In this document: positions 1 to 64,000 of the stretch, in pieces
Layout of the letters: every line of letters starts with the position of its first letter
How positions within the stretch are numbered: the stretch's first letter is position 1
NCBI RefSeq assembly: GCF_901686465.1
Contig: NZ_LR594487.1
Span: 2,263,020-2,327,019 of the forward strand
Direction: 5' to 3'
Origin: Halorubrum sp. DM2
GTDB lineage: Archaea > Halobacteriota > Halobacteria > Halobacteriales > Haloferacaceae
DNA length: 64,000 bases
Notes under the pieces: generated by a model
The model's database searches: none
What the model saw: only the letters and a program-made list of their open reading frames with translations
Told to the model about the DNA's origin: nothing
Program-made: the position numbers and the translations under genes

Positions 1-66
1 GTTCGCGGCCGGATTCGACGCGACGCGACACCGGTGTACGCGGCCTGCCGATCGCACGCCATGACG

Positions 67-178
67 TTATATACCACTATATAGAGTACGGACCCAAACG
101 TAGCCGTACCATGTTGTACGCGCTACCCCGTAGTCCTCATAGCATACTACTTAACCGGAACTCGTCTGAATTCAGGTG
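67..178 (+). promoter_or_regulatory. Promoter region of the phosphate operon
   Basis: Two AT-rich boxes (ttatatacc at 67-75 and ctatatag at 78-85) lie about 100 bases upstream of pstS. A nearer box, tacttaacc at 147-155, sits 24-32 bases before the ATG at 179. Archaeal TATA boxes lie about 25-30 bases before the transcription start, so the nearer box would give a leaderless pstS mRNA. The distal pair may be a second promoter or a phosphate-response site. No element was matched to a known regulator. Confidence 0.45.
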
Positions 179-1204
179 ATGGCTTCCAGCCACGACGCGG
201 ACACAGCGGGAATCACGCGGCGGAAATCGCTCGCGGCGCTCGCCGGCGCGGGGGCGCTCGGGCTCGCGGGCTGTACCTCCGGAGGCGATGGCGACGACTC
301 CGGAAACCTCTCCGGAGACATCCGGATCTCCGGGAGTAGTACCGTCTACCCGGTCGCTCAGGAGGTTACCCGCTCGTTCGCCGAACAGAACCCCGACGTG
401 AGCTTCAACCTCACTCGCGACGGCAGCGGCGGCGGGTTCGAGAACGTGTTCATCCCCGGCGACAGCGACCTCAACAACTCGAGCCGACCGATCCAGGACG
501 AGGAAATTCAGCGCTGCCGCGACAACGACATCGAACCGGTCGAGTTCTTCGTCGCGCAGGACGCACTGACCGTCGTCGTCAACAACGAGGCCGACTTCAT
601 CGACGAGATCTCGCTGGAGGACCTCCGCACCATCTGGTCGCCGGACACCGCCCCCGAACTGTGGAGCGACGTCAACCCGGATTGGCCCGACGAGCCGTTC
701 GACCTCTACGGCCCGGCGAGCACGTCGGGGACGTACGACTATTTCATCGAGGCGGTGATCGGAGAGACCGAGGCGGATCAGGACATCCGCGAGGACTTCG
801 AGGGGACCGAGGAGGACGACCTGATCGCGCAGGGCGTCCAGGGCAACCAGTACGCGTTCGGGTATCTCCCCTTCGCGTACTACACGAACAACCCCGACTC
901 GGTCAAGGCGCTCAGCCTCAGCGAGGGCGGCAGCGACCCGGTCGAACCGAGCCTTGAAGGCGCACAGAGCGGGAACTACCCGCTCGCCCGCCCCCTGTTC
1001 TTCTACGGTCACATGGGCAAGATCCAGGAGAAGAACCACCTCCAGGAGTTCCTCGAGTACTACATCAACGAGGCCGCGGAGGACTACATCGCGCAGGATA
1101 TCGGCTACGTCCCGAGCAGTCAGGACATGGTCGACGCCAACCTCGAGAACCTCGAAGCGGCGATTGCCGGCGAATACGAGTTCGAACCGATCTCGACGCG
1201 ATAG
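179..1204 (+). CDS. pstS: Phosphate ABC transporter substrate-binding lipoprotein PstS
   Basis: Binds extracellular phosphate and delivers it to the PstCA permease. The N-terminus has a twin-arginine signal (RRKSLAALAG, from residue 14) and a lipobox LAGC with Cys32, so the mature protein is probably a Tat-exported, lipid-anchored receptor, as usual in haloarchaea. The phosphate-binding loop SGSSTVYPVAQ follows shortly after. A GTG at 176 is in frame directly before the ATG at 179; ATG is preferred because it fits a leaderless start from the TATA-like box 24-32 bases upstream. It is the first gene of the pst-phoU operon. At 341 residues it has normal family length. Confidence 0.95.
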   Translation: MASSHDADTAGITRRKSLAALAGAGALGLAGCTSGGDGDDSGNLSGDIRISGSSTVYPVAQEVTRSFAEQNPDVSFNLTRDGSGGGFENVFIPGDSDLNNSSRPIQDEEIQRCRDNDIEPVEFFVAQDALTVVVNNEADFIDEISLEDLRTIWSPDTAPELWSDVNPDWPDEPFDLYGPASTSGTYDYFIEAVIGETEADQDIREDFEGTEEDDLIAQGVQGNQYAFGYLPFAYYTNNPDSVKALSLSEGGSDPVEPSLEGAQSGNYPLARPLFFYGHMGKIQEKNHLQEFLEYYINEAAEDYIAQDIGYVPSSQDMVDANLENLEAAIAGEYEFEPISTR

Positions 1205-1274
1205 TAGGGCCGATCCCGCTCTACTAACGCAATAATCAATAGGGACGTTGTCCTGACCAAATTCATGGGCCATC

Positions 1275-2210
1275 ATGAGTAGCGAATCGAACGAGGCGAA
1301 GTCGCTCCAGCGCAGCGGATTCGTCGTCCGCAAGGAGCGGTTCTATGGCCGTTTGATCGCGGCGTGCGCCGTCCTGACGATCGCCGTGACCGTCGGAATC
1401 ATCCTGGCACTGTCGGGACGCGCGTTCTCGTTCTGGTCGCAGATCTCGCCGGTCGCGTACTTCACCGGAACGAGCTGGAGTCCCGTCATCGCCCGGAACT
1501 ACGGCGTGCTCCCGCTGATCAGTGGGACGCTTCTCGTCACCGTCTTCTCGGCGCTGATCGCGCTGCCGATCGGTCTGGCGGCGGCGATCTATCTCAGCGA
1601 ATACGCGAGCGATAGAGCCCGCTCGATACTGAAACCGGCTCTGGAGATCCTCGCCGGCGTGCCAACCGTCATCTACGGCTACATGGCGCTCGTGTACATC
1701 ACGCCGTTCTTCAAGGGGATCTTCCCGTCACTCCGCACGTTCAACGTGCTCTCGGCGAGCATCGTCGTCGGGATCATGATCATTCCGATGGTCTCCTCCA
1801 TCAGCGAGGACGCGCTGAGCGCGGTCCCGGACAGCCTCCGACAGGGCGGCTACGGGCTCGGGTCGACGAAGTTCGACGTCTCGACGAAGATCGTCGTCCC
1901 GTCGGCGACCTCCGGGATCGTCGCGTCGTACGTGCTCGCGATTTCGCGGGCGATCGGCGAGACGATGGCCGTCACGATGGCGATGGGCATGAGCCCGCAG
2001 ATGCCGTACTTCCCGGACGTCTTCCGGAACCTCGCGGAGTCGGGACAGACCATCACGGCGGCGATGGTCCAGATCGCCAACGCGGACTCGCTCGGCAGCG
2101 GCCCCACCTACGAGGCGATGTTCGCGCTCGGCATGACGCTTTTCGCGATCACGCTGACGATGAACGTCCTCGCAGAACTGGTCAGACGGCGGTTCAGGGA
2201 GGAGTACTGA
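1275..2210 (+). CDS. pstC: Phosphate ABC transporter permease PstC
   Basis: Inner-membrane permease of the Pst phosphate importer. The 311-residue protein begins with a short cytoplasmic tail, then a first hydrophobic helix at about residues 27-50 and about five more. The conserved ABC-permease coupling loop is visible near residues 177-220 (DSLRQGGYGLGSTKF, then SRAIGETMAV), which contacts the ATPase PstB. It lies 70 bases after pstS and one base before pstA, so the two permease genes are likely translationally coupled. The length is ordinary for PstC. Confidence 0.95.
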   Translation: MSSESNEAKSLQRSGFVVRKERFYGRLIAACAVLTIAVTVGIILALSGRAFSFWSQISPVAYFTGTSWSPVIARNYGVLPLISGTLLVTVFSALIALPIGLAAAIYLSEYASDRARSILKPALEILAGVPTVIYGYMALVYITPFFKGIFPSLRTFNVLSASIVVGIMIIPMVSSISEDALSAVPDSLRQGGYGLGSTKFDVSTKIVVPSATSGIVASYVLAISRAIGETMAVTMAMGMSPQMPYFPDVFRNLAESGQTITAAMVQIANADSLGSGPTYEAMFALGMTLFAITLTMNVLAELVRRRFREEY

Positions 2211-2211
2211 T

Positions 2212-3834
2212 ATGGCAACCGAAGAGAGCACAAGCGACCAACTCGGACGAAGCACCGCGCTCCGACTCCAGCAGCTGAAGGGACAGCTCTTCGAGGTCGC
2301 GCTCGTCGCGGCGACGCTCGTCGGCATCCTCGCATTGCTCGCGTTGTTCGTACAGATCTCGAGCGACGCGTTCCAGCCGCAAACCGCGTCGCCCGCGTGG
2401 TTCCTCGTCTACCTCGGTACGCTCGTTGGGCCGACGGCTGCGTTCACGCTGTACGCCCGCCGGAGACCGGCGGTTCGGGAGACGAACGCCAAGGCGTTCG
2501 CGGCGGTGTTCGGCGGGCTCCTGTTGAGCTTCGTCGTCTACGTCGTCGTCGACTCGCTCAGCCCGTACGACGTGTTCATCTACGCATTCTTCGCGTCGCT
2601 TCTGCCGGCGCTCGTCGTCGGGTACGACCGGACGACGGGCGACCGGAGGTACACCGGCCCGGCGATCCCCGCGTCGATCACCGTCGGTATCGCCGTCGCG
2701 GCGCTGCTGTACGACTTCGTCCGTGGCCCGATCGGCGTCGCCGCGGAGTGGATCATGTACGTCGGCCTGGTCACTGTCCCAGCGGCGTTCCTTGTCGGGA
2801 CGTTGACCGCGTCCCGTCGCGGTCGCCGTTCCGGTGCCCTCGCTGGGGGGATCGTCGCCGCCGGCGGCCTCGCGGTCGCCGTCGCGTCGATCGCCACCGG
2901 GACCAACGCGTCGCTCTTGGTTGTCCTCTACTCGATGTTCGCCGTCCCCACCGGCTACGTCCTCTGGCGGTCGATCCGGACGGACCCGGAGGGACGCGTC
3001 GGCGTCGCGGGACCGTTCGTCCTCCTCGGCGGCACGCTGGTCGGTGCCGCGCTCGTCGAGCAGTTCGGGATCCGGAACCCGGACACGTTCCTCACGCCGA
3101 ACCTACTCTTACAGTCGTGGGACGGCTTGACCGCGAGCAACGCGGGCGTCTACCCGCAGATCGTCGGATCGATCATCATCGTCGGCTTCATGGCGGTCCT
3201 CGCGTTCCCGGTCGGGATCGGCGCGGCCATCTACTTGGAGGAGTACGCGCCGGACACCGGGCTCCGCGGCCGGCTCGCGACGCTCCTAGAGATCAACATC
3301 TCGAATCTGGCCGGCGTTCCGTCAGTCGTGTACGGGCTCCTCGGACTCGCGTTGTTCCGGCGGACGCTCGACTTCGGAACCGGTATCGTCGTCACCGCGT
3401 CCGGAACGCTCGGACTGCTCATCCTCCCCATCGTCATCGTCTCGACACAGGAGGCGCTGCGCTCCGTCCCCGACGACCTCCGGCAGGGGTCGTACGGCAT
3501 GGGGGCAAGCCGGTGGCAGACGCTCCGTGAGGTCGTCTTACCCGAGGCGATCCCCGGTACCCTCACCGGGACGATCCTCGCGCTGGCGCGGGCGATCGGC
3601 GAGACCGCGCCGCTCGTCATCATCGCGGTCGCGACGACGACGTACAGCCCGCCGAGCGGGCTGTTCTCCAGCGCGACGGCGCTCCCGCTACAGATATTCG
3701 CCGCGTCGGCGAACGCGAAGCCGGAGTTCCGACACGGAGTCGTCCCGGCGGCAGCGGTGGTGTTGCTGATACTAATGTTACTGATGAACGCGACGGCAAT
3801 CGTTATCCGGAACAAGTACGGACGTGAGCACTAA
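2212..3834 (+). CDS. pstA: Phosphate ABC transporter permease PstA, long form
   Basis: Second membrane subunit of the phosphate importer. The C-terminal half is a standard PstA permease with the coupling loop DDLRQGSYGMGASRW at about residue 422 followed by ARAIGETAPL. The protein is 540 residues, nearly twice the length of bacterial PstA: about 250 extra N-terminal residues form some six or seven added hydrophobic segments of unknown role. Long PstA proteins are known to me from haloarchaea, so this is probably lineage-typical rather than a recent fusion. It starts one base after the pstC stop and ends three bases before pstB. Confidence 0.93.
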   Translation: MATEESTSDQLGRSTALRLQQLKGQLFEVALVAATLVGILALLALFVQISSDAFQPQTASPAWFLVYLGTLVGPTAAFTLYARRRPAVRETNAKAFAAVFGGLLLSFVVYVVVDSLSPYDVFIYAFFASLLPALVVGYDRTTGDRRYTGPAIPASITVGIAVAALLYDFVRGPIGVAAEWIMYVGLVTVPAAFLVGTLTASRRGRRSGALAGGIVAAGGLAVAVASIATGTNASLLVVLYSMFAVPTGYVLWRSIRTDPEGRVGVAGPFVLLGGTLVGAALVEQFGIRNPDTFLTPNLLLQSWDGLTASNAGVYPQIVGSIIIVGFMAVLAFPVGIGAAIYLEEYAPDTGLRGRLATLLEINISNLAGVPSVVYGLLGLALFRRTLDFGTGIVVTASGTLGLLILPIVIVSTQEALRSVPDDLRQGSYGMGASRWQTLREVVLPEAIPGTLTGTILALARAIGETAPLVIIAVATTTYSPPSGLFSSATALPLQIFAASANAKPEFRHGVVPAAAVVLLILMLLMNATAIVIRNKYGREH

Positions 3835-3837
3835 CAA

Positions 3838-4674
3838 ATGAGCGAATCAGACACTTCCCCGAAGATACAGACGACGATAGAGACCGGCGACGAGGATCGC
3901 GGAAAGGCCCCCCTCGACGCCGAAGAGACGGTCATCGAGGCACGAAATCTCGATGTCTACTACGGCGAAGAACAGGCCCTGAACGGTGTCTCGATGGCGA
4001 TAAACGAACACGACGTGACCGCGCTGATCGGCCCCTCGGGCTGCGGTAAGTCGACGTTCCTCCGATGTATCAACCGGATGAACGACATGATCGATGTCTG
4101 TCGCGTCGAGGGCGACGTGGAGTTCAACGGCAAGAACGTCTACGACGACGACGTCGACCCCGTCGCCCTGCGCCGAAAGATCGGAATCGTGTTCCAGAAG
4201 CCGAACCCGTTCCCGAAGTCGATCCGCGAGAACGTCGCGTACGGCCTGAAAATTCAGGGATACGAGGGCGATGTCGACGAGCGCGTCGAGGAGTCGCTCA
4301 GGCGCGCCGCGCTGTGGGACGAGGTGAAAGACCAACTCGGCTCCTCGGGGCTTGACCTGTCGGGCGGCCAGCAACAGCGGCTCTGTATCGCCCGCGCCAT
4401 CGCCCCGGACCCGGAAGTCATCCTGATGGACGAGCCGACCTCGGCGCTCGATCCGGTCGCGGCCTCGAAGATCGAGGACCTGATCGACGACCTCGCCGAG
4501 GAGTACACGGTGATCATCGTCACGCACAACATGCAGCAGGCGGCGCGCATCTCCGACCGGACGGCCGTCTTCCTCACCGGCGGCGAGTTGGTCGAGTACG
4601 ACGACACCGCGAAGATATTCGAGGACCCCGAAGAGCAGCGCGTCGAGGACTACATCACGGGGAAGTTCGGATAG
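3838..4674 (+). CDS. pstB: Phosphate ABC transporter ATP-binding protein PstB
   Basis: Cytoplasmic ATPase that powers phosphate import. Walker [10 protein letters not shown], signature LSGGQQQR, Walker [12 protein letters not shown] and the switch His in IVTHNMQQA are all intact. The middle segment with [18 protein letters not shown] is characteristic of PstB. A variable acidic N-terminal tail of about 30 residues precedes the ATPase core. The gene starts three bases after pstA, and its stop codon is followed immediately by the phoU ATG. Confidence 0.96.
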
Positions 4675-5391
4675 ATGCCCAGAGAAAACTACCAGGAGCG
4701 GCTCGACGACCTCCGGGACGGCGTGGTCGAGATGGGCGAGACCGTCTGCGACCGCCTCGACGACGCGGTCGCGGCGGCGGTGTCGGGCGACGACGACCTC
4801 GCCCGCTCGGTGATCGAGGGAGACCACGAGGTGAACGAGACGTACCTCGCCTTGGAGGACGAGTGTACGGAGCTACTGGCCCTCCAGCAGCCTGTGGCCG
4901 GCGATCTGCGGCTCGTCGCCGCCTCCTTCAAGATCATCACGGACCTCGAACGCGTCGCCGACCTCGCGACGAACCTCGCGGACTACGGCGGTCCCGAGGG
5001 CGGCGTCCACCCGGCGGTGGACGTGCGGCGACTCGGCGAGGCGGCCCGCGAGATGGTGGCGGACGCGGTCGCCGCCTACGCGGCGCGGGACTCGGCCGCC
5101 TGCCGCGACATCGCCGCCCGCGACGACGACTTCGACGAGCGGTGCCGCCGCGCGAGCGAGGCCGTCGTCCGCGAGCTGCTGGAGGCCGACCGTGCCCGCA
5201 GCGAGGCGCGAGACGCCGACGGCGACACGGACGACGGCGCGACCGACGACGAGGCGCTCGAAGCCTCGCTCGACGAGGTGTCACAGGCGCTGCTCGCCGT
5301 GCGCGACCTCGAACGGATCGCCGACCACGCGGTCAACATCGCGGCGCGGACCCTGTACATGGTCGAAAACGACGACGAACTGATCTACTGA
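4675..5391 (+). CDS. phoU: Phosphate signalling regulator PhoU
   Basis: PhoU proteins connect the Pst transporter to phosphate-dependent control and limit uptake. The 238-residue sequence has two PhoU helical repeats, each with the typical E/DxxxD metal-binding pattern (LERVADLATNLADY near 84-97 and LERIADHAVNIAARTLYM near the C-terminus). They are separated by an acidic, low-complexity linker around residues 165-195. It abuts pstB with no spacer and closes the operon. Confidence 0.93.
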   Translation: MPRENYQERLDDLRDGVVEMGETVCDRLDDAVAAAVSGDDDLARSVIEGDHEVNETYLALEDECTELLALQQPVAGDLRLVAASFKIITDLERVADLATNLADYGGPEGGVHPAVDVRRLGEAAREMVADAVAAYAARDSAACRDIAARDDDFDERCRRASEAVVRELLEADRARSEARDADGDTDDGATDDEALEASLDEVSQALLAVRDLERIADHAVNIAARTLYMVENDDELIY

Positions 5392-5443
5392 GGGCGGTCC
5401 GCCCCGCGGCGGGCGGTTCACGACGGAACACGACACACAACAC

Positions 5444-5905
5444 ATGACATCCACTGACACCGCGGACGACGAAACGGCGACCGACGAGACGACCATCCTC
5501 ACGTTCATGTGCGTCCGCAATGCCGGGCGCAGCCAGATGGCGACGGCGTTCGCCGAACGCGAGCGCGACCGACGCGGGCTCGGCGACCGCGTCGAGATCC
5601 GGACCGGCGGTACTGACCCCGCCGAGTCCGTCCACGAGGTCGTCGTCGAGGCGCTCGCGGAAGTCGGTCTCGACGCGAACGGCCGGACGCCGCAAGCGAT
5701 CTCCGACGCGGCGCTCGCCGAGTCGGACTTCGTCGCCACGATGGGCTGTTCGACGCTCGACTTAGAGACCGTCGACACCGACGACTGGGCGCTCGACGAC
5801 CCGGGCGAGCAGCCGATCGAGGCGGTCCGCGAGATCCGCGACGAGATCGAACGGCGTGTGATCGCCGTCTTCGACGAGCGGTTCGGCGAGTTCGACGGCG
5901 AGTAG
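5444..5905 (+). CDS. Low-molecular-weight phosphatase / arsenate reductase-like protein
   Basis: A 153-residue protein of the LMW protein-tyrosine-phosphatase/ArsC superfamily. The catalytic P-loop CVRNAGRS (CX5R-S) starts near residue 25 and fits an enzyme acting on arsenate or phosphoprotein. The C-terminal segment DDWALDDPGEQPIEAVREIR carries the conserved aspartate region seen in ArsC. It follows phoU on the same strand by 52 bases, so it may be co-transcribed with phosphate uptake, which would suit arsenate detoxification because arsenate enters by Pst. Substrate cannot be decided from sequence; a phosphatase role is equally possible. Confidence 0.8.
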   Translation: MTSTDTADDETATDETTILTFMCVRNAGRSQMATAFAERERDRRGLGDRVEIRTGGTDPAESVHEVVVEALAEVGLDANGRTPQAISDAALAESDFVATMGCSTLDLETVDTDDWALDDPGEQPIEAVREIRDEIERRVIAVFDERFGEFDGE

Positions 5906-5954
5906 GACGCCCGCCTCCGGAAGTCATAATCGACTCCGTACACTGTAGTGAGGC

Positions 5955-7007
5955 GTGACCGTACTACAGGAACTCATCGGTGACCAGTCGCTCGTCGTTT
6001 GGATCGTGTTGGGCGCGATCGGGTTCCTGCTGACGTGGAAGGGCGCGAACGTTATCGAGTCGACGACCTCGAAGATCAGCGACCACTTCGGCGTCTCGCA
6101 GGCCGTTCAGGGGGGGCTCATCGTCGCGGCCGCGACGTCGTTCCCCGAACTCGCGATCATCATCATCTCGGTGCTCGTCCTCGGTGACTTCGGCGTCGGC
6201 GCTGGCGCGCTCATCGGGACGGCGGTGTTCAACATCTTGGTCATCCCGGCCGCCGTCTCCATCACGAGCGGCGACACGACGACGACGCAGGGGATCGTCT
6301 ACCGCGACGCCATCTTCTACATGGTCGCCGTCCTCGCCCTCTTCGGCGTGATCGCGCTCGGCGTCCTCGGGACCGACGGGCGGGAGATCGCGCGGATCAC
6401 CCCCCAGATGGGCGTCGGTCTGCTGGTGTTGTACGGCGTGTACGTCATCCTCCTCGCCGGCGGCAAGAGCGGCGCATCGGACCTGAAGCGGACCGAATCG
6501 GCGAACCTCCCGAAACAGGTCGGGCTGTTCGCGGCCGGGCTAGTCGTCGTGCTCGTCGGCGTCGAGTCGATGGTCACCATGACGGTGCAGATCTCCGAGG
6601 CGCTTGACGCGCCGTCGTTCCTCGTCTCCGTGACGTTGCTGTCGGCGATGAGTTCGTTCCCCGACCTGCTCGTCGGCGTGAAGATGGGCAAAGCCGGCGA
6701 CAAACGGGCGGCGGTCGCCAACGTCTTCGGGACGAACACGTTCAACCTCGTCGCTGCGCTGCCGATCGGCGTCATCCTCGCCGGCGGCGTCTCGATCGGC
6801 TTCCTCACCTCCGTGCCGCTCCTCCTGTTCCTGTTTTACACCACCCTCGCCGTGGTGGTGATGGCCGCGACGGAGTTCGAGATCACCACCGAGGAGGGGT
6901 ACGTCTTCCTCGCGATGTACTTCGCCTTCCTCGGCTGGATGACGACCGAGGCGCTCGGGGTCACCACGCTGCTGACCGAATCGACGCTCCGGACGATCGT
7001 CGGGTGA
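5955..7007 (+). CDS. Sodium/calcium-type cation antiporter (CaCA family)
   Basis: Membrane antiporter of the CaCA family (YrbG/CaxA type), expected to expel Ca2+ or another cation in exchange for Na+ or H+. The 350-residue protein has about ten hydrophobic helices and the two inverted alpha repeats that form the ion site: AAATSFPELAI near 55-65 and LLSAMSSFPDLLVG near 226-239. The start is GTG at 5955; no in-frame ATG is near, and an AT-rich box (tcataatcg, about 5925) lies 25-30 bases upstream. It appears to be transcribed alone. Confidence 0.85.
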   Translation: MTVLQELIGDQSLVVWIVLGAIGFLLTWKGANVIESTTSKISDHFGVSQAVQGGLIVAAATSFPELAIIIISVLVLGDFGVGAGALIGTAVFNILVIPAAVSITSGDTTTTQGIVYRDAIFYMVAVLALFGVIALGVLGTDGREIARITPQMGVGLLVLYGVYVILLAGGKSGASDLKRTESANLPKQVGLFAAGLVVVLVGVESMVTMTVQISEALDAPSFLVSVTLLSAMSSFPDLLVGVKMGKAGDKRAAVANVFGTNTFNLVAALPIGVILAGGVSIGFLTSVPLLLFLFYTTLAVVVMAATEFEITTEEGYVFLAMYFAFLGWMTTEALGVTTLLTESTLRTIVG

Positions 7008-7052
7008 CGGGCGCGCTCGCCGCCCGGGACCGGACTCCTCCGTGGCAAGCGA

Positions 7053-7988
7053 TCACTCCGTCCGAACGCGAACCTCGATCCCGTCGCCGTCGGTGACGGC
7101 GATCCCGTCGTCGCGCTCGTCGACGGCGACCTCGCGCTCGGCCGCGACCGCGTCGAGCCGGACGCGCACCGCGTCCAGCGCGGCCTCGTCGGGCACGACT
7201 ACCTCGAACCACGCGAGACCGCGTCCGGCCGCCGACGTCGTCCGCCCTCGCCACGTGTTCGCGCCGAGGTGGTGGTGGTAGCCGCCGGCCGCGACGAACC
7301 GCACGTCCGGGCCGGTCATCCCGACCTCGAAGCCGAGGCCGTCGACGTAGACCGCCTCGAACGCCGACAGCGAGGTCACTTCGAGGTGGACGTGGCCGAC
7401 GTCGGTGTCGGCCGGAGCGCGGTCGACGAGGTCAGTGGAGGCGGTCTCGCCCGCTTCCGTTTCGCCGGCCGCGGCCTCCTCCGCCTCCGTTTCCTCGGCC
7501 GCCGCCGCGGCGACCCCCTCGACGTCGAGCGGCTCGGTCGCCATCCGCACCGCGCCGCTCTCGTCGACCGGCCACTCCTCCCGCGGCCGGTCGCGGTATA
7601 TCTCCACGCCGTTGCCCTCGGGGTCGTCGAGGTACAGCGCCTCGCTGACGAGGTGATCCGAGCCACCGTCGAGCCGCCACCGCTCCCGGACCCGGCCCAG
7701 CGCCTCGCCGAGCGCCGCCCGGGACGGGACTCGGAACGCGGTGTGGAAGAGCCCGGCGTCGGTCCGGCTCCGCGCCGGGCGGTCGGCGTCGCGCTCGACG
7801 ACGAGCAGGGGCGTCCCGTCGACTCCGAGCGTCGCGCGCTCGGCCGCGCGGTCGAGAACCGCGAGACCAACCACGTCCCGGTAGAACGCGGTCGTCTCGT
7901 CGAGGTCGGCGACCCGGAGCGCCGCGCGGCCGATGCGCGTCCCCGCGGGGAGTCGGTCGGCGTCGTCGCGCTCGGCACGATCGGTCAT
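7053..7988 (-). CDS. VOC-family ring-cleavage dioxygenase / glyoxalase-like protein
   Basis: A 311-residue protein with two vicinal-oxygen-chelate units, as in CatE-type catechol 2,3-dioxygenases. The first begins GRAALRVADLDETTAFYRDV (about residues 18-37) and ends with DPEGNGVEIYRDRP; the second begins DVGHVHLEVTSL and contains GYHHHLGANTW, with candidate metal-binding His residues. An acidic, Ala/Glu-rich linker joins them. The frame stays open to 8348, but homology starts at MTDRAERDDAD, so the ATG at 7988 was chosen. The substrate is unknown. Confidence 0.8.
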   Translation of the reverse strand: MTDRAERDDADRLPAGTRIGRAALRVADLDETTAFYRDVVGLAVLDRAAERATLGVDGTPLLVVERDADRPARSRTDAGLFHTAFRVPSRAALGEALGRVRERWRLDGGSDHLVSEALYLDDPEGNGVEIYRDRPREEWPVDESGAVRMATEPLDVEGVAAAAAEETEAEEAAAGETEAGETASTDLVDRAPADTDVGHVHLEVTSLSAFEAVYVDGLGFEVGMTGPDVRFVAAGGYHHHLGANTWRGRTTSAAGRGLAWFEVVVPDEAALDAVRVRLDAVAAEREVAVDERDDGIAVTDGDGIEVRVRTE

Positions 7989-8129
7989 TGGACCCGTTAC
8001 GGTCGCCCGCGCGTTCAACGCGTCGGTCGCGGCGTCGGCTGCGGAAGGGCCGCGGCGACCCCCGTCCGAGCGCCCGAACCCTCCCAATCGTCCGTTAGAA
8101 TCAAGCGGACACGCGACCCAGAGTGGGGC

Positions 8130-8549
8130 ATGAGCGCCGAACAGCAGGAACGAGCCGTCCGGTGTCTGGTCGCGAAGGTCGGGCTCGACGGCCACGACCG
8201 GGGCGCACACGTGATCGCGCGGGCGTTCCGCGACGCCGGCTTCGAGGTCGTCTACTCCGGGCTCCACCGCGCGCCGGACGACATCGTTCAGGCGGCGGTA
8301 CAAGAGGACGTCGACGTGCTCGGCATCTCGATTCTCTCCGGCGCGCACAACACGCTCGTCCCGAAAGTCATCGAGGGGCTCAAAGAGTACGACGCGTTCG
8401 ACGACACCCTCGTCTTAGTCGGCGGGATCATCCCGGACGAGGACGAGACGAAGCTGAAGGAACTCGGCGTCGCAGAGGTGTTCGGGCCCGGGACGCCGAT
8501 GGAGGAGACGATCGAGTTCATCCGAAACAACGTCCCGGAGCGCGCGTAG
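8130..8549 (+). CDS. mcmA2: Methylmalonyl-CoA mutase, cobalamin-binding subunit
   Basis: Binds adenosylcobalamin for conversion of methylmalonyl-CoA to succinyl-CoA. The 139-residue protein is just the B12 domain: the base-off motif GLDGHDRGAHVIA (DxHxxG, about residues 17-29) supplies the cobalt-ligating His, and the nucleotide-loop motif ILSGAHNT and the GG of VLVGGIIPDED are present. The catalytic subunit is encoded elsewhere. The frame is open far upstream, but the family start is the ATG at 8130. The downstream gene begins on the next base after its stop, as expected for a mutase subunit and its chaperone. Confidence 0.93.
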   Translation: MSAEQQERAVRCLVAKVGLDGHDRGAHVIARAFRDAGFEVVYSGLHRAPDDIVQAAVQEDVDVLGISILSGAHNTLVPKVIEGLKEYDAFDDTLVLVGGIIPDEDETKLKELGVAEVFGPGTPMEETIEFIRNNVPERA

Positions 8550-9737
8550 ATGGACCGGTCGGACGCACCCGAACCCGGGGACGCACCGACGCTCTCGGCG
8601 GCCGACGCGGCGCTCGTCGACGACCTGCTCGACGGGAGTCACCGCGCGCTCGCCCGGGTAATAACGAAGATCGAGAACCACACACCCGGGTACCGCGCGA
8701 TCGTCTCCGCGCTCCACGAACACACCGGCGGCGCGGACGTCGTCGGGATCACCGGCTCGCCGGGGGCGGGGAAGTCGACGCTGGTCGACAAGCTCGCGGC
8801 CGCCTACCGCGACCGCGACGAGACGGTGGGCGTGATCGCGGTCGACCCCTCGTCGCCGTACACCGGCGGGGCCGTCCTCGGCGACCGGATCCGGATGGGG
8901 TCGAACGTCGGCGACATGGACGTGTTCTTCCGGTCGATGAGCGCGCGCGGCCAGCTCGGCGGCCTCTCGACCGCGACCGCGGACGCCGTGAAGGCGCTCG
9001 ACGCCTTCGGGAAGGACGTGGTGATCTTAGAGACCGTCGGGGCGGGGCAAAACGAGGTCGACGTGGTCCGCACGGCCGACACCGTCGCGGTGCTGGTCCA
9101 GCCCGGCTCCGGCGACGACGTCCAGACGCTGAAGGCGGGCATCTTGGAGATCGGTGACGTGTTCGTCGTCAACAAGGCCGACATGGACGGCGCACAGCGG
9201 ACCGTCGCCGAGTTAGAGGAGATGGTCCACCGCCGCGAGGGTGGAACGACCGGCCGCGACGCCGGCCACCACGGCGCGGCCTCGATGGCCTCGACGGGCG
9301 CGGGCGGCTCCGCGGCGGGCCACCGCGACGCCGGTCGCGCGGGCGGTTCGGACTCCGACGGCCGCGGTCCGGACTCAGACGACCACGGTCCGGGCGCAGA
9401 CGAGTCGTGGACGCCGGATGTCTTAGAGACCGTCGCGAACACCGGCGAGGGCGTCGCGGCGCTGATCGAGGCGTTCGACGCGCACGCGGCGTACCTGCGG
9501 GAGTCCGGCGAGATCGCGGCGACCGAGCGGCGGCGGTACGCCGAGGAGATCCGCACGCTCGTGCGCGCGGACGTGGGGGCGCTCGCGACCGCCGAGATCG
9601 AGCGTCGGGGCGGGATCGACCGCCTCGCCGAGCGCGTCCGCGACCGCGAGACGGACCCGTACGCGGTCGCCGAGGCGATCGTGGGACCGATCGCCGACTG
9701 CGTCGAGGAGGCAGGCGACTGGGAGCGCGACGACTGA
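8550..9737 (+). CDS. meaB: Methylmalonyl-CoA mutase-associated GTPase MeaB (ArgK family)
   Basis: G-protein chaperone that loads and protects cobalamin in methylmalonyl-CoA mutase. The P-loop GSPGAGKST (about residue 70), DPSSPYTGG, the switch region ILETVGAGQNEVDV and the base-recognition NKAD are intact. The C-terminal helical dimerisation arm is present. At 395 residues it is longer than usual because of a low-complexity Gly/Asp/His-rich insertion at about residues 229-290, just after the NKAD strand. It directly follows the cobalamin-binding subunit without a gap. Confidence 0.93.
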   Translation: MDRSDAPEPGDAPTLSAADAALVDDLLDGSHRALARVITKIENHTPGYRAIVSALHEHTGGADVVGITGSPGAGKSTLVDKLAAAYRDRDETVGVIAVDPSSPYTGGAVLGDRIRMGSNVGDMDVFFRSMSARGQLGGLSTATADAVKALDAFGKDVVILETVGAGQNEVDVVRTADTVAVLVQPGSGDDVQTLKAGILEIGDVFVVNKADMDGAQRTVAELEEMVHRREGGTTGRDAGHHGAASMASTGAGGSAAGHRDAGRAGGSDSDGRGPDSDDHGPGADESWTPDVLETVANTGEGVAALIEAFDAHAAYLRESGEIAATERRRYAEEIRTLVRADVGALATAEIERRGGIDRLAERVRDRETDPYAVAEAIVGPIADCVEEAGDWERDD

Positions 9738-9783
9738 CGCGTCGTCCCACGGGTATAAGTCGCCAGCGAACCAACAGTTTTCT

Positions 9784-10737
9784 ATGAAGCTCAGGAACCT
9801 CCTCGGCAGCGCCGTCCTCGGCGTCGGCGCGCTCGCCGCGCTCAACACCGGTCTCCGGTACGAGGGCGAACTGGAGTCTCCGCTCGACGGCGACGACGGC
9901 GTCTTCCGCTGGCGCGGGATGGACGTGGCGTACACGGAGGCGGGCGACCCGGACGACCCGGACCTCGTCCTGCTCCACGGGATCAACGCCGCCGGCTCCT
10001 CCGGCGAGTGGCGCGCGGTGTTCGACGAGTTGGCCGCCGACTACCACGTCGTCGCGCCCGACTTCCCGGGGTACGGCCGCTCCGATCGGCCGCCGCTCCG
10101 GTACTCCGCCGCCCTGTACGAGGACTTCGTCCACGACTTCCTCGCCGAGTTCGACGAGCCGGCCGTCGTCGCCTCCTCGCTGTCGGCGGCGTACGCGGTC
10201 GCGGCCGTCGACGGCGGCGACGCGGCGGGCGACGTCGACCTGCGCGGGTTCGTCGCCGTCTGTCCGACCGCGACCGCGGGACCGAGTCCGGCGAAGGGGT
10301 GGCTCCGCGAGCTGCTCCGTGCCCCCCTCGTCGGGCAGGCGCTGTTCAACGTCATCTCGTCGAAGCCGTCGATCCGCTATTTCAACGCCGACCACGGCTA
10401 CGACGACCCCGCGAACCCGAGCGCGGAGTGGACCGACTACGAGTGGCGCACGACCCACGTCGAGAACGCGCGGTTCGCGCCCGCCTCGTTCGTCTCCGGG
10501 AGCCTGAACAGCGAGATCGACCTCGCCGCCGCGCTCGCGGACCTGGACGTCCCCCCGACCATCGTCTGGGGCCGCGAGGCGACCGTGAGCCCGCTCACTG
10601 ACGGGCGCGAACTCGCCGACGCGGCCGACGCGCGGCTCGTCGTCTTCGACCGGGCGCGGCTGCTCCCGCACGTCGAACACCCCAAGCGCTTCGTCGAGAC
10701 CGTCGAGGAGGCGCTCGCGGCGGGCGCGGTGGCGTAA
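9784..10737 (+). CDS. Alpha/beta hydrolase
   Basis: A 317-residue alpha/beta-hydrolase-fold protein. The oxyanion-hole motif LLHGINAAGSS is near residue 61 and a probable catalytic His lies in LLPHVEHPKRF near the C-terminus. The nucleophile elbow reads ASSLSAAYA instead of Gly-x-Ser-x-Gly, with Ser and Ala in the glycine positions; this is tolerated in some esterases but weakens any activity claim. A hydrophobic N-terminal stretch (LLGSAVLGVGALAALN) may be a membrane anchor. Substrate unknown. Confidence 0.72.
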   Translation: MKLRNLLGSAVLGVGALAALNTGLRYEGELESPLDGDDGVFRWRGMDVAYTEAGDPDDPDLVLLHGINAAGSSGEWRAVFDELAADYHVVAPDFPGYGRSDRPPLRYSAALYEDFVHDFLAEFDEPAVVASSLSAAYAVAAVDGGDAAGDVDLRGFVAVCPTATAGPSPAKGWLRELLRAPLVGQALFNVISSKPSIRYFNADHGYDDPANPSAEWTDYEWRTTHVENARFAPASFVSGSLNSEIDLAAALADLDVPPTIVWGREATVSPLTDGRELADAADARLVVFDRARLLPHVEHPKRFVETVEEALAAGAVA

Positions 10738-10757
10738 GACACGCTCGACCGGTCGCG

Positions 10758-11276
10758 TCAGCCGTCGCGGCGCACGTACAGCGTCTTCTCGCAGGCCGCG
10801 TGGACCGTCCCGCTCTCATCGACGAGCGAGACGAGGTACTCGCGGTCGGTCGACTCGCCGGGGTCGAGCGTCTCGCGGATCGCCTCGGTCTCGGATCTCG
10901 GTAGCTCGAACTCGGCGTACAGCGTGTCGCGCCCGGGTTCGATGAACTCCAGCGCGGCCGACTTGTCCCACACGGTGAACCCGTCGCCGAGGACTCGCCG
11001 GAGCATCATCATGTACACGGGGTCGATCGCGCCGTAGACGCTGCCGCCGAAGATCGTTCCGACCGCGTTCCGGGTGCGCCAGTTCAGCGGCAGCCGGATT
11101 CGGACGTAGCGCCAGTCGGCCGCGATGTGGTCGACGCGCGCACCTGTGCCGCGGTACGCGGGCAGGAGGTTGAACCCGTGCCGCCAGAGCCGACTCCGAC
11201 GGCTCTCCGCCGGCGGATCGTCGCGCAGCGGCCGGGGGTCGGGGTCGCGGTCGACTCCGATCGGGGAATCGCTCAC
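10758..11276 (-). CDS. Hotdog-fold thioesterase-like protein (DUF4442 type)
   Basis: A 172-residue protein of the YiiD_C/DUF4442 hotdog class, usually predicted to hydrolyse acyl-CoA thioesters. The central helix motif NAVGTIFGGSVYGAIDPVYM is recognisable, followed by beta strands such as DKSAALEFIEPGRDTLYAEF. It converges with the hydrolase gene, leaving only 20 bases between them. Its upstream side faces a copy of the dispersed structured repeat, so its leader could include that element. No catalytic activity can be assigned from sequence. Confidence 0.7.
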   Translation of the reverse strand: MSDSPIGVDRDPDPRPLRDDPPAESRRSRLWRHGFNLLPAYRGTGARVDHIAADWRYVRIRLPLNWRTRNAVGTIFGGSVYGAIDPVYMMMLRRVLGDGFTVWDKSAALEFIEPGRDTLYAEFELPRSETEAIRETLDPGESTDREYLVSLVDESGTVHAACEKTLYVRRDG

Positions 11277-11371
11277 GGCGATCCGCGGCGGGCCGGCGAC
11301 AAACCGGTGTCGGAACCGGCGACAACGCGCCCGGGGTTGTCGATGTCTTACATCTCTCTACGCAGTCTCGA

Positions 11372-11706
11372 TGGCGCGCGCCTGCGAGCGGTCGCCACAG
11401 GCGACCGCGAAGCAGCGTCGCGCGAGGGAGTCGGTCACCGGAGCGAAGCGGAGGTGACCGACGAGGTTGGGGAGGTGTGAGGGCGGTGCTGTGTGGTGCG
11501 GGGCGGTGCGGAACGGTGCGGGGCGGGAATCGAAGGGGCAGCCGCGAGGACGAAGACGCGCGACGCAAGGACCACAACGAGGGAGCGATAGCGACCGAGT
11601 GAGGACCGCAGCGAGCGCATCGAGTCCTCGCGGCTGGGGCTTCGGCGGTTGTGTTCACGTTAGTGACTACGTATCACCGAGCTGCTGGGACTTCGGCGGT
11701 TGTGTT
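11372..11706 (-). repeat. Dispersed structured element, copy 1
   Basis: Copy in minus orientation of an element also found at about 20470 and 32565 (plus). Read on the minus strand it begins with two CCGCCGAAGYCCCAGC boxes (within 11684-11706 and 11634-11656). Three inverted repeats follow: stem A (11624-11636 with 11539-11551, 13 bp), stem B (11453-11462 with 11430-11439, 10 bp) and stem C (11400-11408 with 11388-11396, 9 bp). It ends in GGCGCGCGCCAT. It lies between divergent genes and points toward the DUF4442 gene. ORFs inside it are not credible. Confidence 0.85.
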
Positions 11707-11849
11707 CGGAGACGAAGTCACGTATCACCGGCTAAACGGAAGTTCAATAGCGTTTACGCCGGTATCGGATTCGCCACTCCCAACTGCTGTTCCCACGTAT
11801 TCGTCTCGGCCCGAAACGGGTATCCCCGCGCGACCGCAACCCGACATCG

Positions 11850-12860
11850 ATGGAGTGCGACAAGTGCGGAGCCGACGCGATCCACCACGCCGCCTACTCC
11901 GGGGCGCACCTCTGTGGCCACCACCTCCGGGAATCGGTCGAGAAGCGCGTGAAGCGTCGGGTCCGCGAGGACGGGCTGCTCGATCCGGACGCGACCCCCG
12001 ACGACCCCGACCGCTGGGTGATCGGGCTCTCCGGCGGGAAAGACAGCGTCGCCCTGACGCAGATATTAGACGACGTGTTCGGGAGAGACCCCCGCGTGGA
12101 GATGCTCGCCTTAACCATCCACGAGGGGATCGAGGGGTACCGCGACGAGAGCGTCGACGCCTGCGTGGAGTTGGCCGACGACCTCTCGATGCGGCACGAA
12201 CTCGTCTCCTACGAGGAGGAGTTCGGCGTCCAGATGGACGACGTCGTCGAGAAGGACCCCGAGAACATGGCGGCCTGCGCGTACTGCGGCGTGTTCCGCC
12301 GGGACCTCCTCGAACAGTACGCCGCCGAGTTCGACGCCGACAAGCTGCTCACCGGCCACAACCTCGACGACGAGGCCCAGACCGCGCTGATGAACTTCCT
12401 CGAAGGCGACGTGCGACAGGTCGCGAAACACTTCGACGCCTCGCTCGGTCCCTTCGACGAGCGCGCCGAGACCGACGCGTTCGTCCCGCGCGCGAAACCG
12501 CTCCGCGACGTGCCGGAAAAGGAGATCGCCTTATACTGTCACGTCCGCGACCTGCCGACTCACATGGCCGAGTGCCCCCACGCCGAGGAGGCGTACCGCG
12601 GCGAGATCCAGTCGACGATCCACGCCTTAGAGGAGAACCACCCCGGCGCGCGCCACTCGATCATGGCCGGCTACGAGGAGCTGTCCGCGCTCGCTGCCGA
12701 GGCGTACCGCGGGAGCGGCGAGGGCGGCGACGCGGACGACGCCGGTGACGCCGACGTACCGGACTCGCCCGCCCTCCGCGAGTGCGAGCGCTGCGGCTCA
12801 CAGACCAGTCGGGACGTCTGTCGGAAGTGCCGGCTACTGGAGTCGATCGAGGCGGTTTAG
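11850..12860 (+). CDS. ncsA: tRNA 2-thiolation protein, NcsA/TtcA family
   Basis: PP-loop ATPase that adenylates a tRNA uridine or cytidine for sulfur insertion; in haloarchaea NcsA with the ubiquitin-like SAMP2 makes 2-thiouridine. An N-terminal zinc ribbon (CDKCGADAI ... CGHH), the PP-loop GLSGGKDSVALTQ (near residue 59), Cys residues in AACAYCGVFRR and the C-terminal zinc finger CERCGSQTSRDVCRKC are all visible, as in the TIGR00269-type family. Length is 336 residues. A leader of some 140 bases separates it from repeat copy 1. Confidence 0.88.
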   Translation: MECDKCGADAIHHAAYSGAHLCGHHLRESVEKRVKRRVREDGLLDPDATPDDPDRWVIGLSGGKDSVALTQILDDVFGRDPRVEMLALTIHEGIEGYRDESVDACVELADDLSMRHELVSYEEEFGVQMDDVVEKDPENMAACAYCGVFRRDLLEQYAAEFDADKLLTGHNLDDEAQTALMNFLEGDVRQVAKHFDASLGPFDERAETDAFVPRAKPLRDVPEKEIALYCHVRDLPTHMAECPHAEEAYRGEIQSTIHALEENHPGARHSIMAGYEELSALAAEAYRGSGEGGDADDAGDADVPDSPALRECERCGSQTSRDVCRKCRLLESIEAV

Positions 12861-12933
12861 CCGAAAAACGTTCGTCAGCGGACCGCGTCGAAACGGCGTT
12901 CGGCCGTCGGTTCTCCGGAAAACGGGGGATGGC

Positions 12934-14175
12934 TCAGCGAATGACGTCGAGCCCGTTGTTCTTCTCGACCGGCTCGTTGCCGCCGTCGGACTCCCACGCG
13001 TTGCGGTCGGTGCCGCCGGAGACCGCCGGCTCGCCTCTGTTGCCGCCGCCCGCGGCCTCGTTCGCTTCGGCCGCGCGCGAACGCGAGTCGCCGAGGTCGT
13101 CGATGTCGTCGCCGTTGACCGCGGCGCGCGACTTGTCGGCCTGCTTCTGGGTCGAGGGGCCGAGCACCTGCGCGCTCTGGACGCCCGTCATGATCGCCAT
13201 GACGCGCACCTTGCCCTTGTACTCTTCCTGGATGCGAGCGCCCCAGATCACGTTGGCGCTCGCCTCCAGCCGCTCGGTGATGTTGTTCGCGATCCCCTCG
13301 GCCTCCTTCAGGGTGAGGTCCGGGCCGCCCGTGATGTGGACGAGCCCGCCGGAGGCACCGCGGTAGTCGACGTCCAAGAGCGGGTGGTTCATCGCGTCGT
13401 TGACCACCTCTTGGGTCTTGTTCTTGTCTTGGGTCTCGCCGACGAGCATCACGGCGACGCCGCCTTGATTCATGATCGTCGACATGTCCGCGTAGTCGAG
13501 GTTGATGAGGCTCGGCTGGGTGATCGTCTCCGAGATCCCCTTGACCGTCTCCGCGATGATCTGGTCCATCACGGAGAACGCCTTCCCGATCGGCAGGTTC
13601 GGGACGTAATCGAGCAGGCGGTTGTTGTCGAGGACGATGATCGAGTCGGCCTCGTTACGCAAGGTCTCTAGGCCCTCTTCGGCTTTCACCGTGCGGGCGC
13701 GCTCGACGTTGAACGGGGTCGAGACCATCCCGACGACGATGGCTCCCTGCTCTTTGGCGATCTTCGAGATGACCGGGGCCGCGCCGGTGCCCGTGCCGCC
13801 GCCCATCCCGGCGGTGACGAAGACGAGGTCGGCGTCGCCGAGTACCTCCTTGATCGTCCCTTGGGCCATCTCGGTCGCGCGCTCGCCCATCTTGGGGTCG
13901 CCGCCGGCACCGAGCCCCTGCGTGAGCGACTTGCCCACGAGGATCTTGGTGTCGGCCTCGATCATCTTGAGGTGCTGTTTGTCGGTGTTGATCGCGACGG
14001 TCTCAGCGCCGTCGACGCCGATGTTGTACAGTCGGTTGACCGTGTTGTTACCGGCACCGCCGGCACCGACGATGACGATTCGGGGGTCCCCGAACTCGTC
14101 GTCCTCCATGTCGACGTCCATGTCGCGCTTCTCCGCTTCCGCGTTGTCGAGGGCGTCCTGAACGAGATCTTGCAT
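12934..14175 (-). CDS. ftsZ2: Cell-division tubulin homologue FtsZ2
   Basis: Cytoskeletal GTPase that drives constriction in haloarchaeal division. The tubulin signature [10 protein letters not shown] (about residues 122-131), [16 protein letters not shown] near the N-terminus and the T7 loop region NLDYADM are intact. The N-terminus [17 protein letters not shown] and the terminal NGLDVIR motif separate FtsZ2 from FtsZ1. Between the GTPase core and that motif lies a variable disordered linker. It starts four bases after the cdrS stop codon, so the two genes form one transcription unit, matching the known haloarchaeal cdrS-ftsZ2 arrangement. Confidence 0.96.
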
Positions 14176-14179
14176 CTGT

Positions 14180-14359
14180 TTACACCTTCGCCCAGTTGCG
14201 GTTGCGGCCGCGCTCGTCGCGCTCGCCGTCCTGTTCGTTCAACATCTCGCGGACGGCCGACCGGATCGCTTCGCTCCGGTTCGGGAACTCGCCCGTCTCG
14301 ACCATCTGTTCGACCTCGTCGATCTGCTGTTTCGGGATTCGTAGTGTCACACGCTCCAT
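14180..14359 (-). CDS. cdrS: Ribbon-helix-helix cell-division regulator CdrS
   Basis: A 59-residue CopG/RHH transcription factor. The ribbon strand [13 protein letters not shown] is followed by two helices ending [17 protein letters not shown], and a short basic tail. In Halobacterium the protein of this position and size, CdrS, controls ftsZ2 and the onset of division. It ends four bases before ftsZ2 and is preceded by a region with five GTAAGAC heptamers that could be its own operator. The ATG at 14359 was chosen because the ribbon strand starts at residue 2. Confidence 0.92.
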
Positions 14360-14369
14360 TGGTATTCCC

Positions 14370-14530
14370 CCGGTAAGACGGCGGACACGCGACGCGTGTG
14401 TCTTACAGCGCGGGACCGCCCGGACGCGGGATACCGACCCACGCCGGACGCCGCCTGTAAGACGACCGTCTTACGCGGCTCAACCAATTAATGCTAAACA
14501 TATAAAACTACCGGCGAGTGTAAGACACTC
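14370..14530 (-). promoter_or_regulatory. cdrS-ftsZ2 promoter with repeated GTAAGAC operator-like boxes
   Basis: The 215-base gap between cdrL and cdrS holds five GTAAGAC heptamers in either orientation, at 14373-14379, 14400-14406, 14457-14463, 14468-14474 and 14520-14526. The middle pair forms the 18-base inverted repeat GTAAGACG-AC-CGTCTTAC (14457-14474). A minus-strand TATA box (ttttatatg, about 14498-14507) lies upstream of that palindrome, so the palindrome covers the expected transcription start. RHH dimers bind short inverted repeats, which fits autoregulation by CdrS or control by CdrL. Confidence 0.65.
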
Positions 14531-14574
14531 GGCGAAACGCGCGGCCCGTGGCGTATGACAGGATCCGTGGACGG

Positions 14575-15183
14575 TCACCGATCGTTCAACACGTCCGCGG
14601 CCGGGGTTCGCCGACCGCAGCCGGGGCAAAACGCCCAGTCCGTCCGGAGCTCGTCGCCGCACTCGCAGAACGCCCTGTGTGACTGTTTTTCCCCGCAGTT
14701 CGGGCAGTACACGTGATCCGACGGCACGTTCTCGCCGCACCCGCCGCAGACGTTTTCGCGCGGTTTCGCGCCCGGGCTCTCGCTCGTCTTACGCGCGCTC
14801 GGTTCCGCGTCGTCGGCCGTCTCACGCGTCACACTAACGGCCTCTTCGTCCTCGTCTGGTCCGGCGTTCGGCGCATCGAGCGTGATGTTTACGTTGATGT
14901 CGCCGGCGTTTCCCGGAGCCGGCCTCGGCACCGCGGCACCGCCCGGCGGCCCGAGGCGTTCGTCGAGCGCGGCGTCGAGCCGTTCCGCGATCAGTTCGTC
15001 GACGCGGTCCGCGAGGGCGTCGTCGACGCCGCCGGCCGACGCGTCTGACCCGTCGGACGCCGTCTCCTCCTCGCCGTCGAGGTACGTCCGGAGCGCCTCC
15101 CGCATCACCTCGCTCTTCGAGGCGTCACACGCTTCCAGCCGGTCGACGAGTCCGTCGTCCGCCCGGAAGGTGATCTTGCTCAT
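14575..15183 (-). CDS. cdrL: RHH and zinc-ribbon regulator CdrL
   Basis: A 202-residue protein with an N-terminal ribbon-helix-helix domain (SKITFRADDGLVDRLEACD, then SKSEVMREALRTYL), an acidic disordered middle and two C-terminal zinc ribbons (CGGCGENVPSDHVYCPNCG and CECGDELRTDWAFCPGCG). Position upstream of cdrS-ftsZ2 and this architecture match CdrL of the haloarchaeal cdr locus. A separate promoter region lies between it and cdrS, so it may be transcribed alone as well as with the division genes. The gene at 15342 is divergent. Confidence 0.88.
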   Translation of the reverse strand: MSKITFRADDGLVDRLEACDASKSEVMREALRTYLDGEEETASDGSDASAGGVDDALADRVDELIAERLDAALDERLGPPGGAAVPRPAPGNAGDINVNITLDAPNAGPDEDEEAVSVTRETADDAEPSARKTSESPGAKPRENVCGGCGENVPSDHVYCPNCGEKQSHRAFCECGDELRTDWAFCPGCGRRTPAADVLNDR

Positions 15184-15341
15184 ACCCGAGCGTATTCGTG
15201 GTCAGTACAAGTATCTTCCCCCGTCGTCTGACATGTTTCACAACGCCGAAACGTTCGGCGGAACGCCGCCGAATCGTGTGATTTGGTCACACATGTGTCT
15301 GACGCAGATTTATACGCGTCGCGCGAGCATGCGTGTGTATA

Positions 15342-15818
15342 ATGAGTAACCGCGTCGAGGATCTCGAACGGCAGGTCGCGGAGCTACAGGCGGCGGTCAA
15401 CGGACTCACCGAAGAGCTCGTCGAGATGAAAGAGCGCGTCCGACAGCTGGAAGACGAGCGCTCGGTCGCGGTCGAGGCGGACGCGGCCGGCGCGGAAGCC
15501 GGCTCCGAGAGCGGCACGGAGGAGGCCGCCGCCGAGCCGGCGGCCGACGACGACGCGACCGAGCAGGTGTCCGGCGGCGAGCGGACGACGCACTCCGACG
15601 ACCACGTCGACGTCTTCGAGTCCGTCGAGGAGTCGTCCGACGGCGCGCCCGAGGCCGACGCGACGGCGTCCGACGACGCGGGCGACGGGGACGACGTCAT
15701 CGTGCCCGAACAGTCGGCGACGACGCCCGACGCGGAGTCGCGCGCCGAGGAGGGCGAAGCGGCCGACGGCGACGACGACGGCGAGTCGAGCGAGGGCGAC
15801 GACATCATCGTCGCGTAA
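15342..15818 (+). CDS. Acidic coiled-coil protein upstream of smc
   Basis: A 158-residue protein: an N-terminal coiled coil of about 45 residues (VEDLERQVAELQAAVNGLTE onward), then a long Asp/Glu/Ala/Ser-rich disordered part with two similar short motifs, GDDVIVPEQS and GDDIIVA, the latter at the C-terminus. The start is ATG 15342 rather than the in-frame GTG at 15333, because a TATA box (tttata, 15309-15314) sits about 30 bases before the ATG. It ends 18 bases before smc and is probably co-transcribed with smc-scpA. I recognise it only as a haloarchaeal conserved protein; a link to SMC is inferred from position. Confidence 0.75.
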   Translation: MSNRVEDLERQVAELQAAVNGLTEELVEMKERVRQLEDERSVAVEADAAGAEAGSESGTEEAAAEPAADDDATEQVSGGERTTHSDDHVDVFESVEESSDGAPEADATASDDAGDGDDVIVPEQSATTPDAESRAEEGEAADGDDDGESSEGDDIIVA

Positions 15819-15836
15819 GCGGTCGCCTCCGACCAC

Positions 15837-18800
15837 ATGCACATTACTGAAGTCGTTCTGGACGGGTTCAAGAGCTTCGGGCGGACGACGAGGATCCCCT
15901 TCTACGAGGACTTCACGGTCGTCACCGGCCCGAACGGCTCCGGGAAGTCGAACATCATCGACGGGGTGTTGTTCGCGCTCGGGCTGGCGCGCACCCGCGG
16001 GATCCGCGCGAAGAAGCTCACCGACCTCATCTACAACCCCGGCCACGACGACGGCGAGGAGTCCGGCGGGCCGAAGGAGGCGTCCGTCACCGTCGTGCTC
16101 TCCAACGAGGACGGCGCGCTCGACCGGTCGCAGGTCGTCTCCGCGGCCGGCACCGAGAACGTCGGCGACGTCTCGGAGATCACGATCAAACGCCGCGTGA
16201 AGGAGACGGAGGACAACTACTACTCGTACTACTACCTCAACGGCCGGTCGGTGAACCTCTCGGACGTTCAGGACCTGCTCGCGGCGGCGGGCGTGACGCC
16301 GGAGGGGTACAACGTGGTGATGCAGGGCGACGTCACCGAGATCATCAACATGACGCCCTACCAGCGCCGGGGGATCGTCGACGAGATCGCCGGCGTCGCC
16401 GAGTTCGACGAGAAGAAGGAGGCCGCCTACGAGGAGCTGGACACCGTCGAAGACCGGATCGGCGAGGCGGACCTCCGCATCGGCGAGAAGGAGGAGCGGC
16501 TCGACCAGCTCGCCGACGAGCGCGAGACCGCCCTCCAGTATCAGGACCTCCGCGACGAGCTGGAGGAGTACCGCGGGTTTCGCAAGGCCTCCGAGCTGGA
16601 GGAGAAACGCGAGACGCTCGCGACCGTCGCGGACGACGTCGAGGAGGCGGAGGCGGAGCTCGACGAGCTGCGTTCCGAACTCGACGCCAGACAGGGGAAG
16701 CTCACCCGCTTGGAGGAGGACTTAGCGGACCTCAACCACGAGATCGAGACGAAAGGGGAAGACGAGCAGATCCAGATCCGGTCGGAGATCGAGTCGATCA
16801 AAGGCGAGATCTCGCGGCTCGAAGACAAGATCGAGTCGGCCGAGTCGCGCGCGGAGTCGGCCGAAAACGACCGCAGACAGGCGTTCGTCCAGATCGACCG
16901 CAAGGAGGAGACGATCGAGGAGCTGGACGACGATATTCGCGAGACGAAAGTCGAGAAGGCCTCGGTAAAATCGGAGCTGGCGACGAAGCGCTCGGAGCTC
17001 GCCGACGTGGAGGCCGAAATCGAGGGCGCGGACACCGAGTTCGACGAGCTGAAGGCCGACCTCTCGGAGAAGAAGGAGTCGATCGAGTCGCTGCGCGAGG
17101 AGAAAAACGAGACGCAACGCGAGAAGGACCGGCTGCTCGACGAGGCTCGCCGCCGCTCGAACGCGGTGAGCGAGGCCCGCGAGGAGCTGGAGGAGGCCCG
17201 CGAGTCGCTCCCGGAGCACAAAGCGCGCATCTCCGAGCTAAAAAGCGAGCTGGACAAAGCCGAGAAGAACGAGGCGACCATCGAGGACGCCGTCGCGGAC
17301 CTGTTCGCCGAGAAGGCGGAGAGCGAGGAGCGCTTAGAGGAGATCGAGTCGACGCTCCGCGAGAAGCAAAACGAGTACGCCAAGCTGGAGGCGGCCGCCG
17401 ACCAGCGCGGCGACGCCTCGTGGCCCCGGGCGGTCACCGAGGTGAAGAACGGCGGCATCGACGGCGTTCACGGTGCCGTCGGCGAACTCGGCTCGGTCGG
17501 TGCCGAGTACGCCGAGGCCTGTGAGACCGCCGCGGGCGGTCGGCTCGCGAACGTCGTCGTCGACGACGACGGCGTCGGCTCGACCTGTATCGACTACCTG
17601 AAACAGCGGAACGCGGGGCGGGCGACGTTCCTCCCGATCACGAAGATGGACGACCGGAGCCTGCCGCGGAAGCCCTCGCTGCCGGGCGTCGTCGACTTCG
17701 CGCGGAACCTCGTCGACTACGACGCCGAGTACGAGTCGATCTTCTCGTACGTGCTCGGCTCGACGCTCGTCGTCGAGGACATGTCGACCGCCCGCGAGCT
17801 GATGGGTGACTTCCGGATGGTGACCCTCGACGGCGACCTCGTCGAGAAGTCGGGCGCGATGACCGGCGGCTCCGGCGGCGGCTCCCGCTACTCGTTCACG
17901 AAGTCCGGCGGCGGGAAGCTCGAACGCCTCGCGACGGAGATCTCCGACCTCGAAGACGAGCGTCGGTCGGTCCAGTCGGAGATCGACGCGCTCGACGACG
18001 ACATCGAGGACGCCCGCGACCGCAAGGCGGACGCGGCCGAGCGCGTCCGGTCGCTGGAGGCGGACGTCGAGCGCGCCGAAGACGACCTCGCGGAGGCCGA
18101 AGCGCGGATCGAGGAGTTGGAGGCGGAACTGGAGGAACTGGAGGCGGAACGCGAGTCCGTCGACGCGGAGATGACCTCGTTGGACGAGGAGCTGTCGGAG
18201 ATCGACGCCGAGATCGACGAACTCGCGGCCGAGATAGACGAGATCGAAGCCGAACTCGCCGACTCGAAGATCCCGGAGCTCTCCGAACGGGCCGACGAGA
18301 TCCGCGCCGAGATCGACGAGTTGGAAGACCGGATGAACTCGCTCGACGGCCGGATCAACGAGCTGGAGTTGGAGAAGGGGTACGCCGAGGACGCGCTCGA
18401 CGACCTCCACGACGACGTCGAGGAGGCACAGAACGCGAAGGCCGAGGCGGAGGAGGCGATCGCGGACCACGAGGCCGCCATCGAGGAGAAGCAGGCGGAA
18501 CTCGACGAAAAGAAGGAGGCGATCGCCGACCTCGAAGAAGAGCTCACGGAGCTGAAAGAAGAGCGCGAAGACCTCCGCGAGGAGATCCGCGAGGCGACAC
18601 AGCGGCGCGACGAGCAGCGCTCGCTCGTCTCGGAGGCGGAGTCGGAGCTGTCGGACCTGACCGACCGCCGCGACCGCTTGGAGTGGGAGATAGACGAACT
18701 GGAGTCGCAGGTCGGCGACTACGACGCCGCGGAGATCCCCGACCTCGACGAGGTGGAGTCGCGGATCGAGGATCTGAACGCGGAGATGGAGGCGTTAGAG

Positions 18801-19430
18801 CCGGTGAACATGCTTGCGATCGACGAGTACGAGGAGGTTCAGGGGGCGCTCGACGAGCTGCAGGAGCGCCGGGACGTCCTCGTCGAAGAACGCGACGCCA
18901 TCGAGGAGCGCATCGAGGGGTACGAGGCGGCGAAAAAGGAGACGTTCATGGAGACGTTCGAGTCGATCAACGATCACTTTCAGGACATCTTCGCTCGCCT
19001 TTCCGCGGGGTCGGGTGACCTCGTCTTGGAGAACCCGGAGGACCCGTTCGAGGAGGGGCTGACGATGAAAGCGCAGCCGGCGGACAAGCCGGTTCAGCGG
19101 CTCGACGCGATGAGCGGCGGCGAGAAGTCGCTCACCGCGCTCTCTTTCATCTTCGCCGTCCAGCGGCACAACCCCGCGCCGTTCTACGCGCTCGACGAGA
19201 TCGACGCGTTCCTCGACGCGGTCAACGCCGAGCGCGTCGGCGAGATGATAGAGGAGCTGGCCGAGGAGGCGCAGTTCGTCGTCGTCGGCCACCGCTCGGC
19301 GCTGCTGGAGCGCTCGGACCGCGCCATCGGCGTCACGATGCAGGGCGACAACCTCTCGGCGGTGACCGGGATGCAGTTCGGCGACAACGCCGACGAGGGG
19401 GAGGAAAGCGAGGTGAGCGCGGATGACTGA
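15837..19430 (+). CDS. smc: Chromosome segregation ATPase SMC
   Basis: Ring-forming ATPase that organises chromosomes. The 1197-residue protein has the N-terminal Walker A TGPNGSGKSN (about residue 33), a first coiled-coil arm (about 170-500), the hinge (about 525-690, with the glycine-rich MTGGSGGGSRYSF marking its end), the returning arm, the signature MSGGEKSLTALSF and the Walker B FYALDEIDAFLDA. All ATPase motifs are intact and the length is normal. The stop overlaps the scpA start by eight bases, so the condensin subunits are translationally coupled. Confidence 0.97.
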   Translation: MHITEVVLDGFKSFGRTTRIPFYEDFTVVTGPNGSGKSNIIDGVLFALGLARTRGIRAKKLTDLIYNPGHDDGEESGGPKEASVTVVLSNEDGALDRSQVVSAAGTENVGDVSEITIKRRVKETEDNYYSYYYLNGRSVNLSDVQDLLAAAGVTPEGYNVVMQGDVTEIINMTPYQRRGIVDEIAGVAEFDEKKEAAYEELDTVEDRIGEADLRIGEKEERLDQLADERETALQYQDLRDELEEYRGFRKASELEEKRETLATVADDVEEAEAELDELRSELDARQGKLTRLEEDLADLNHEIETKGEDEQIQIRSEIESIKGEISRLEDKIESAESRAESAENDRRQAFVQIDRKEETIEELDDDIRETKVEKASVKSELATKRSELADVEAEIEGADTEFDELKADLSEKKESIESLREEKNETQREKDRLLDEARRRSNAVSEAREELEEARESLPEHKARISELKSELDKAEKNEATIEDAVADLFAEKAESEERLEEIESTLREKQNEYAKLEAAADQRGDASWPRAVTEVKNGGIDGVHGAVGELGSVGAEYAEACETAAGGRLANVVVDDDGVGSTCIDYLKQRNAGRATFLPITKMDDRSLPRKPSLPGVVDFARNLVDYDAEYESIFSYVLGSTLVVEDMSTARELMGDFRMVTLDGDLVEKSGAMTGGSGGGSRYSFTKSGGGKLERLATEISDLEDERRSVQSEIDALDDDIEDARDRKADAAERVRSLEADVERAEDDLAEAEARIEELEAELEELEAERESVDAEMTSLDEELSEIDAEIDELAAEIDEIEAELADSKIPELSERADEIRAEIDELEDRMNSLDGRINELELEKGYAEDALDDLHDDVEEAQNAKAEAEEAIADHEAAIEEKQAELDEKKEAIADLEEELTELKEEREDLREEIREATQRRDEQRSLVSEAESELSDLTDRRDRLEWEIDELESQVGDYDAAEIPDLDEVESRIEDLNAEMEALEPVNMLAIDEYEEVQGALDELQERRDVLVEERDAIEERIEGYEAAKKETFMETFESINDHFQDIFARLSAGSGDLVLENPEDPFEEGLTMKAQPADKPVQRLDAMSGGEKSLTALSFIFAVQRHNPAPFYALDEIDAFLDAVNAERVGEMIEELAEEAQFVVVGHRSALLERSDRAIGVTMQGDNLSAVTGMQFGDNADEGEESEVSADD

Positions 19431-20430
19431 GGACGGTGTCCCCGACCTCGACCTGACGAGCGAGCGCAACGGGGCCGACCCGTTCGCCGACGACCAGTCC
19501 GGTGACGAGGGGTCCGGTGACGAGGGGTCCGGTGACGAGGAGTTCGACGCGGCCGACGATCCCGCTTCCGACCCGGGTGACGACCCCGCTCCCGGCCCTG
19601 ACGTGACCGGCGTCTCGCCGCCGGACGAGACCGACGACGACGAGGTCGAACCCGTCGAACTCCTCGTCCAACTCGCCGAGGAGGGGGAGATCGAGCCGTG
19701 GGACATCGACATCGTACAGGTGACGGACGCCTTCTTGGAGAAGCTCGACGAGACGGACCTCCGAACGACCGGGCGGGCGCTGTTTTACGCCAGCGTCTTA
19801 CTCCGCATGAAAAGCGACGGCATGCTGGCCGACGACGACGAGGATGAGGAGCCGGAACCGGAGCCGTGGGAGGTCGCGATGGAGGGCGGCGCGCCCGACC
19901 CCGCGGACGGCGACTTCGACCCCGTCGACGAGCTGGAAGCCGAGATGGACCGTCGGCTCGACCGCAAGAACACCCGGGGATCGCCGGAGACGCTCGACGA
20001 ACTCGTCCGCGAACTGCGCGAGGCCGAGCGCGGCTCGTGGTGGAAAGAGTCCCGCGAGTACGACACCTCCGAGTCGCCGAGCGGCCACGCCCGCGGCACG
20101 CAGACGCTCGATTACCACACGGGCGACGAGTTCCGGCAGGACGGCGAGCCGACCGCGGGCGAGGCGACCGACCGCACCCACGACGAGGACATCGAGGAGG
20201 TGATAGTCGAGATCGACAACGCCCTCCGGACGCACTTCGACCGCGGGCGCACGGAGGTGCTGTTCGCCGAGATCGAGAGCGCGGGCGGGCGACCCTTCAT
20301 GACGTACCTCGCGCTCCTCTTTATGGCCCACCGCGGCTCGGTCCGGCTCCAGCAGGACGAGCTGTTCGGCGACCTGTGGGTGAAAGATCCGACGGCGATG
20401 ACCGGAGAGTCGGAAGCGATCGCGGACTAA
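19423..20430 (+). CDS. scpA: Segregation and condensation protein ScpA (kleisin)
   Basis: Kleisin that bridges the SMC heads. The conserved ScpA core starts at EPVELLVQLAEEGEIEPWDI (about residue 75) and continues through DAFLEKLDETDLRTTGRALF; the C-terminal winged helix (THFDRGRTEVLFAEIESAGG onward) binds the SMC head. An acidic disordered N-terminal tail of about 70 residues contains the near-repeats SGDEGSGDEGSGDEE. The ATG lies inside the smc coding end (eight-base overlap). ScpB is not visible nearby. Confidence 0.93.
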   Translation: MTEDGVPDLDLTSERNGADPFADDQSGDEGSGDEGSGDEEFDAADDPASDPGDDPAPGPDVTGVSPPDETDDDEVEPVELLVQLAEEGEIEPWDIDIVQVTDAFLEKLDETDLRTTGRALFYASVLLRMKSDGMLADDDEDEEPEPEPWEVAMEGGAPDPADGDFDPVDELEAEMDRRLDRKNTRGSPETLDELVRELREAERGSWWKESREYDTSESPSGHARGTQTLDYHTGDEFRQDGEPTAGEATDRTHDEDIEEVIVEIDNALRTHFDRGRTEVLFAEIESAGGRPFMTYLALLFMAHRGSVRLQQDELFGDLWVKDPTAMTGESEAIAD

Positions 20431-20469
20431 TACGTTTCCGGTTATAAATCGCTGATCGACACGGACACT

Positions 20470-20775
20470 CCCGAAGCCCCAGCCGCTCGCTACGACGAAA
20501 CCGACGCCGTGACCGAGACCGCCGAAGCCCCAGCCGCGAGGCGGGCGCACGCTCGCTGTGGTCCTCAGTCGCTCACTTCGTTCGCTCCTTGCGGTCCTTG
20601 CTTCGCCTCCGCCCGCCTCGCGGCTGCCCCTTCGAGTCCCACCCCACACAGCGACCGCACCTCACACCTCCCCAGCCTCGTCGGTCGCCGTCGCTTCGCT
20701 CGGCGACCGACTCCCTCGCGCGTGCTGGCTCGCGGCCTGTCGGCCGCTCGCAGGCGCGCGCCACCGCACCGCAGA
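20470..20775 (+). repeat. Dispersed structured element, copy 2
   Basis: Plus-strand copy located between the convergent scpA and MTA phosphorylase genes. Two CCGAAGCCCCAGCC boxes (20471-20484 and 20523-20535) are followed by stem A (20531-20547 with 20610-20626, 17 bp perfect), a conserved GCCCCTTCGAGTCCCACCC segment, stem B (20680-20690 with 20701-20711, 11 bp perfect) and stem C (20732-20737 with 20742-20747, 6 bp). It ends GGCGCGCGCCACCGCA. Compared with copies 1 and 3, stem bases change on both sides so that pairing is kept. Its 3' end lies a few bases from the stop codon of the minus-strand gene. Confidence 0.88.
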
Positions 20776-20780
20776 TTTGT

Positions 20781-21647
20781 TTATAAGTAGTCGCCCAGCA
20801 ACGGCTCGACGCGTTCTTTGGTTTCGTCCGGAATCGCCTCGGTCGGCGTGTTGACCGTGCCTTCCAGCGAGCTGTGCGCGTCACACTCCAGATCCTCCGG
20901 CAGCGTCCGCACGGCCTCCTCGACGGCGGCTTTGATCGCCTTCTGGTTCTGTTCCGCGTTTTCCAGCACCTCTTCGAGCGTCACCTCGCTGTCCTCTTTC
21001 CAGACGTCGTAGTCGGTGACGCCGGCGATCGTCGCGTACGCGATCTCGGCCTCGCGGGCCAGTTTGGCCTCCGGAATCGCGGTCATGCCGACGAGGTCCC
21101 AGCCTTGGCTCTTGTAGAACTCCGACTCGGCGCGCGTGGAGTACTGCGGCCCCTCGATACAGACGTACGTGCCGCCCTTCACGACGCCGGTGTCGTCGGG
21201 CGCGGCCGACTCGGCCGCCTCGGTGAGGTGGTCGACGAGTTCGGGACTGTACGGGTCCGCGAACGGCTGGTGGACGACGACGCCGTCGCCGTAAAAGGAG
21301 AGGTCCCGGTGTTTCGTCCGGTCGTAGATCTGGTCGGGGACGACGAGCGTGCCGGGCTCTAGTTCCTCCTTCAGGCTGCCGACCGCGTTCGACGCGAACA
21401 CGTGAGTGACGCCGGCCTTCTTCAGCGCGTACATGTTGGCGCGGTACGGCAGGTCGGTCGGGGAGACGCCGTGGTTCGAGCCGTGCCGCGGGAGGAACGC
21501 GACCTCGCGGCCGGTGTCGCCGAACTCGCCGATCGTCACCGCGTCGCTCGGCTGTCCGTACGGCGTGTCGAACTCGACCTCTCGCACGTCGTTCAGGGGG
21601 AGCGCCTCGTAGATGCCGCTGCCGCCGATGAATCCGATGGTTCCCAT
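20781..21647 (-). CDS. mtnP: S-methyl-5'-thioadenosine phosphorylase
   Basis: Purine nucleoside phosphorylase of the MTAP class; cleaves methylthioadenosine, or methylthioinosine in some archaea, to recycle methionine and purine. The N-terminal phosphate loop FIGGSGIYE, the PRHGSNHGVSPTDLPYRANM block and the substrate motif EGPQYSTRAESEFYK followed by GMTAIPEA are typical. At 288 residues it has normal length. It converges with scpA across repeat copy 2. An AT-rich box just upstream (cttataag, about 21671-21678) suggests a short-leader transcript. Confidence 0.93.
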   Translation of the reverse strand: MGTIGFIGGSGIYEALPLNDVREVEFDTPYGQPSDAVTIGEFGDTGREVAFLPRHGSNHGVSPTDLPYRANMYALKKAGVTHVFASNAVGSLKEELEPGTLVVPDQIYDRTKHRDLSFYGDGVVVHQPFADPYSPELVDHLTEAAESAAPDDTGVVKGGTYVCIEGPQYSTRAESEFYKSQGWDLVGMTAIPEAKLAREAEIAYATIAGVTDYDVWKEDSEVTLEEVLENAEQNQKAIKAAVEEAVRTLPEDLECDAHSSLEGTVNTPTEAIPDETKERVEPLLGDYL

Positions 21648-21704
21648 ACCCGGAGTGCGCCCGCTCGCTACTTATAAGGAGTGAACCCGCGTCGCCGACT
21701 CGCC

Positions 21705-22703
21705 TCACAGCAGCCAGCGCACCGCCGCGAGCGCGAGTGCGCTCACGACGAGCAGGTGGACCAACACCGCGCCGACGGGCGCAGCGCCGACCGCGCGCAT
21801 GTCGTCGACCCGGATCGAGAGGCCGAGTCCGACGAACGCCAGCGCGAACAGCGCGTCCGAGACGCGGCCGATCGACGCCAGCGCCGCCGGCGACAGCAGC
21901 CCGCTGTTGGCCGCCGCCGCCACGGCGAGAAAGCCCAGCAGGAACTTCGGGAACTCCGCCCACAGCCGCCGGACGCCCGGCTCCGCCGCCGAGCGCGCCG
22001 TGTACGCAAGCGAGTACGCGACCGCGACCCCGCCCAGAAGCGAGTTGCGCGCCAGCTTCGTCACCGTGGCCCACTGGCCCGCCTCGGGTGAGTACGCGAA
22101 CCCCGCGGCCGCGACGGGACCGGTCGAGAACATGCTCACGCCCGCCCAGACGCCGAACTGGCGGCTCGACAGGCCGAGCCACTCGCCCGCCAGCGGGAAC
22201 GCGACGAGCGTCACCGCGTCGAACAGCAGCACGGTCGCGGCCGCGAAGGTGATCGCGGCCCCGCGGGCGTCCAACACTCGCCCGATCGCGACGACCGCGG
22301 AGACGCCGCAGACGCTCGCGCCGGCCGCCAGAAGCGACGAGGTCGGCGACCCGATCCGAAAGAGACCGCGCGCGACGACCTCCGCGAACAGGAGGCCGCC
22401 GGCGACGAACGCGACCACCAGTCCGAGGACGGTCGGTCCGGCCGCGAGGAACTCCTCGACGGCGACCGCCGCGCCGAGCAGGACAATCCCGGTCTCCAAG
22501 AACAGCTTGTCGACGCCCACGCCCGGCTCCGCGATCTCGGGCGTCCCGACCGTGTTCCCGACGCCGACGCCGAGCGCGACGGCGACGACGAGCGGCTGGA
22601 GGCCGGGGACCCCGTCCGCGACGAGCGTCGCGACGAGCGCGCCGCCCGCGAGGAGCGCGAGACCGGGCAGGTACGCTCGGACCGCCTCGGCGATCCCGGT
22701 CAC
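21705..22703 (-). CDS. YeiH/YadS-like putative anion (sulfate) exporter
   Basis: A 332-residue membrane protein of the UPF0324/YeiH family with about ten hydrophobic helices; bacterial relatives are called putative sulfate exporters, without firm proof. Family landmarks include GVGVGNTVGTPE and DKLFLETGIVLLGAAVAVEE in the first third and GASVCGVSAVVAIGRV mid-protein. The open frame extends to 22892, but the extension is arginine-rich and unlike the family. The GTG at 22703, which overlaps the stop of the upstream small gene as GTGA, gives MTGIAEAVRAYLPGLALLAG and is the likely start. Confidence 0.82.
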   Translation of the reverse strand: MTGIAEAVRAYLPGLALLAGGALVATLVADGVPGLQPLVVAVALGVGVGNTVGTPEIAEPGVGVDKLFLETGIVLLGAAVAVEEFLAAGPTVLGLVVAFVAGGLLFAEVVARGLFRIGSPTSSLLAAGASVCGVSAVVAIGRVLDARGAAITFAAATVLLFDAVTLVAFPLAGEWLGLSSRQFGVWAGVSMFSTGPVAAAGFAYSPEAGQWATVTKLARNSLLGGVAVAYSLAYTARSAAEPGVRRLWAEFPKFLLGFLAVAAAANSGLLSPAALASIGRVSDALFALAFVGLGLSIRVDDMRAVGAAPVGAVLVHLLVVSALALAAVRWLL

Positions 22704-22867
22704 AGCGCCTGCCCGACGAGGTGCGCGGCGACGATCCCGAGCCCCAGCGCGAGCGCCTGCCAGCCGCGGTCGAGCGCGGTCCAGCGGTCGACGATCCCGC
22801 CGTCGGCCGCCGAGCGTTCCGCCGTCGGGCCGCCCGGTCCCGTCCCGTCGTCGCCGTTCGATGCCAT
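22700..22867 (-). CDS. Small single-helix membrane protein upstream of the YeiH-like gene
   Basis: A 55-residue reading frame from ATG 22867 (MASNGDDGTGPGG...) with an acidic/polar N-terminal half and one C-terminal transmembrane helix (WQALALGLGIVAAHLVGQAL). Its TGA overlaps the GTG of the transporter in a GTGA arrangement, so the two are almost certainly translated together. The small size, single helix and tight coupling suggest an accessory subunit or regulator of the transporter; this is inference and I cannot name a family. Confidence 0.65.
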   Translation of the reverse strand: MASNGDDGTGPGGPTAERSAADGGIVDRWTALDRGWQALALGLGIVAAHLVGQAL

Positions 22868-22921
22868 GGCTGCGACTCGGCCGGGACGCCACTTACTGGT
22901 GTCGCTCGCGTCCGGGTCCGA

Positions 22922-24358
22922 TCAGTCGTCGGCCTCGGCCGCGACCTCGTCGTCCGGGTCGGTCGCGACGGCGTCGGCGTCCGTCGCCTCGTCGTCGGTG
23001 GCATCCTCGTCCGCCGCCTCCTCGTCGAGCCGCGGGAAGTTCTCGATGGTCGCGTCGCGGAAGGCTTCCTCGTCGAACTCGTAGTCGTTCTGGAAGAAGC
23101 CGAGGACGGTCTCCACGTCGGTCATCGCGTTCTTCAGCGCGGTCGACGCGCCCGGCGAGGGCGTGATGTTGAACAGGATGCCGTCCTCGGTGATCTTCGC
23201 TTCGCCCATGTCGAGCTCCTTGTTCTCGGTGTCGACGATCTGCGGGCGGACGCCGCCGTACCCCTTCGCGCGGTCGATGTCGTCGACGTCGACGCTCGGG
23301 ACGACCTTCTGGACGTCCGGCAGGAAGGCGCGCTTGCCGACCACCGGGAGGTCGTACACGAGGTTGCGCACGACGTACGGGAAGAGGATCTTGTCCGAGA
23401 GGATGTTGACGTAGCTCAGGACGGAGTCGGGGTTGAAGCCGAACACGTCGACGAAGTCGCTCACCGTCGAGAGGTGACCGCGTTCGAGCGCGGGCACGAG
23501 CTTCGCCGTCGGGCCGAACCGGGTGATCCCGTCGTCGTGGACGTCGGCGTCGCCGTGGACCGCCGCGAACGGGAGCTTCTTCATCTGGAGCGTGTACACC
23601 TTCCCGTTCAGCAGGTCGTCCGCGAGGAAGAAGCTCCCCGCGACCGGGAGCAGCGACATCCCCTCGCCGTACCCCATCTCCTTGGCGAACTGGAGGCTGT
23701 GCGACCCGGCCGCGACGACGACCGCCTCGGCGTCGAAGTCGCCGTCGTCGGTCTCGACGAGGAACCCGTCGCCGCGCTCGTCGACGTTCGTCACGGTCGT
23801 GCCGAGGTGGACGGAGACACCCTCCTCCGCGCGGGCGGCGTCGACGAACGACTCCGCGACCGCGCCGTAGTCGACCACGTAACCGTCGGGCGTCTGGAGC
23901 GCCTTCAGCTCCGTGCCGGGGTCGCGCCCCTCGACGACCTTCGGCTCCAGCTCTTCGATCTCCTCGCGGCCGATCTCGCGGAGCTTCGGGAACAGGTCGC
24001 CGAACCCGTTCTCGCGGTAGCGCTCCTCCAGCTTGGCGACCTCCTCGTCGCCGACGCCGAGGACCATCTTGCTCCGCTTGCTGTGCATCTCGCGGTCGGG
24101 GTCTTTCCCTTCGAGGTACCCCGCGAGCAGCTCTGCGCCCTCCTTGACCTCCTCCGCCTTCTCTAAGGTGTAGTTCGTCTCGATGTCCCCGAAGTGGAGG
24201 GTCTGTGAGTTGTTCGTCCGGTGGGAGTTGATCGCGGCGATCTCCCGCTCCTTCTCGATCAGCGTGACGTCCTCGATGTCGGTGAACTTCGCGACCGTGT
24301 ACAGAAGCGACGCCCCGCTGATTCCACCGCCGACGATTACGAGATCGGTGTCAGACAT
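22922..24358 (-). CDS. mqo: Malate:quinone oxidoreductase
   Basis: FAD-dependent peripheral membrane enzyme that oxidises malate to oxaloacetate and reduces quinone. The Rossmann FAD motif is at the N-terminus (VIVGGGISGASLLY), followed by the Mqo-specific INSHRTNNSQTLHFGDIETN. The C-terminal FAD segment is near VDYGAVAES and NITPSPGASTALKNAMTD. An acidic disordered tail of about 40 residues closes the 478-residue protein. It appears monocistronic, with an AT-rich region upstream (about 24395-24415). Confidence 0.9.
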   Translation of the reverse strand: MSDTDLVIVGGGISGASLLYTVAKFTDIEDVTLIEKEREIAAINSHRTNNSQTLHFGDIETNYTLEKAEEVKEGAELLAGYLEGKDPDREMHSKRSKMVLGVGDEEVAKLEERYRENGFGDLFPKLREIGREEIEELEPKVVEGRDPGTELKALQTPDGYVVDYGAVAESFVDAARAEEGVSVHLGTTVTNVDERGDGFLVETDDGDFDAEAVVVAAGSHSLQFAKEMGYGEGMSLLPVAGSFFLADDLLNGKVYTLQMKKLPFAAVHGDADVHDDGITRFGPTAKLVPALERGHLSTVSDFVDVFGFNPDSVLSYVNILSDKILFPYVVRNLVYDLPVVGKRAFLPDVQKVVPSVDVDDIDRAKGYGGVRPQIVDTENKELDMGEAKITEDGILFNITPSPGASTALKNAMTDVETVLGFFQNDYEFDEEAFRDATIENFPRLDEEAADEDATDDEATDADAVATDPDDEVAAEADD

Positions 24359-24525
24359 GCGTGGTGAAAGCTCACGTCGTCAGACGACCTCCCCCGTTAA
24401 CCCTTTTACCATCCATTCCCGAAATCGAGCGGTAGAGAGGCTACAAACGTCGATTAACTGTACGACGATCGTCGAAATATCTGGGGGATTCTCGACCGGT
24501 TCGATCGCTTCGTTTCCGCGTCTCC

Positions 24526-25233
24526 TCACCCGTCTCGTACGGTCCGATACCGCTCTCGGACGGCTTCGAACAGCTCTCGTCCGGCGTCGGTGCGGAGCCG
24601 CGGCTCGGTCGTCGCGAAGAACTCGTCGAGGTCGTCGTACTCGCGGAACGCGTCGGGGTCGCCGCGGTCCGGGTCGTACCGGTCGCCGCGCTCGTAGCGG
24701 ACGGCCTGAAGGCAGGTGTCGAGGAGGTCACACTCCTTGACGAGGCGCGCCTCGGGCGACTCGCGGGCCTCGTACGCCTCCCACGCGTCCCGGACGCGCT
24801 CCGGGAGCGGTCCGGCGAGGTCGCGCATCGCGGCGCGCTCGGCGGCGACCTTCGCCTCGCGGTCGGCCGCCTCCGCGGCCGAGTCGCCGCCGTCGCCCGC
24901 ATCGTCGCCGTCGTCCGCGTCGCTCGCCCGCGTCGCCACGTCGCCCGTCTCGGCCTCGGCGACGTCGTGGACGACCGCGAGCCGGAGCGCGCGGTCGAGG
25001 TCGACGCCCGGCAGGTCCGTTGCGAGCCGGTCGCCGAGCGCCACGACGAGATACGCGACCCCCCACGAGTGGGCCGCGACCGACTCGGGGTCGTCGACCC
25101 CGCGGAGCTGCCAGCCCGTGCGCCGCTCGTCTTTCAGCTCGTAGGCCGCGAGCACCGCGTCGAGCGCGCGGTCGAGGTCGTCGTCGCGGTCGTCTCTCGT
25201 GTCGCGGTCGCCACTGTCGCCGTCGTCGCCCAT
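24526..25233 (-). CDS. HD-domain phosphohydrolase (YfbR/HDDC2-like)
   Basis: A 235-residue metal-dependent HD hydrolase, probably a 5'-nucleotidase-type enzyme. The metal ligands are visible as the His of ESVAAHSWGVAY, the HD of LAVVHDVAEAETGD and the later Asp in LVKECDLLDTCLQAVRY. An acidic insertion (DADDGDDAGDGGDSAAEAAD) sits after the HD motif. The downstream neighbour in the operon order, a phosphoribosyltransferase, starts just upstream on the same strand (12-base gap), so both may act in nucleotide salvage. Confidence 0.83.
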   Translation of the reverse strand: MGDDGDSGDRDTRDDRDDDLDRALDAVLAAYELKDERRTGWQLRGVDDPESVAAHSWGVAYLVVALGDRLATDLPGVDLDRALRLAVVHDVAEAETGDVATRASDADDGDDAGDGGDSAAEAADREAKVAAERAAMRDLAGPLPERVRDAWEAYEARESPEARLVKECDLLDTCLQAVRYERGDRYDPDRGDPDAFREYDDLDEFFATTEPRLRTDAGRELFEAVRERYRTVRDG

Positions 25234-25245
25234 CGCTCGGATCGG

Positions 25246-25941
25246 CTACTCGGCGAGCGCCCAACTCCCGTCGCCGACGGGTTCCGCCACGTCTCGCCGG
25301 ACCATCTCCTCGATAACCTCGTCGAGGCGGTCGGGCTGGGCGACCTCCATCTCGATCCGGCCGATGCCGTGGAACTCCTCCAGGTAGTGGCGCAGGTCGT
25401 CGCGCGAGAACGCGGACTCGTCGGCGCGCTCCATCGCGCCCTCCGTGAGGTCGACCATGTCTTCGAGGAAGTTCCACGGGTAGACGACCCACGTCCACTG
25501 TTCTAACTGCTCGCCGACGAAGTCCGGCTGGAACTCTGAGGTGCCGAGCAGCTGGAGCGTCGCGGTCCGGACCTCGCCGGCGTCGCGGTCCTCGACGTAC
25601 TCCTCCGCGCGGCGGATCGAGCCGCCGGTGTCGGCGATGTCGTCGATGATCAGGACGTTCTTCCCCTCCACGCTCCCCTCGGGCATCGGGTAGCGGATCT
25701 GCGGCTCGCCGCTCTTCTCGGCGGCCCCCACGTAGTGTTCCATCTTGAGGCTCGTGAGGTCGTTGAGACCGAGGAAGTCGCAGACACAGCGGCCCGCGAA
25801 CCAACCGCCGCGGGCCAGGGCGACGACCACGTCCGGCTCGAAGTCGGCCCGCTTCACCGCGTCGGAGACGTTGCGGCAGAGCCCGTAGATGTACTCCCAG
25901 TTGGTGAGCGTGCAGTCGAAGTCGTCCGGGAGGTCGCTCAT
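25246..25941 (-). CDS. Purine-type phosphoribosyltransferase
   Basis: A 231-residue type I phosphoribosyltransferase. The PRPP-binding loop VLIIDDIADTGGS (about residues 107-119) is intact, and the preceding DVVVALARGGWFAGR matches the family's loop region. It most resembles the archaeal hypoxanthine/xanthine salvage group, but the exact base cannot be read from sequence. It precedes the HD phosphohydrolase by 12 bases on the same strand. Confidence 0.85.
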   Translation of the reverse strand: MSDLPDDFDCTLTNWEYIYGLCRNVSDAVKRADFEPDVVVALARGGWFAGRCVCDFLGLNDLTSLKMEHYVGAAEKSGEPQIRYPMPEGSVEGKNVLIIDDIADTGGSIRRAEEYVEDRDAGEVRTATLQLLGTSEFQPDFVGEQLEQWTWVVYPWNFLEDMVDLTEGAMERADESAFSRDDLRHYLEEFHGIGRIEMEVAQPDRLDEVIEEMVRRDVAEPVGDGSWALAE

Positions 25942-26079
25942 ACGGGCGTACCTGCCAGCCGCGCGCTCATAAGGGTTTAGCTCCGCCGGCGCGCGGCCGT
26001 ACCGCTCGGCCGCCGATCGATTGTCGCCAGACGCCGCTCGACTCGTGGCCTGACGCTGCTCGGCCCGTGCCCCGCGCCG

Positions 26080-26682
26080 TCACCGAAGCGCCGAGATCAG
26101 CGCGATGCCGCCCGCGAGCAGCAGCGCGAGCGCGGCCACCGGCTGTCCGCCGCCGACCGCGAGGGTGACCCCGTAGACGAGGCCGGCCGCGACCGAGCCG
26201 ACGAGCAGGCTCGTCCCCGCGTGGACCGCGACGTTCCGCCGGACCCGCGCGCCGCGGCCGACCTGTTCACCGAGGGCGACGCCGTGGTCGGCGACGTCCC
26301 ACGCGACCGCCAGTCCGACGGCGGCGACGAGCAGCGACTCGCGGGGCGCGCCGCGGTAGCCCGCGACCCCGATCCCGATCACGCCGACGGCCGCGCCCCA
26401 CGTCAGGGCTCGCGTCGACCCCCGGAGCGCGCCGCCGAGGAACGCGAGCGCGGCGACCCCGAGCAGCGCCCCGCCGACCGGACTCGCGACCGCGCCCGCG
26501 GTCGCCGCGACGCCGGCGGCCGCGAGGCTCGCCACGATCGCCACCGTCGGGGGCCGCGCGTCCGTCTCGTGGAAGTCGGCGGTCGGATCGTCGGCGTTCG
26601 TCGCGCCCGTCGAAGCGTCGCCGCTCGTCGCGCCTGCCGAGCCCTCACCGCTCATCGCGCCCGTCGAACTCTCACCGCTCAT
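26080..26682 (-). CDS. Polytopic membrane protein at the end of the DUF58 operon
   Basis: A 200-residue protein with an Ala/Gly/Ser-rich N-terminal tail carrying near-repeats (MSGESSTGA, MSGEGSAGA, TSGDASTGA) and then about five hydrophobic segments from residue 48 on. It begins ATG 26682, overlapping the DUF58 stop as ATGA, so it is translated with that gene. Such membrane proteins are the usual last member of haloarchaeal DUF4129-DUF58 operons. No catalytic motif is visible and its function is unknown. Confidence 0.75.
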   Translation of the reverse strand: MSGESSTGAMSGEGSAGATSGDASTGATNADDPTADFHETDARPPTVAIVASLAAAGVAATAGAVASPVGGALLGVAALAFLGGALRGSTRALTWGAAVGVIGIGVAGYRGAPRESLLVAAVGLAVAWDVADHGVALGEQVGRGARVRRNVAVHAGTSLLVGSVAAGLVYGVTLAVGGGQPVAALALLLAGGIALISALR

Positions 26683-28097
26683 CGCGACCACCGCCTCGTC
26701 GCGGCCGCGACGGCGACCGGGAACGAGCCGTCTCGCCACTCCAGCGCCCGGATCCCGGCCGACCGGAGCGTCCGCAGTCGCTGTCGGCGCTCGAATGCGG
26801 TCAGCCGCTCGCCGGCCGTCTCGGCCGCCGTGGGGTCCGGCGAGAGGACCGTCACGAGGTGGCCGTGCGCGTCGATCCGGCGCGCGAGCGACGCCGCGGT
26901 GTCGTCCGCGAGCGGCGTGAAAAACAGCACCTGCGCGTCGGCCGGGAGCCGCCGTCGGAACCGCCGGAGCCACAGCGACCGGTAGAACCCCTCGCCGCTC
27001 GGGGTCGGTGCCAGCGCCGGGTCGGTGGCGAGCGTCTCGCGCCCCCGGGCCGCGTGGACGGTCCCGCTGCCCGGCGGGAGCCAGCAGTCGAGCGGCGACA
27101 GCGCCGCGATCCCCACGCGGTCGCCGCCGTCGAGGAGCGCGGAGAACGCCTGCCCGGCGGCCGCGACGCTCGCCTCCACCGCCGTCTCGGCGTCGGGATC
27201 GGGCGCGACGTACGCGGGCTCGCGGGCGTCGACGAGCAGCACGACGGTGGCGGAGCGCTCCTCGCGCAGCTCGACGGTCGACAGCTCGCCCGTCCGCGCC
27301 CGGCGGTTCCAGTCGACCCGCTTGAGCGGGTCGCCCCGGCGGTACTCCCGGGTGGCGTGGAACTCGACGCCGGAACCGCCCACGTCGGTCGGCACGCGCC
27401 CGTGGTGGACGGTCGTCAGCCCGCGGAGGGGGAGGTCGCCGCCGGCGGACAGCTCCGGCGTACAGGCGACGGTCGTCCGCGCGTCGAGGGCCGTCGTGCG
27501 TTCTCGGGCACCGGCCGCGTCGCGCGTGATCGCGGTCAGCGGCTCCCACTCGTGGTCGCCGCGCGCCGCCCGCACCGTGTACTCGAACGCGACCGCCGTC
27601 CCCGGTCGAAGCGCGGTCGCGACCCGGGCCGGCCCGTCGACGACCGCCAACCCGGGCGGGACGCCGTCGACGAGCCGGAGGTCCGGGAGGGCCGCTTCCC
27701 CGACGTTCTCCGCGCGAACGGTCACGTGGACCTCGTCGCCGGGGGCGGGGGTCTCGTCGCTCACCGACCGCGTCACCGCAAGCGCCGGCGTCGGGGCGTC
27801 GCCGGCCCGGGCGTACACGGCGTAGCCGACGCCGACCGCGCCCGCGATCACCAGCGACGACTGCCGGACGACCACGCCGAGTCCGACGAGCGCCAGCGCC
27901 GCCCCGGCGATCCCCAGCCACCGGTCCGTCTCGACCACTCGTCGATGCTCCGGATCGATCGGGGTCGCGGGCGACTCCGTCGCGGTCGCGTCGACCTCGG
28001 GATCGGTCGGGTCGGTCGAATCGGTCGAGTTGGGTGATCCGGTCGAATCGGCCGAATTGGCAGAGTCGGACGCGACCTCCGCCCCGGAGTCGCTCAC
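26679..28097 (-). CDS. DUF58 domain protein with two N-terminal membrane helices
   Basis: A 472-residue protein. A short acidic tail precedes two hydrophobic helices (about 55-90), then a repeat-like beta domain (VTVRAENVGEAALPDLRLVD), the DUF58 signature REYRRGDPLKRVDWNRRAR at about residue 249-267 and a vWA-like domain (TVVLLVDAREPAYV). DUF58 proteins commonly occur with a MoxR AAA+ ATPase, which is not adjacent here. It overlaps both neighbours by four bases, making a tight four-gene operon with the DUF4129 protein. The role is probably envelope-related; this is family-level inference. Confidence 0.87.
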   Translation of the reverse strand: MSDSGAEVASDSANSADSTGSPNSTDSTDPTDPEVDATATESPATPIDPEHRRVVETDRWLGIAGAALALVGLGVVVRQSSLVIAGAVGVGYAVYARAGDAPTPALAVTRSVSDETPAPGDEVHVTVRAENVGEAALPDLRLVDGVPPGLAVVDGPARVATALRPGTAVAFEYTVRAARGDHEWEPLTAITRDAAGARERTTALDARTTVACTPELSAGGDLPLRGLTTVHHGRVPTDVGGSGVEFHATREYRRGDPLKRVDWNRRARTGELSTVELREERSATVVLLVDAREPAYVAPDPDAETAVEASVAAAGQAFSALLDGGDRVGIAALSPLDCWLPPGSGTVHAARGRETLATDPALAPTPSGEGFYRSLWLRRFRRRLPADAQVLFFTPLADDTAASLARRIDAHGHLVTVLSPDPTAAETAGERLTAFERRQRLRTLRSAGIRALEWRDGSFPVAVAAATRRWSR

Positions 28098-28648
28098 GCC
28101 TCACCCCCGGACTCGATCCGGTCGATCTCGTCGATCGCCGCCCGCAGCCCGTACCAGTAGCGCGAGCGTCCCCGAACCGTGGCCGACAGGCGGACGCGGA
28201 GCGGGTACCGGGTCCGCGCGTCGAAGAACGCGGCGGCGACGGGATCGTCCGTCCACGTCCCGTCGTCGACGGCCGCCTCGGCCGCCTCTCGCGGGCAGTC
28301 GCGGTCGCGGGCGACGGTCTCGATCGCCACGCCCCGAACCCGACCGCGGAGGTCGCGGCGGTCCCGATAGCCGCCCGGTCCCGGGCTGGCGACCCGCGCG
28401 ATCCGTTCGTCGAGGTCCGCGCCGGGCACCGCGGCCGGCGCGCGGCGCTCCGGCTCGCCGGGGTCCGTCGGCAGTCGCCGCCGGTCCCGGCGCGCGTTCG
28501 CGTATCGGATCCCCTGAACCACGCCGAGGACGCCGATCAGCGTGACGACGGTCGCGGTGGGGGAGATGGCCGCCGCCACGCCGCGATCGAGCGCCGCGAG
28601 GAGGCCGACGGCGACCGCGACTACTCCAGCGACGACGAGGAAGCGCAC
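28094..28648 (-). CDS. Membrane-anchored protein between DUF4129 and DUF58 genes
   Basis: A 184-residue protein with two N-terminal hydrophobic helices (residues 2-21 and about 29-47) and a basic, cytoplasmic C-terminal domain of about 135 residues. The start is GTG 28648, whose first base is the last base of a TAG in another frame (TAGTG), and the stop overlaps the DUF58 start by four bases. It is a conserved member of haloarchaeal DUF58 operons, but I know no function for it. Confidence 0.72.
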   Translation of the reverse strand: MRFLVVAGVVAVAVGLLAALDRGVAAAISPTATVVTLIGVLGVVQGIRYANARRDRRRLPTDPGEPERRAPAAVPGADLDERIARVASPGPGGYRDRRDLRGRVRGVAIETVARDRDCPREAAEAAVDDGTWTDDPVAAAFFDARTRYPLRVRLSATVRGRSRYWYGLRAAIDEIDRIESGGEA

Positions 28649-28671
28649 TACCGGTCACCTCCGTCGGGACC

Positions 28672-28719
28672 GACGTGCCCGCTCCCGGCGGGTCCGACGT
28701 GTCCGCTCCCGGCGGGTCC
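28672..28719. repeat. Tandem 24-bp duplication between operon genes
   Basis: Two adjacent 24-base units (28672-28695 and 28696-28719) that differ at one position lie in the 76-base gap between the DUF4129 stop and the next gene's start. Both units contain the small inverted motif cccgctcccggcggg. Read in the frame one off from the DUF4129 gene they would encode GPAGSGHV twice. Confidence 0.8.
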
Positions 28720-28724
28720 GCGCG

Positions 28725-29669
28725 TCACGAATCGCCCCCGTGTCGCTCCTCGATCCGGCGCAGCGCCTCGACGGCGCGGCGCTCGCGGTCGTCGGTCGGG
28801 TCCTCGCCGCCGTATCGTACGCGCTCGAAGGCCTCGGTGAGCGCGGTCACCGGCTCCTCGTCGACGCCGGCGTCGACCGCGGCGGTCGCGAACTCGGCGG
28901 GCGTCGAGGAGGCGGGGCGGTCGACGTCGAGGACATCGGTCATGTCGCGCCACGCGCGGTACACCTCGTTTTCGGCGTCCGACGACTCGATCCGGTCCGC
29001 GGCCTCGCCGGCCGCCCGCCCGATCGCGCCGAGGTCCGGCGGCTCCTCGTCCGGCTGTTCGGGGTCCGCGCTCTCCCCGTCGGTCTCGTCGTCGCCCCCG
29101 GCGAGGAGGAGGACGGCGACGCTCGCGACGACCGCTACGACGACCACCAGCGCGAACAGGACCTCCGGTGTCGACGCCGCGCCCTCGCCGCCGCCGACCC
29201 CGCCGCCCCCGGGAGCGCCCTCGGGGAACAGTCCCGTCCCGTTGCCGCCGAGACCGATCGACACCGAGACGCTCCCTGCGGCCGACCCGCACGCCGACAG
29301 CACCCAGAAGAGGAATCCGATCGGGGCACCGATCACGCCGGCGACGGCGACGCCCGCGAACGGCGACGCGGTGTCCCGATACGTTATTGCGGCGAGCAGC
29401 GCCATCCCGAGGAGGAGCGCGGCGACGGCGGGCGGCTCCCTGAGAGACGGCAGGCAGACGCCGGAGGTCGACAGTTCGCCCGACTCCCCCGGCGAGGTGA
29501 GGATGCCCGGGTCCCCCTCGCTCTCGCCGACGCTCGGGGCGTCTCCGCCGCCGCCGCCGAACCCGCCGCTGCCGGTGTCGACCGCGGAGTCCAGCGTCGC
29601 GGCCGCGACGCCGAGCGCGACGACGGCGAGGAGGGCGACGACGACCGCGGCGAGGGCGTCCCGCTTCAC
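28725..29669 (-). CDS. DUF4129 domain protein
   Basis: A 314-residue membrane protein: a first helix at residues 5-24, a glycine-rich extracellular segment, hydrophobic helices at about 78-125, a second glycine-rich loop, a further helix near 170-190 and a C-terminal cytoplasmic DUF4129 domain (AWRDMTDVLDVDRPASSTPAEFATAA onward in part). DUF4129 domains usually accompany transglutaminase or DUF58/MoxR systems of the cell envelope. It is the first gene of the four-gene operon. An alternative end one frame away is discussed in the findings. Confidence 0.82.
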   Translation of the reverse strand: MKRDALAAVVVALLAVVALGVAAATLDSAVDTGSGGFGGGGGDAPSVGESEGDPGILTSPGESGELSTSGVCLPSLREPPAVAALLLGMALLAAITYRDTASPFAGVAVAGVIGAPIGFLFWVLSACGSAAGSVSVSIGLGGNGTGLFPEGAPGGGGVGGGEGAASTPEVLFALVVVVAVVASVAVLLLAGGDDETDGESADPEQPDEEPPDLGAIGRAAGEAADRIESSDAENEVYRAWRDMTDVLDVDRPASSTPAEFATAAVDAGVDEEPVTALTEAFERVRYGGEDPTDDRERRAVEALRRIEERHGGDS

Positions 29670-29732
29670 GTCCCCGAATACGCTGGCCGGCAGGAATACC
29701 TTTCGGCGACCGGAAAGTAGCGGAGACCGCGA

Positions 29733-30806
29733 CTACGCGTCGTCGCTCCCGTCGACCAGGTCGTCGAGCGGCGTGGTCGGGAACAGCGCGTCGACATCGG
29801 GTTCGGGGTCGACGAGGCGGTAGGCGGTCCCGTCGCGCTCGACGACGCCCGCCGCCGCGAGGTGGTCGAGGTGCGAGAACGCCTCGCCGGGCCCGTGGAG
29901 GACGTGGATCCCGTCGAGGTCGCCGAACAGCGCGGCCGAGACCTCCCACGCGGTCGCGGGTCCCGACTCGTCGAGAACGCCGATCACCCGGCGCGTCCGG
30001 TGGCGGTGGTGGTCGAGGATCGTCGCGGCGCGCCGGCTCGGGTCGTCGATCCGCCAGCGGTGGCCGGGATGGGCGGCGTCGAAGTCGCGGTCGACGATCC
30101 GCGCGAGGCTCTCGGCGTAGGCCGCGAGCGCGCCCTCGACGCGCACGTCCGCCCCGCCGACGTTGGGAGTGTACTTCGGGAGCAGCGCGTCGCCCGTGAA
30201 CGCCTCCTCGGTCGCGTCCGCGCCTGCCACCGGCTCGTGGCCGGGGACCGTCCGCGGATCGAACGCGAACCCGGAGAGTCCCGCGGTGTGGCCGGGCAGG
30301 TGGAGGGCTTCGAGTTCGACGCCGCCGGCCTCGATCGTCTCGCCGTCGCCGAACGCCGTCACGTCGGCGGGCCGGCCCGACAGGTCCGTGCTGACTGCGT
30401 CGAAGAACGCCGTCAGGCGCTCCCGGTCGGCGTCGGGCATCCCCCACCGCTCGAACGTCTCGCGCCGGAGGTCGCGGTCGGCGAAAAGCGGCGTCTCGCT
30501 CCCGTCGACCAGTCCGGCGTCCGCCTCGTGGACGTACACGTCGGCGTCCCCGGCGGCCTGAATCTCGCCCGCCAGCCCCGCGTGGTCCGGGTGCCAGTGG
30601 GTGAGCGCGACCGCGTCGACGTCGGCGAAGGCAACTCCGTACTCGTCGAGCCCGTCGACCAACTCCTCGCGTACCTCGGGGAGCGCGACGCCGGTGTCGA
30701 CGAGCGCGGTCGTCTCGCCGTCGAGCAGGTAGACGTCGTTTTCGCCCTCGAAGACGGTGTTCCCGAGCTGGATCCGTTTCACACCGTCCCGTCGGCGGGC
30801 GTCCAT
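29733..30806 (-). CDS. Metallo-beta-lactamase fold hydrolase with C-terminal winged helix
   Basis: A 357-residue MBL-fold protein. The zinc motif THWHPDHAG (HxHxDH) near residue 71, HLPGHTAG and the final His in AHPGHRW complete a di-zinc site. The C-terminal 90 residues form an HTH-like domain (RRVIGVLDESGPATAWEVSA onward), as in LACTB2/ribonuclease-like MBL proteins. ATG 30806 is used; the in-frame GTG at 30782 would begin MKRIQLGNTVFEGENDVYLL, closer to relatives, and may be the true start. Substrate unknown. Confidence 0.82.
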   Translation of the reverse strand: MDARRRDGVKRIQLGNTVFEGENDVYLLDGETTALVDTGVALPEVREELVDGLDEYGVAFADVDAVALTHWHPDHAGLAGEIQAAGDADVYVHEADAGLVDGSETPLFADRDLRRETFERWGMPDADRERLTAFFDAVSTDLSGRPADVTAFGDGETIEAGGVELEALHLPGHTAGLSGFAFDPRTVPGHEPVAGADATEEAFTGDALLPKYTPNVGGADVRVEGALAAYAESLARIVDRDFDAAHPGHRWRIDDPSRRAATILDHHRHRTRRVIGVLDESGPATAWEVSAALFGDLDGIHVLHGPGEAFSHLDHLAAAGVVERDGTAYRLVDPEPDVDALFPTTPLDDLVDGSDDA

Positions 30807-30848
30807 TTGAGGGTTGCCACCGCGGAAGCCGGGGAGAACGGGGGCCGT

Positions 30849-31991
30849 TCAGTCGACCACGTCGACGCCGGTGAACTCGAAGCGCGCACCCCCGCCGTCG
30901 GCGTCGGTGACGCGCACGTCCCAGCCGTGGGCCGTCGCGACCGCCTCGACGATATCCAGCCCGAACCCGGTTCCCCCGTCGCTCGTGGTGTATCCCGGAT
31001 CGAACACCCTCTCGCGGTCGGCCTCCGGAATCCCCGGGCCGTCGTCGGCGACGTAGAAGCCGCCGTCGAGGTCGCCAACGGTCAGCGTTACGCTCTCGCT
31101 CCCGTGTTCCACGCTGTCGCCGGACTCTGTCCGGCTGCCAGTCGAGCCATGCTCGACGCTGTCGTCGGGCTCCGCCCGACTGCTCGTGGAACCGTGTTCC
31201 ACGCTGTTCCGCGCGAGGTTCTCGAACACCTGCCGGAGCCGGCTCCGGTCGGCACGGACCGCGCGGTCGGTCTCGACGCGCAGCGTCGCGTCGGCGGTCT
31301 CGACGCCCTCCCAGCACTCCTCGACGAATCCGCGGAGCGGGACGCGCTCCGTCTCGTCGACGTCCTCGCCGTCGCGGGCGACGGTCAGGAGGTCCTCGAT
31401 GAGGACGTTCATGCGGTTGTGGGCGCGAGCGACGTGGTCGAGGTGTTCGGAGTCGCACTCCTCGCGGGCGAGATCGAGCCGCCCCTCGGCGACGTTAAGG
31501 GGGTTCCGGAGGTCGTGTGAGACGATGCTCGCGAACTCCGCCAACCGCTCGTTCTTCTCTCTGAGCGCCTCCTCCCGCCGCTTCCGATCGCTGACGTCGC
31601 GGATGACGCCCACGCGATCGAACTCGTCGAACGCCTCGTCGCCGGGCTCGTGGTCGTCGCCGCCCCCGGCGATGAAACTGAACCGCATCTCCACGGGGAA
31701 CCGCTCGCCGTCCGCGGTGAGGAACTCGTACTCGACGACTCCGTCGTCCCGCTCTCCGGCCGCCATCTCCCGTCTGACCGCTCTCGCCCTTTCGGCGGCC
31801 TCCTCCGTGACCCAGTCGTAGATCTGCGTCCCGAGCAGTTCCTCGCGGCCCGCCCCCTTCATCTCGGCGTACCGGTCGTTGACGTACGCGATGGTGCCGT
31901 CCGGACGGACGGCGTAGACGGCGTCGTCGATCGAGTCGAGGATCGCCTCGTACCGCCGTAGTTCCTCGTCTCGGCGGTCGGTCCCTGTCAT
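30849..31991 (-). CDS. PAS-domain sensor histidine kinase
   Basis: A 380-residue soluble kinase. An N-terminal PAS domain (YEAILDSIDDAVYAVRPDG to about residue 130) is followed by the HisKA dimer helix with the phospho-acceptor in ASIVSHDLRNPLN and an HATPase domain (N-box FENLARNSVEHG, G boxes DDGPGIP and GTGFGLDIVE). No transmembrane helix is visible. A 15-residue unit is repeated inside the N-box region (31090-31205). No response regulator is adjacent. Sensed signal unknown. Confidence 0.88.
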   Translation of the reverse strand: MTGTDRRDEELRRYEAILDSIDDAVYAVRPDGTIAYVNDRYAEMKGAGREELLGTQIYDWVTEEAAERARAVRREMAAGERDDGVVEYEFLTADGERFPVEMRFSFIAGGGDDHEPGDEAFDEFDRVGVIRDVSDRKRREEALREKNERLAEFASIVSHDLRNPLNVAEGRLDLAREECDSEHLDHVARAHNRMNVLIEDLLTVARDGEDVDETERVPLRGFVEECWEGVETADATLRVETDRAVRADRSRLRQVFENLARNSVEHGSTSSRAEPDDSVEHGSTGSRTESGDSVEHGSESVTLTVGDLDGGFYVADDGPGIPEADRERVFDPGYTTSDGGTGFGLDIVEAVATAHGWDVRVTDADGGGARFEFTGVDVVD

Positions 31992-32103
31992 CTGCCGCTT
32001 CGGCTCAAGTTACTCGCATGTCGTAATAAAACGGTCGTCACGGGCCCCCGCTTGGCCGCCGCGATCCGTGCGTGCTTTTGCTGCTCGCGCCCGTGTCGAG
32101 GAC

Positions 32104-32481
32104 ATGGAGTATCAACCGGGCGTCTGCAACATCGGACCGACCCAACAGCGGCGGCGACTCCTCCTCGGCGTCGGCTCGCTCGCGCTCGCCGCGGTCTACG
32201 TCGCGGCGGTCGTCGCGCTGGCGTGGCCGCAGTGGTCGCTCGCCCTCTCGGTGTTCCCCCTGTACGGGGCCGCGATGGGCTGGTTACAGTACCGCGAGCG
32301 CTTCTGTATCGGCTTCGCCGGCATCGGCGTCTTCGACGTGGGCGAGGGCACGAGCGAGATCCGGAACGAGGAAGCGCTCGCCGCCGACCGCAAGAAGGCG
32401 GTCACACTCAACGCCAAGGCAGTCGGGATCGGCGTGGTCGGGACGGTGGCCGTCTACGGCGCATCGCTCGTTCTACTATAA
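32104..32481 (+). CDS. Small two- to three-helix membrane protein
   Basis: A 125-residue protein with a Cys-containing N-terminus (MEYQPGVCNIGPTQQRRR), two closely spaced helices (about 19-40 and 46-62), a middle loop with a second Cys (YRERFCIGFAGIGVFD) and a last helix (VGIGVVGTVAVYGASLVLL). The frame opens at 32068, but the ATG at 32104 gives the compact conserved form. I recognise it as a haloarchaeal conserved membrane protein without known function. Repeat copy 3 follows its 3' end. Confidence 0.68.
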   Translation: MEYQPGVCNIGPTQQRRRLLLGVGSLALAAVYVAAVVALAWPQWSLALSVFPLYGAAMGWLQYRERFCIGFAGIGVFDVGEGTSEIRNEEALAADRKKAVTLNAKAVGIGVVGTVAVYGASLVLL

Positions 32482-32564
32482 GTAGGTTGTCAGTTCGGTG
32501 GTGGTGAATCCGGTCGAAAATCCTGCCGCTCGGCCGCACGCAACTATTCTCGTCGTGACTGAGA

Positions 32565-32878
32565 CCGCCGAAGCCCCAGCCGGTCGGCTGTACGCTGCTG
32601 ATCTCGTCGCGACTGTGACCGCCGAAGCCCCAGTCGGGAGGACTCGCGCGACTCGTTGCGCTCCTCGCTCGGTCACTTCGCTCCCTCGCTGCGGTGCTTA
32701 TATCGTCGTGCTTCGTCCTCCCGACTGCCCCTTCGAGTCCCACCCGACCGCACAGCACCTCACGCCTCCCCAGCCTCGTCGCTGGCGGTCGTCGCTTCGC
32801 TCGACCGCCAGCGACTCCCTCGCGCGGCGCTCCGTCGCGGTCGCCGGGGGCGACCGCTCGGAGGCGCGCGCCACCGCA
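32565..32878 (+). repeat. Dispersed structured element, copy 3
   Basis: Plus-strand copy between the small membrane protein and purL. CCGCCGAAGCCCCAGC boxes stand at 32565-32580 and 32619-32633. Stem A is 32631-32643 with 32715-32727 (13 bp), stem B 32778-32791 with 32802-32815 (14 bp) and stem C 32837-32845 with 32849-32857 (9 bp). The conserved linkers GCCCCTTCGAGTCCCACCC and CCTCACGCCTCCCCAGCCTCGTCG are present. Stem sequences differ from copy 2 yet remain complementary. Confidence 0.88.
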
Positions 32879-32974
32879 CAGAATCTCAAGTCAGTTCGGC
32901 GTCGCGGTCGGCTCGATCAACACGAACGTGCGTATAGAAAAGCATTAGAACCGGCTCGGTGACCACGTGAGTGA

Positions 32975-35224
32975 ATGAGTCTGTCCGACCCGGACCACGA
33001 GCTCGTCGTCGCGGAGCTCGGTCGGGAGCCGACGCCGGCCGAGGCCGCGCTGTTCGAGAACCTCTGGAGCGAACACTGCGCGTACCGCTCCTCCCGACCC
33101 CTGCTTTCGGCGTTCGACAGCGAGGGCGATCAGGTCGTCGTCGGCCCCGGTGACGACGCGGCGGTCCTCGCGCTCCCCGACCCCGACGCCGCGGACGCGC
33201 CCGCGGCCGAGCGCGACGCCGACGACTACGGCGACACCTACGTCACCTTCGGCGTCGAGAGCCACAACCACCCCTCGTTCGTCGACCCGTTCGACGGCGC
33301 GGCCACGGGCGTCGGCGGCATCGTCCGCGACACGATGAGCATGGGCGCGTACCCGGTCGGGCTCCTCGACTCGCTGTACTTCGGCGGCTTCGACCGCGAG
33401 CGCTCGCGGTACCTCTTCGAGGGCGTCGTCGAGGGCATCTCCCACTACGGCAACTGTATCGGCGTCCCCACGGTCGGCGGCAGCGTCGCGTTCCACGGCG
33501 GCTACGAGGGGAACCCCCTCGTCAACGTCGCCTGCGTCGGCGTCACCGACGCGGACCGACTGGTCACGGCGACCGCGAAGGAGCCGGGCAACAAGCTGGT
33601 CCTCGTCGGCAACGGCACCGGGCGCGACGGGCTGGGCGGCGCGTCCTTCGCCAGCGAGGACCTCGCCGAGGACGCCGAGACCGAGGACCGACCAGCGGTT
33701 CAGGTCGGCGACCCCTACGCGGAAAAGCGGCTGATCGAGTGTAACGAGGCCCTCGTCGACGAGGCCCTAATCTTGTCCGCCCGCGACCTCGGCGCGGCCG
33801 GGCTGGGCGGCGCGTCCTCCGAACTCGTCGCGAAGGGCGGGCTCGGCGCGCGGATCGACCTCGACGCGGTCCACCAGCGCGAGCCGAACATGAATCCGAC
33901 CGAAATCCTGTTAGGCGAGAGTCAAGAGCGGATGTGCTACGAGGTCGCGCCCGAGGACGTCGACCGCGTCGCGGCGCTCGCGGAGCGGTTCGACCTCGGC
34001 TGCTCGGTCATCGGCGAGGTGACGGACGGCAACTACGTCTGCGAGTTCGCCGGTGACGCCGACGAGTCCGAGACGGTGGTCGACGCGCCCGCGGAGTTCC
34101 TCGCCGACGGCGCGCCGATGAACGACCTCGCGAGCGAGCCGCCGAGTCAACCCGACCGCGAGCTCCCGGACGACGAGCCGCCGCTCGACGAGGCGGTCGC
34201 GGCCGTCCTCTCGGCCCCCTCGACCGCGAGCAAGCGCTGGGTGTACCGGCAGTACGACCACGAGGTCGGCACGCGGACGGCGGTGAAGCCCGGCGACGAC
34301 GCGGCGCTGCTCGCGATGCGGGAGACGGAAGGCGAGGGGAACGCCGTCGAGGGCGACGATTCCGCCGACGGCGTCGGTCTCGCGCTCTCCTCCGGCGCGA
34401 ACCCGAAGTGGACCGCGGTCGCGCCGTACGAGGGCGCTCGCGCGGTCGCCGTAGAGAACGCGACGAACCTCGCCGCGACCGGCGCGCTCCCGCTGGCCGC
34501 GGTCGACTGCCTCAACGGCGGCAACCCCGAGAAGCCGGACGTGTACGGCGCGTTCAAGGGGATCGTCGACGGGCTGGCGGACGCCTGCGCGGCGCTCGAC
34601 GCGCCCGTCGTCGGCGGCAACGTCTCGCTGTACAACGACAGCGTCGAGGGACCGATCCCGCCGACGCCGACGCTCGCGGTGCTGGGCACGACGCGCGGCT
34701 ACTCGGCCCCGCCGACCGCCCTCGACGCCGACCGCGCGGCCGACTCCGAACTGCTGCTCGTCGGGGCCGGCGGCGACGCCCTCGGCGGCTCCGAGTACCT
34801 CGCGCACGCCGGCGGGAGCGACCGGTTCCCGACGCTGCCCGACGACTCCGGTGCCGCTGACGACCTCGGCGACCTCGTCGCGTCGCTCGCGGCGGCCGCC
34901 CGCCACGAGTCGACGCTCGCGGCCCACGACGTGAGCGAGGGCGGGCTCGCGGTCGCGCTCGCCGAACTGGTGACCGACGAGGCGGGCGTCGACGCGACCC
35001 TCCCCGACCGCGTCGCGGCCTTCGACGAGACGCCGGGGCGACTGCTGATCCAGACGACCGACCCCGAGGCGGTCGCGGCCGTGACGGGCGAGCTCCCCGT
35101 CTTCCGGATCGGCGACGTGACGACGGACGGGACGCTCTCGCTCGCGGTGGGCGACGAGTCGGTCGCGCTCTCGGCCGACGCGGTCCGCGATCACCGCGAC
35201 GTGATCGACCGAGAGCTGGCCTAA
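32975..35224 (+). CDS. purL: Phosphoribosylformylglycinamidine synthase subunit PurL
   Basis: ATP-dependent synthetase subunit of purine biosynthesis; works with PurQ and PurS encoded elsewhere. The 749-residue small-type PurL has the N-terminal [19 protein letters not shown], the catalytic/ATP region [18 protein letters not shown] and [13 protein letters not shown], and the second half with [10 protein letters not shown] and [12 protein letters not shown]. It is complete. Acidic insertions are moderate. The start lies about 95 bases after repeat copy 3 and appears to have its own promoter in the AT-richer stretch near 32925-32950. Confidence 0.96.
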
Positions 35225-35315
35225 GCGGTCGCGGCGCGGTCGAGCGCCGTCGTCTCCGAGAAAGACGCGGCATCGAATCTACCGATTTCGACGGCGCGAG
35301 AGCGAGCGATACGCT

Positions 35316-35331
35316 TTTAGGTACTCCTAAA
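35316..35331. promoter_or_regulatory. DtxR/IdeR-type palindrome upstream of an ABC ATPase
   Basis: The 16-base palindrome TTTAGG-TACT-CCTAAA (35316-35331) lies 53 bases before the ATG of the ABC ATPase. It resembles the TTAGG...CCTAA operators of DtxR-family metal regulators, which in haloarchaea control iron genes. It may also overlap the TATA box (cttttag). Binding is inferred from similarity only. Confidence 0.55.
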
Positions 35332-35383
35332 GTATGTGACGGCAACCGCGGGACGCCGGTCGCCCGGTGCCCGCCCCTCATCG

Positions 35384-36571
35384 ATGGCATCCACTGAATC
35401 AGTCGGGACGACGCGCTCGGCCGAGTCGGACGACGCGGCGACCGAGGGATCGGACGATCGGTCGGTCGATCATCGGGCGGACTCCGCTTCCGACGACGCG
35501 AACGCCGCCTCCGCGGATCCGGTGTTGTCGCTGTCGGGTGTCACGAAGGCGTTCGGCCCGGAGACCGCCGTCGACGACGTCTCGCTCGACGTTCAGTCCG
35601 GCGAGCTGCTGACGTTCCTCGGACCCTCCGGCTGCGGCAAGACGACGACGCTCCGCACCATCGCGGGACTCGAGGAGCCGACCGAGGGCCGAATCTCGCT
35701 CGACGGCGACGTGGTCGCCGGCGACGGCTCGTTCGTCCCGCCGGAGCGGCGCGACGTCGGTATCGTCTTCCAGAACTTCGCGCTCTTCCCGCACCTCTCC
35801 GTCCGCGAGAACATCGCGTTCGGGCTGACCGACGCCGACGCTCCAGAGAGCGAGGCGCGCGTCGACGAACTGCTCGAACTCGTCGAGATGACCGATCACG
35901 GCGAGAAGACGCCCGACCAGCTCTCGGGCGGCCAGAAACAGCGCGTCGCGCTCGCGCGTTCGCTCGCTCCCGAACCGGAGGTGCTGCTCTTAGACGAGCC
36001 GTTCTCGAACCTCGATGTCCGCCTTCGGGTGGAGATGCGAGAGGAGGTCCGCCGCATACTGAAGGCGGCCGGCGTCACCGCCATCTCGGTGACTCACGAC
36101 CAGGAAGAGGCGCTGTCCATCTCCGACCGCGTCGCCGTCATGAACGGCGGAAAAATCGAGCAGGTCGGCCGTCCCGAGTCCGTCTTCGAGCGCCCGGAGT
36201 CGAAGTTCGTCGCCTCCTTCCTCGGCCGGGCGTCGTTCCTCGAAGGCGAACTCCGCGACGGGAAGGTCAAGACCGGGATCGGTCGTTTCGACGCCGTGAC
36301 GCTGGAGGGGTACGACACCGTCTACGACGGCGCGCCCGTCGACGTGCTCGTGCGTCCCGACGACCTCCGCGCGACGCCCGCGAGCCCCGAACTCGCCGAC
36401 GGCGTCGTCACCTCGCGGCAGTACGTCGGCCCCTCGTTCGTCTATCGCGTCGAACTCGACTCCGGTGAGGCGGTCCACTGCCTCCACAACCACGTCGAGG
36501 AGTTCGACCTCGACGAGTCAGTCACCCTCGAACTCACCGCCGACCACCCGCTCGCGTGGTACCCGCGGTAG
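35384..36571 (+). CDS. ABC transporter ATP-binding protein (iron/polyamine CUT-type)
   Basis: A 395-residue ATPase of the PotA/FbpC group. An acidic N-terminal tail of about 45 residues precedes the core: Walker A GPSGCGKTT, signature LSGGQKQR, Walker B LLLDEPFSNLD and the His switch VTHDQEEA. A C-terminal TOBE/OB region (VDVLVRPDDLRATPASPEL onward) is present. The earlier in-frame start at 35336 was rejected in favour of ATG 35384, since the extension is non-acidic. No permease or binding protein is adjacent, so the transported ligand must be judged from regulation: the DtxR-like palindrome points to iron. Confidence 0.83.
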   Translation: MASTESVGTTRSAESDDAATEGSDDRSVDHRADSASDDANAASADPVLSLSGVTKAFGPETAVDDVSLDVQSGELLTFLGPSGCGKTTTLRTIAGLEEPTEGRISLDGDVVAGDGSFVPPERRDVGIVFQNFALFPHLSVRENIAFGLTDADAPESEARVDELLELVEMTDHGEKTPDQLSGGQKQRVALARSLAPEPEVLLLDEPFSNLDVRLRVEMREEVRRILKAAGVTAISVTHDQEEALSISDRVAVMNGGKIEQVGRPESVFERPESKFVASFLGRASFLEGELRDGKVKTGIGRFDAVTLEGYDTVYDGAPVDVLVRPDDLRATPASPELADGVVTSRQYVGPSFVYRVELDSGEAVHCLHNHVEEFDLDESVTLELTADHPLAWYPR

Positions 36572-36618
36572 GGCCCCCCAAGCGTCCTCTTTCCGGTCGA
36601 AACCCCGAAGTACGAACC

Positions 36619-37356
36619 TCACCCGGTCCGCACGACGAGCACGGACAGGTCGGAGAACGGGGTCGAATCGCGGCCCGTTCCGCCCGCCGACTCGCGCAAC
36701 TCGCCGAGCGTCGTCCGGGTCACCGCCTCGTCCGGATGAGTGAGCCGTTCGAAGACGAGCGCGTCGAGTCCGGGGTCACCGCCGGCGTCGACCAGGTGCG
36801 CGGCGATATCTCCCGGCATCCAGTCGAACGGGCGCGGCAGGACGAGCAGGTGTCTGTCCCCGACCGCGTCGCCGAGTCGGTCGAGGTCGGCGTCGATCGC
36901 TCCCCGCTTGTGGAGGGTGACGAACGCGGCGTCCTCCATCGGCGTCCGTGCGCGACTCGCGGCGACCTGTAGCGACGAGACGCCCGGGATCACCCGCACC
37001 GGCTCGTCGATCGCGCGTTCCACCTTCCCGACGAACTGGTAGCCGGAGTGGTTCGGGTCGCCCATCAACACGGCGATGCCGCGGGCTCCGGCCCGGACCC
37101 GGTCGGCGAACCGGTCGAGCGTCGCCGCCTCGTCGTCGTATCCGCAGGTCAGCAGGTCGGCGTCGGTTTCGTCGCTCACGTACTCGACGACGGTCTCGAA
37201 GCCGACGACGACGTCGGCCTCGCGCAGCGCTCTCGCTCCGCGTCGGGTGAGATACTCCGGGTCGCCCGGCCCGATGCCGACGGCGCACACAGGGTCATTG
37301 ACCGCGTCGCGGGGCGGTTCGGGTGCTGTCGCGGCGTCGGGTCGGTCGTCGGTCAT
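36619..37356 (-). CDS. cbiE: Cobalt-precorrin-7 C5-methyltransferase, CbiE-like
   Basis: SAM-dependent tetrapyrrole methyltransferase of the cobalamin pathway. The family glycine loop VGIGPGDPEYLT (about residues 25-36), the GDPNHSGYQFVGK segment and VIPGVSSLQVAASR are visible, with a good match to CbiE-type enzymes of haloarchaea; CbiF/CbiH-type relatives are less likely. The 245-residue protein has normal length. It sits 14 bases after a small membrane-protein gene and is probably co-transcribed with it; the rest of the B12 pathway is not in this window. Confidence 0.8.
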   Translation of the reverse strand: MTDDRPDAATAPEPPRDAVNDPVCAVGIGPGDPEYLTRRGARALREADVVVGFETVVEYVSDETDADLLTCGYDDEAATLDRFADRVRAGARGIAVLMGDPNHSGYQFVGKVERAIDEPVRVIPGVSSLQVAASRARTPMEDAAFVTLHKRGAIDADLDRLGDAVGDRHLLVLPRPFDWMPGDIAAHLVDAGGDPGLDALVFERLTHPDEAVTRTTLGELRESAGGTGRDSTPFSDLSVLVVRTG

Positions 37357-37370
37357 CGGTCGCCTCCGGC

Positions 37371-37520
37371 TCAGAACGTGGCGAGGAACGGAACGGCGTA
37401 CGCGAGCAGCAGTCCGACGAGCGTGACGGCCGCGCCGATGCCGACCTCTCGGCCCCCGAACGCCTGCATCGGGGCAGTCACGCGCTTGTCCGGGTCCGGC
37501 TCGTGGGAGTGGTCGTCCAT
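37371..37520 (-). CDS. Small single-helix membrane protein upstream of cbiE
   Basis: A 49-residue frame from ATG 37520 with a His/Asp-rich start (MDDHSHEPDPDKRVTAPMQ) and one transmembrane helix (IGAAVTLVGLLLAYAVPFLA). The His-rich N-terminus could bind metal, and the neighbour is a cobalamin gene, but it lacks the signature of the cobalt-transport protein CbtB. It resembles in design the 55-residue protein at 22700-22867. Function unknown. Confidence 0.62.
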   Translation of the reverse strand: MDDHSHEPDPDKRVTAPMQAFGGREVGIGAAVTLVGLLLAYAVPFLATF

Positions 37521-37569
37521 ACGGCTGCGTGCGGTCGCCGAGTACAAAAGACCATCTGAACGGCGAGCG

Positions 37570-38130
37570 CTACAGCGGACCGAGGGGCTCGACCGCCTCC
37601 ACCAACACGGCGGCGTTGCGGACCGCGACGGCGGCGAACAGCAGCGACGGCAGCCCGTAGCCGACGGCGCGGACCACCGGTGCGAGATGGCCGTCCCGCC
37701 GCCATCGCGCGACCGCGAGCGCGCCGATTTCGGTCACCGCGACGATCGCGACGACGACCGCGAACGAGCCGAAGAGGAGTCCGTCGGTGATCCCGAGCCC
37801 CTCGAAGACGGGTCGCGCGATCGGGTTCGCCTCGTAGACGGCCGGCGCGTACGCGAGGCCGACCCCAGTCGTGAGCGCGTCCGCGAACTTGGTCGCGAGG
37901 AGGAGACACATGCCCGACACCGAGAGGGTGATGCGGTCGTGGCCGCCGGTCTCAGTCGCGCACTCCGGGGGCCGACGCGGCCGTGTTGAACTCCGAGCGG
38001 AATCTCGGTCCCGGTCGGCAGACTGGCGAGTCGACGGGGGTCGCGGGCCACCCGGCTTTGTCCCGAGCGAGCGACGGGCTCCCTCCCCCTCCGACTGCCC
38101 CGGTCGCCGGTCCCGCTGAGACCGTGCCAT
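37570..38130 (-). CDS. DUF5658-type membrane protein
   Basis: The C-terminal 115 residues form a DUF5658-like domain of about four helices with the conserved ADALTTGVGLAY...EANPIARP pattern (Asp, Thr, later Asn-Pro). The N-terminal 70 residues of the open frame are arginine-rich, which is unusual for a haloarchaeal protein, so the true start could be nearer to the first helix (LSVSGMCLLLATK) at a non-ATG codon. The same domain is fused to a response regulator at 44778-45719. Function unknown. Confidence 0.65.
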   Translation of the reverse strand: MARSQRDRRPGQSEGEGARRSLGTKPGGPRPPSTRQSADRDRDSARSSTRPRRPPECATETGGHDRITLSVSGMCLLLATKFADALTTGVGLAYAPAVYEANPIARPVFEGLGITDGLLFGSFAVVVAIVAVTEIGALAVARWRRDGHLAPVVRAVGYGLPSLLFAAVAVRNAAVLVEAVEPLGPL

Positions 38131-38511
38131 CCTCTGTCATATCAGAAGTTCATTTCAGGATAAATAAATTTATGGCAATAACAGAGTCACTCGTGGGACC
38201 GTCAGGATAAGACGGGCGACCGTACTGAGCCGGGACTCAGGTCGATTCGAACGACTCCGGCGTTCGGACGATTCCGTGAGTGCGTCCGGTCGTTAACGGA
38301 GTTGTAATGTCGACGTGGGATGGTAGCGGGAGTCTGCCAGCGATCGGACGGACATCGACCGACCGAGGGCTCGAACTCTCCGAACGTCGCCGCTCGGTGC
38401 GGGTGCACATCGTCGTTTTCGATCAGGGGGATGAAAATCAGTGTCGGCGTCAATCATCGCGTCTCCGATTCGATCACATTCTCACGGGCAGCGTGACCCG
38501 CACAGACGACG
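38131..38511. other. Intergenic stretch without a credible gene
   Basis: About 380 bases between the DUF5658-type gene and the CheY-type gene. It contains an AT-rich part (38148-38178, ggataaataaatttatggc) that could hold the promoter of the leftward gene at 37570. The rest has short frames with non-haloarchaeal composition. No RNA gene was recognised. Confidence 0.5.
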
Positions 38512-38868
38512 TCAGGCTTCGGAGAATCGGTCCATCTGCTCCAGTAGGTCCGCCTTGGAGAACGGCTTGATAAGATACGCGTCGGCACCGGCGGACATCG
38601 CCGCCTCCCTCGTCTCGTCGTCGACGTGGGCGGTGCTGACGACGATGCCAACGTCGATATCGAAGGCATCGATTTCCTCGATGGCCTCCACGCCACCCTT
38701 GACCGGCATGTTGATGTCCATGATGATGACATCCGGCTCGTGTGTGGTCGTATACTGAATCGCCTCGTCACCGTTCGTGGCGGTCGCAACGACGGTGTGC
38801 TCCTCGCCGGTAAAGTACTCGATCAGTCTGCTTTGGAGGGGCTCATCCTCGGCGATGACGACATCCAT
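38512..38868 (-). CDS. CheY-like single-domain response regulator
   Basis: A 118-residue receiver domain: acidic pocket MDVVIAEDEP, phospho-acceptor Asp in DVIIMDINMPVKGG, Thr in VVSTAH and Lys in LIKPFSK are all intact. There is no output domain. The ATG at 38868 gives a canonical CheY start; an in-frame GTG at 38877 would add three residues. No chemotaxis genes are adjacent; it lies at the edge of the secreted-protein cluster and may serve that cluster's signalling, which is inference. Confidence 0.88.
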   Translation of the reverse strand: MDVVIAEDEPLQSRLIEYFTGEEHTVVATATNGDEAIQYTTTHEPDVIIMDINMPVKGGVEAIEEIDAFDIDVGIVVSTAHVDDETREAAMSAGADAYLIKPFSKADLLEQMDRFSEA

Positions 38869-39209
38869 TACCAGCACGTTATCTTGTTCCGCATTAAAAC
38901 ATCTTTTTAGCTCTTAGTCTCACATTCAAATAACATTTTAGTGATCGAAAGTCGGTTCACAAATATCTCGACGACCCAGTTGGCCACGCAGCTGCTCGAC
39001 TCGTACCCGTGACATTGGTTATTAGGTCGTATCGCGATTTTAAGATATATACAGTTATGTAGCGACAACTCGTTAACTGATAGCCGACAGTCCTGTGGTT
39101 GTCTCGCCGGCCGTGTTCCGTTACGTGGTGGTCCAGTCACTCGATCAACCAGATCCGTTTCGCCGAGTCACGTAACGAAAAATCGCGGGTTTCAGTCGCT
39201 GTTCTCCGA
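38869..39209. other. AT-rich intergenic stretch, promoter of the CheY-like gene
   Basis: About 340 bases with several AT-rich blocks (38890-38940 and 39016-39060). The block nearest 38868 contains a minus-strand TATA-like ttttaatg at 38893-38900, consistent with a short-leader CheY-type transcript. No reading frame with haloarchaeal composition and no recognisable RNA was found. Confidence 0.45.
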
Positions 39210-40118
39210 CTAACTCGATGGCTCGCCGGTCAGCGTACCGACGGTGATCCCGTCCAGCAGGTCGACCGTCGCGCGTTCGCTCCCAAAGCCGTCGAGCGAG
39301 ATCCCGGCGGCGTTTCGGATACTCTCTTTTACGGTATCGCCGTAATCGATGTCTACTTCCAGGTCGATCGTCACCGCCTCTCCGGGTTCGAGGATAATGG
39401 CGTCGGCGGGCTTGTCGCGGTCATCACTGATCCCCTCGTCTCCGCCGACGAAGTTGGCATTTGTTTCATCTGTTATCTCGCCGTTGGTGAAATCTCCGTT
39501 CACGGCTGGCGAAATCAGCCCGTCCGTGTCGCCGTCGAGGTAATCGTTGCCCGTCGGATCGCTGTTATCGGTGAAAGTGTTCACCCTGAACCGATACGAG
39601 TTCCGCGGGATCGTCGGGGTGAGTCCACCCTCTCCGTTGACGTCGATGTCGCCACCGTACTGGCCCGTGCCGGCCGCGCTCGTGTCGAAGTCGGAGTTCC
39701 CCCGGTCATACGCGATACCAACCGCAACCGAATCCGTCGAATCGTTTTCGAGAATGAACAGCTCCTCGAACGTGTCCGACGCGCCGAGGCCCGCGACGGC
39801 GAACAGTTCGAGGTCGCCGTTCGCTTCGCCGTTCGTGGCCGCGAGCGGCGGCTCGACGTCTTCCCCGCCGAACGCTCCGTCCTCACTGTCGTCGATATCT
39901 TCCCCGTCGAAGAACCCTCCCTCGAAATCGTCGGTGCTTACCACGTTATCCGCACTCGTTGCGGCCGGATTCGGTCTGAAGTTGAGCGCTTCCTCGACGA
40001 CGACGCGGAGGTCCGCGCTCGGCGTCGTCGACGAGTTGAACGCGGCACCCGTGAACGCCGCGCCGCTTCCCATCGCCAGTGCGCCCATTCCGATCAACAT
40101 GCTGCGTCGCTTTGGCAT
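39210..40118 (-). CDS. Secreted SipW-type protein (DUF1102/TasA-like), 302 aa
   Basis: N-terminal signal MPKRRSMLIGMGALAMGSG followed by FTGAAFNSS and then ADLRVVVEEALNF. The spacing Gly-Ala-x-Phe after a hydrophobic core and the AD[LM]RVVV mature start are shared with the gene at 43290 and typical of archaeal DUF1102 proteins, relatives of bacterial TasA/camelysin fibre subunits. The mature part is rich in Asp/Gly, with beta-type segments FEELFILENDSTDSVAV and IILEPGEAVTIDLEVDIDYG. A SipW-like peptidase in the same cluster is the probable processing enzyme. ATG 40118 was chosen because the signal starts there, 36 bases after the shared promoter element. Confidence 0.75.
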   Translation of the reverse strand: MPKRRSMLIGMGALAMGSGAAFTGAAFNSSTTPSADLRVVVEEALNFRPNPAATSADNVVSTDDFEGGFFDGEDIDDSEDGAFGGEDVEPPLAATNGEANGDLELFAVAGLGASDTFEELFILENDSTDSVAVGIAYDRGNSDFDTSAAGTGQYGGDIDVNGEGGLTPTIPRNSYRFRVNTFTDNSDPTGNDYLDGDTDGLISPAVNGDFTNGEITDETNANFVGGDEGISDDRDKPADAIILEPGEAVTIDLEVDIDYGDTVKESIRNAAGISLDGFGSERATVDLLDGITVGTLTGEPSS

Positions 40119-40153
40119 CAAATATCCACCTACGCGAGAGAACGGGGAGGATC

Positions 40154-40176
40154 CACTTAATAGTAGGGAGCTTGAA
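40154..40176 (-). promoter_or_regulatory. Shared promoter element TTCAAG-N12-AAGTG, copy 1
   Basis: On the minus strand TTCAAG and AAGTG are separated by 12 bases and lie 36 bases before the secreted-protein ATG at 40118. The same spacing recurs at 41671-41693 and 43979-44001 ahead of two other secreted-protein genes. The distance to the gene fits a BRE/TATA-region element or an activator site. Confidence 0.55.
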
Positions 40177-40268
40177 ACGACGCAGATTCGGCCTGAATCC
40201 GGAGAAAGCCCGGCTTGAAGCCGATCGACGGCCGATTTTATGCGTGATGTTATCAAATAAACACGCGA

Positions 40269-40892
40269 ATGTACTCACGCCGCGCGACGCTCGCTGCCGC
40301 CGTCGCCGCGACTGCCGGGCTCGCCGGCTGTCAGGGCGTCGGGATCGAGGTCCCCGGCGTCGGCGGTGGCGACGAACTGGCACAATAGGACCGACGGCGC
40401 GAGGTCCTCGACCGATACGAAGCCGGTATTGAGGGGCGCAACGACGGGATCTCGACGCGCAACCGAGCGATCTCCCTCTTCAACGAGGAGCAGTACCAGA
40501 CGGCGGTCGACGAGTTCGAGACGGCCCGGACGGGCTTCCGGAGCGCGGCGACCGATCTCGAAGCCGCCGTGGAGGCCGCCGCCGAGCTTGATCCCGCCGC
40601 CGACTCCGACGGCTCCGGTACGAACACGTCCGATGGCGACGACGGCAACGGCGATGATGGCGACAGCGATGACTCTCCTGATCCTGCCGCGATCTGTGAG
40701 CGGACGCTCGCGGAGGTCCAGACCCAGATCGAGGCGACGGACGTGGGACAGGCCGCCGCGGTCGCGGCCGTTGAGGAGGCTGACGGCACGACGATAAACG
40801 ATCATATTGAGGAGTACCGGTCACTCGTCGAGGAGGCGTCCGCGACCTCGATCACCGAACCGGAGGGGCTCTCGGAGATTCTCGGCTTCTGA
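40269..40892 (+). pseudogene. Lipoprotein gene interrupted by an in-frame TAG
   Basis: ATG 40269 opens a clear lipoprotein signal (MYSRRATLAAAVAATAGLAG, then Cys21). Codon 40 is TAG (40386-40388), after which the same frame continues, without shift, as a well-formed acidic haloarchaeal protein (DRRREVLDRYEAGIEGRNDG onward) to 40892. The continuation has helical repeats, an Asp/Gly-rich linker and a Cys near residue 142. With the stop ignored it would be about 207 residues. The simplest view is a single-base nonsense mutation in a surface lipoprotein; readthrough or a sequencing error are alternatives. A TATA-like tttat is just upstream (about 40235). Confidence 0.75.
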
Positions 40893-41075
40893 CGTCGAAC
40901 AGCGGAATCGCGCCCGATGGCCGTGAAGAAGTTACGATTATCTTAAATATCACCGACCCGAGTGACTGGGTTGTATGATACGTCGTCGGTGCGGGGTCCC
41001 GGAGCGCTCGACTACCGGACCGGCGCGTCGGACACGGCTCGGCGTCGCCGTCGGACCGCCGCGGCGACGGGTCGA

Positions 41076-41624
41076 ATGATGTCGCTCACGGGCCAAGAGA
41101 AGTACGACGCTCCCGAAAAAGACGAACTCTACGACCTCCTGAGCAGCCACCGCCGGCGGTACGTCCTCCACTACTGTAAACAGACCGAGGAGCCGGTCAC
41201 CCTCTCGGAGCTCGCCGAACAGGTCACCGCGTGGGAACACGATAAGACGGTTCCGGAGATCACGTCCTCGGAACGCAAGCGCGTGTACACCTCGCTCCAG
41301 CAGACGCACCTCGATCGCCTCGAAAACGCTGGACTCGTCGAGTACGACGGCGACGAGGTGTCGCTTACGAGCGACGCGAAGGGGCTCGACGTCTACCTCG
41401 ATATCGTCCCCCCGCAGTCGATCTCGTGGGGCGTCTACTACCTCGGGCTGTCGCTGCTGGCGGGCGTCGTCCTCGGCGGCGTCTGGGTGGGTTTTGTCCC
41501 CACAGAGACGGTTCCCGAACTCGGCTGGGCGGGGCTCGTACTCGTCGCGTTCCTCGTCTCCTCGGTCGCGCACGTGGTACAGATCCGCCGGAACCGACTC
41601 GACCAGTTCGAGCGCCCGCCATGA
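41076..41624 (+). CDS. HTH transcription regulator with two C-terminal membrane helices
   Basis: A 182-residue protein with an N-terminal winged-helix domain of the haloarchaeal DUF7344 type (DELYDLLSSHRRRYVLHYCK, then LSELAEQVTAWEHD and HLDRLENAGLVEYDGD) and two transmembrane helices at about 119-141 and 148-168. The frame is open from 40962, but the extension is basic; the ATG at 41076 is preferred, with moderate certainty. A membrane-attached DNA-binding protein next to surface-protein genes suggests local regulation, which is inference. Confidence 0.72.
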   Translation: MMSLTGQEKYDAPEKDELYDLLSSHRRRYVLHYCKQTEEPVTLSELAEQVTAWEHDKTVPEITSSERKRVYTSLQQTHLDRLENAGLVEYDGDEVSLTSDAKGLDVYLDIVPPQSISWGVYYLGLSLLAGVVLGGVWVGFVPTETVPELGWAGLVLVAFLVSSVAHVVQIRRNRLDQFERPP

Positions 41625-41670
41625 TCCGGCTCCGGGGACGCGGACGACTCGTTCGGGTAGAATCTCGACG

Positions 41671-41693
41671 TTCAAGGGCACCAATACGAAGTG
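41671..41693 (+). promoter_or_regulatory. Shared promoter element TTCAAG-N12-AAGTG, copy 2
   Basis: TTCAAG at 41671, then 12 bases and AAGTG ending at 41693; inside the spacer is the CAATAC box also seen at 43990. It agrees with the copy at 43979-44001 in 18 of 23 positions. It lies 138 bases before the start of the secreted repeat protein, farther than the other copies, so that mRNA probably has a leader. Confidence 0.5.
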
Positions 41694-41831
41694 CGTGGAA
41701 CTCGAAGTCCTACGTAGAGCGACTATTCCACCCTGTCCGCCGGCTGGCGTTCCGATCGTCACGCGTGCGGTCCGGAGGACGCCGAGGCGATCGGTGACGC
41801 GACGAACGACGTCGGTCCGAGGATTCAACTT

Positions 41832-43271
41832 ATGGCACGAAAACGTAGCCGGAGCCGAAGCCGGTCGGGCGGTGGGATAAGCCGCCGCTCCGTTCTGCTG
41901 CTTCTGGGTGTCGGGACCGCCAGCGCGACCGGCGCGTACACGACCGGCGCGTTTGACTCAGTTTCTGGCGACCGTTCGATCGGCGTCGACACCGCGGGCG
42001 ACGATACGGCGCTGCTCGGCGTCGACACCGAGGACCGCTCCGGGACCGACGGCGAGACGATCACGCTGTTGGAACTGACGAACCAGTTCGGTCAACCGAT
42101 CGAGTCGATCGACGCCGAGGTGGTCGGCGGGTCCGACGGGCCGGTCGACCCGAACTCGCTGCGGACGCCGATCGGGTTGGCTCCGGGTGAGTCCGGCGTC
42201 GTCGAGGCTGACCTGTCGTGTGAGACCAGCCGCGACACGACCGTCGAGGTCGCGGTCACCGTGACCGGAGCGGACCAGTCGGTCGATCTCACCCGGTCCG
42301 TCGACGTGAGCTGTACGGTCCCGGATCGGGGCGTGTGCGCGCCGCGCACGCCGTCGGGTTGTACGGACGCGGAGTTCCCGCCGTGGGGCGGCACCGACTG
42401 TAGCGTCGTGATCGACACCACCGGAGAAGTCTCCGAGCGGATCGGCGGCGGGATCGAGGTCGGCGGTGCCGTCGACATCCGGACGGACAGTGCGGTCGAT
42501 ATCACCCATCGCGGGAGCGTCGGTGACTACTTCGGTATCGACACCGACGGCGAGATCGCCTTCTCCATGGGCGGCGGCGCGACGGTCGGCGGTCCACTTC
42601 AGCTGTCGACGCCGGACGAGGTGACCGCCGACATCAGCGGAAGCGTTGCCGGCGGATTCTGTGCCGACGAGGCGGGCAACCTCACCGTGACCGTCGGCCG
42701 CGGGGGGAGCGTCGGCGGACCGATGTCCCTGACGTCGAACGATGAAGTGACCGTCGATCTGAACGGTAACGCGTCGGTGGGACCGCTTTCTATCGAGGCG
42801 TCCAGTGAGGTCGACGTGAGCCTCGGCGGCGGCTCGGAGATCGACGGAGACATCGACATCGAGACGCCCGACGGCGTGAATTTGACGCTGGATGGTAACG
42901 AGCGGATCCGTGGCGACGTGTTGATCACGAGCGAAGACGAGGTGGGAATCGAACTCTCCGGTAGCTCGACGATCGAGGGCGACGTGACGATCGACACGCC
43001 CGGCGAAGTGGAGATCGAACTCGGCGGTCGCTCGTCGATCGGCGGCGACGTGACAGTCACGAACGAGGACGAGGTGGGGATCGAGCTCGGCGGCAGCTCG
43101 TCGATCGGCGGCGGCGCGACGGTCACGAGCGAAGGCGAGGTAGCGATCGAGCTCGGCGGCCGCTCGTCGGTCGGCGGTGATGTCGCGATCGACACCTCGG
43201 ACGAGGCGTCCGTCTCCGACTGTACCGCGGTGGTCGGGAGCGTCACCCCGCAGAGTGCGTGCGGCGGGTAG
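41832..43271 (+). CDS. Secreted SipW-type protein with beta-solenoid repeats, 479 aa
   Basis: After a basic start (ARKRSRSRSRSGGGISRRS) comes a hydrophobic signal and the junction TGAYTTGAFDSV, then RSIGVDTAGDDTALLGV, the same mature module as in the gene at 44024. Residues to about 155 form a beta domain (ITLLELTNQFGQPIESIDAE). A Cys cluster (CTVPDRGVCAPRTPSGC) follows. From about residue 195 to the end there are roughly a dozen imperfect repeats of 20-25 residues with the pattern DEVxIELGGxSxIGGDVxI, predicting a long beta-helix. Two Cys lie at the very end (SDCTAVVG, SACGG). Probably an extracellular rod-like surface or matrix protein. Confidence 0.75.
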   Translation: MARKRSRSRSRSGGGISRRSVLLLLGVGTASATGAYTTGAFDSVSGDRSIGVDTAGDDTALLGVDTEDRSGTDGETITLLELTNQFGQPIESIDAEVVGGSDGPVDPNSLRTPIGLAPGESGVVEADLSCETSRDTTVEVAVTVTGADQSVDLTRSVDVSCTVPDRGVCAPRTPSGCTDAEFPPWGGTDCSVVIDTTGEVSERIGGGIEVGGAVDIRTDSAVDITHRGSVGDYFGIDTDGEIAFSMGGGATVGGPLQLSTPDEVTADISGSVAGGFCADEAGNLTVTVGRGGSVGGPMSLTSNDEVTVDLNGNASVGPLSIEASSEVDVSLGGGSEIDGDIDIETPDGVNLTLDGNERIRGDVLITSEDEVGIELSGSSTIEGDVTIDTPGEVEIELGGRSSIGGDVTVTNEDEVGIELGGSSSIGGGATVTSEGEVAIELGGRSSVGGDVAIDTSDEASVSDCTAVVGSVTPQSACGG

Positions 43272-43289
43272 TCTCTCGACGACGCCGGT

Positions 43290-43838
43290 CTACTCGTCCC
43301 CCTCGTGTGCGGCCGTGATGAATAACTGGAGCTCCGCGGCCGACTCCGGGAAGTCGGAGATACCCGACTCGGAGCTCGGGAGGAGGTCGACGGAGATCCC
43401 GAACCCGACCCCGTCGCCCGGTCCCAGCCCGCCGTCCGGCGTCAGGGTGAACGTCCCGTTCTCCTCGTCGAGGTCGCCGTCGGCGGTGATCCCGAGCGCG
43501 GCCGCGACCTCGTCCGCCTCGTCGCCGTCTCCGGCGTCGAACTCGAACCGCAGCTCGTCGTAGCCGATGTTGCCGTCGTTCACGACGCGGACGAGGTCGC
43601 CGAACTCCGTCAGCGCGTGTCGGTTCAGGCGCTCGACCGCGATCACGACCTCCCCGTCCTCGGTAGTCACGTACGGCCCGTCGTCGTTGGCGGGTTCGAG
43701 CCGGAGGTCCGAGACGACCACGACCCGCATGTCCGCGCCGGCCGACACGCTCGACGTGAACGTCCCGGCAGAGGCGGCAGCGCCGCCGCCGACGGCCGCC
43801 GAGGCGAGTCCAATGATCGTCTGTCTGCGTGTCACCAT
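43290..43838 (-). CDS. Secreted SipW-type protein (DUF1102), 182 aa
   Basis: Signal MVTRRQTIIGLASAAVGGGA, junction SAGTFTSSVS and mature start ADMRVVVVSDLRLEPAND, as in the DUF1102 family and the gene at 39210. The mature domain contains FGDLVRVVNDGNIGYDELRF and ends with a beta-type segment around GDGVGFGISVDLLP. Size suits a fibre subunit. ATG 43838 begins the signal; a CAATACAAA box lies on the minus strand at 43891-43899, about 55 bases upstream. It is divergent from the gene at 44024 and converges with the solenoid protein gene. Confidence 0.78.
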   Translation of the reverse strand: MVTRRQTIIGLASAAVGGGAAASAGTFTSSVSAGADMRVVVVSDLRLEPANDDGPYVTTEDGEVVIAVERLNRHALTEFGDLVRVVNDGNIGYDELRFEFDAGDGDEADEVAAALGITADGDLDEENGTFTLTPDGGLGPGDGVGFGISVDLLPSSESGISDFPESAAELQLFITAAHEGDE

Positions 43839-43978
43839 GTGTAGATTTGCGAGGAGTCGTCGGTTGGATCTCCCTAGTGGCCCGGCGGGTTTTGTATTGG
43901 CGGTCCTGTCGGGCAGCAAGGCCGGCTTGAACGCCGCGAACGACCCTTTCAAGCCGGGCCAGACGCCGCCGCCGCCGC

Positions 43979-44001
43979 GTCAAGGGACGCAATACAAAGT
44001 G
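43979..44001 (+). promoter_or_regulatory. Shared promoter element TTCAAG-like-N12-AAGTG, copy 3
   Basis: GTCAAG, then GGACGCAATACA, then AAGTG, ending 22 bases before the ATG at 44024. The CAATACAAA core is where a TATA box should be for a leaderless transcript. It matches the elements at 40154 (minus) and 41671 in both half-motifs and spacing. The intergenic strip also has CAATACAAA facing the other way (43891-43899) for the divergent gene. Confidence 0.55.
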
Positions 44002-44023
44002 GGTAGGGGGACATTGTGTAGAT

Positions 44024-44680
44024 ATGCCCAACAGACGCAACGTCCTGATCGGACTCGGCGGACTGGTCGCCGGCGGCGGCGCGCTCATCGGTACGGGCGC
44101 GTTCACGACGGTGGAAGCAGAGCGGACCGTGACGGTGAACACTGCCGGCGACAGTTCCGCGCTCCTCGCATTTGCAGAAGCCGGTGATGGTACAGGCTCG
44201 GATGTCGTAAATATCGTCGACGGTCTTCTAACGATCAACTTCGACAACGCCAGCGGTGAGAACGGATCGGGGGATGATCTCGCAGGGGGCGTCAATCTCA
44301 ACGCGCGGACGACTATCGGTGCCGTGAGCGGCGGTGATCCTCCGGATACAGTGGACACGGCAGCGTTCACAATCACGAATAACGGCTCTCAAACTGTCGA
44401 CATCAGCTTCGATATCGGGTTTAACGGAAATCAGAACTCACTTCCGAGTGGTACTAATCCAGAAGACATTCTCAAGCTCTGGACTGATGCGAGCGGGACT
44501 GAAGACATCGGAGGTGACATCGGGAACCTCGTCGCAACCGATTTGACTGGTTTAGAATCTGGAAACTCCGTTGACGTGGCACTTCAAATCGACACGGTCG
44601 GATTCGACAGTACCGATCTCAACACAGATGCCCCGTTGTTCGAGACGGAAGCGACCATCACCGCCACCAACCCACCGTAG
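44024..44680 (+). CDS. Secreted SipW-type protein (TasA/camelysin-like), 218 aa
   Basis: Signal MPNRRNVLIGLGGLVAGGGA, junction IGTGAFTTVEAERT and mature start VTVNTAGDSSALLAF, a pattern frequent in haloarchaeal secreted proteins and shared with the gene at 41832. The rest is a beta-rich acidic domain with VDTAAFTITNNGSQTVDISF and SVDVALQIDTVGFD. Its 3' half has lower GC and more T-ending codons than its neighbours, hinting at exchange of that part. It is a likely substrate of the SipW-like peptidase encoded 1 kb downstream on the other strand. Confidence 0.76.
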   Translation: MPNRRNVLIGLGGLVAGGGALIGTGAFTTVEAERTVTVNTAGDSSALLAFAEAGDGTGSDVVNIVDGLLTINFDNASGENGSGDDLAGGVNLNARTTIGAVSGGDPPDTVDTAAFTITNNGSQTVDISFDIGFNGNQNSLPSGTNPEDILKLWTDASGTEDIGGDIGNLVATDLTGLESGNSVDVALQIDTVGFDSTDLNTDAPLFETEATITATNPP

Positions 44681-44777
44681 AATAACTCTCATTTTCGTCG
44701 CTGGTCCTTTGGATATCGAGCGCACCTGATTTTTCAGTACATCCATTTAACAAGCGGCCAAGTATACCCGTACACGA

Positions 44778-45719
44778 ATGCCGCGCCCCCCCGTCGTCCT
44801 CATCGTCGAGGACGAACCCAACCTCGCCGACCAGTACGCGGCGTGGCTCGACGACGACTACGAGGTCCGGACCACAATCGACGCCGAGACGGCCCTCGAA
44901 GAGTTCGACGAATCGGTCGACGTCGTCCTCCTCGACCGCCAGCTTCCGGACGCCTCCGGGGCCGGACTGCTCGGCCGACTCAGGGCGCGGGACGGCGACT
45001 TCGCGGCCGCGATGATAACCGGGATCAAGCCCGACTTCAGAGTCTTACAGCTCGATGTCGACGAGTACGTCACGAAACCCGTCAAGCGCGACGAACTCCG
45101 CGCGCTCGTCGAGCGGCTCACGGACCGGCGGGCGGTCGAGGAGGCGGTCGACGGCTACCTCTCACTTCTGGCGAAAAAACGGGCGAGCGAGGCGGACTCT
45201 TCCCACGGGGAGCCGGCGTCCGATTCACGGTCCGACTCGTCGTCCGGGGAACTGCTCGCGCGCCGCCGACAGATCGAGTCGCTGCTCGTCCGGCTGGGAA
45301 CGCCCGCCGACGAGTCCTCGGCCATGTTTCCGGACGACGAAGGGCGCGTCGACGGCACCGGCGAGACCGGGGCGGGAGAGCCGCCGCTCTACCGCTCTCG
45401 ACCGACCGAGTTCTACGGACTCTGGTTGCTCGCGGCGCTGACGTACGGCGTCGGCGACGTGGTCTCGACGCTGTACGCGGTCCTCGGAGTCACCGGAATC
45501 GACGAGGTCAACCCGGTGGTGGGGTCGCTCCTGACGACCTTCGGCATACCGGGCTTTCTCCTCCTGAAGTTCCTTGTCTTTCTTGTGTTGATCTCCGTGA
45601 GCGTTCAGGGCGCTCGGACCGCCGACCGGTTCTCGTACTACTGGCCGCCGGTGGTGATGGCGCTGCTCGGCGTGGGTCTCACCGCGTGGAACCTCGCGAC
45701 GATCGCGGGTGCCGGGTGA
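44778..45719 (+). CDS. HalX response regulator fused to a DUF5658-like membrane domain
   Basis: Residues 1-120 are a receiver domain (IVEDEP, phospho-acceptor in VVLLDRQLPDASG, Lys in VTKPVKRDEL). Residues 120-180 contain a HalX helical hairpin (VEEAVDGYLSLLAKKRASEA and LLARRRQIESLLVRLG). After an acidic linker, residues 214-313 form about four membrane helices with DVVSTLYAVLGVTGIDEVNP, matching the stand-alone DUF5658-type gene at 37570. So a soluble phospho-receiver is tethered to a small membrane domain. No sensor kinase is adjacent. It is flanked by secreted-protein and signal-peptidase genes. Confidence 0.82.
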   Translation: MPRPPVVLIVEDEPNLADQYAAWLDDDYEVRTTIDAETALEEFDESVDVVLLDRQLPDASGAGLLGRLRARDGDFAAAMITGIKPDFRVLQLDVDEYVTKPVKRDELRALVERLTDRRAVEEAVDGYLSLLAKKRASEADSSHGEPASDSRSDSSSGELLARRRQIESLLVRLGTPADESSAMFPDDEGRVDGTGETGAGEPPLYRSRPTEFYGLWLLAALTYGVGDVVSTLYAVLGVTGIDEVNPVVGSLLTTFGIPGFLLLKFLVFLVLISVSVQGARTADRFSYYWPPVVMALLGVGLTAWNLATIAGAG

Positions 45720-45730
45720 GGACGCCGGAC

Positions 45731-46897
45731 TCACAGCCACTTGCGGACCGTCCGGCGAACGGTGTCGACGACGGAGGTGTCGCGGCCGGTGTCGCGGAAC
45801 CGGAGCGGCTGGAACCCGACGGCGAGCGCGAAGACGACGGTGACGACGACGGCGATCACGAGGTCGATCGCCGCGATCGCGACGACAGGATGGACGGCGT
45901 GAAGGGCCACGATAACCGACAGCGGAAGGAGTCCGAGGTACTGGCGCTCGGAGATCGACCGGTAGTAGACGCCGGTCTCGTCGGGCGCGTGGATGGTCGC
46001 GGTGGTGCCCGCGCTCTGCCCGCGCCAGATCCAGTGGGTCGTCTCCGCCACCTCGACGCCCGTGCTGGCGGGCTCGATGATCGCCACCTGCGGGAAGACG
46101 CCGCTGTTCGAGATGTTGTACGTCACGGTCTGGGATCCCCCTCGTTCGATGGTCGTCGGGTTCGAACTCGGCGACTCCGAGCTCACGACCGTGATCTCGT
46201 TGACGCCCGAGGGAATCACCATGCTCGCGGTCGCCGGCACCAAGATTAGCAACAGGATGACGGCGAGCACGAGACCGGCCCGCGTCGCCCCCTTCCGCGA
46301 CCGCGATCGGTCTCTGCCGCCGCGGTCGCTCCCCAGCAGATCGGCGGCGAAGCTGTACAGCAACAGCAGGACGCCGCCGCCGACCATGAGCGTCTCCACG
46401 TTCCCGTCCGCGACCGCGTCGCCGCCCGGGAGGCCGGATAGGACGCCTATCACCGCGCCGAACGCGCCTTGGAGTGCGAGCGCGACGGTCCCGATCGACG
46501 GGATGACGACCAACTCGCCGTCGAACTGGAGCGCTACCGAGACGATCTGCGACTCCTGTACCGGTGGCTCATCGCCGTCCTGATCGGTGAACGGATTGGC
46601 GTCGCCGCGGGTGACGTATCCCTCGTCGGTCTCGCCGACCACGCGGTGGGTGGTGAGCCCGCCGCCCTGGAGTTCCCGTGCGTCGAAGGTCACGACGTCT
46701 CCCTCCTCGATGTCGTCAGCCAGCACCGGGGGGACCGCGACGAACCCGTCGCCCGGTTCGAGCGTCGGCGACATGCTCCCGGTGACGACGAACCCGAGGA
46801 GGATCGGCTGGCCAAGCTGCTGACCGACGAGCATGGCGACGATAACGGCCACGAGCGCGAGCGTCGCGACCGAGCCGAGAGACGATCGAAGTTCCAT
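45731..46897 (-). CDS. SipW-like signal peptidase I (S26B family)
   Basis: A 388-residue membrane protease. After one N-terminal helix, the catalytic Ser is in VTGSMSPTLEPGDG (Ser41) and the second catalytic residue is a His in LTTHRVVGET (His84), not Lys, which defines the archaeal/ER/SipW type; Asp99 lies in VTRGDANPF. A later region has two more helices, a beta domain (VTYNISNSGVFPQVAIIEP) resembling the substrates' fold, and two C-terminal helices. This is much longer than housekeeping archaeal peptidases. It probably cleaves the four SipW-type proteins of this cluster. A TATA-like gtatatac is about 30-35 bases upstream (46927-46936). Confidence 0.87.
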   Translation of the reverse strand: MELRSSLGSVATLALVAVIVAMLVGQQLGQPILLGFVVTGSMSPTLEPGDGFVAVPPVLADDIEEGDVVTFDARELQGGGLTTHRVVGETDEGYVTRGDANPFTDQDGDEPPVQESQIVSVALQFDGELVVIPSIGTVALALQGAFGAVIGVLSGLPGGDAVADGNVETLMVGGGVLLLLYSFAADLLGSDRGGRDRSRSRKGATRAGLVLAVILLLILVPATASMVIPSGVNEITVVSSESPSSNPTTIERGGSQTVTYNISNSGVFPQVAIIEPASTGVEVAETTHWIWRGQSAGTTATIHAPDETGVYYRSISERQYLGLLPLSVIVALHAVHPVVAIAAIDLVIAVVVTVVFALAVGFQPLRFRDTGRDTSVVDTVRRTVRKWL

Positions 46898-46982
46898 CCC
46901 CTATTCGTCGGTGCGTTCGTCGGTCATACGTATATACGCCGCGGCCAAGCCACGTGTGCTGGGCGCGTTCGCTGTCGTCCGA

Positions 46983-48101
46983 TCATCCGCCAAACCGTTC
47001 GAACTCCTCCATCGTCGTGTCCGCGTAGTTGATGAGCCAGTCCTCAGCCGGCGAGTCGGGTCGGACGTACACGTAGATGTAGTCGCCGTCGAGGACGGTG
47101 CTCACGCCCAGCTGTTCGTCTTTGATCACGCGTTTGTTCGTGTCGATGGCGACGTCGACGAGCCCCTCTAGGTCGTCGACGAGGATGGTCTGCTCGTAGT
47201 CGCGTTCGGACGGGAACGTGCCGCGGGTGATCCACTCGGAGAACTCCTGTTCCTGTTGGTGGAGTTCGAGGAGTTCCCGCTCGTCGGCGGAGAGGCCGAC
47301 ACGTCCCGTGCGTCTCGCGTGGACAAGCCCGCCGAGCCCGGCCAGCGCGAGCAGCGACAGGACCACCGGTGCGGTCGACTCGACTGCTCCCGATCTGACG
47401 GGCCGTTCGACCGTTCGCGTCTGCGTTTCGGTCTCGTCGACGGTCTCCATCTCGAGAACGCGGAACGTCGTCGGCGTCACCGTGATCGGCATCTCGCTCT
47501 CGTAGGTGTGCTCGACCGAGTCACCGTCGATCGTTCCCTCGATATTCGATGTCGAGACGATCCGGATCTCGATGGTTCCTACGGTACCGAGCTGTTGTTC
47601 AACCGTGTTGATCGTCTCGTATACGTCCGTAATGACTAGCGTCGCGTTGACCGTGTGTGGTGTCCCCGGATCGAGCCCCGTCGCGGTGCCTGTCGCGAGC
47701 GGCTCCGAGTACTCCCAGAGAGTCGTTTCGCCCTCGATCCCACGGTACTGAACCCGCGTCTCCGTGTTTACCTGTACCGCACCGTCGTTGGCCGCGTACT
47801 CGTACCGATAGCTGACGTCGACCTCCTCGGACAGCCTCGTGTAGTACACCGGGCGGTTCGTGACGCGCTCGCCCTCGTCGAAGGGGATCGACTCGTTCAC
47901 GATGACCGAGCTGTGTTCGTAGCTCGTGGTCTCGGACCACCGCTCGGTCGTCACCTGATCGGTCTCGACGGTCTCGGTGGCGTGAACCTGATACGCCCAC
48001 GTGCCGCCCGCGACCGCGACGACGAGGAGTGCGACGGCGACGACGAGGAACCACCGATCGAGCAGCGCCCGTATCCGGACTGAGCGGTCGATCTCGCCCA
48101 T
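46983..48101 (-). CDS. DUF5305-type membrane protein
   Basis: A 372-residue protein with a signal-anchor helix at about 18-42 (LVVAVALLVVAVAGGTWAY), a large extracellular beta domain (SEEVDVSYRYEYAANDGAVQ onward), a second helix at about 254-273 and a cytoplasmic C-terminal domain of about 95 residues. This matches DUF5305, which in haloarchaea is found beside SipW-like signal peptidases. ATG 48101 was chosen over the open extension to 48194, which is Arg/Ser-rich. It lies between the signal peptidase and the RecA-fold gene on the same strand, so the three form an operon. Confidence 0.8.
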   Translation of the reverse strand: MGEIDRSVRIRALLDRWFLVVAVALLVVAVAGGTWAYQVHATETVETDQVTTERWSETTSYEHSSVIVNESIPFDEGERVTNRPVYYTRLSEEVDVSYRYEYAANDGAVQVNTETRVQYRGIEGETTLWEYSEPLATGTATGLDPGTPHTVNATLVITDVYETINTVEQQLGTVGTIEIRIVSTSNIEGTIDGDSVEHTYESEMPITVTPTTFRVLEMETVDETETQTRTVERPVRSGAVESTAPVVLSLLALAGLGGLVHARRTGRVGLSADERELLELHQQEQEFSEWITRGTFPSERDYEQTILVDDLEGLVDVAIDTNKRVIKDEQLGVSTVLDGDYIYVYVRPDSPAEDWLINYADTTMEEFERFGG

Positions 48102-48105
48102 CCGA

Positions 48106-49527
48106 TCACTCCAGTCGGACGCCGACCGAGTCGATCGAGACGACCTCGTCGAACAGCGGCTTGAGCGTGTTGACGTTCTGCGGGTCGCCCGCACGCGGGT
48201 CGACGTGGAAGTGCGCGATCACGCCCGCTCCCTGAAGCGTCCCGAGGAAGACGTGGAGGAACCGGAACGCGCTCTGGACGTCCTTGTACTTGAGGAGGAC
48301 GTTCACCGAGTCGTAACACACGACGATCCCGTTGTCGTCTTCCGCCCAGCTCTCGACGGTTCCCGAGATGAGGATCCCGAGCCGGGTGATGTCGTTCGGA
48401 TTGTTGATCGAGGCGACTTCCACCTCGTCGCGCACGTCGTCCGGAACGGACTGTGAGTAACCGATCGCGACGAGTTTCGTTCGGTGTGCCGCGCTCGCGA
48501 TCGCTTCGAGCTGCTCGGGATCCATTCGGCGGTATCTGACGAGGAGTACGTCGCGCGCGGTCGCCGCCGTTTCGAGGCCGAGCAGGTCCCGACAGGCGGC
48601 GTGTTTTCGCTCGTCCTGTGACCCGCACTCGACGAGGGCGCTCGTTCCCGGCTCCAGATCGAGTCCGGCCGGCCGTTGGTAGCTCTCCTCGGGCCCAGCG
48701 GCAAGGTCACCGCCGCTCGTCGACGCGGTCCCGCCGCGCAACAGCGGCTCCGACTGACCCTCCTCCGTCGTACCAGACTCCGGAGACGCCCTCGAAGTGC
48801 CCTCGCGACTGTCCTCACGGTTCCACAGTCGACGACGCTCGGAGCGTTCTTCCCCCTCATCGTCCCCACGCGAGTCGTCGTCCCCACGCGAGTCGTCGTC
48901 CCCACGCGAGTCGTCGTCCCCACGCGAGTCGTCGTCCCCACGCGAGTCGTCGTCTCCACGAGAGTCGTTTTGCCCGGCCGCGTCGGCAGTCGACTCGGTC
49001 TCGGCGTCTCCGTTCCGCTCGGACGCGTCGGCGGGAACGGCGTCGTCCGGGTCGTCGTCCGCCGTCGCGTCCGGTTCGCTGAGAGACGCCTCGTCGTCCG
49101 CTCTGTCGTCATCCCAGACCCGGCGACCGGCCGACGCATCGTCGATCTGCGCCTGCTCGTCTCTCCGCCCCTCGTCGTCGGCCTCGCCGTCGGACGCCTC
49201 GGCGGGCCCTCCGTCGCGTCCGGACTCCGTCGACTCGCGCGTGTCGCGCTCGTTGTCATCCCCGATCCACTCCCACGAGTCTGCCGGACCGTTCCCGGAC
49301 CGCTCTTCCGTGTCTTCCGGTCCGGCTGAGTCCGTTCCGTCGACGTCGTTCTCGCCGCCGTCGCTCCCGTCGGCGTCAGCCTCGGTCGACCCGTCCGAGC
49401 CGGACGAGGTCGATCCCTCAAGCCGCTCTCTGAACTCGCCGAACCGCGACGATCGGTCGTCCGTCCCGGTCACTTCCGTGTCGGGCTCGTCGGCTTGTCG
49501 CTTACCGTCGTCGCGCTCGTCGCTCAT
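48106..49527 (-). CDS. RecA/KaiC-fold protein lacking Walker A, with long acidic repeat region
   Basis: The C-terminal 200 residues have a RecA/KaiC-like pattern, with strands DVLLVRYRRMDPEQLEAIAS and NGIVVCYDSVNVLLKYKDVQ in place of Walker B and FLGTLQGAGVIAHFHVDP after it. The position of Walker A reads GTSALVECGSQDERKHAAC with no GKT/S, so ATP hydrolysis is unlikely. The N-terminal 270 residues are acidic and disordered and include six SRGDDD units. ATG 49527 is preferred. The gene ends four bases before the DUF5305 start and is transcribed toward it, so it may be a cytoplasmic partner of the export cluster. Confidence 0.72.
   Translation of the reverse strand: MSDERDDGKRQADEPDTEVTGTDDRSSRFGEFRERLEGSTSSGSDGSTEADADGSDGGENDVDGTDSAGPEDTEERSGNGPADSWEWIGDDNERDTRESTESGRDGGPAEASDGEADDEGRRDEQAQIDDASAGRRVWDDDRADDEASLSEPDATADDDPDDAVPADASERNGDAETESTADAAGQNDSRGDDDSRGDDDSRGDDDSRGDDDSRGDDDSRGDDEGEERSERRRLWNREDSREGTSRASPESGTTEEGQSEPLLRGGTASTSGGDLAAGPEESYQRPAGLDLEPGTSALVECGSQDERKHAACRDLLGLETAATARDVLLVRYRRMDPEQLEAIASAAHRTKLVAIGYSQSVPDDVRDEVEVASINNPNDITRLGILISGTVESWAEDDNGIVVCYDSVNVLLKYKDVQSAFRFLHVFLGTLQGAGVIAHFHVDPRAGDPQNVNTLKPLFDEVVSIDSVGVRLE
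48860..48967. repeat. Six tandem 18-bp units encoding SRGDDD
   Basis: The plus strand repeats tcgtccccacgcgagtcg about six times, the last unit slightly degenerate (ctccacgagagtcg). The repeats lie within the coding sequence of the RecA-fold protein and keep its frame. Near-identity of the units indicates recent slippage or unequal exchange. Confidence 0.85.
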
Positions 49528-49869
49528 CGTCGACACCGGTCCGCTCTCCGGGCGATCACAGAGTCGTTCGGAGCGTGTCCGCTCGGTCGCACGACGGGTT
49601 CCGGCGGTCGCGACGGGACGCGTCCGGTCATGGGCCGGCTCTCGGCCCGCAGGGTGGACGTGGACGCCGCTGCGGGTACTCCGCTCGGTGTCTGTCCGTC
49701 GATCGACGCGGCCGGTTCCCTCATTCCAGCGGTCTGATACCAACTATGGTGACGCAAATGATAAATATATCGTCCGAGCGCGAGCGGCGTCCCCTCCGCG
49801 TTTCTGTTCGGATCGGGCGCGGAGTCCCCACCGAGACGCTCCCGTCACGCCCTGAGTCACGCGGTACAA

Positions 49870-49907
49870 GGCCGGAAGCTCACGACTTCAGTCGTGGGGT
49901 AGCCGAC
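49870..49907 (+). mobile_element. IS200/IS605-like end hairpin, relic
   Basis: The hairpin CACGAC-TTCA-GTCGTG (49881-49896), preceded by GGAAGCT and followed by GGGGTAG, matches the sequence style at the 3' end of haloarchaeal tnpB elements. No tnpA or tnpB frame is nearby. It lies in a 435-base gap between divergent genes (49528-49962). The rest of that gap has an AT-rich block at 49757-49775 that may be the promoter of the leftward gene. A surviving small RNA from the end is possible. Confidence 0.55.
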
Positions 49908-49962
49908 GCTCGCGTTATGCTTCGGAACAATTAACACCTGTACGGCCGTATAACGGCATCAT

Positions 49963-51006
49963 ATGGCCGACTCCACGGGCCGAGACAGCGGTCCGCCGAT
50001 AGACGCCGACGCCTTCCAGGAGTGGGTCGAACACACCGCGGAGACCCGAGATATCGACGAACAGGAGCTGTTGAACCAGCTGGTCTCCGCGTTCTGGATC
50101 CTCGACGAGATGAACGGCGTCACCGAGGAGCGCGACCCGGTCGGCGGTGGGACGTCCCCTTATCCGCCGGAGCTGTCCGACCCCGACCGGCGGTCAGTCG
50201 GCGACGCCGAGGCCGCGTCCGGCGTCGCAGCCGACCGATCCGGTAGTAGCAGTGCCGGACGAGACGGCGACGAGGATGAGACCGCGTCCGACGACGAAGC
50301 CGCTGACGACCGGTCTCAGGAGGAAACCGAACCGGCCGACGGTCCCGAGAAGCCGGAGTCCGGAGCGGTCGCCGACGAGGTCCGGTCGCTCCGGGAGTCG
50401 ATGTACGGGCAACTCGAGGTGACCCAGACGGTCACCGAGCTCCGGCGGCAGGTCTCGGACCTGTCGCTCGATGTCGAACAGCAGCGCTCGCGGCAAGAGG
50501 AATTCGCCGACCGGTACTCCGACAACCTGACGCGGCTCCACAGTCGGGTCGAAACACTCGACGATCGGCTTGACGAGGGCGCGGTCGACGAGACGGAGCT
50601 CGATCGGATCGCCGAGGAGTTCTCCGCCGAGATCGACCGGCTCGACTCAACACAGCGCGAGTTTGAGACGTGGATCGACGAGGAGTTCGACGAGATCGAG
50701 GGGCTGTTCAAACAGCTCCTCGACACGACCGGCACGCTCGAAGAGCGGCTCGATACGCTCGACACCGCGGTGAGCACGCTCCGCGACGACGAGGAGACCG
50801 ACCGGCTCGCCGCGCTCCGGCGAGACGCCCTCGATCTCGGAACCGACACCGGTCGCTGCGAACGCTGTGAGACGACGATCGACATCTCGATGCTCGACGA
50901 ACCGAGGTGTCCCGACTGCGACGCGACGTTCGTCGCCGCGGAACCGGCCGAAAGCTGGAACCCCTTCGCGAAACCGGTGCTTCGGACCGCCGAGCGTGTG
51001 AACTGA
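49963..51006 (+). CDS. Coiled-coil protein with C-terminal zinc ribbon
   Basis: A 347-residue cytoplasmic protein: an N-terminal helical segment (FQEWVEHTAETRDIDEQELL), an acidic disordered stretch (about 65-140), a coiled coil of about 150 residues (VTELRRQVSDLSLDVEQQRS through LEERLDTLDTAVSTL) and a zinc ribbon CERCETTIDIS...CPDCDATFV. No catalytic motif is present. It is divergent from the RecA-fold gene, and an IS605-like end begins a few bases after its stop. Function unknown; a scaffolding role is the most that can be said. Confidence 0.75.
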   Translation: MADSTGRDSGPPIDADAFQEWVEHTAETRDIDEQELLNQLVSAFWILDEMNGVTEERDPVGGGTSPYPPELSDPDRRSVGDAEAASGVAADRSGSSSAGRDGDEDETASDDEAADDRSQEETEPADGPEKPESGAVADEVRSLRESMYGQLEVTQTVTELRRQVSDLSLDVEQQRSRQEEFADRYSDNLTRLHSRVETLDDRLDEGAVDETELDRIAEEFSAEIDRLDSTQREFETWIDEEFDEIEGLFKQLLDTTGTLEERLDTLDTAVSTLRDDEETDRLAALRRDALDLGTDTGRCERCETTIDISMLDEPRCPDCDATFVAAEPAESWNPFAKPVLRTAERVN

Positions 51007-51014
51007 GGACTCTT

Positions 51015-51065
51015 CTTCCCCCTCGTGGGGGAATCTCACGGCTGTAGCCGTGGGTGGATGTCAAG
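51015..51065 (+). mobile_element. IS200/IS605-like end with two hairpins, relic
   Basis: Two hairpins (ccccc-tcgt-ggggg near 51018-51031 and CACGGC-TGTA-GCCGTG at 51037-51052) end in GGATGTCAAG at 51056-51065. On the minus strand the border is CTTGACATCC, the same border as the relic at 59027. No transposase remains. The stop codon of the minus-strand gene at 51061 is the TGA inside CTTGAC. Confidence 0.65.
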
Positions 51066-51582
51066 TTGCGCTAGACCGGAGTTGCTCGTTGATGTCCCGA
51101 TAGAGGTAGTACACGGTGATCGCTAGTACGACCGCGGAGAACAGCGTCCACAGCCGGACATTGATCGACGCTTCGCCGGCCCAGTAGGGAACGTCCGGCC
51201 GCGGGGTCGCCGGCCGAAACGGCCACAGCATGTCGTCAGACAGCGTCGGGTTCGGTAGTGACAGTACCCGACGGTTGTCCGCGACGATATGCGAGAGGTA
51301 CGCGAACGCGAACGCGCCGCCCGCTCGGAGCCGGTCGGTTCGCCACGCGTACCATCCTGCGAGACAGAGGATCGGAACCGCGACCGGCAGCGAGTGGACG
51401 AAGACGCGGCCGCTCGGGATCAGACCGAACTGGTGGGCGAGCGGCTTGTCGACGAGGTCCGGCAGCTGGCTCCCGACGAACACGATCGCGAGAAATCCTC
51501 CCGTCGGAACGTCTCGGTCGCGAACGAGGACGTACGCGATGATCGGGATGACCGCAACGATACAATGCTCGATCGGAAACAT
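51061..51582 (-). CDS. YdjM/DUF457-type membrane-bound metal-dependent hydrolase
   Basis: A 173-residue membrane protein of the LexA-regulated YdjM class. It has about four helices, an N-terminal His (MFPIEHCIVAVIPII), SQLPDLVDKPLAH, SLPVAVPIL and the AYLSHIVADN motif; the Asp/His residues form the predicted metal site. Substrate unknown. Its TGA stop lies in the pentamer TTGAC, directly followed by the end of an IS605-like relic. It may be coupled to the PP-loop gene upstream (39-base gap). Confidence 0.8.
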   Translation of the reverse strand: MFPIEHCIVAVIPIIAYVLVRDRDVPTGGFLAIVFVGSQLPDLVDKPLAHQFGLIPSGRVFVHSLPVAVPILCLAGWYAWRTDRLRAGGAFAFAYLSHIVADNRRVLSLPNPTLSDDMLWPFRPATPRPDVPYWAGEASINVRLWTLFSAVVLAITVYYLYRDINEQLRSSAT

Positions 51583-51620
51583 TCAGTGTCGATACCGACC
51601 GCGAGCGGTGGGTCCGCAGT

Positions 51621-52592
51621 TCACATGTAGCCGAGGTCGCGAAGCCGTTCCATCAGGTCTTCTTTGTCCTGGGCGCGGCCGGCGCGTTCGGTCGTTCCTT
51701 CGAGGTCTTGGAGCCACGCGGGCTCTTCGGTCGTCTTATCAGTACTCACTTCGCTGCCGAGCGAGCGGAAGCCGGCGAAGTACTTCGGCGAGATGGGCAC
51801 GTCCGCTTGGGTGACGCCCTCGGGGAGGTCGTCGTCGGCTTGCGGGACGTAGCCCTCGTCGGGGAACGCCTCGACCGTGTCGGGTACCACGAAGTTCCAG
51901 AACGCGTCCCACACGTCGGCCTCGGCGAACTGGAGGATGGGCTGGATGCGGTCGTGCGGCGGGAACAGGTCGGGGTCGTGGCGCGGCGAAAAGAACGTCT
52001 CGTCGGCGCGGGCCTCCTGTTCGTCCCAGCGGACCCCCGAGATGACGCCGTCGATGTCGTACTCTTCTAACGCGTCGTTGAGCGCGACCGTCTTCAGCAG
52101 GTGGTTGCCCACGTACGTGTCCAACAGGAACGGGAACGTGTCCTCCTCGAACTCTAAGATGTCGCGGATGTGATGCTGGTTGTGCTCGGAGAGTTCCGAA
52201 ACAGGAATGTCGTCGCCCGGCTCTAAGCCGTGTTCGTCGACGTACGCGCCCACGTCGTCGTTGCGGGCGTACACCAGGTCGATGTTCCACTCGTCGGCCC
52301 AGTGTTCGACGAAGTCGGTGATCGAATCGAAGTGCTGGAAGTGGTCGATGAAGACGGCGGTCGGCTTCTCGTAGCCGTACTCCTCGGCGACCTGATTGAT
52401 GAAGTACAGCGTTAGCGTGGAGTCTTTGCCGCCGGTCCACATCACCGCCGGATTGTCGTACTGTTCGAGTCCGCGGCGGGTGACCTCGACCGCCTTCTCG
52501 ATTTTGTGCTGGATCGACGGGTAGTCCTCGGGGTCCTCGCCCTCGCCGTCGGCGTAATCGACGTCGACGCTCGCCGGGAAGTCCTCGCTCAT
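51621..52592 (-). CDS. PAPS reductase-family PP-loop protein
   Basis: A 323-residue protein with the PP-loop MWTGGKDSTLTLYF at about residue 47 and CysD/CysH-like features (FIDHFQHFDSITDFVEHW, GVRWDEQEARADETFFSPRH, RIQPILQFAEADVWD). Such proteins handle adenylylated sulfate or act in sulfation/thiolation. The sequence cannot separate reductase from sulfurylase-like function. Nearby sugar-nucleotide genes make a link to sulfated surface glycans possible (inference). ATG 52592 is used; the open frame upstream is basic. Confidence 0.78.
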   Translation of the reverse strand: MSEDFPASVDVDYADGEGEDPEDYPSIQHKIEKAVEVTRRGLEQYDNPAVMWTGGKDSTLTLYFINQVAEEYGYEKPTAVFIDHFQHFDSITDFVEHWADEWNIDLVYARNDDVGAYVDEHGLEPGDDIPVSELSEHNQHHIRDILEFEEDTFPFLLDTYVGNHLLKTVALNDALEEYDIDGVISGVRWDEQEARADETFFSPRHDPDLFPPHDRIQPILQFAEADVWDAFWNFVVPDTVEAFPDEGYVPQADDDLPEGVTQADVPISPKYFAGFRSLGSEVSTDKTTEEPAWLQDLEGTTERAGRAQDKEDLMERLRDLGYM

Positions 52593-52698
52593 ACGAGTTG
52601 ACCTGTCGTTATGATAAAAAGAATCTTTCCGTCTCTCTCGGCCTGTCAGAACCGCGTCTGTGCCCGTCCGTGACCGACTGTCCGGTCGCGGCCGCCGA

Positions 52699-52941
52699 TC
52701 AGGGACTGGCCGACTCTTCGATGCCGTCCCCATCGGCGGCCGGATGCGAACTCCCGGTCACGTCGACGTCTGACGTTCGGCCCGGAGCTGGATCCGATCT
52801 GGAGACCAGCCCGACGGCCCGCCGAGAGGCTGCCCGCCCAACTCTGATAACGCCCATCGCGGTCAGCGCCGTAACGTAGACGACGAAGAGCGCGAGGAAT
52901 CGCACCGCCCCGATCACCGTCTTGACGCCTGTCATCAACAT
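52699..52941 (-). CDS. Small membrane protein, 80 aa
   Basis: One or two N-terminal helices (TVIGAVRFLALFVVYVTALTAM) followed by a basic patch (RVGRAASRRAVG) and a Ser/Asp-rich tail. Start ATG 52941 or ATG 52935. A TATA-like element (ttatgtataa, 52959-52968) lies about 20-25 bases upstream. Composition is that of a real haloarchaeal protein, but no family is recognised. Confidence 0.6.
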   Translation of the reverse strand: MLMTGVKTVIGAVRFLALFVVYVTALTAMGVIRVGRAASRRAVGLVSRSDPAPGRTSDVDVTGSSHPAADGDGIEESASP

Positions 52942-53057
52942 ATGTCTTCTCGCGAGCCATTATGTATAAATCTACGCGGGATATTATCAATTCTGATATC
53001 AAGATGGGGTGGCGTGTACTTCCAAACACATTTACAGGTCTCCCGTGAGGGGAGGGT

Positions 53058-53993
53058 ATGAACCTCGCTGATTCACGCGTCCTCGTGACCGGGGGTGCCG
53101 GCCTCGTCGGGAGTCACCTCGCCGCGAGCCTACTCGACCGCGGCGCGACCGTCCGCGTCGCCGACGACCTCTCGAAGGGGACCCGCGACCGCGTGCCCGA
53201 CGGTGCCGCGTTCGTCGAGGCGGACCTGACCGACCCTGCGGATGTCGCCCGCGCGGTGACCGACGACCTCGATATCGTCTTCCACTTCGCGGCGTACACC
53301 GACACGAACTACGACGACGACCGCGCGCTGTTCGAGGACAACACCGCGATGACGTACAACGTGTTAGAGCGGATGCGCGAGGTCGGTATCGACCGCTTCG
53401 CGTTCACCTCCTCGTCGACGGTGTACGGCGAGGCCCCCCGGCCGACGCCCGAGGACTACGCGCCGATGGAACCCATCTCCGTGTACGGCTCCGCGAAGCT
53501 CGCGGACGAGGCGTTGATCTCGACGTTCGCGCACTCGTACGGCGTCCAGTCGTGGGTGTTCCGCTTCGCGAACATCGTCGGCCCGCGCCAGCGCGGGAAC
53601 GTGATCCCCGACTTCATCGAGAAGCTTGACGCCGACCCGACCGAACTGGAGATCCTCGGCGACGGCCGACAAGAGAAGTCGTACATGCACGTCTCCGAGT
53701 GCGTCGATGCGATCCAGCACGTCGTCGAGACCGCGGACGACGACCTGAACACGTACAACCTCGGGACGCGGACGACCACCTCGGTGACCCGGATCGCGGA
53801 CATCGTCAGCGAGGAGCTGGGCGTCGACCCCGAGTACAGCTACACCGGCGGCGACCGCGGCTGGACCGGCGACGTGCCGAAGATGCGGCTGTCGATCGAG
53901 AAGCTGGCCGCGCTCGGTTGGGAGCCCTCGATCGAGAGCGACACGGCCGTCCGACGTGCGGCGCGGCAGCTGATCGACGAGATCGTGGACTGA
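53058..53993 (+). CDS. NAD-dependent sugar-nucleotide epimerase (GalE-like)
   Basis: Extended short-chain dehydrogenase acting on a nucleotide sugar, probably UDP-glucose/galactose or a related 4-epimerisation. The NAD loop VTGGAGLVGSH, the catalytic Ser region FTSSSTVYGEA and YGSAKLADE (YxxxK) are intact. At 311 residues it is the usual archaeal length. It stands alone on the plus strand at the start of the glycan-related region. Confidence 0.86.
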   Translation: MNLADSRVLVTGGAGLVGSHLAASLLDRGATVRVADDLSKGTRDRVPDGAAFVEADLTDPADVARAVTDDLDIVFHFAAYTDTNYDDDRALFEDNTAMTYNVLERMREVGIDRFAFTSSSTVYGEAPRPTPEDYAPMEPISVYGSAKLADEALISTFAHSYGVQSWVFRFANIVGPRQRGNVIPDFIEKLDADPTELEILGDGRQEKSYMHVSECVDAIQHVVETADDDLNTYNLGTRTTTSVTRIADIVSEELGVDPEYSYTGGDRGWTGDVPKMRLSIEKLAALGWEPSIESDTAVRRAARQLIDEIVD

Positions 53994-54413
53994 AGCCGAA
54001 CCGTCGTCGGTCTGTCGTTCTCTCGTTGAACCCAGCGCCGCCGGTGGCTCGGTCGTCGTCGGGAAGCGGTGCGGGTCGCCGACGACCCCGTCACTCCCAA
54101 GCGAAGGTGTGTAAATTGGACTCGCGATCGAGCAGCGTACAGAGTACGCGGACGATGTCACCGACACACGGTCGTTACACGGCTCACTCTCTCCTCGGTC
54201 TTGTACCCGACCGGTTCGGTGTATCCGACAAGTGGTGTGCTGTCGCTCCGTGCGATCGCTTTTGACTGCTCGTCAGTGACCCACGACTGAAGTCGTGGGC
54301 TTCCGCTTCGTGCCTCTGTGAGTCCGCCACCCTCGCCGCGTTTGTGTTGCCCCCTCGGGTGCGGGCTTCCCCTGAGGAACACGTTAATATACTACTGATC
54401 TGAAACAAGACGT
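53994..54413. other. Intergenic stretch with an IS605-like relic and nudix promoter
   Basis: About 420 bases without a credible gene. It contains the hairpin relic at 54272-54310 and, close to 54414, an AT-rich block (gttaatatac, 54381-54390) that fits a TATA box about 25-30 bases before the nudix ATG. Confidence 0.5.
54272..54310 (-). mobile_element. IS200/IS605-like end hairpin, relic
   Basis: Perfect hairpin CCCACGACT-GA-AGTCGTGGG (54280-54299). On the minus strand it reads GGAAGCCCACGACTTCAGTC, as in the relic at 49870, which has GGAAGCTCACGACTTCAGTC. No transposase or tnpB frame is nearby. Confidence 0.55.
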
Positions 54414-54878
54414 ATGACTGACACACCGCTCCGAGCGACGGTCACCCAGCGTGGCGTCGTCGTCACGCCGGACGAGCACGTCCTCGTCGTCCAACGGGCG
54501 TCAGACGGCGGGTGGGAGCTTCCGGGTGGTCGAGTCGATCGCCGGGAGGATGCCACTGCGGGGCTCGTGCGCGAACTGCGCGAGGAGACGTCACTCGACC
54601 CGGAGGTCGTCGCGCCGGTGGACACCGTCACGTGGGTGAACGACGACGATAACGGCCGGTTTGCGGTGTACTACTACTGTCGCGGCTCCCGGCAGCCGGT
54701 GTCGCTGTCGCCCGAACACGACACCGCCGCGTGGCGGCCGGCCGCGGCGGCCACGGAGCGGCTGAGCGACCCCCAGACCGCGGCCGTCGAGGCGGCGGTC
54801 ACACGGCACCGACGCGCGGTCGACCGGGGGTCGGCCGCCGCTCCGTCCTCGGGGCGAGAGCGCGGTGAGCGCTCGTGA
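54414..54878 (+). CDS. Nudix hydrolase
   Basis: A 154-residue pyrophosphohydrolase. The Nudix box GGRVDRREDATAGLVRELRE, continuing ETSL, matches GX5EX7REUXEEXGU except that the final Gly is Ser. It has an MTDTPLRATVTQRGVVV start and a disordered Ser/Arg-rich tail after about residue 125. The substrate is not predictable. It appears monocistronic. Confidence 0.83.
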   Translation: MTDTPLRATVTQRGVVVTPDEHVLVVQRASDGGWELPGGRVDRREDATAGLVRELREETSLDPEVVAPVDTVTWVNDDDNGRFAVYYYCRGSRQPVSLSPEHDTAAWRPAAAATERLSDPQTAAVEAAVTRHRRAVDRGSAAAPSSGRERGERS

Positions 54879-55128
54879 GCCGACCGGGGGTCAGCCGGCG
54901 TGATAGCCCCTCTCCCGTGGTCGACACGTTGGCGTCGCAACTCCGCAACTCGAGACACGAGACGCTTCTGTAGGAAAACCCAGCCGGTCACTACCAAGAC
55001 GCGCTGTGACGCCGCCTCCGGGGACGATACCTGTCGATCGACCCCGTCGAGTTTGCTGCCGGTATCCCGGTTCTAGACCGGATCATCAGGCCGAGTAGAC
55101 GATCGGCGTCTCGTGTCGGCGGGCCGCG

Positions 55129-55974
55129 TCACGACGACGAGTCGTCGGCCGGCGTCGTTCCGGGGGTCTCCCGGGGCGCGACGGTGGCCGTGACCTCCGT
55201 GAGCGTTCCCTCGCGGATCCCGTCGCCCCCGGTGAGGTCCCACGCGAACCGCGCGGGAAACGCCTCGGCGTGGTCGAGGCGAACGACCGTCTCGGACGGC
55301 ACCGTTTCGAGTACGGCCGCGAGCGCGTCGACCCCGAACGCCGACCGCGCTGGCCCGGCCGTGACCGGGCCGGGGAGGTCGGCCCGCGGGCGGCGGTATC
55401 GGGTGTCGGCGGTCGCCGTCTGCGAGGCGGTCGTGGCCGGCTCGACGTAGAACGCGTCCGTGACCTCGTCGTAGCCGAGCGCGACGACCTCCGTCCGGTC
55501 CTCGAAGTAGTCGAGGGCGTCGGCGAGCGCGTCGCCGTGGTGGTACGTCGTCGCCCCCTGCGGCGGGTCACCGACATCGGGCAGCTCCACGGACGCGTCC
55601 GTCTCGACTGCCTGCGTGTGAACGAACGCTGATTGTTCGAGGGTGAGCGTCTCCTCGTCGGGGTCACAGCCGAGCGTCGCGGGCCCGTCAGCGCCCTCGG
55701 CCGCGAGGACGTCCGCGAGCGCGGTTGCGTCGACGCCGACCGTGCCGGGGGTGGCGTCGTATCGGTCACACAGCGTCCGGTGGAGGTTCGCCTGGACGGC
55801 TGTCACCATGGCATCGTCGACGCTCGCGGCGACGAGTCCGTCGTCCGCCACCGCGAGTTCGGTGGGGCCGTCGACGGCCGCGACCGGTGCGAACAGTCGC
55901 CGGAGGTGACGCCGGTCGATTGTGGCTTCGAGCCGCGGCGGGGGCGCGGACGTAGCCGGGAACCACGAGCGCAT
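55129..55974 (-). CDS. Divergent PCNA-like sliding-clamp paralogue
   Basis: A 281-residue protein that I match by eye to haloarchaeal PCNA over most of its length. LEATIDRRHLRRLFAPVAAV aligns with the first clamp helix, DDGLVAASVDDAMVTAVQAN with the following strands, EVVALGYDEVTDAFYVEPAT with the start of the second half and FGVDALAAVLETVPSETVVR then FPARFAWDLT with the last helix and strands. Differences include a Thr/Ala-rich insertion around residue 195 and a C-terminal acidic tail without a clear last strand. ATG 55974 is preferred over an earlier start at 56049. Function as a clamp is uncertain. Confidence 0.6.
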   Translation of the reverse strand: MRSWFPATSAPPPRLEATIDRRHLRRLFAPVAAVDGPTELAVADDGLVAASVDDAMVTAVQANLHRTLCDRYDATPGTVGVDATALADVLAAEGADGPATLGCDPDEETLTLEQSAFVHTQAVETDASVELPDVGDPPQGATTYHHGDALADALDYFEDRTEVVALGYDEVTDAFYVEPATTASQTATADTRYRRPRADLPGPVTAGPARSAFGVDALAAVLETVPSETVVRLDHAEAFPARFAWDLTGGDGIREGTLTEVTATVAPRETPGTTPADDSSS

Positions 55975-56378
55975 TACACCCAGCACGTCATTCCAGTAAC
56001 AGGTATTTTTCGGTCTCCGTCGGGACCCTCGCTGATCCGTTGGCGTCACCGACGACCCGGTTTGCCATCATGTCGACCTCCCCGCTGAGGGCGGTGAACT
56101 CGTTTCAGTCGGTGACCCTGTCGGCGTCGACATCGACGTTGCCTATGTGTTTGCGGTCTGTGACGCACGCCGCGACGGTCGCCCAACGTCGCCGCTCCCG
56201 ATGATCGATAGACGCATCTTGCGTGGTCGTCCACGGGTGGGTGACAAGAAACGTCTCGTTAGCGGCTCGACCAGTTTTCAGATGCTTAGTTTCGACGAAT
56301 GATAGCGATCGTAGCTCGTCAGTATTCAAATCTAATGATAAAAAATATCTATCGGGGGTGTGGACATCAGAGTAATTC
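55975..56378. other. Intergenic stretch, promoter of the uridylyltransferase gene
   Basis: About 400 bases between divergent genes. The part near 56379 is AT-rich (56327-56350, ctaatgataaaaaatatcta), giving a likely TATA region 30-40 bases before the start. Small frames on the minus strand here have mixed composition and were not accepted. No RNA gene was recognised. Confidence 0.5.
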
Positions 56379-57245
56379 ATGGAGGTCACCAAAGCAGTCA
56401 TCCCTGCGGCCGGGTTCGGGACGCGATTCCTGCCCGTCACGAAGGCCCAGCCGAAGGAGATGATGCCCGTTCTCGACAAGCCGACGATCCAGTACGTCGT
56501 CGAAGAGGCCGTCGAGGCCGGCATCGACGACATCCTCATCATCACCGGGCGGGGCAAACAGGCGATCGAGCGTCACTTCGACAAGTCCTACGAACTCGAA
56601 GAGGCGCTCGAAGCCGACGGCAAACTCGATCGGCTCGACCGCGTTCAGGAGATCGCCGACCTGGCGGACATCCATTACGTCCGACAGAAGGAACGCGACG
56701 GACTGGGTGATGCGGTCCGATACGCGCGCAAGCACGTCGGTGACGAACCGTTCGCGCTCTTGCTCGGGGACACTATCATCGAGAACGACACGCCGTGTAC
56801 GGAGACGCTCATCGACGAGGCGGAGGCTCACGAGACCTCGGTGCTCTCCTTGGAACGCGTGCCCTGGGAGCAGGTCCCGTCGTACGGCGTTGCGGACACC
56901 GGTGACGTGGAGTCAAGTGCCGGAAGCTTCCCGGTCAACGACTTCGTCGAGAAACCGCCACAGGACGAGGCCCCGTCGAACCTCGCGATCACCGGTCGAT
57001 ACGTGCTCACGTCGGAGATCTTCGAGCTGCTCGAATCGACGGAGAAGGGCGTGGGCGGCGAACTCCAGCTGACGGACGCGCTCCGAGAGCTCGACGACGT
57101 ACGGGGTGTGGAACTCGACGGCGACCGCTACGACATCGGGAACATCCCGAGCTGGCTGCGGGCGAACATCGAGATGTCGCTCCACCATAACGACGGCGAG
57201 ATCAACGAGGCCGTGGAGGCACTCCTCAGAGAGCAGTCGCTATGA
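56379..57245 (+). CDS. UTP-glucose-1-phosphate uridylyltransferase
   Basis: Makes UDP-glucose for glycan synthesis. The 288-residue protein has the nucleotide-binding start [20 protein letters not shown], the metal/substrate segment [13 protein letters not shown] and [20 protein letters not shown], as in GalU. It overlaps the next gene by four bases (ATGA), so UDP-glucose supply is coupled to the following epimerase/decarboxylase. Confidence 0.9.
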
Positions 57246-58168
57246 GCCGGATCCTCGTCACTGGGGCTGCGGGCTTTCTCGGGTCGTTCCTCTGTGACCG
57301 GCTGCTGGCGGACGGCCACGAGGTCATCGGCATGGACAATCAGGTGAGCGGACGGACGGAGAACCTCGACGACGCGTTCTATCACGACGATTTTTCGTAT
57401 TACGAACACGACGTGACGGAGTTCATCCACGTCTCCGGCGAGTTGGACGCGGTGCTACACTTAGCGAGTCTCGCGTCGCCGGTGTTCTACCGGGATCACC
57501 CGATCAAGACGCTGAAGGTCGGCGCGCTCGGCACGCACAAGACGCTCGGGCTGGCGAAAGAGAAGGACGCGACGTACCTGTTCACCTCGACGAGCGAAGT
57601 GTACGGTGACCCCGAAGTGAACCCGCAGCCGGAGTCGTATCGCGGGAACGTGGATTCGTACGGGCCGCGGTCGTGTTACGACGAGTCGAAACGCTACGGG
57701 GAATCGCTGGTGCGGGCGTATCGGGATCAACACGACCTGGACGTGCGCGTCGCCCGGATTTTCAACACGTACGGGCCCCGGATGCGGTTGGATGACGGGC
57801 GTGTGATCCCGAACTTCATGAAACAGGCGCTAACTGGGGAGGATCTGACCGTGTACGGTGACGGAGAGCAGACGCGGAGCTTCTGTTACGTCTCGGATAT
57901 GATCGACGGGCTGGTGGCGCTGTTGGAGTCCGACGTACAGGAGCCAGTGAATATCGGGAACCCCGACGAGCGAACGATCAACGAACTCGCGGAAGTCGTG
58001 CGTGAGGTGACCGAGAGCGAGAGCGGGATCACCCACAAGGAGTTGCCGCCACAGGATCCGCAGGTTCGCCGACCGGATATTACGAAAGCGCGTGAGGAGT
58101 TGGAGTGGGAACCGACGGTAGACCTTCGAGACGGGCTTCGACGTTCCGTTCCATACTTTACGGAATAG
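57242..58168 (+). CDS. UDP-glucuronate decarboxylase-like nucleotide-sugar enzyme
   Basis: A 308-residue extended SDR. NAD loop [10 protein letters not shown], the UXS-like [40 protein letters not shown] and [10 protein letters not shown] (YxxxK) identify it with the UDP-glucuronic acid decarboxylase (UXS) group, which makes UDP-xylose; dTDP-glucose dehydratase relatives are possible. Coupled by overlap to the uridylyltransferase gene and followed 137 bases later by a second nucleotidyltransferase gene. Confidence 0.84.
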
Positions 58169-58305
58169 CTGTCCTCGCTTCCTGTGTCTTCGCCTCTCTC
58201 AGAACGGAACTAACTGCGTCCTTGCGTACCGGATTCTGCGCGTGTCGCGTCTGACTGGTTGACAGAGTGAAAAGACATATGCCGGCGTCACGACACCCTT
58301 CGACC

Positions 58306-59031
58306 ATGCAAGCCGTCGTACTGGCCGCCGGCGAGGGGACACGGCTGCGCCCGCTCACGGAGGACAAACCGAAGGGGATGGTCGAGGTCGACGGGAAGCC
58401 CATCCTGACGCACTGTTTCGAGCAGCTCGCCGACCTCGGTGCCGACGAGTTCGTCGTCGTCGTGGGGTATCTCAAAGAGGCGATTATCGACCACTACGGC
58501 GACGAATTCGACGGCATTCCGATCACGTACGCCCACCAGCGCGACCAGCAGGGGTTGGCTCACGCGCTGTTGACCGTCGAAGAGCACGTCGACGACGACT
58601 TCATGCTCATGTTGGGCGACAACGTCTTCCAGGCGAACTTAGAGGACGTGGTGCGACGCCAGCGCGAGGACCGCGCGGACGCGGCGTTTCTCGTCGAGGA
58701 GGTCGACTGGGAGGACGCGTCGCGGTACGGGGTGTGTGACACGAACAAGTACGGCGAGATCACGGATGTGGTGGAGAAGCCCGACGACCCGCCGTCGAAT
58801 CTGGTGATGACCGGCTTCTACACGTTCACGCCCGCGATCTTCCACGCGTGTCACCTCGTCCAACCGTCGAACCGTGGGGAGTACGAGATTTCGGAGGCGA
58901 TCGACCTGTTGATTCAGAGCGGCCGAACGATCGACGCCATCGGACTGGAGGGCTGGCGGATCGACGTGGGGTATCCCGAGGACCGGGACGAGGCCGAGCG
59001 GCGGTTGCAGGACGAGGAGGTAGAGGCTTGA
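58306..59031 (+). CDS. Sugar nucleotidyltransferase (AglF-like)
   Basis: A 241-residue glucose-1-phosphate-type nucleotidyltransferase. Start MQAVVLAAGEGTRLRPLTED, metal site MLMLGDNVFQ and substrate segment EKPDDPPSNLVMTGFY are typical; the haloarchaeal glycosylation enzyme AglF is of this class. ATG 58306 is preferred over the longer frame from 58267. Its final 195 bases have an 83 percent identical partner at 60800-60994. The stop TGA lies in TTGAC, next to an IS605-like end. Confidence 0.86.
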   Translation: MQAVVLAAGEGTRLRPLTEDKPKGMVEVDGKPILTHCFEQLADLGADEFVVVVGYLKEAIIDHYGDEFDGIPITYAHQRDQQGLAHALLTVEEHVDDDFMLMLGDNVFQANLEDVVRRQREDRADAAFLVEEVDWEDASRYGVCDTNKYGEITDVVEKPDDPPSNLVMTGFYTFTPAIFHACHLVQPSNRGEYEISEAIDLLIQSGRTIDAIGLEGWRIDVGYPEDRDEAERRLQDEEVEA

Positions 59032-59075
59032 CATCCTCTCCGCGCTGAAACGCGAGGCTTTCTCCTTGATTCTCC
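59027..59075 (-). mobile_element. IS200/IS605-like end joined to the AglF-like stop codon
   Basis: CTTGACATCC border (59027-59036) followed by the hairpin CGCG-CTGAAA-CGCG (59041-59054) and GAGGCTTTC. On the minus strand it ends GGATGTCAAG, like the relic at 51056-51065. The homologous tail copy at 60994 reads TGACAAAATC at this place, so the sequence after TGAC was added here. Confidence 0.6.
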
Positions 59076-59185
59076 GTAAGACGGGGACAGACGGTTCTCT
59101 CGGAACGGCGTCGGGGAGTGGATCATACGCGGTCCATCGCATAATCTCGTAGTCCCGGGACGGAACGTCGAAGGGCTGCGAGGAA

Positions 59186-59515
59186 CCCCCCACCCCATCG
59201 GTTCCGCTGTTAGCATAGGGGTGTCGGGAACGAAGACATGAACGAGACAGAGGTGACCGCTAACAGCGGAAGCAGTGGGGGCATTCGTCGCAAATGGTGA
59301 GTGATGAGACGCACAGTACCCCCACCCCACCACTTCCGCTGTTCCAGTCTCCCCTCGCGGAGAGATGTATCTGCCTATACCCCCATCGGTTCCGCTGTTA
59401 TGACAGAGAGGTCGATCTCTCGACGAACCTAATTGTTAACAGCGGAACTGCCGGGGTTAGGGATATATAAAATATCGACAACAGCGGAAGCAACGGAAGT
59501 AATGGTTTTATATAG
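59186..59515. other. Replication origin with origin recognition boxes
   Basis: Six copies of TAACAGCGGAA with a neighbouring G-tract occur in both orientations: 59187-59212 (minus), 59261-59282 (plus), 59319-59343 (minus), 59380-59400 (minus), 59435-59456 (plus) and 59478-59496 (plus, without G-tract). The AT-rich stretches at 59462-59476 (gatatataaaatatc) and 59503-59515 would serve for unwinding. Inverted ORB-like repeats around an AT-rich element directly upstream of an orc1/cdc6 gene are the standard haloarchaeal origin layout. Confidence 0.88.
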
Positions 59516-59531
59516 AAACGGGGATCGTACT

Positions 59532-60722
59532 ATGAATATGGCCGACTTCTCGTTCACTCCGAACGACGCTATCTTCGAAAATCGGGAGGCGCTCCTCGAA
59601 GAGTGGACGCCGGACAGCCTTGTCGGGCGGGACGAGGAGCTCACCCGATACCACGCCGCTCTCCAACCCGTCATCAACAACGAGACTCCCTCGAACGTCT
59701 TTCTCTACGGAAAAAGCGGGGTGGGAAAGACTGCGGCCACGCGCTATCTTCTCCGCACGCTCGAAGGGGACGCAACCGACGTGCCGGAACTCGAACTCAC
59801 GACGATCGAGGTCAACTGCGACGGCCTGAACACGTCCTATCAGGTGGCCGTAAAACTCGTTAATGAACTCCGGGAGCCGGGACGGCAGATCTCCAACACG
59901 GGGTATCCACAGGCGAGTGTGTATGAGTTCCTCTTCGACGAACTCGACACGTGTGGGGGAACGGTTCTCATCGTCCTCGACGAAGTCGATCACATTGGTG
60001 ACGATTCGTTGCTGTACAAACTGCCGCGTGCTCGCTCGAACGGCGACATCAGCGACGCGAAGCTCGGCGTCATCGGCATCTCGAACGATCTGGACTTCCG
60101 GACGCAGCTGTCCTCGAAGGTTCGATCGTCGCTTTGTGAGAAGGAGGTGTCGTTCAGCGCGTACGACGCCGACGAGCTCCGACTCGTCCTCGAACAACGC
60201 GAGCGGGTCGCGTTTCAGGACGGCGTTCTCGAAGACGGAGTTATCGCGATGTGTGCAGCGTACGGCGCAAAGGACTCCGGTGACGCACGGAAGGCGTTGG
60301 ATCTCCTCTTGGAGGCCGGAGACGTTGCACGCGAGAGCGGGTCGGACGTCGTGACCGAGGCGCACGTTCAGAAGGCCCGTGAGCGCGTGCAGATGGATCA
60401 AGTGGTAGAGGGCATCCAGAACTACTCCGAGCACGGGAAGCTCGTGTTGTACGCACTCACGCTACTCCACGAACGTGATGAGACGCCAGCACGGACGCGC
60501 GAAGTCGTTGAGACGTACCGGGAGGTGGCTCACTCGGAGGGGGTGAGTCCGGTGTCGGAGCGCTCGGTACGTGACTATCTCGGCGAGTTGGCGCAGCTGG
60601 GAATCACGAGTTCGACGGAACACAACCGCGGGAAAGGCGGCGGAAAGTACAACGAACACCGGTTGACACAGTCCGTTTCGGCAGTTCGGAGTGGGTTATC
60701 GACGTTGTTGGAGTCGGCTTAA
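59532..60722 (+). CDS. Orc1/Cdc6 replication initiator
   Basis: AAA+ initiator that binds the adjacent origin boxes. Walker A YGKSGVGKTAATRYLL, Walker B LIVLDEVDHIGD, sensor 1 IGISNDLDF and the arginine-rich sensor 2 region (KDSGDARKALDLLLEAGD) are present. A C-terminal winged helix (TLLHERDETPARTREVVETY onward) contacts DNA. The TATA box tttatata at 59507-59514 is 18-25 bases before the ATG at 59532, so the mRNA is leaderless or nearly so; the ATG at 59538 is an alternative. 396 residues is normal. Confidence 0.95.
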   Translation: MNMADFSFTPNDAIFENREALLEEWTPDSLVGRDEELTRYHAALQPVINNETPSNVFLYGKSGVGKTAATRYLLRTLEGDATDVPELELTTIEVNCDGLNTSYQVAVKLVNELREPGRQISNTGYPQASVYEFLFDELDTCGGTVLIVLDEVDHIGDDSLLYKLPRARSNGDISDAKLGVIGISNDLDFRTQLSSKVRSSLCEKEVSFSAYDADELRLVLEQRERVAFQDGVLEDGVIAMCAAYGAKDSGDARKALDLLLEAGDVARESGSDVVTEAHVQKARERVQMDQVVEGIQNYSEHGKLVLYALTLLHERDETPARTREVVETYREVAHSEGVSPVSERSVRDYLGELAQLGITSSTEHNRGKGGGKYNEHRLTQSVSAVRSGLSTLLESA

Positions 60723-60756
60723 GCAGGGTTCGATTGCGGTGGTGTCTGTTCCGTGC

Positions 60757-60780
60757 TAACAGCGGAAGCGGTGGGGTGGG
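60757..60780 (+). other. Downstream origin recognition box
   Basis: TAACAGCGGAAG followed by CGGTGGGGTGGG is a seventh box of the same type as those upstream of the orc1/cdc6 gene, located 35 bases after its stop. Origin boxes on both sides of a cdc6 gene are known in haloarchaea. Confidence 0.75.
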
Positions 60781-60799
60781 TGTGGGGCGGCTCCACACA

Positions 60800-60994
60800 A
60801 TCTTCCACGCGTGTCATCTCGTTCAGCCGTCGAATCGTGGTGAGTACGAGATCAGCGAGGCTATCGACTTACTGATTCAGAGCGGGCGGACGATCGACGC
60901 GATCGGACTAGAGGGCTGGCGGATCGACGCAGGGTATCCCGAAGATCGAGAGGAGGCTGAGCGGCGGTCACAGGGAGGGGAAGTGGAAGCCTGA
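60800..60994 (+). pseudogene. 3' fragment of an AglF-like nucleotidyltransferase gene
   Basis: The frame encodes the last 64 residues of an AglF-like protein (IFHACHLVQPSNRGEYEISE onward to EVEA-stop). It aligns without gaps to 58837-59031 with about 33 differences in 195 bases, many of them at third codon positions. No start or catalytic part is present, so it is a truncated remnant. It lies directly after the last origin box and may be the original gene end left after the origin-cdc6 segment was inserted or exchanged. Confidence 0.82.
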
Positions 60995-61094
60995 CAAAAT
61001 CTGTTGACTCAATTAACTCAGCCTACTCTTGATTCGGTATCGATTGGACTTTTCGGTCGAATTAAGTCCACGCGTATAATGTAAACCGAACGTC

Positions 61095-62558
61095 ATGGCC
61101 TCACTTCTTCGGTCGATACTCTCTATCTTTTCAGGGAAAGTCGTCGGCATACTGATTAGCTTGGTGTTCACTCCGATTCTTGTCCGAATTATCTCTCAAG
61201 CGCAGTACGGCTTGTATGCAAGTGTATTGGCTGGATTTGGTATTGTAACGCTGCTCTCTAAAGGGGGGCTGTTTGACGCGACCCGGAAAACGGTCGCTGA
61301 ACACATCGACAACCCAACTGAGATTTCGTCGGTCATCTCTACGTCGTTGCTCCTTAGCGTGATTTACGGGTTGATCGCCACTGCTCTCGTATTTCTGAGT
61401 CTCCGCTTGGAGATTGTCCCCTCCCGATACACGCCGTATGTCTGGGTACTCACCGGTGCGATACTCTTCACGAACGTCTTCGCGATCGTCAAAGGAGCCT
61501 TCTACGGCCTCCAGAAAGAGTCAGTCGGTGAAGTCCTAAACATCGCACGCCGGCTGATATACACGGCTGGCGCGTTGTCACTCGCATACATTGGGTACGA
61601 CGTGGTAGGTGTGTTCGCCGCGTACGCGTTCTCATTTTTGCTTCTTAGTATATCGGGAGCCGTCGTACTGACGAGATATTCCTCATTTGGATTACCGGGA
61701 CGAGACGATCTTGTAACATATGGTCGGGGGATTTCGACTTTTGGTGGGTATCAATTGGTTGGCGGACTGAGTGCGATGTTGCTGTACCGAACTGACATCC
61801 TTCTCGTTGAGTTCTTCAAAGGGGGGACGTTTACCGCCCTCTATCAAAGTGCAATAACCCCCGCTGAGATGATCTGGTTCGTCCCGTCCGCGATACAGAT
61901 GGCGTTCCTCCAGCACACGGCGAGCCTCTGGAGCTCCGATCAGATCGACGAAATCAATGAGAATATACAAACGGGAGTCAAATATGCCGTCCTCTCGTTG
62001 ACACTCTTCGGTGTCGGCTTGGTGGTCCTCGCAGAGCCATTCCTAACTGCTTATTTCGGCCCGGAATACACGGATGCGACTACAACGCTCCAGGTACTTG
62101 TCTTCGGGACGTTCTTTTTCGGTATTACTAGAGTCATCGTTCCTGTGTTCCAAGCAGCAGGCTGGGTACGACATACGGAACTCATTACGTTTGGTGCGCT
62201 CATTCTTAACGTCCTCTTGAACGTTACCCTCATCCCTCGATACGGTATTATCGGGGCCGGAATCGCGACTGGACTGTCTTACGTCGCCATATTCGTCGGG
62301 AATGTCACGCTCTGGAAGTACTCTCCATTCGACATCGTTCCGCTGAGGTGGGCCGGCAAGCTCGCAATGACGCAAGGGATCTTCGCTGTTCTCTTTCTCG
62401 GTCTCGTCAGATTTATTGATCTCTCACCGTGGCCTTCGCTGCTCGTGTTCCCCCTGTTGGGATTGGTACTGTTCCTCGGTATCAATATCACGGCCGGGTA
62501 CGTACCGACTCAGCCGGCACAGCCCTACCTAAAGCGTGCGAAGAGGTTCCTGTCCTAG
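61095..62558 (+). CDS. Polysaccharide flippase (Wzx/AglR type, MOP superfamily)
   Basis: A 487-residue membrane protein with about 14 hydrophobic helices, starting LLRSILSIFSGKVVGILISL, typical of lipid-linked oligosaccharide flippases. It would move lipid-linked glycans across the membrane for S-layer glycosylation or polysaccharide export. GC content is clearly lower than in the genes before 60.7 kb and codon use is more relaxed, consistent with horizontal exchange. It converges with the glycosyltransferase gene, overlapping by four bases. A TATA-like cgtataat is at 61073-61080. Confidence 0.9.
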   Translation: MASLLRSILSIFSGKVVGILISLVFTPILVRIISQAQYGLYASVLAGFGIVTLLSKGGLFDATRKTVAEHIDNPTEISSVISTSLLLSVIYGLIATALVFLSLRLEIVPSRYTPYVWVLTGAILFTNVFAIVKGAFYGLQKESVGEVLNIARRLIYTAGALSLAYIGYDVVGVFAAYAFSFLLLSISGAVVLTRYSSFGLPGRDDLVTYGRGISTFGGYQLVGGLSAMLLYRTDILLVEFFKGGTFTALYQSAITPAEMIWFVPSAIQMAFLQHTASLWSSDQIDEINENIQTGVKYAVLSLTLFGVGLVVLAEPFLTAYFGPEYTDATTTLQVLVFGTFFFGITRVIVPVFQAAGWVRHTELITFGALILNVLLNVTLIPRYGIIGAGIATGLSYVAIFVGNVTLWKYSPFDIVPLRWAGKLAMTQGIFAVLFLGLVRFIDLSPWPSLLVFPLLGLVLFLGINITAGYVPTQPAQPYLKRAKRFLS

Positions 62559-63775
62559 TCGCCGTCGACGACTCTCGTCCCGTGACCATTGTGGGACTGT
62601 ATACATGACTGGAAGACACTCACGAGTTCGTCGACCGCCTGTGAGATGTCGAATTTGGACTCCACAGTTTTACGACCGTTGGCTGCGATCTCCTTCCGGC
62701 GATTCTGGTCGTCGAGTAGAGAGGATAACGCGTCGACGAGAGCTTCCGAGTCATTCGGCTCAACCAGAATCCCGTCGTGTCCGTCCGTGATCAACTCCGG
62801 AATGGCCGAGATCGACGTGGAGACACACGCGGTTTGGGTGGCCATCGCCTCTTTCAACGCGACGGGTGCGACATCTCGATCGCCGTCCGAAGCGATGACG
62901 CATGGAAGCACGAACAGTTCCGCCTCATGTAGTTCGGTCTCCAGCCGCTCGTCTGAGACGTGCCCCAAGAACTTGACATAGTCTTCGATTCCGTGTTCAC
63001 GAACCCGGCTGCGGAGAGTCTCCTCGCGTTCGCCAGTACCGACGATGTGGTACTCTACGTCGTAACCTCGGTCGATGAGCTCGGTGACTGCGTCGATTGC
63101 GTACTCGTACCCTTTCTTCTCGACGAGTCGCGCAACCGTGAGGAGGCGTCCGGAGACGCAGCCATCGGACGGCTCGAATTTGTCGACACTCGTAGTGGCC
63201 GGTACCACGGTCATGTCTGTTTCGACGCCGATTTCCTCGGAGAGATATCGTTTGTTGTACTCCGACGGGACGATTACATGGTCAAAGCGGGAACAGACGC
63301 GTTGTAATCGTTTGAGACTCGGGGGAGAGAAGATCTCGTAAGCGTGTGCGGTAACTGTACAAGGTATTTCGTAATATACAGCGGCGTAAGTACATGCGAG
63401 TCGATTCGGTGCTGCAAAGTGCGCGTGAATCAAATCTATCTCTTCTTCTTTGTTTATCACCTCTATTATCTGCTTTCCAAAGTGCAAGTAATATGCATGA
63501 TGGAGAGGTCCCTCAAAGAAGGCTGCGTGGCGAAGAACCTTGGGATTTAAAACCGACTTAGAGAATAGCTCTGGTAGCGAAGTAAGAGATGGCTGCTTTG
63601 CATAATATACCGAAATATCCATTCCTGATATCTCTTCGTGTGTAACTTCTTCGTCTGGGCGAGTAAACGAGAAAACCACGATGTCGTGTCCTCGTTGTTT
63701 GAGCTCGTACAATTCGTTAATAACGAAGCTCTCAGAGAGTTTTGGGAACTCATTAACAGTATACAGAATTCGCAT
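62555..63775 (-). CDS. Glycosyltransferase family 4
   Basis: A 406-residue GT-B enzyme that transfers a sugar from a nucleotide donor. N-terminal Rossmann start MRILYTVNEFPKLSESFVIN, a middle DHVIVPSEYNKRYLSEEIG and the donor-site segment LLTVARLVEKKGYEYAIDAV followed by ISAIPELITDGHDGILVEPN (GT4 E-x7-E motif) are present. It is complete. The 5' third is strongly AT-rich (63340-63775), unlike the GC-rich core of the window. Acceptor and sugar unknown. Confidence 0.88.
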   Translation of the reverse strand: MRILYTVNEFPKLSESFVINELYELKQRGHDIVVFSFTRPDEEVTHEEISGMDISVYYAKQPSLTSLPELFSKSVLNPKVLRHAAFFEGPLHHAYYLHFGKQIIEVINKEEEIDLIHAHFAAPNRLACTYAAVYYEIPCTVTAHAYEIFSPPSLKRLQRVCSRFDHVIVPSEYNKRYLSEEIGVETDMTVVPATTSVDKFEPSDGCVSGRLLTVARLVEKKGYEYAIDAVTELIDRGYDVEYHIVGTGEREETLRSRVREHGIEDYVKFLGHVSDERLETELHEAELFVLPCVIASDGDRDVAPVALKEAMATQTACVSTSISAIPELITDGHDGILVEPNDSEALVDALSSLLDDQNRRKEIAANGRKTVESKFDISQAVDELVSVFQSCIQSHNGHGTRVVDGD

Positions 63776-64000
63776 AATTGAACCTAGTCTATTTATCTAT
63801 TTGATGTGACTTATACGCTGCTATCGAGGATATACATGTGTCTGTACCGCATTTACCTTGGAGTTATACTGGTTGATAATATTTCAACATCTAACCTGTG
63901 GATATAATATTGGCATTTATATATAATATACACTCCACACTCTCCTCTTTCTCCTCTCCCTCAGAACCAAATTGCTTAATAGCGCCGAGAATGTAAGAGT
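63776..64000. other. AT-rich end of the window
   Basis: About 225 bases with very low GC and many TATA-like strings (for example 63905-63930). The block at 63776-63810 may be the promoter of the glycosyltransferase gene. No gene start is visible before the window ends. Confidence 0.5.

Follow-up and report, generated by a model that had tools for sequence, protein, structure and literature searches.

Mitochondrial double-hairpin elements have stems that vary and loops that stay the same. The yeast GC42 family shows the opposite pattern, with stems more conserved than loops, according to the accessible part of its description (PMC4478555), and the accessible part of PMC2800124 contains no passages on double hairpins. 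REPs are described, in the part of PMC3733652 at hand, as high-copy extragenic palindromes that lie downstream of genes and between convergent genes. We analyzed a larger haloarchaeal element for which a literature search by title, start of abstract and exact sequence string, made outside the subscription papers, showed no prior description among the papers listed. An initial annotation assigned the element to no named family, and this agrees with Rfam, which gave 0 matches in the window; among five element loci searched at E ≤ 1, the only match was a tRNA in L127 (3892-3976), located 3' of the element.

The window, the whole 64,000-nt stretch of DNA under analysis, is part of a 3.45 Mb single-contig genome (G000). 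The initial annotation had described three copies of the element here, and their places, order and stems all proved correct. Each element is approximately 270-330 nt long and combines three different hairpins and constant linkers with a 5' array. From 5' to 3' along the reported strand, the repeat units are followed by stem A and, past the linker CCTCACNCCTCCCCAGCCTCG, by stem B; CTCCCTCGCGC separates stem B from stem C, after which the element closes with GCGCGCGCCACCGCA. The copies examined have between one and four such units; every unit starts with the box CCGAAGCCCCAGCC, and many carry a TTTATAA-like sequence. For its outer arms, stem A uses the closing bases of the last box and the opening bases of the core string GCCCCTTCGAGTCCCACC; these arms enclose an imperfect inner helix. 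The distance from the last box to the core string is 102-105 nt in 48 of 62 copies.

Copy 2 is preceded by a co-oriented gene whose TAA stop codon lies at 20428-20430 (+), and its box frame is in phase with that stop (42 nt, phase 0). In the 5' module of this copy (20431-20535, +), the segment after the stop holds TTATAAAT (20442-20449), and two boxes start at 20471 and 20522, spaced 51 nt apart. Stem A (20531-20626, +) has outer arms at 20531-20547 and 20610-20626 around the imperfect inner hairpin. On the same strand, there follow the constant linker GCCCCTTCGAGTCCCACCCC (20626-20645), the constant linker CCTCACACCTCCCCAGCCTCG (20660-20680), which is a part kept in other genera too, stem B (20681-20710), the constant linker CTCCCTCGCGCG (20711-20722), and stem C with its GC-rich base and the 3' end GCGCGCGCCACCGCAC (20717-20769). 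Copy 3 (32568-32879, +) has boxes at 32568 and 32622 (spacing 54) and a core from 32727; it is an off-phase copy, at phase 1 to the upstream stop, and we take the gene downstream of it to be purL. Copy 1 (11371-11696, −) has boxes at 11696 and 11645, read on the − strand, a core from 11539 and an end near 11371, with divergent genes on either side by our own gene calls. The window also contains other repeats: direct 197-nt copies at 58837-59033 and 60800-60996, which are 83% alike and 1963 nt apart; five tandem 66-nt repeats at 42872-43201, the others being 61-83% alike to the reference unit; and an array of 18-nt repeats (TCGTCCCCACGCGAG...) at 48839-48982.

Within the inner helix of stem A, covarying pairs alternate with constant, non-pairing TC.TC steps (58-60 of 60-62 copies), which on the opposite strand are tandem G.A steps. 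The apex motif could be located in 105 of 170 candidates, and in 87 of these the inner hairpin, read on the − strand, closes with a GNA loop. Flagging by a long box-to-core distance picked out 22 of 156 distinct copies, and 20 of these 22, judged by eye, carry extra short hairpins nested inside stem A; a missed box and a duplication account for the other two, L047 and L126. In eleven copies (L043, L063, L073, L091, L112, L127, L129, L148, L149, L155 and L170), the nested inserts are paired hairpins, short and perfect, with loops of 3 nt and a constant linker, TGATGA or GGATGA; the stems vary from copy to copy, and the loops are GNA or its complement. A C/D-box reading of TGATGA was considered for some of the inserts. 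Further nested types with other linkers occur in L048, L054, L059, L099, L184, L186 and L196. At the other end of the element, TATAA is found within 33 nt 3' of 12 of 63 copies from the same genome, often as TTTATAAG, and several other copies run on into CCGCAGATCGG; together with the TTTATAAG-type flanks, this suggests two kinds of 3' extension.

The core string, with up to 3 mismatches, has 73 + 77 matches genome-wide (approximately 150), compared to 3 + 3 for the reversed control, and the box has 91 + 90 = 181 matches, again compared to 3 + 3. The copies of the supposedly three-copy element are therefore real and beyond chance, but three is merely the window's share of about 150. The exact core string occurs in 47 named stretches, 43 from Halorubrum and 4 from one Halobacteriales MAG, and an exact 15-base pattern gives 0 to 121 matches per Halorubrum genome. 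That pattern suggested a genus-only repeat of wildly uneven copy number, a view overturned by the matches of covariance model R1. The initial annotation had proposed such a model for searching haloarchaeal genomes, and R1, whose E-values are rough, matches 58 of 242 genomes of the class at E ≤ 0.001. Among the matches listed are 30 same-genus genomes, our own included, with 14 or 15 matches each, 15 being the scoring cap; 28 further genomes have 1-8 matches, so that other genera show weaker but multiple matches. Under deeper scoring at E ≤ 0.01, ten of these 28 have 2-36 matches, including 36 in G142, 22 in G172, 12 in G161 and 10 in G100.

Copies from other haloarchaeal genera have identical linkers, different stems and different 5' parts. 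We fetched 60 such stretches and excluded two (L375 and L410), which are not element-like by eye, from the partner and orientation tests. G172, G161, G100 and G142 carry genome-specific subfamilies with linkers in common. A GAAAGCCC...GCCCTTTC-like frame, or part of it, surrounds stem A in G161, G033 and one G172 copy (L370). By eye, G142 and most G172 copies have the B-linker-C half but lack a stem A of the Halorubrum type. Long AC-rich runs (repeated accgcgacagcaccgca) often precede the B-C double hairpin in G142 (genus g18; L396-L415), replacing stem A, and many B-C halves in G172 (L356-L374) follow a different 5' motif (GCTAGCT..CNG..TGAGCCAATCAT or ACTGCCGACGCCAATCA). Searches by blastn, which would miss divergent copies, found only one match among plasmid records and 0 among phage records. 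Two other-genus copies, L369 and L404, lie on contigs of 303 kb and 179 kb that are possibly secondary replicons. The IMG/VR matches L140 and L141 contain two and one box-like strings, respectively. We rejected a virus-borne element, because the linker before stem B is present in 0 of 9 IMG/VR pattern matches and phage matches by blastn number 0.

Covariation of the stems was assessed in an alignment of 62 copies, one of 63 having been excluded because it has no box. The null was an R-scape-like, tree-based one of our own making, in which substitutions were reassigned along a FastTree tree in 100 replicates; it assumes a single tree, and recombination among copies breaks that assumption. As the initial annotation required of a larger alignment, covariation was found: 6 column pairs reached E ≤ 0.05, with 5 of these at least 85% standard pairs, and 8 reached E ≤ 0.5, with 7 at least 85% standard. 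The nine top-scoring column pairs are all nested stem pairs with E < 1, and 3 pairs remain when the cut is raised to exceed every one of 60 null replicates. A second alignment, A2, covers the B-C half in 55 of the 90 copies that were parsed; copies with other types of hairpin were excluded, along with some others, without a set rule. In A2, 96.4% of 1582 stem cells pair, compared to 26-43% with slid partners, though hand-picking of the copies and one adjustment of the pair columns, made after an initial inspection, bias this percentage upward. Both sides change in 17 of 31 pairs (shuffled mean 11.8), amounting to 185 cells against an average of 56 after shuffling. The score is 0.307, versus 0.03-0.06 for slid and 0.117 for shuffled partners. 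One of five measures, the number of further pair types, gave no separation (33 versus a shuffled mean of 30.9, equalled by 88 of 500 shuffles).

Because copies recombine and A2 was hand-chosen, we also put weight on a partner test of hairpin B. At four orthologous sites, pairing with the own partner averaged 9.22, 8.67, 9.92 and 10.07 of 12, and none of 2000 partner permutations reached these values (maxima 7.61, 7.60, 8.85 and 8.86). The own partner also beats permuted partners in G172, G161 and G100, and in our own genome it beats redrawn partners, which are not true permutations. G142 gave a tie with the permutations at n = 5, with 6 of 19 copies parsed. For hairpin C, the own partner was not above permuted partners in four other genomes and scored 7.14 versus 7.13 in our own, a negative result that we attribute to the constant GC base of the stem within the span used; covariation of this hairpin rests on the 62-copy tree null and the A2 counts. 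Across 20 aligned loci of one site, some of them truncated and one (L179) without stem B, the linkers are constant while the stems vary. Many variable pairs swap G-C for C-G, and mismatched intermediates are few. Together, these results show that stem covariation is real across copies. The original observation that stems differ yet stay complementary thus extends to the 62- and 55-copy sets, to four orthologous sites and, for hairpin B, to three other genera. Simple copying, as the initial annotation had argued, fails to explain the paired changes. In addition, the conserved mismatched TC.TC steps beside covarying pairs argue that shape is read, and not palindromy alone.

Covariation supports the helices but does not distinguish RNA from single-stranded DNA. 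Each strand folds more stably than its shuffled versions, with z-scores of −4.8 and −5.0 as RNA and −4.8 and −3.7 as DNA (30 of 62 copies, 12 shuffles each). A first count of G.U-type pairs gave 52 A.C on the + strand versus 15 G.T, favoring the − strand, but alignment A2 gave approximately 22 T.G/G.T versus 12 A.C, contradicting the first count. We dropped strand assignment by G.U counts because the two measurements disagree. GNA-loop DNA hairpins are unusually stable, with d(GCGAAGC) melting near 78 °C, according to the available part of PMC4686876. The likeness of our element to the extra-stable mini-hairpins d(GCGNAGC) lies in the GNA loop of inner hairpin A on the − strand; the mini-hairpin is a physical motif and not a family, and the likeness shows only that a DNA fold is plausible. 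The initial interpretation of selection on RNA (or cruciform) structure is therefore partly supported: complementarity is indeed maintained, but the case for RNA is weakened by contradictory G.U evidence and frequent G-C/C-G swaps.

Gene context was determined with our own codon-usage script. The 62 copies from our genome lie between convergent genes (25), tandem co-oriented genes (20), tandem genes of opposite orientation (9) and divergent genes (7), with 1 undetermined, so that the upstream gene is co-oriented in 45 of 62. In four other genera, there is no such orientation bias (30 co-oriented versus 28 opposite), and the nearest called downstream gene faces the element in 22 of 29 cases. 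We fetched 30 loci for each of several orthologous sites, naming the genes RNase Z, PAN, purL and mtnP from their translated sequences, identities that we assume; the counts include our own locus, and loci of a site share ancestry. The element is present in 15 of 30 loci at the RNase Z site, in 16 of 30 at the PAN site, and on the purL side in 20 of 24 loci with the same upstream gene; empty sites exist at orthologous positions. On the mtnP side, 8 of 14 loci have the element in the same orientation, 2 (L162 and L164) in the opposite orientation, and 4 lack it, including L173, which retains a fragment. In L162 and L164, which come from two other Halorubrum genomes, the reversed elements sit at the corresponding intergenic position. 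The mtnP-side orientations require at least one re-insertion or inversion, and the shared, missing and reversed copies indicate that insertions are inherited and also gained or lost.

The 5' module is linked to codon phase. Repeat units less than 110 nt apart are spaced by a multiple of three in 43 of 45, 23 of 24 and 29 of 29 cases. The phase test, run on our own gene calls, was limited to copies that follow a confidently called gene of the same orientation at no more than 260 nt. The box frame matched that of the upstream stop in 25 of 34 copies of the first set, from our own genome (p = 1.9e-6), and in 16 of 22 from 47 further stretches (p = 1.8e-4). Among the loci of the four orthologous sites, 15 of 15, 12 of 16, 8 of 8 and 15 of 18 (50 of 57) have their first box in phase despite differing distances, although these loci are related and include our own, so that the counts are not independent trials. 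The periodicity test covered in-phase loci only: post-stop segments of 41 loci show three-base periodicity (chi-square 381 versus a null maximum of 112), which persists without the 36 nt next to the box (163 versus 53; 32 segments). Periodicity is absent from 134 control segments (22 versus a null maximum of 56). In-frame stops number 20 in 1354 codons of the post-stop segments, compared to 55 and 52 of 1313 in the other frames. Phase is random relative to opposite-strand upstream genes (12/12/9) and to downstream genes (21/17/19 and 15/18/14).

Selection at the protein level appears slight. Frame 0 of the post-stop module is mildly acidic (D+E 12.6%, K+R 8.6%), but substitutions among orthologous segments show no third-position bias, and synonymous changes (88 of 300) are near the neutral expectation of 25-29%; they rise modestly above expectation at one site (25 of 63), as they do in the unit spacers (18 of 50 versus 25% expected). 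An in-frame TAA within TTATAA is common in other species, spacing is still a multiple of three behind upstream genes of the opposite strand (21 of 21), and no conserved start codon was seen by eye. We rejected ordinary coding sequence: the repeat units are in frame, yet substitutions are hardly codon-like. The link is odd, in that a non-coding region holds another gene's frame without clearly holding amino acids. The phase may reflect low-level translation beyond the stop codon, or else insertion that by rule begins at a stop codon, together with very few indels. The module might be translated, now or recently, by readthrough of the upstream stop to yield an optional C-terminal tail, a reading that may be compatible with the others described below. 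The spacing, phase, periodicity, scarcity of in-frame stops, aperiodic controls, random phase of opposite-strand and downstream genes, and acidic frame 0 all speak for it; given the near-neutral substitutions, the in-frame TAA, the spacing kept without a co-oriented gene and the lack of a visible start codon, we regard it as unlikely. A decidedly unlikely extension is a mobile, frame-aware 3' module in which a structured core would be joined to a 5' module set in the upstream gene's frame past its stop. If true, occasional readthrough under some condition would add an element-coded tail and lead ribosomes into the hairpins.

The chief rival to a dispersed element is a functional structured RNA, with hairpins that would serve as a small RNA or, within the 3' part of the upstream transcript, influence its stability, processing or termination. 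The co-oriented upstream genes in our genome, the stable folds (RNA z near −5 on both strands) and the linkers held across genera are consistent with this proposal. The consulted part of PMC7237163 reports, in Haloferax volcanii, hairpins upstream of 503 termination sites and one tested coding-region hairpin that terminated 59% of transcripts. Within Halorubrum, a knockout system is reported for Hrr. lacusprofundi (PMC5052560). The orientation preference is absent outside Halorubrum, however, and a run of at least 4 T within 50 nt 3' of the element occurs in just 10 of 102 copies. Approximately 150 near-redundant copies and the contradictory G.U evidence also count against a functional RNA, which we consider somewhat unlikely.

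Palindromes could also be kept without selection if a change in one arm were copied to the other by templated repair during replication. This would suit the many G-C to C-G flips with few mismatched intermediates and the nested hairpins with perfect short stems, but not the non-complementary TC.TC steps of the inner helix, which stay uncorrected, or the conservation of linker sequences and stem positions across genera; we judge it very unlikely. Mobilization as a MITE or REP by an IS200/IS605-type (Y1) transposase would account for dispersed hairpins after gene ends, as in REPs (PMC3733652, part consulted), and Y1 genes are widespread in Halorubrum (41 of 52 genomes, with two matches in our own). 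Yet G006, G011 and G306 carry 80, 22 and 11 pattern matches and 0 Y1 (PF01797), leaving Y1 mobilization a very slim prospect; identity as a REP/RAYT system is weakened by the same element-rich genomes.

We tentatively prefer to regard the element as an old, non-autonomous, dispersed multi-hairpin element of haloarchaea that is kept for single-strand folding. Constant unpaired linkers would join hairpin A, with its imperfect inner helix, to hairpins B and C; the linkers would be recognized by sequence and the hairpins by shape, leaving the stems free to change if both arms change together. Once single-stranded, the region may fold, and a putative host or element factor may recognize hairpins and linkers. 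Copies would spread via such recognition, mostly into the space after gene ends, where harm is slight, and would then be inherited. Mobility we infer solely from presence, absence and orientation, and recognition of a single strand is likewise a proposed step in spreading. The high copy number in one genome, the paired changes in the 62- and 55-copy sets, and a hairpin B that differs between species at four orthologous sites yet fits its own partner are observed directly, as are the cross-genus linkers, the shared, missing and reversed insertions, and, in our own genome, the bias toward 3' flanks. The genome-specific subfamilies of G172, G161, G100 and G142, the nested hairpins in stem A and the conserved TC.TC steps also favor a dispersed element.

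Several observations weigh against this preferred explanation. No mobilizing enzyme was found in searches for Y1, the sole family covered, and G006 combines 80 pattern matches with 0 Y1; blastn found one plasmid and no phage record; long-lived shared positions fit a cellular function too; the phase with upstream frames is left unaccounted for; and the further-pair-types measure fails to separate structure from shuffles. Since the copies lie scattered and species differ by gains or losses, selection acting while the element spreads is no less plausible than selection on an RNA role. With stems that change freely yet remain paired, linkers shared across genera and many copies, the element amounts to a natural structure-probing experiment.

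Comparison with the described systems gives a mixed picture. Like archaeal MITEs, the element is short, non-coding and dispersed, but no terminal inverted repeats were seen, its shared positions are old, and plasmid or phage matches are few; an inverted-repeat scan of the window (minimum 30 nt) found that only the stem A arms pair within a copy. Linker-joined hairpin pairs recall mitochondrial double-hairpin elements and GC-rich hairpin repeats, which the nested stem A inserts resemble, although the double-hairpin elements are mitochondrial and shorter. With REPs and BIMEs (GTAG and CGTC families), the element shares high copy number, palindromes, extragenic position and a similar gene context, as far as the consulted part of PMC3733652 describes them. 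REPs, by contrast, are 20-40 bp long and carry a GTAG or CGTC tag, whereas the present element spans some 270-330 nt with three hairpins, linkers and a 5' array. No tag is constant across genera: the CGTC that precedes stem B in Halorubrum is absent, by eye, from most G172 and G161 copies and from all G100 copies, and the RAYT/Y1 association of REPs does not extend to G006, G011 and G306, which carry the element without a PF01797 match. The element works like a REP-type or double-hairpin dispersed element, but it fails the defining REP features that were tested, and we do not class it as a REP.

What the first reader, a model, noticed from the sequence alone, without database searches (positions are those of the whole stretch)
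39210..49527. Candidate dedicated system for surface fibres: four SipW-type substrates with a SipW-like peptidase
Within 11 kb lie two DUF1102-type proteins (AD[LM]RVVV start), two of a second type (R[TS][VI]xVxTAGDxxALL start), a 388-residue Ser/His signal peptidase, DUF5305 and a RecA-fold protein in one operon, plus HTH, CheY and HalX regulators. Bacterial TasA with SipW and archaeal bundling pili use this fold and processing. The set suggests a multi-component fibre or matrix with one solenoid protein, a peptidase and local control. The peptidase even carries a substrate-like beta domain.
Basis: partly seen in the sequence, partly recalled or inferred. Interest (0 to 1): 0.7.

Follow-up and report, generated by a model that had tools for sequence, protein, structure and literature searches.

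The report
Variant haloarchaeal Tat-fimbria gene cluster
This stretch of a salt-loving archaeon's genome (a Halorubrum) encodes a private kit for building surface hairs of the recently described "tafi" (Tat-fimbria) kind: four related hair proteins, the enzyme that probably trims them and likely controllers, with one hair protein carrying an unusual long coiled-ribbon head that may sit at the tip.

Summary
All four substrates belong to one family with the solved tafi pilin (PDB 9P0A, "Natrinema sp. J7-2 Tafi pilus"). The near-identical pilin gene of Natrinema pallidum lies in the same kind of locus: pilin, second Taf-like protein, this peptidase, DUF5305, divergent DUF7344. In 99 genomes the 388-residue peptidase co-occurs with DUF5305 (58 both, 37 neither, 4 discordant) and with TafE-like proteins (55/35/9).

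Corrections. The signal peptides are twin-arginine (Tat) type, not Bacillus SipW/Sec type. No DUF1102 match was found. The peptidase's beta domain is not detectably substrate-like. HalX is seen only in orthologues.

What is new is the variant. The window's peptidase falls in a well-supported clade paired with a membrane-bound response regulator, and no TafF was detected. Its TafC-like protein keeps the conserved N-domain, but its head is a 22-residue-period beta-solenoid (pLDDT 96-98). Across haloarchaea the same N-domain carries LamG, ricin-type, bactofilin-like or solenoid heads, which looks like an exchangeable tip adhesin.

Not shown: filaments, cleavage, tip position. Novelty: new variant of a known kind. 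Interest 0.45.

The parts
39210..40118 (-). Tat-signal substrate 1 (303 aa, MPKRRSMLIG...); distant Taf-like subunit with a long insert, possibly an adapter
   Evidence: RR followed by a 30-residue uncharged run; TafE profile 2.5e-6, N-terminal; profile comparison with the other substrates 85-88%; orthologue L220 E 3e-102
40962..41624 (+). DUF7344 winged-helix protein with a C-terminal membrane segment; likely local transcription regulator of the fimbria genes
   Evidence: Pfam DUF7344 5e-29; DUF7344 near the peptidase in 57 of 76 loci although the own genome has only 9 copies
41832..43271 (+). TafC-like protein: Tat signal (RR at 18-19), TafC N-domain (about 42-162), beta-solenoid head (about 175-479, 22-residue repeat); proposed tip adhesin
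   Evidence: TafC 2.6e-28 over 17-164; AlphaFold pLDDT 96-98 over 190-470; 22-residue periodicity; beta-helix match 2uvf Z 15.5 over 283 residues
43290..43838 (-). Tat-signal substrate 3 (182 aa, MVTRRQTIIG...); Taf-like beta-sandwich subunit
   Evidence: TafE profile 1.1e-7 over 2-159/176; A2 profile vs 9P0A 8.6e-44; model pLDDT 82, best folds 7UEG and 9P0A
44024..44680 (+). Tat-signal substrate 4 (218 aa, MPNRRNVLIG...); best candidate for the major pilin
   Evidence: phmmer to 9P0A tafi pilin 1.8e-15 over the full length; TafE 4e-19, TafA 1.7e-12, both below cut-off
44778..45719 (+). Membrane-bound response regulator: receiver domain, HalX-like linker, DUF5658-like membrane domain; marks the window's locus subtype
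   Evidence: Response_reg 4.4e-16, DUF5658 0.001; orthologues L078 and L079 score over the HalX cut-off; adjacent to the peptidase in 11 rows of one clade and in no other row of the tree
45731..46897 (-). Dedicated SipW/archaeal-type signal peptidase, 388 aa, catalytic Ser41/His84 (Asp99, Asp105 invariant), with an extra external beta domain and C-terminal membrane segments
   Evidence: TIGR02228 59 bits, over its cut-off of 51.85; alignment of 51 homologues; genome co-occurrence
46983..48101 (-). DUF5305 membrane protein, operon partner of the peptidase; possible assembly or anchoring platform (inferred)
   Evidence: DUF5305 2.7e-51; same strand and adjacent to the peptidase in 51 of 76 loci
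48106..49527 (-). DUF7504 protein with a long disordered acidic N-terminus, first gene of the operon; cytoplasmic accessory or regulatory protein, function unknown
   Evidence: DUF7504 5.2e-40; present in 12 of 80 named peptidase loci, mostly Halorubrum, Haloferax and Halobellus

Best explanation
The locus is a variant tafi (Tat-fimbria) assembly cluster of a Halorubrum. Four related beta-sandwich subunits are made with twin-arginine signal peptides and exported, probably already folded, through the Tat pore. They stay tethered by the uncleaved signal anchor. The linked Ser/His signal peptidase cuts after the conserved G-T/A-x-A-F region and frees the N-terminal strand, which inserts into the neighbouring subunit (donor-strand exchange) to build the thread. 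The 44024 protein is the likely main pilin, the 43290 and 39210 proteins are minor or adapter subunits, and the TafC-like 41832 protein is a minor subunit, probably the tip, whose beta-solenoid head makes contacts. DUF5305 is a membrane partner of the peptidase, perhaps the platform. DUF7344 and the membrane-bound HalX-type response regulator control expression. Shown by sequence or computation: the gene set, family membership, Tat motifs, the intact peptidase active site, the conserved linkage and the solenoid fold. Inferred: cleavage of these substrates by this peptidase, donor-strand assembly, the role of each subunit, tip position and regulation.
For: Homology to the solved tafi pilin 9P0A: 1.8e-15 for 44024 alone and 8.6e-44 for the 70-sequence profile. 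9P0A is titled 'Structure of Natrinema sp. J7-2 Tafi pilus'. The near-identical Natrinema pallidum pilin gene (L061:6549-7202, E 6.5e-116) lies in the same locus layout with peptidase, DUF5305 and DUF7344. L040 carries TafA, TafC, TafE and TafF over their NCBIfam cut-offs beside the same peptidase and DUF5305. Twin Arg invariant in 70 of 70; with a profile built without signal peptides, 154 of 177 relatives have it and most of the rest are Sec/TM-anchored forms, many TafF-like. Genome co-occurrence: Fisher p 2e-22 and 6e-17, uncorrected for phylogeny. Fold: 7UEG and 9P0A rank first.
Against: No experiment on this organism. All four substrates score below the NCBIfam equivalog cut-offs for TafA, TafC and TafE. 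No TafF was detected in the genome, so how the fibre is anchored is open. Structural Z-scores for 43290 (7.2-7.9) barely exceed unrelated beta-sandwiches (6.9). 39210 is only distantly related to the others.
Confidence: 0.85

Rival explanations
1. The substrates make a non-filamentous extracellular matrix or surface coat (adhesive layer) rather than threads, with the peptidase only as a maturation enzyme.
For: Several Taf-like proteins have large non-pilin heads, and no filament has been seen here; TasA-family proteins can also have matrix roles.
Against: Full-length homology of 44024 to a pilin whose structure was solved as a pilus, and identical locus architecture around the Natrinema pilin.
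Confidence: 0.1
2. A bona fide TasA/SipW system (Sec-exported subunits, SipW-type cleavage) transferred to or shared with archaea.
For: Peptidase is of Ser/His SipW/archaeal type (NF046067 2.8e-7, TIGR02228 over cut-off); GxGAF motif at the end of the signal; TasA-like/bundling-pilus fold.
Against: Signal peptides are Tat, not Sec; SipW equivalog cut-off not reached; no TasA, camelysin or SipW-cognate signal family matched.
Confidence: 0.06
3. The four substrates are separate secreted proteins that only share a signal-peptide type, and the housekeeping peptidases process them; the cluster is coincidental.
For: Two other signal peptidases exist in the genome; 39210 is divergent.
Against: Linkage and co-occurrence across dozens of genera; mutual homology in the mature domains (hhalign 95-100% for three of the four).
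Confidence: 0.03

Closest known systems
Tat-fimbriae (tafi) of haloarchaea: TafA/TafC/TafE/TafF (Galeva et al. 2025, iScience 28:111793, cited in PMC12687288; paper itself not held) and the Natrinema J7-2 Tafi pilus, PDB 9P0A
   Same: Homologous subunits with twin-Arg signals; the same peptidase, DUF5305 and DUF7344 neighbours in loci L040 and L061
   Different: Subunits below the equivalog cut-offs; no TafF found; TafC head is a beta-solenoid instead of LamG; distinct peptidase clade with an adjacent membrane-bound HalX-type response regulator and DUF7504
[quoted passage not shown]
   Same: Best structural match to the 43290 model (Z 7.9, 126 residues); donor-strand-complemented beta-sandwich subunit (literature)
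   Different: 11% identity; different archaeal phylum; Z-score close to background
Bacillus TasA/TapA/SipW (PMC9674648)
   Same: Peptidase linked to fibre subunits; Ser/His SipW-like active site; in TasA the donor strand begins right after the cleavage site, as proposed here
   Different: Tat instead of Sec signals; more subunits, including head-bearing minor ones; SipW equivalog score not reached; extra beta domain on the peptidase

Membership tests
tafi (Tat-fimbriae) | Fibre subunits carry twin-arginine (Tat) signal peptides | tested here: met
   All four have RR followed by 22-30 uncharged residues; R4 R5 invariant in 70 of 70 aligned relatives
tafi (Tat-fimbriae) | Major pilin homologous to the solved Tafi pilus | tested here: met
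   44024 vs 9P0A E 1.8e-15 over 213 residues
tafi (Tat-fimbriae) | Gene cluster layout seen around known tafi pilins (peptidase, DUF5305, DUF7344) | tested here: met
   L040 with TafA/C/E/F over cut-off and L061 with the 9P0A-like pilin share it
NCBIfam TafA/TafC/TafE equivalogs | Curated score cut-offs of NF052520, NF052521, NF052522 | tested here: not met
   Best TafC 99 of 410 bits, TafE 69 of 155, TafA 48 of 190. These models define close equivalents only: the homologue of the solved Natrinema tafi pilin also fails them (78 of 155), so this bars the names TafA, TafC and TafE, not the system
tafi (Tat-fimbriae) | TafF-type Sec-exported, membrane-anchored partner | tested here: inconclusive
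   No NF052523 match in the own genome, with no positive control in that run; no anchored Taf-like ORF seen in the locus
tafi (Tat-fimbriae) | Thin filaments seen on cells | not testable with these tools
   Needs electron microscopy
TasA/SipW | SipW equivalog score and SipW-cognate signal peptide or TasA/camelysin family match | tested here: not met
   NF046067 30 of 190 bits; no TasA, camelysin or SipW-cognate signal family among the matches
TasA/SipW | TasA-like jelly-roll fold with an N-terminal donor strand | tested here: inconclusive
   43290 model: 7UEG Z 7.9, 9P0A Z 7.2, FimA and p53 6.9; TasA itself not in the list
Archaeal/ER-type (Ser/His) signal peptidase I | TIGR02228 cut-off and Ser/His catalytic pair | tested here: met
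   59.2 vs 51.85 bits; S41 and H84 invariant in 51 sequences
DUF1102 | Pfam DUF1102 match | tested here: not met
   No Pfam match at E<=0.1 for 39210, 41832, 43290 or 44024
Type IV pili or archaella | Class III signal peptide, prepilin peptidase, assembly ATPase | not tested
   No such gene was matched among the locus genes scanned; the signals are Tat-type

The most novel reading that the evidence does not exclude
Tafi are tipped by a modular adhesin: one conserved docking N-domain (TafC-N) carries interchangeable heads (LamG lectin, ricin-type lectin, bactofilin-like or 22-residue beta-solenoid), so lineages retarget the fibre by exchanging one domain. The window belongs to a separate tafi lineage with solenoid heads and no TafF, in which a membrane-bound HalX response regulator beside the peptidase may couple fibre assembly to gene expression.
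Probability: 0.45. Interest if true: 0.6.

Novelty: new variant of a known kind. Interest (0 to 1): 0.45.

Why it matters
Tafi are a newly described class of archaeal fibre, and few of their parts have a described role. This work ties the solved Natrinema pilus, the NCBIfam TafA/C/E/F locus and dozens of unannotated haloarchaeal loci into one system with a near-obligate peptidase and DUF5305. It suggests that Tat-exported, folded subunits are made assembly-competent by a dedicated SipW-type peptidase, and it points to a head-swapping tip adhesin as the variable part. That gives direct tests of how donor-strand fibres can be built from already folded exports, and of what haloarchaea stick to.

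Tried and rejected
DUF1102 identity: no Pfam match. Substrate-like beta domain on the peptidase: hhalign about 11%; DUF5305 external domain vs substrates about 1%. Neither was folded, because both prediction jobs went to substrates. TasA itself as a fold match: not listed by Foldseek or VIA for the 43290 model; absence is not evidence against it. Viral structure library for the solenoid model: only weak matches to the N-domain region. Foldseek in PDB likewise matched mainly the N-domain; the solenoid match came from VIA. The Galeva et al. paper and the bundling-pili paper are not held, so I could not check which parts of the locus they describe. A profile iterated from the TafC N-domain drifted to all Taf subunits, so heads were taken only from ORFs that also matched a single-pass search. 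A first count of RR motifs (141 of 175) used the wrong domain start; it was replaced by a mature-only profile count, 154 of 177. The careful maximum-likelihood tree did not finish; the clade statement rests on the quick tree. DNA-level relatives of the 43293-44677 stretch on plasmids: none.
Full report
CHECK OF THE OBSERVATION. Hidden-Markov scans give DUF7344 for the HTH protein, a receiver domain plus a weak DUF5658 match for the "HalX" protein, an archaeal-type signal peptidase I over its cut-off, DUF5305 and DUF7504. None of the four secreted proteins matches Pfam, so "DUF1102" is not supported. NCBIfam release 20 matches all four to TafA, TafC or TafE, fimbrial proteins of the haloarchaeal Tat-fimbriae, below the equivalog cut-offs. 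The operon DUF7504-DUF5305-peptidase has gaps of 4 and 85 bases if starts are taken at 49527, 48101 and 46897. In the whole genome (3.45 Mb, one contig) the TafE profile finds four genes, all in this locus. There are three signal peptidases, of which this one scores best, and a single DUF5305.

WHAT IT IS. The protein at 44024-44680 matches one solved structure over its full length, PDB 9P0A (1.8e-15). The structure library titles that entry "Structure of Natrinema sp. J7-2 Tafi pilus". A profile of 70 relatives built around the 43290 protein finds 9P0A at 8.6e-44. The four proteins form one family: mature-domain profile comparison gives 100% (43290 vs 44024), 95-97% (TafC-like N-domain vs either) and 85-88% for the distant 39210 protein. 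The AlphaFold model of 43290 (mean pLDDT 82) has its two best matches in Pyrobaculum bundling pili (7UEG, Z 7.9) and the tafi pilus (9P0A, Z 7.2). FimA and p53 follow at 6.9, so the fold evidence alone is weak.

EXPORT. All four carry a twin-arginine followed by 22-30 uncharged residues. The pair is the only invariant feature of the 70-sequence alignment. With a profile made from mature domains only, 154 of 177 relatives have the twin-Arg signal; most of the rest have Sec signals, many with a C-terminal membrane anchor like TafF. This differs from Bacillus TasA, whose signal is cut by SipW and whose donor strand (residues 28-38) begins right after the cut (PMC9674648). In 9P0A, 188 of 215 residues are modelled and the chain reaches residue 215. 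If there are no internal gaps the modelled part starts at about residue 28, that is after GTGA, which would fit the same logic (inference).

DEDICATION OF THE PEPTIDASE. In 99 genomes of the order, the peptidase and DUF5305 are both present in 58, both absent in 37 and discordant in 4. The peptidase and TafE-like proteins are both present in 55, both absent in 35 and discordant in 9 (Fisher p 2e-22 and 6e-17, not corrected for relatedness). In 76 fetched peptidase loci, a Taf-like substrate lies within 8 kb in 71, DUF5305 in 67 and DUF7344 in 57, against nine DUF7344 copies in the whole own genome. The Natrinema pallidum gene that is nearly identical to the solved pilin (6.5e-116) sits in just such a locus (L061). 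Locus L040 has TafA, TafC, TafE and TafF over their cut-offs next to the same peptidase and DUF5305. Ser41, His84, Asp99 and Asp105 are invariant in 51 peptidases. The external beta domain near the C-terminus is conserved in the family but shows no profile similarity to the substrates (about 11%).

THE VARIANT. The window's peptidase falls in a 13-row clade (SH-aLRT 100, quick tree only). In that clade 11 rows have the membrane-bound response regulator next to the peptidase, and no other row does. The clade includes Halorubrum laminariae, H. salinum, H. halodurans and H. trapanicum. No TafF was found in the genome.

THE SOLENOID. The 41832 protein joins a Tat signal, the TafC N-domain (residues about 42-162) and a head whose model has pLDDT 96-98 over residues 190-470, with strands recurring every 22 residues (autocorrelation peak at 22). 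Its best structural match is the beta-helix of an exopolygalacturonase (Z 15.5 over 283 residues). Heads similar to it follow a TafC N-domain in nine further proteins, most of them from the window's clade. Among 77 heads that follow this N-domain, 15 match LamG, 7 bactofilin, 6 DUF5649 repeats and 3 ricin-type lectin. The NCBIfam TafC model itself is N-domain plus a C-terminal part that matches LamG-type proteins, which is why it matches only residues 17-164 here. The most economical reading is a conserved docking domain with exchangeable adhesive heads. That it sits at the fibre tip is an inference.

MECHANISM AND LIMITS. The proposed sequence is: Tat export of folded subunits; membrane tethering; peptidase cut; release of the N-terminal strand; donor-strand exchange; growth of a thread carrying a head-bearing minor subunit; control by DUF7344 and the membrane regulator. 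Shown: gene set, homology, signal type, active site, linkage and solenoid model. Not shown: filaments, cleavage by this enzyme, subunit order, regulation and the roles of DUF5305 and DUF7504. The primary tafi paper is not held; it is known here only through its citation in PMC12687288, so some of this may already be described there.

VERDICT. A new variant of a known, recently described system.

Noticed in passing
L216 (PULR01000059.1): A contig labelled as a Mollicutes MAG carries a haloarchaeal tafi locus whose peptidase is 72% identical to the window's; probably a mislabelled or misbinned contig.
   Followed up: no
window 60001-64000: G+C falls from about 0.67 to 0.51-0.56 at the end of the window, possibly an integrated element or low-GC island.
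   Followed up: no
window 48106-49527: The DUF7504 protein has a disordered acidic N-terminus with a head-to-tail repeat of about six SRGDDD units; the conserved domain lacks a Walker A motif.
   Followed up: no
window 37570-38130 (-): Small membrane protein with a weak DUF5658 match (E 0.003), the same domain that is fused to the response regulator at 44778-45719.
   Followed up: partly
window 40389-40892 (+): Acidic ORF between substrate 39210 and the DUF7344 gene with no significant family match; function unknown.
   Followed up: partly
H2, H5, H6 (Natrialba magadii and Halorubrum sp. PV6 plasmids): Tafi-type peptidase homologues lie on 13 plasmid records, so the system is partly plasmid-borne; several genomes carry two to four peptidase loci.
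   Followed up: partly
L206, L180, L189, L162: TafC-type proteins whose heads look like bactofilin or FapA-type beta-solenoids; bactofilin-like folds outside the cell would be unusual.
   Followed up: partly
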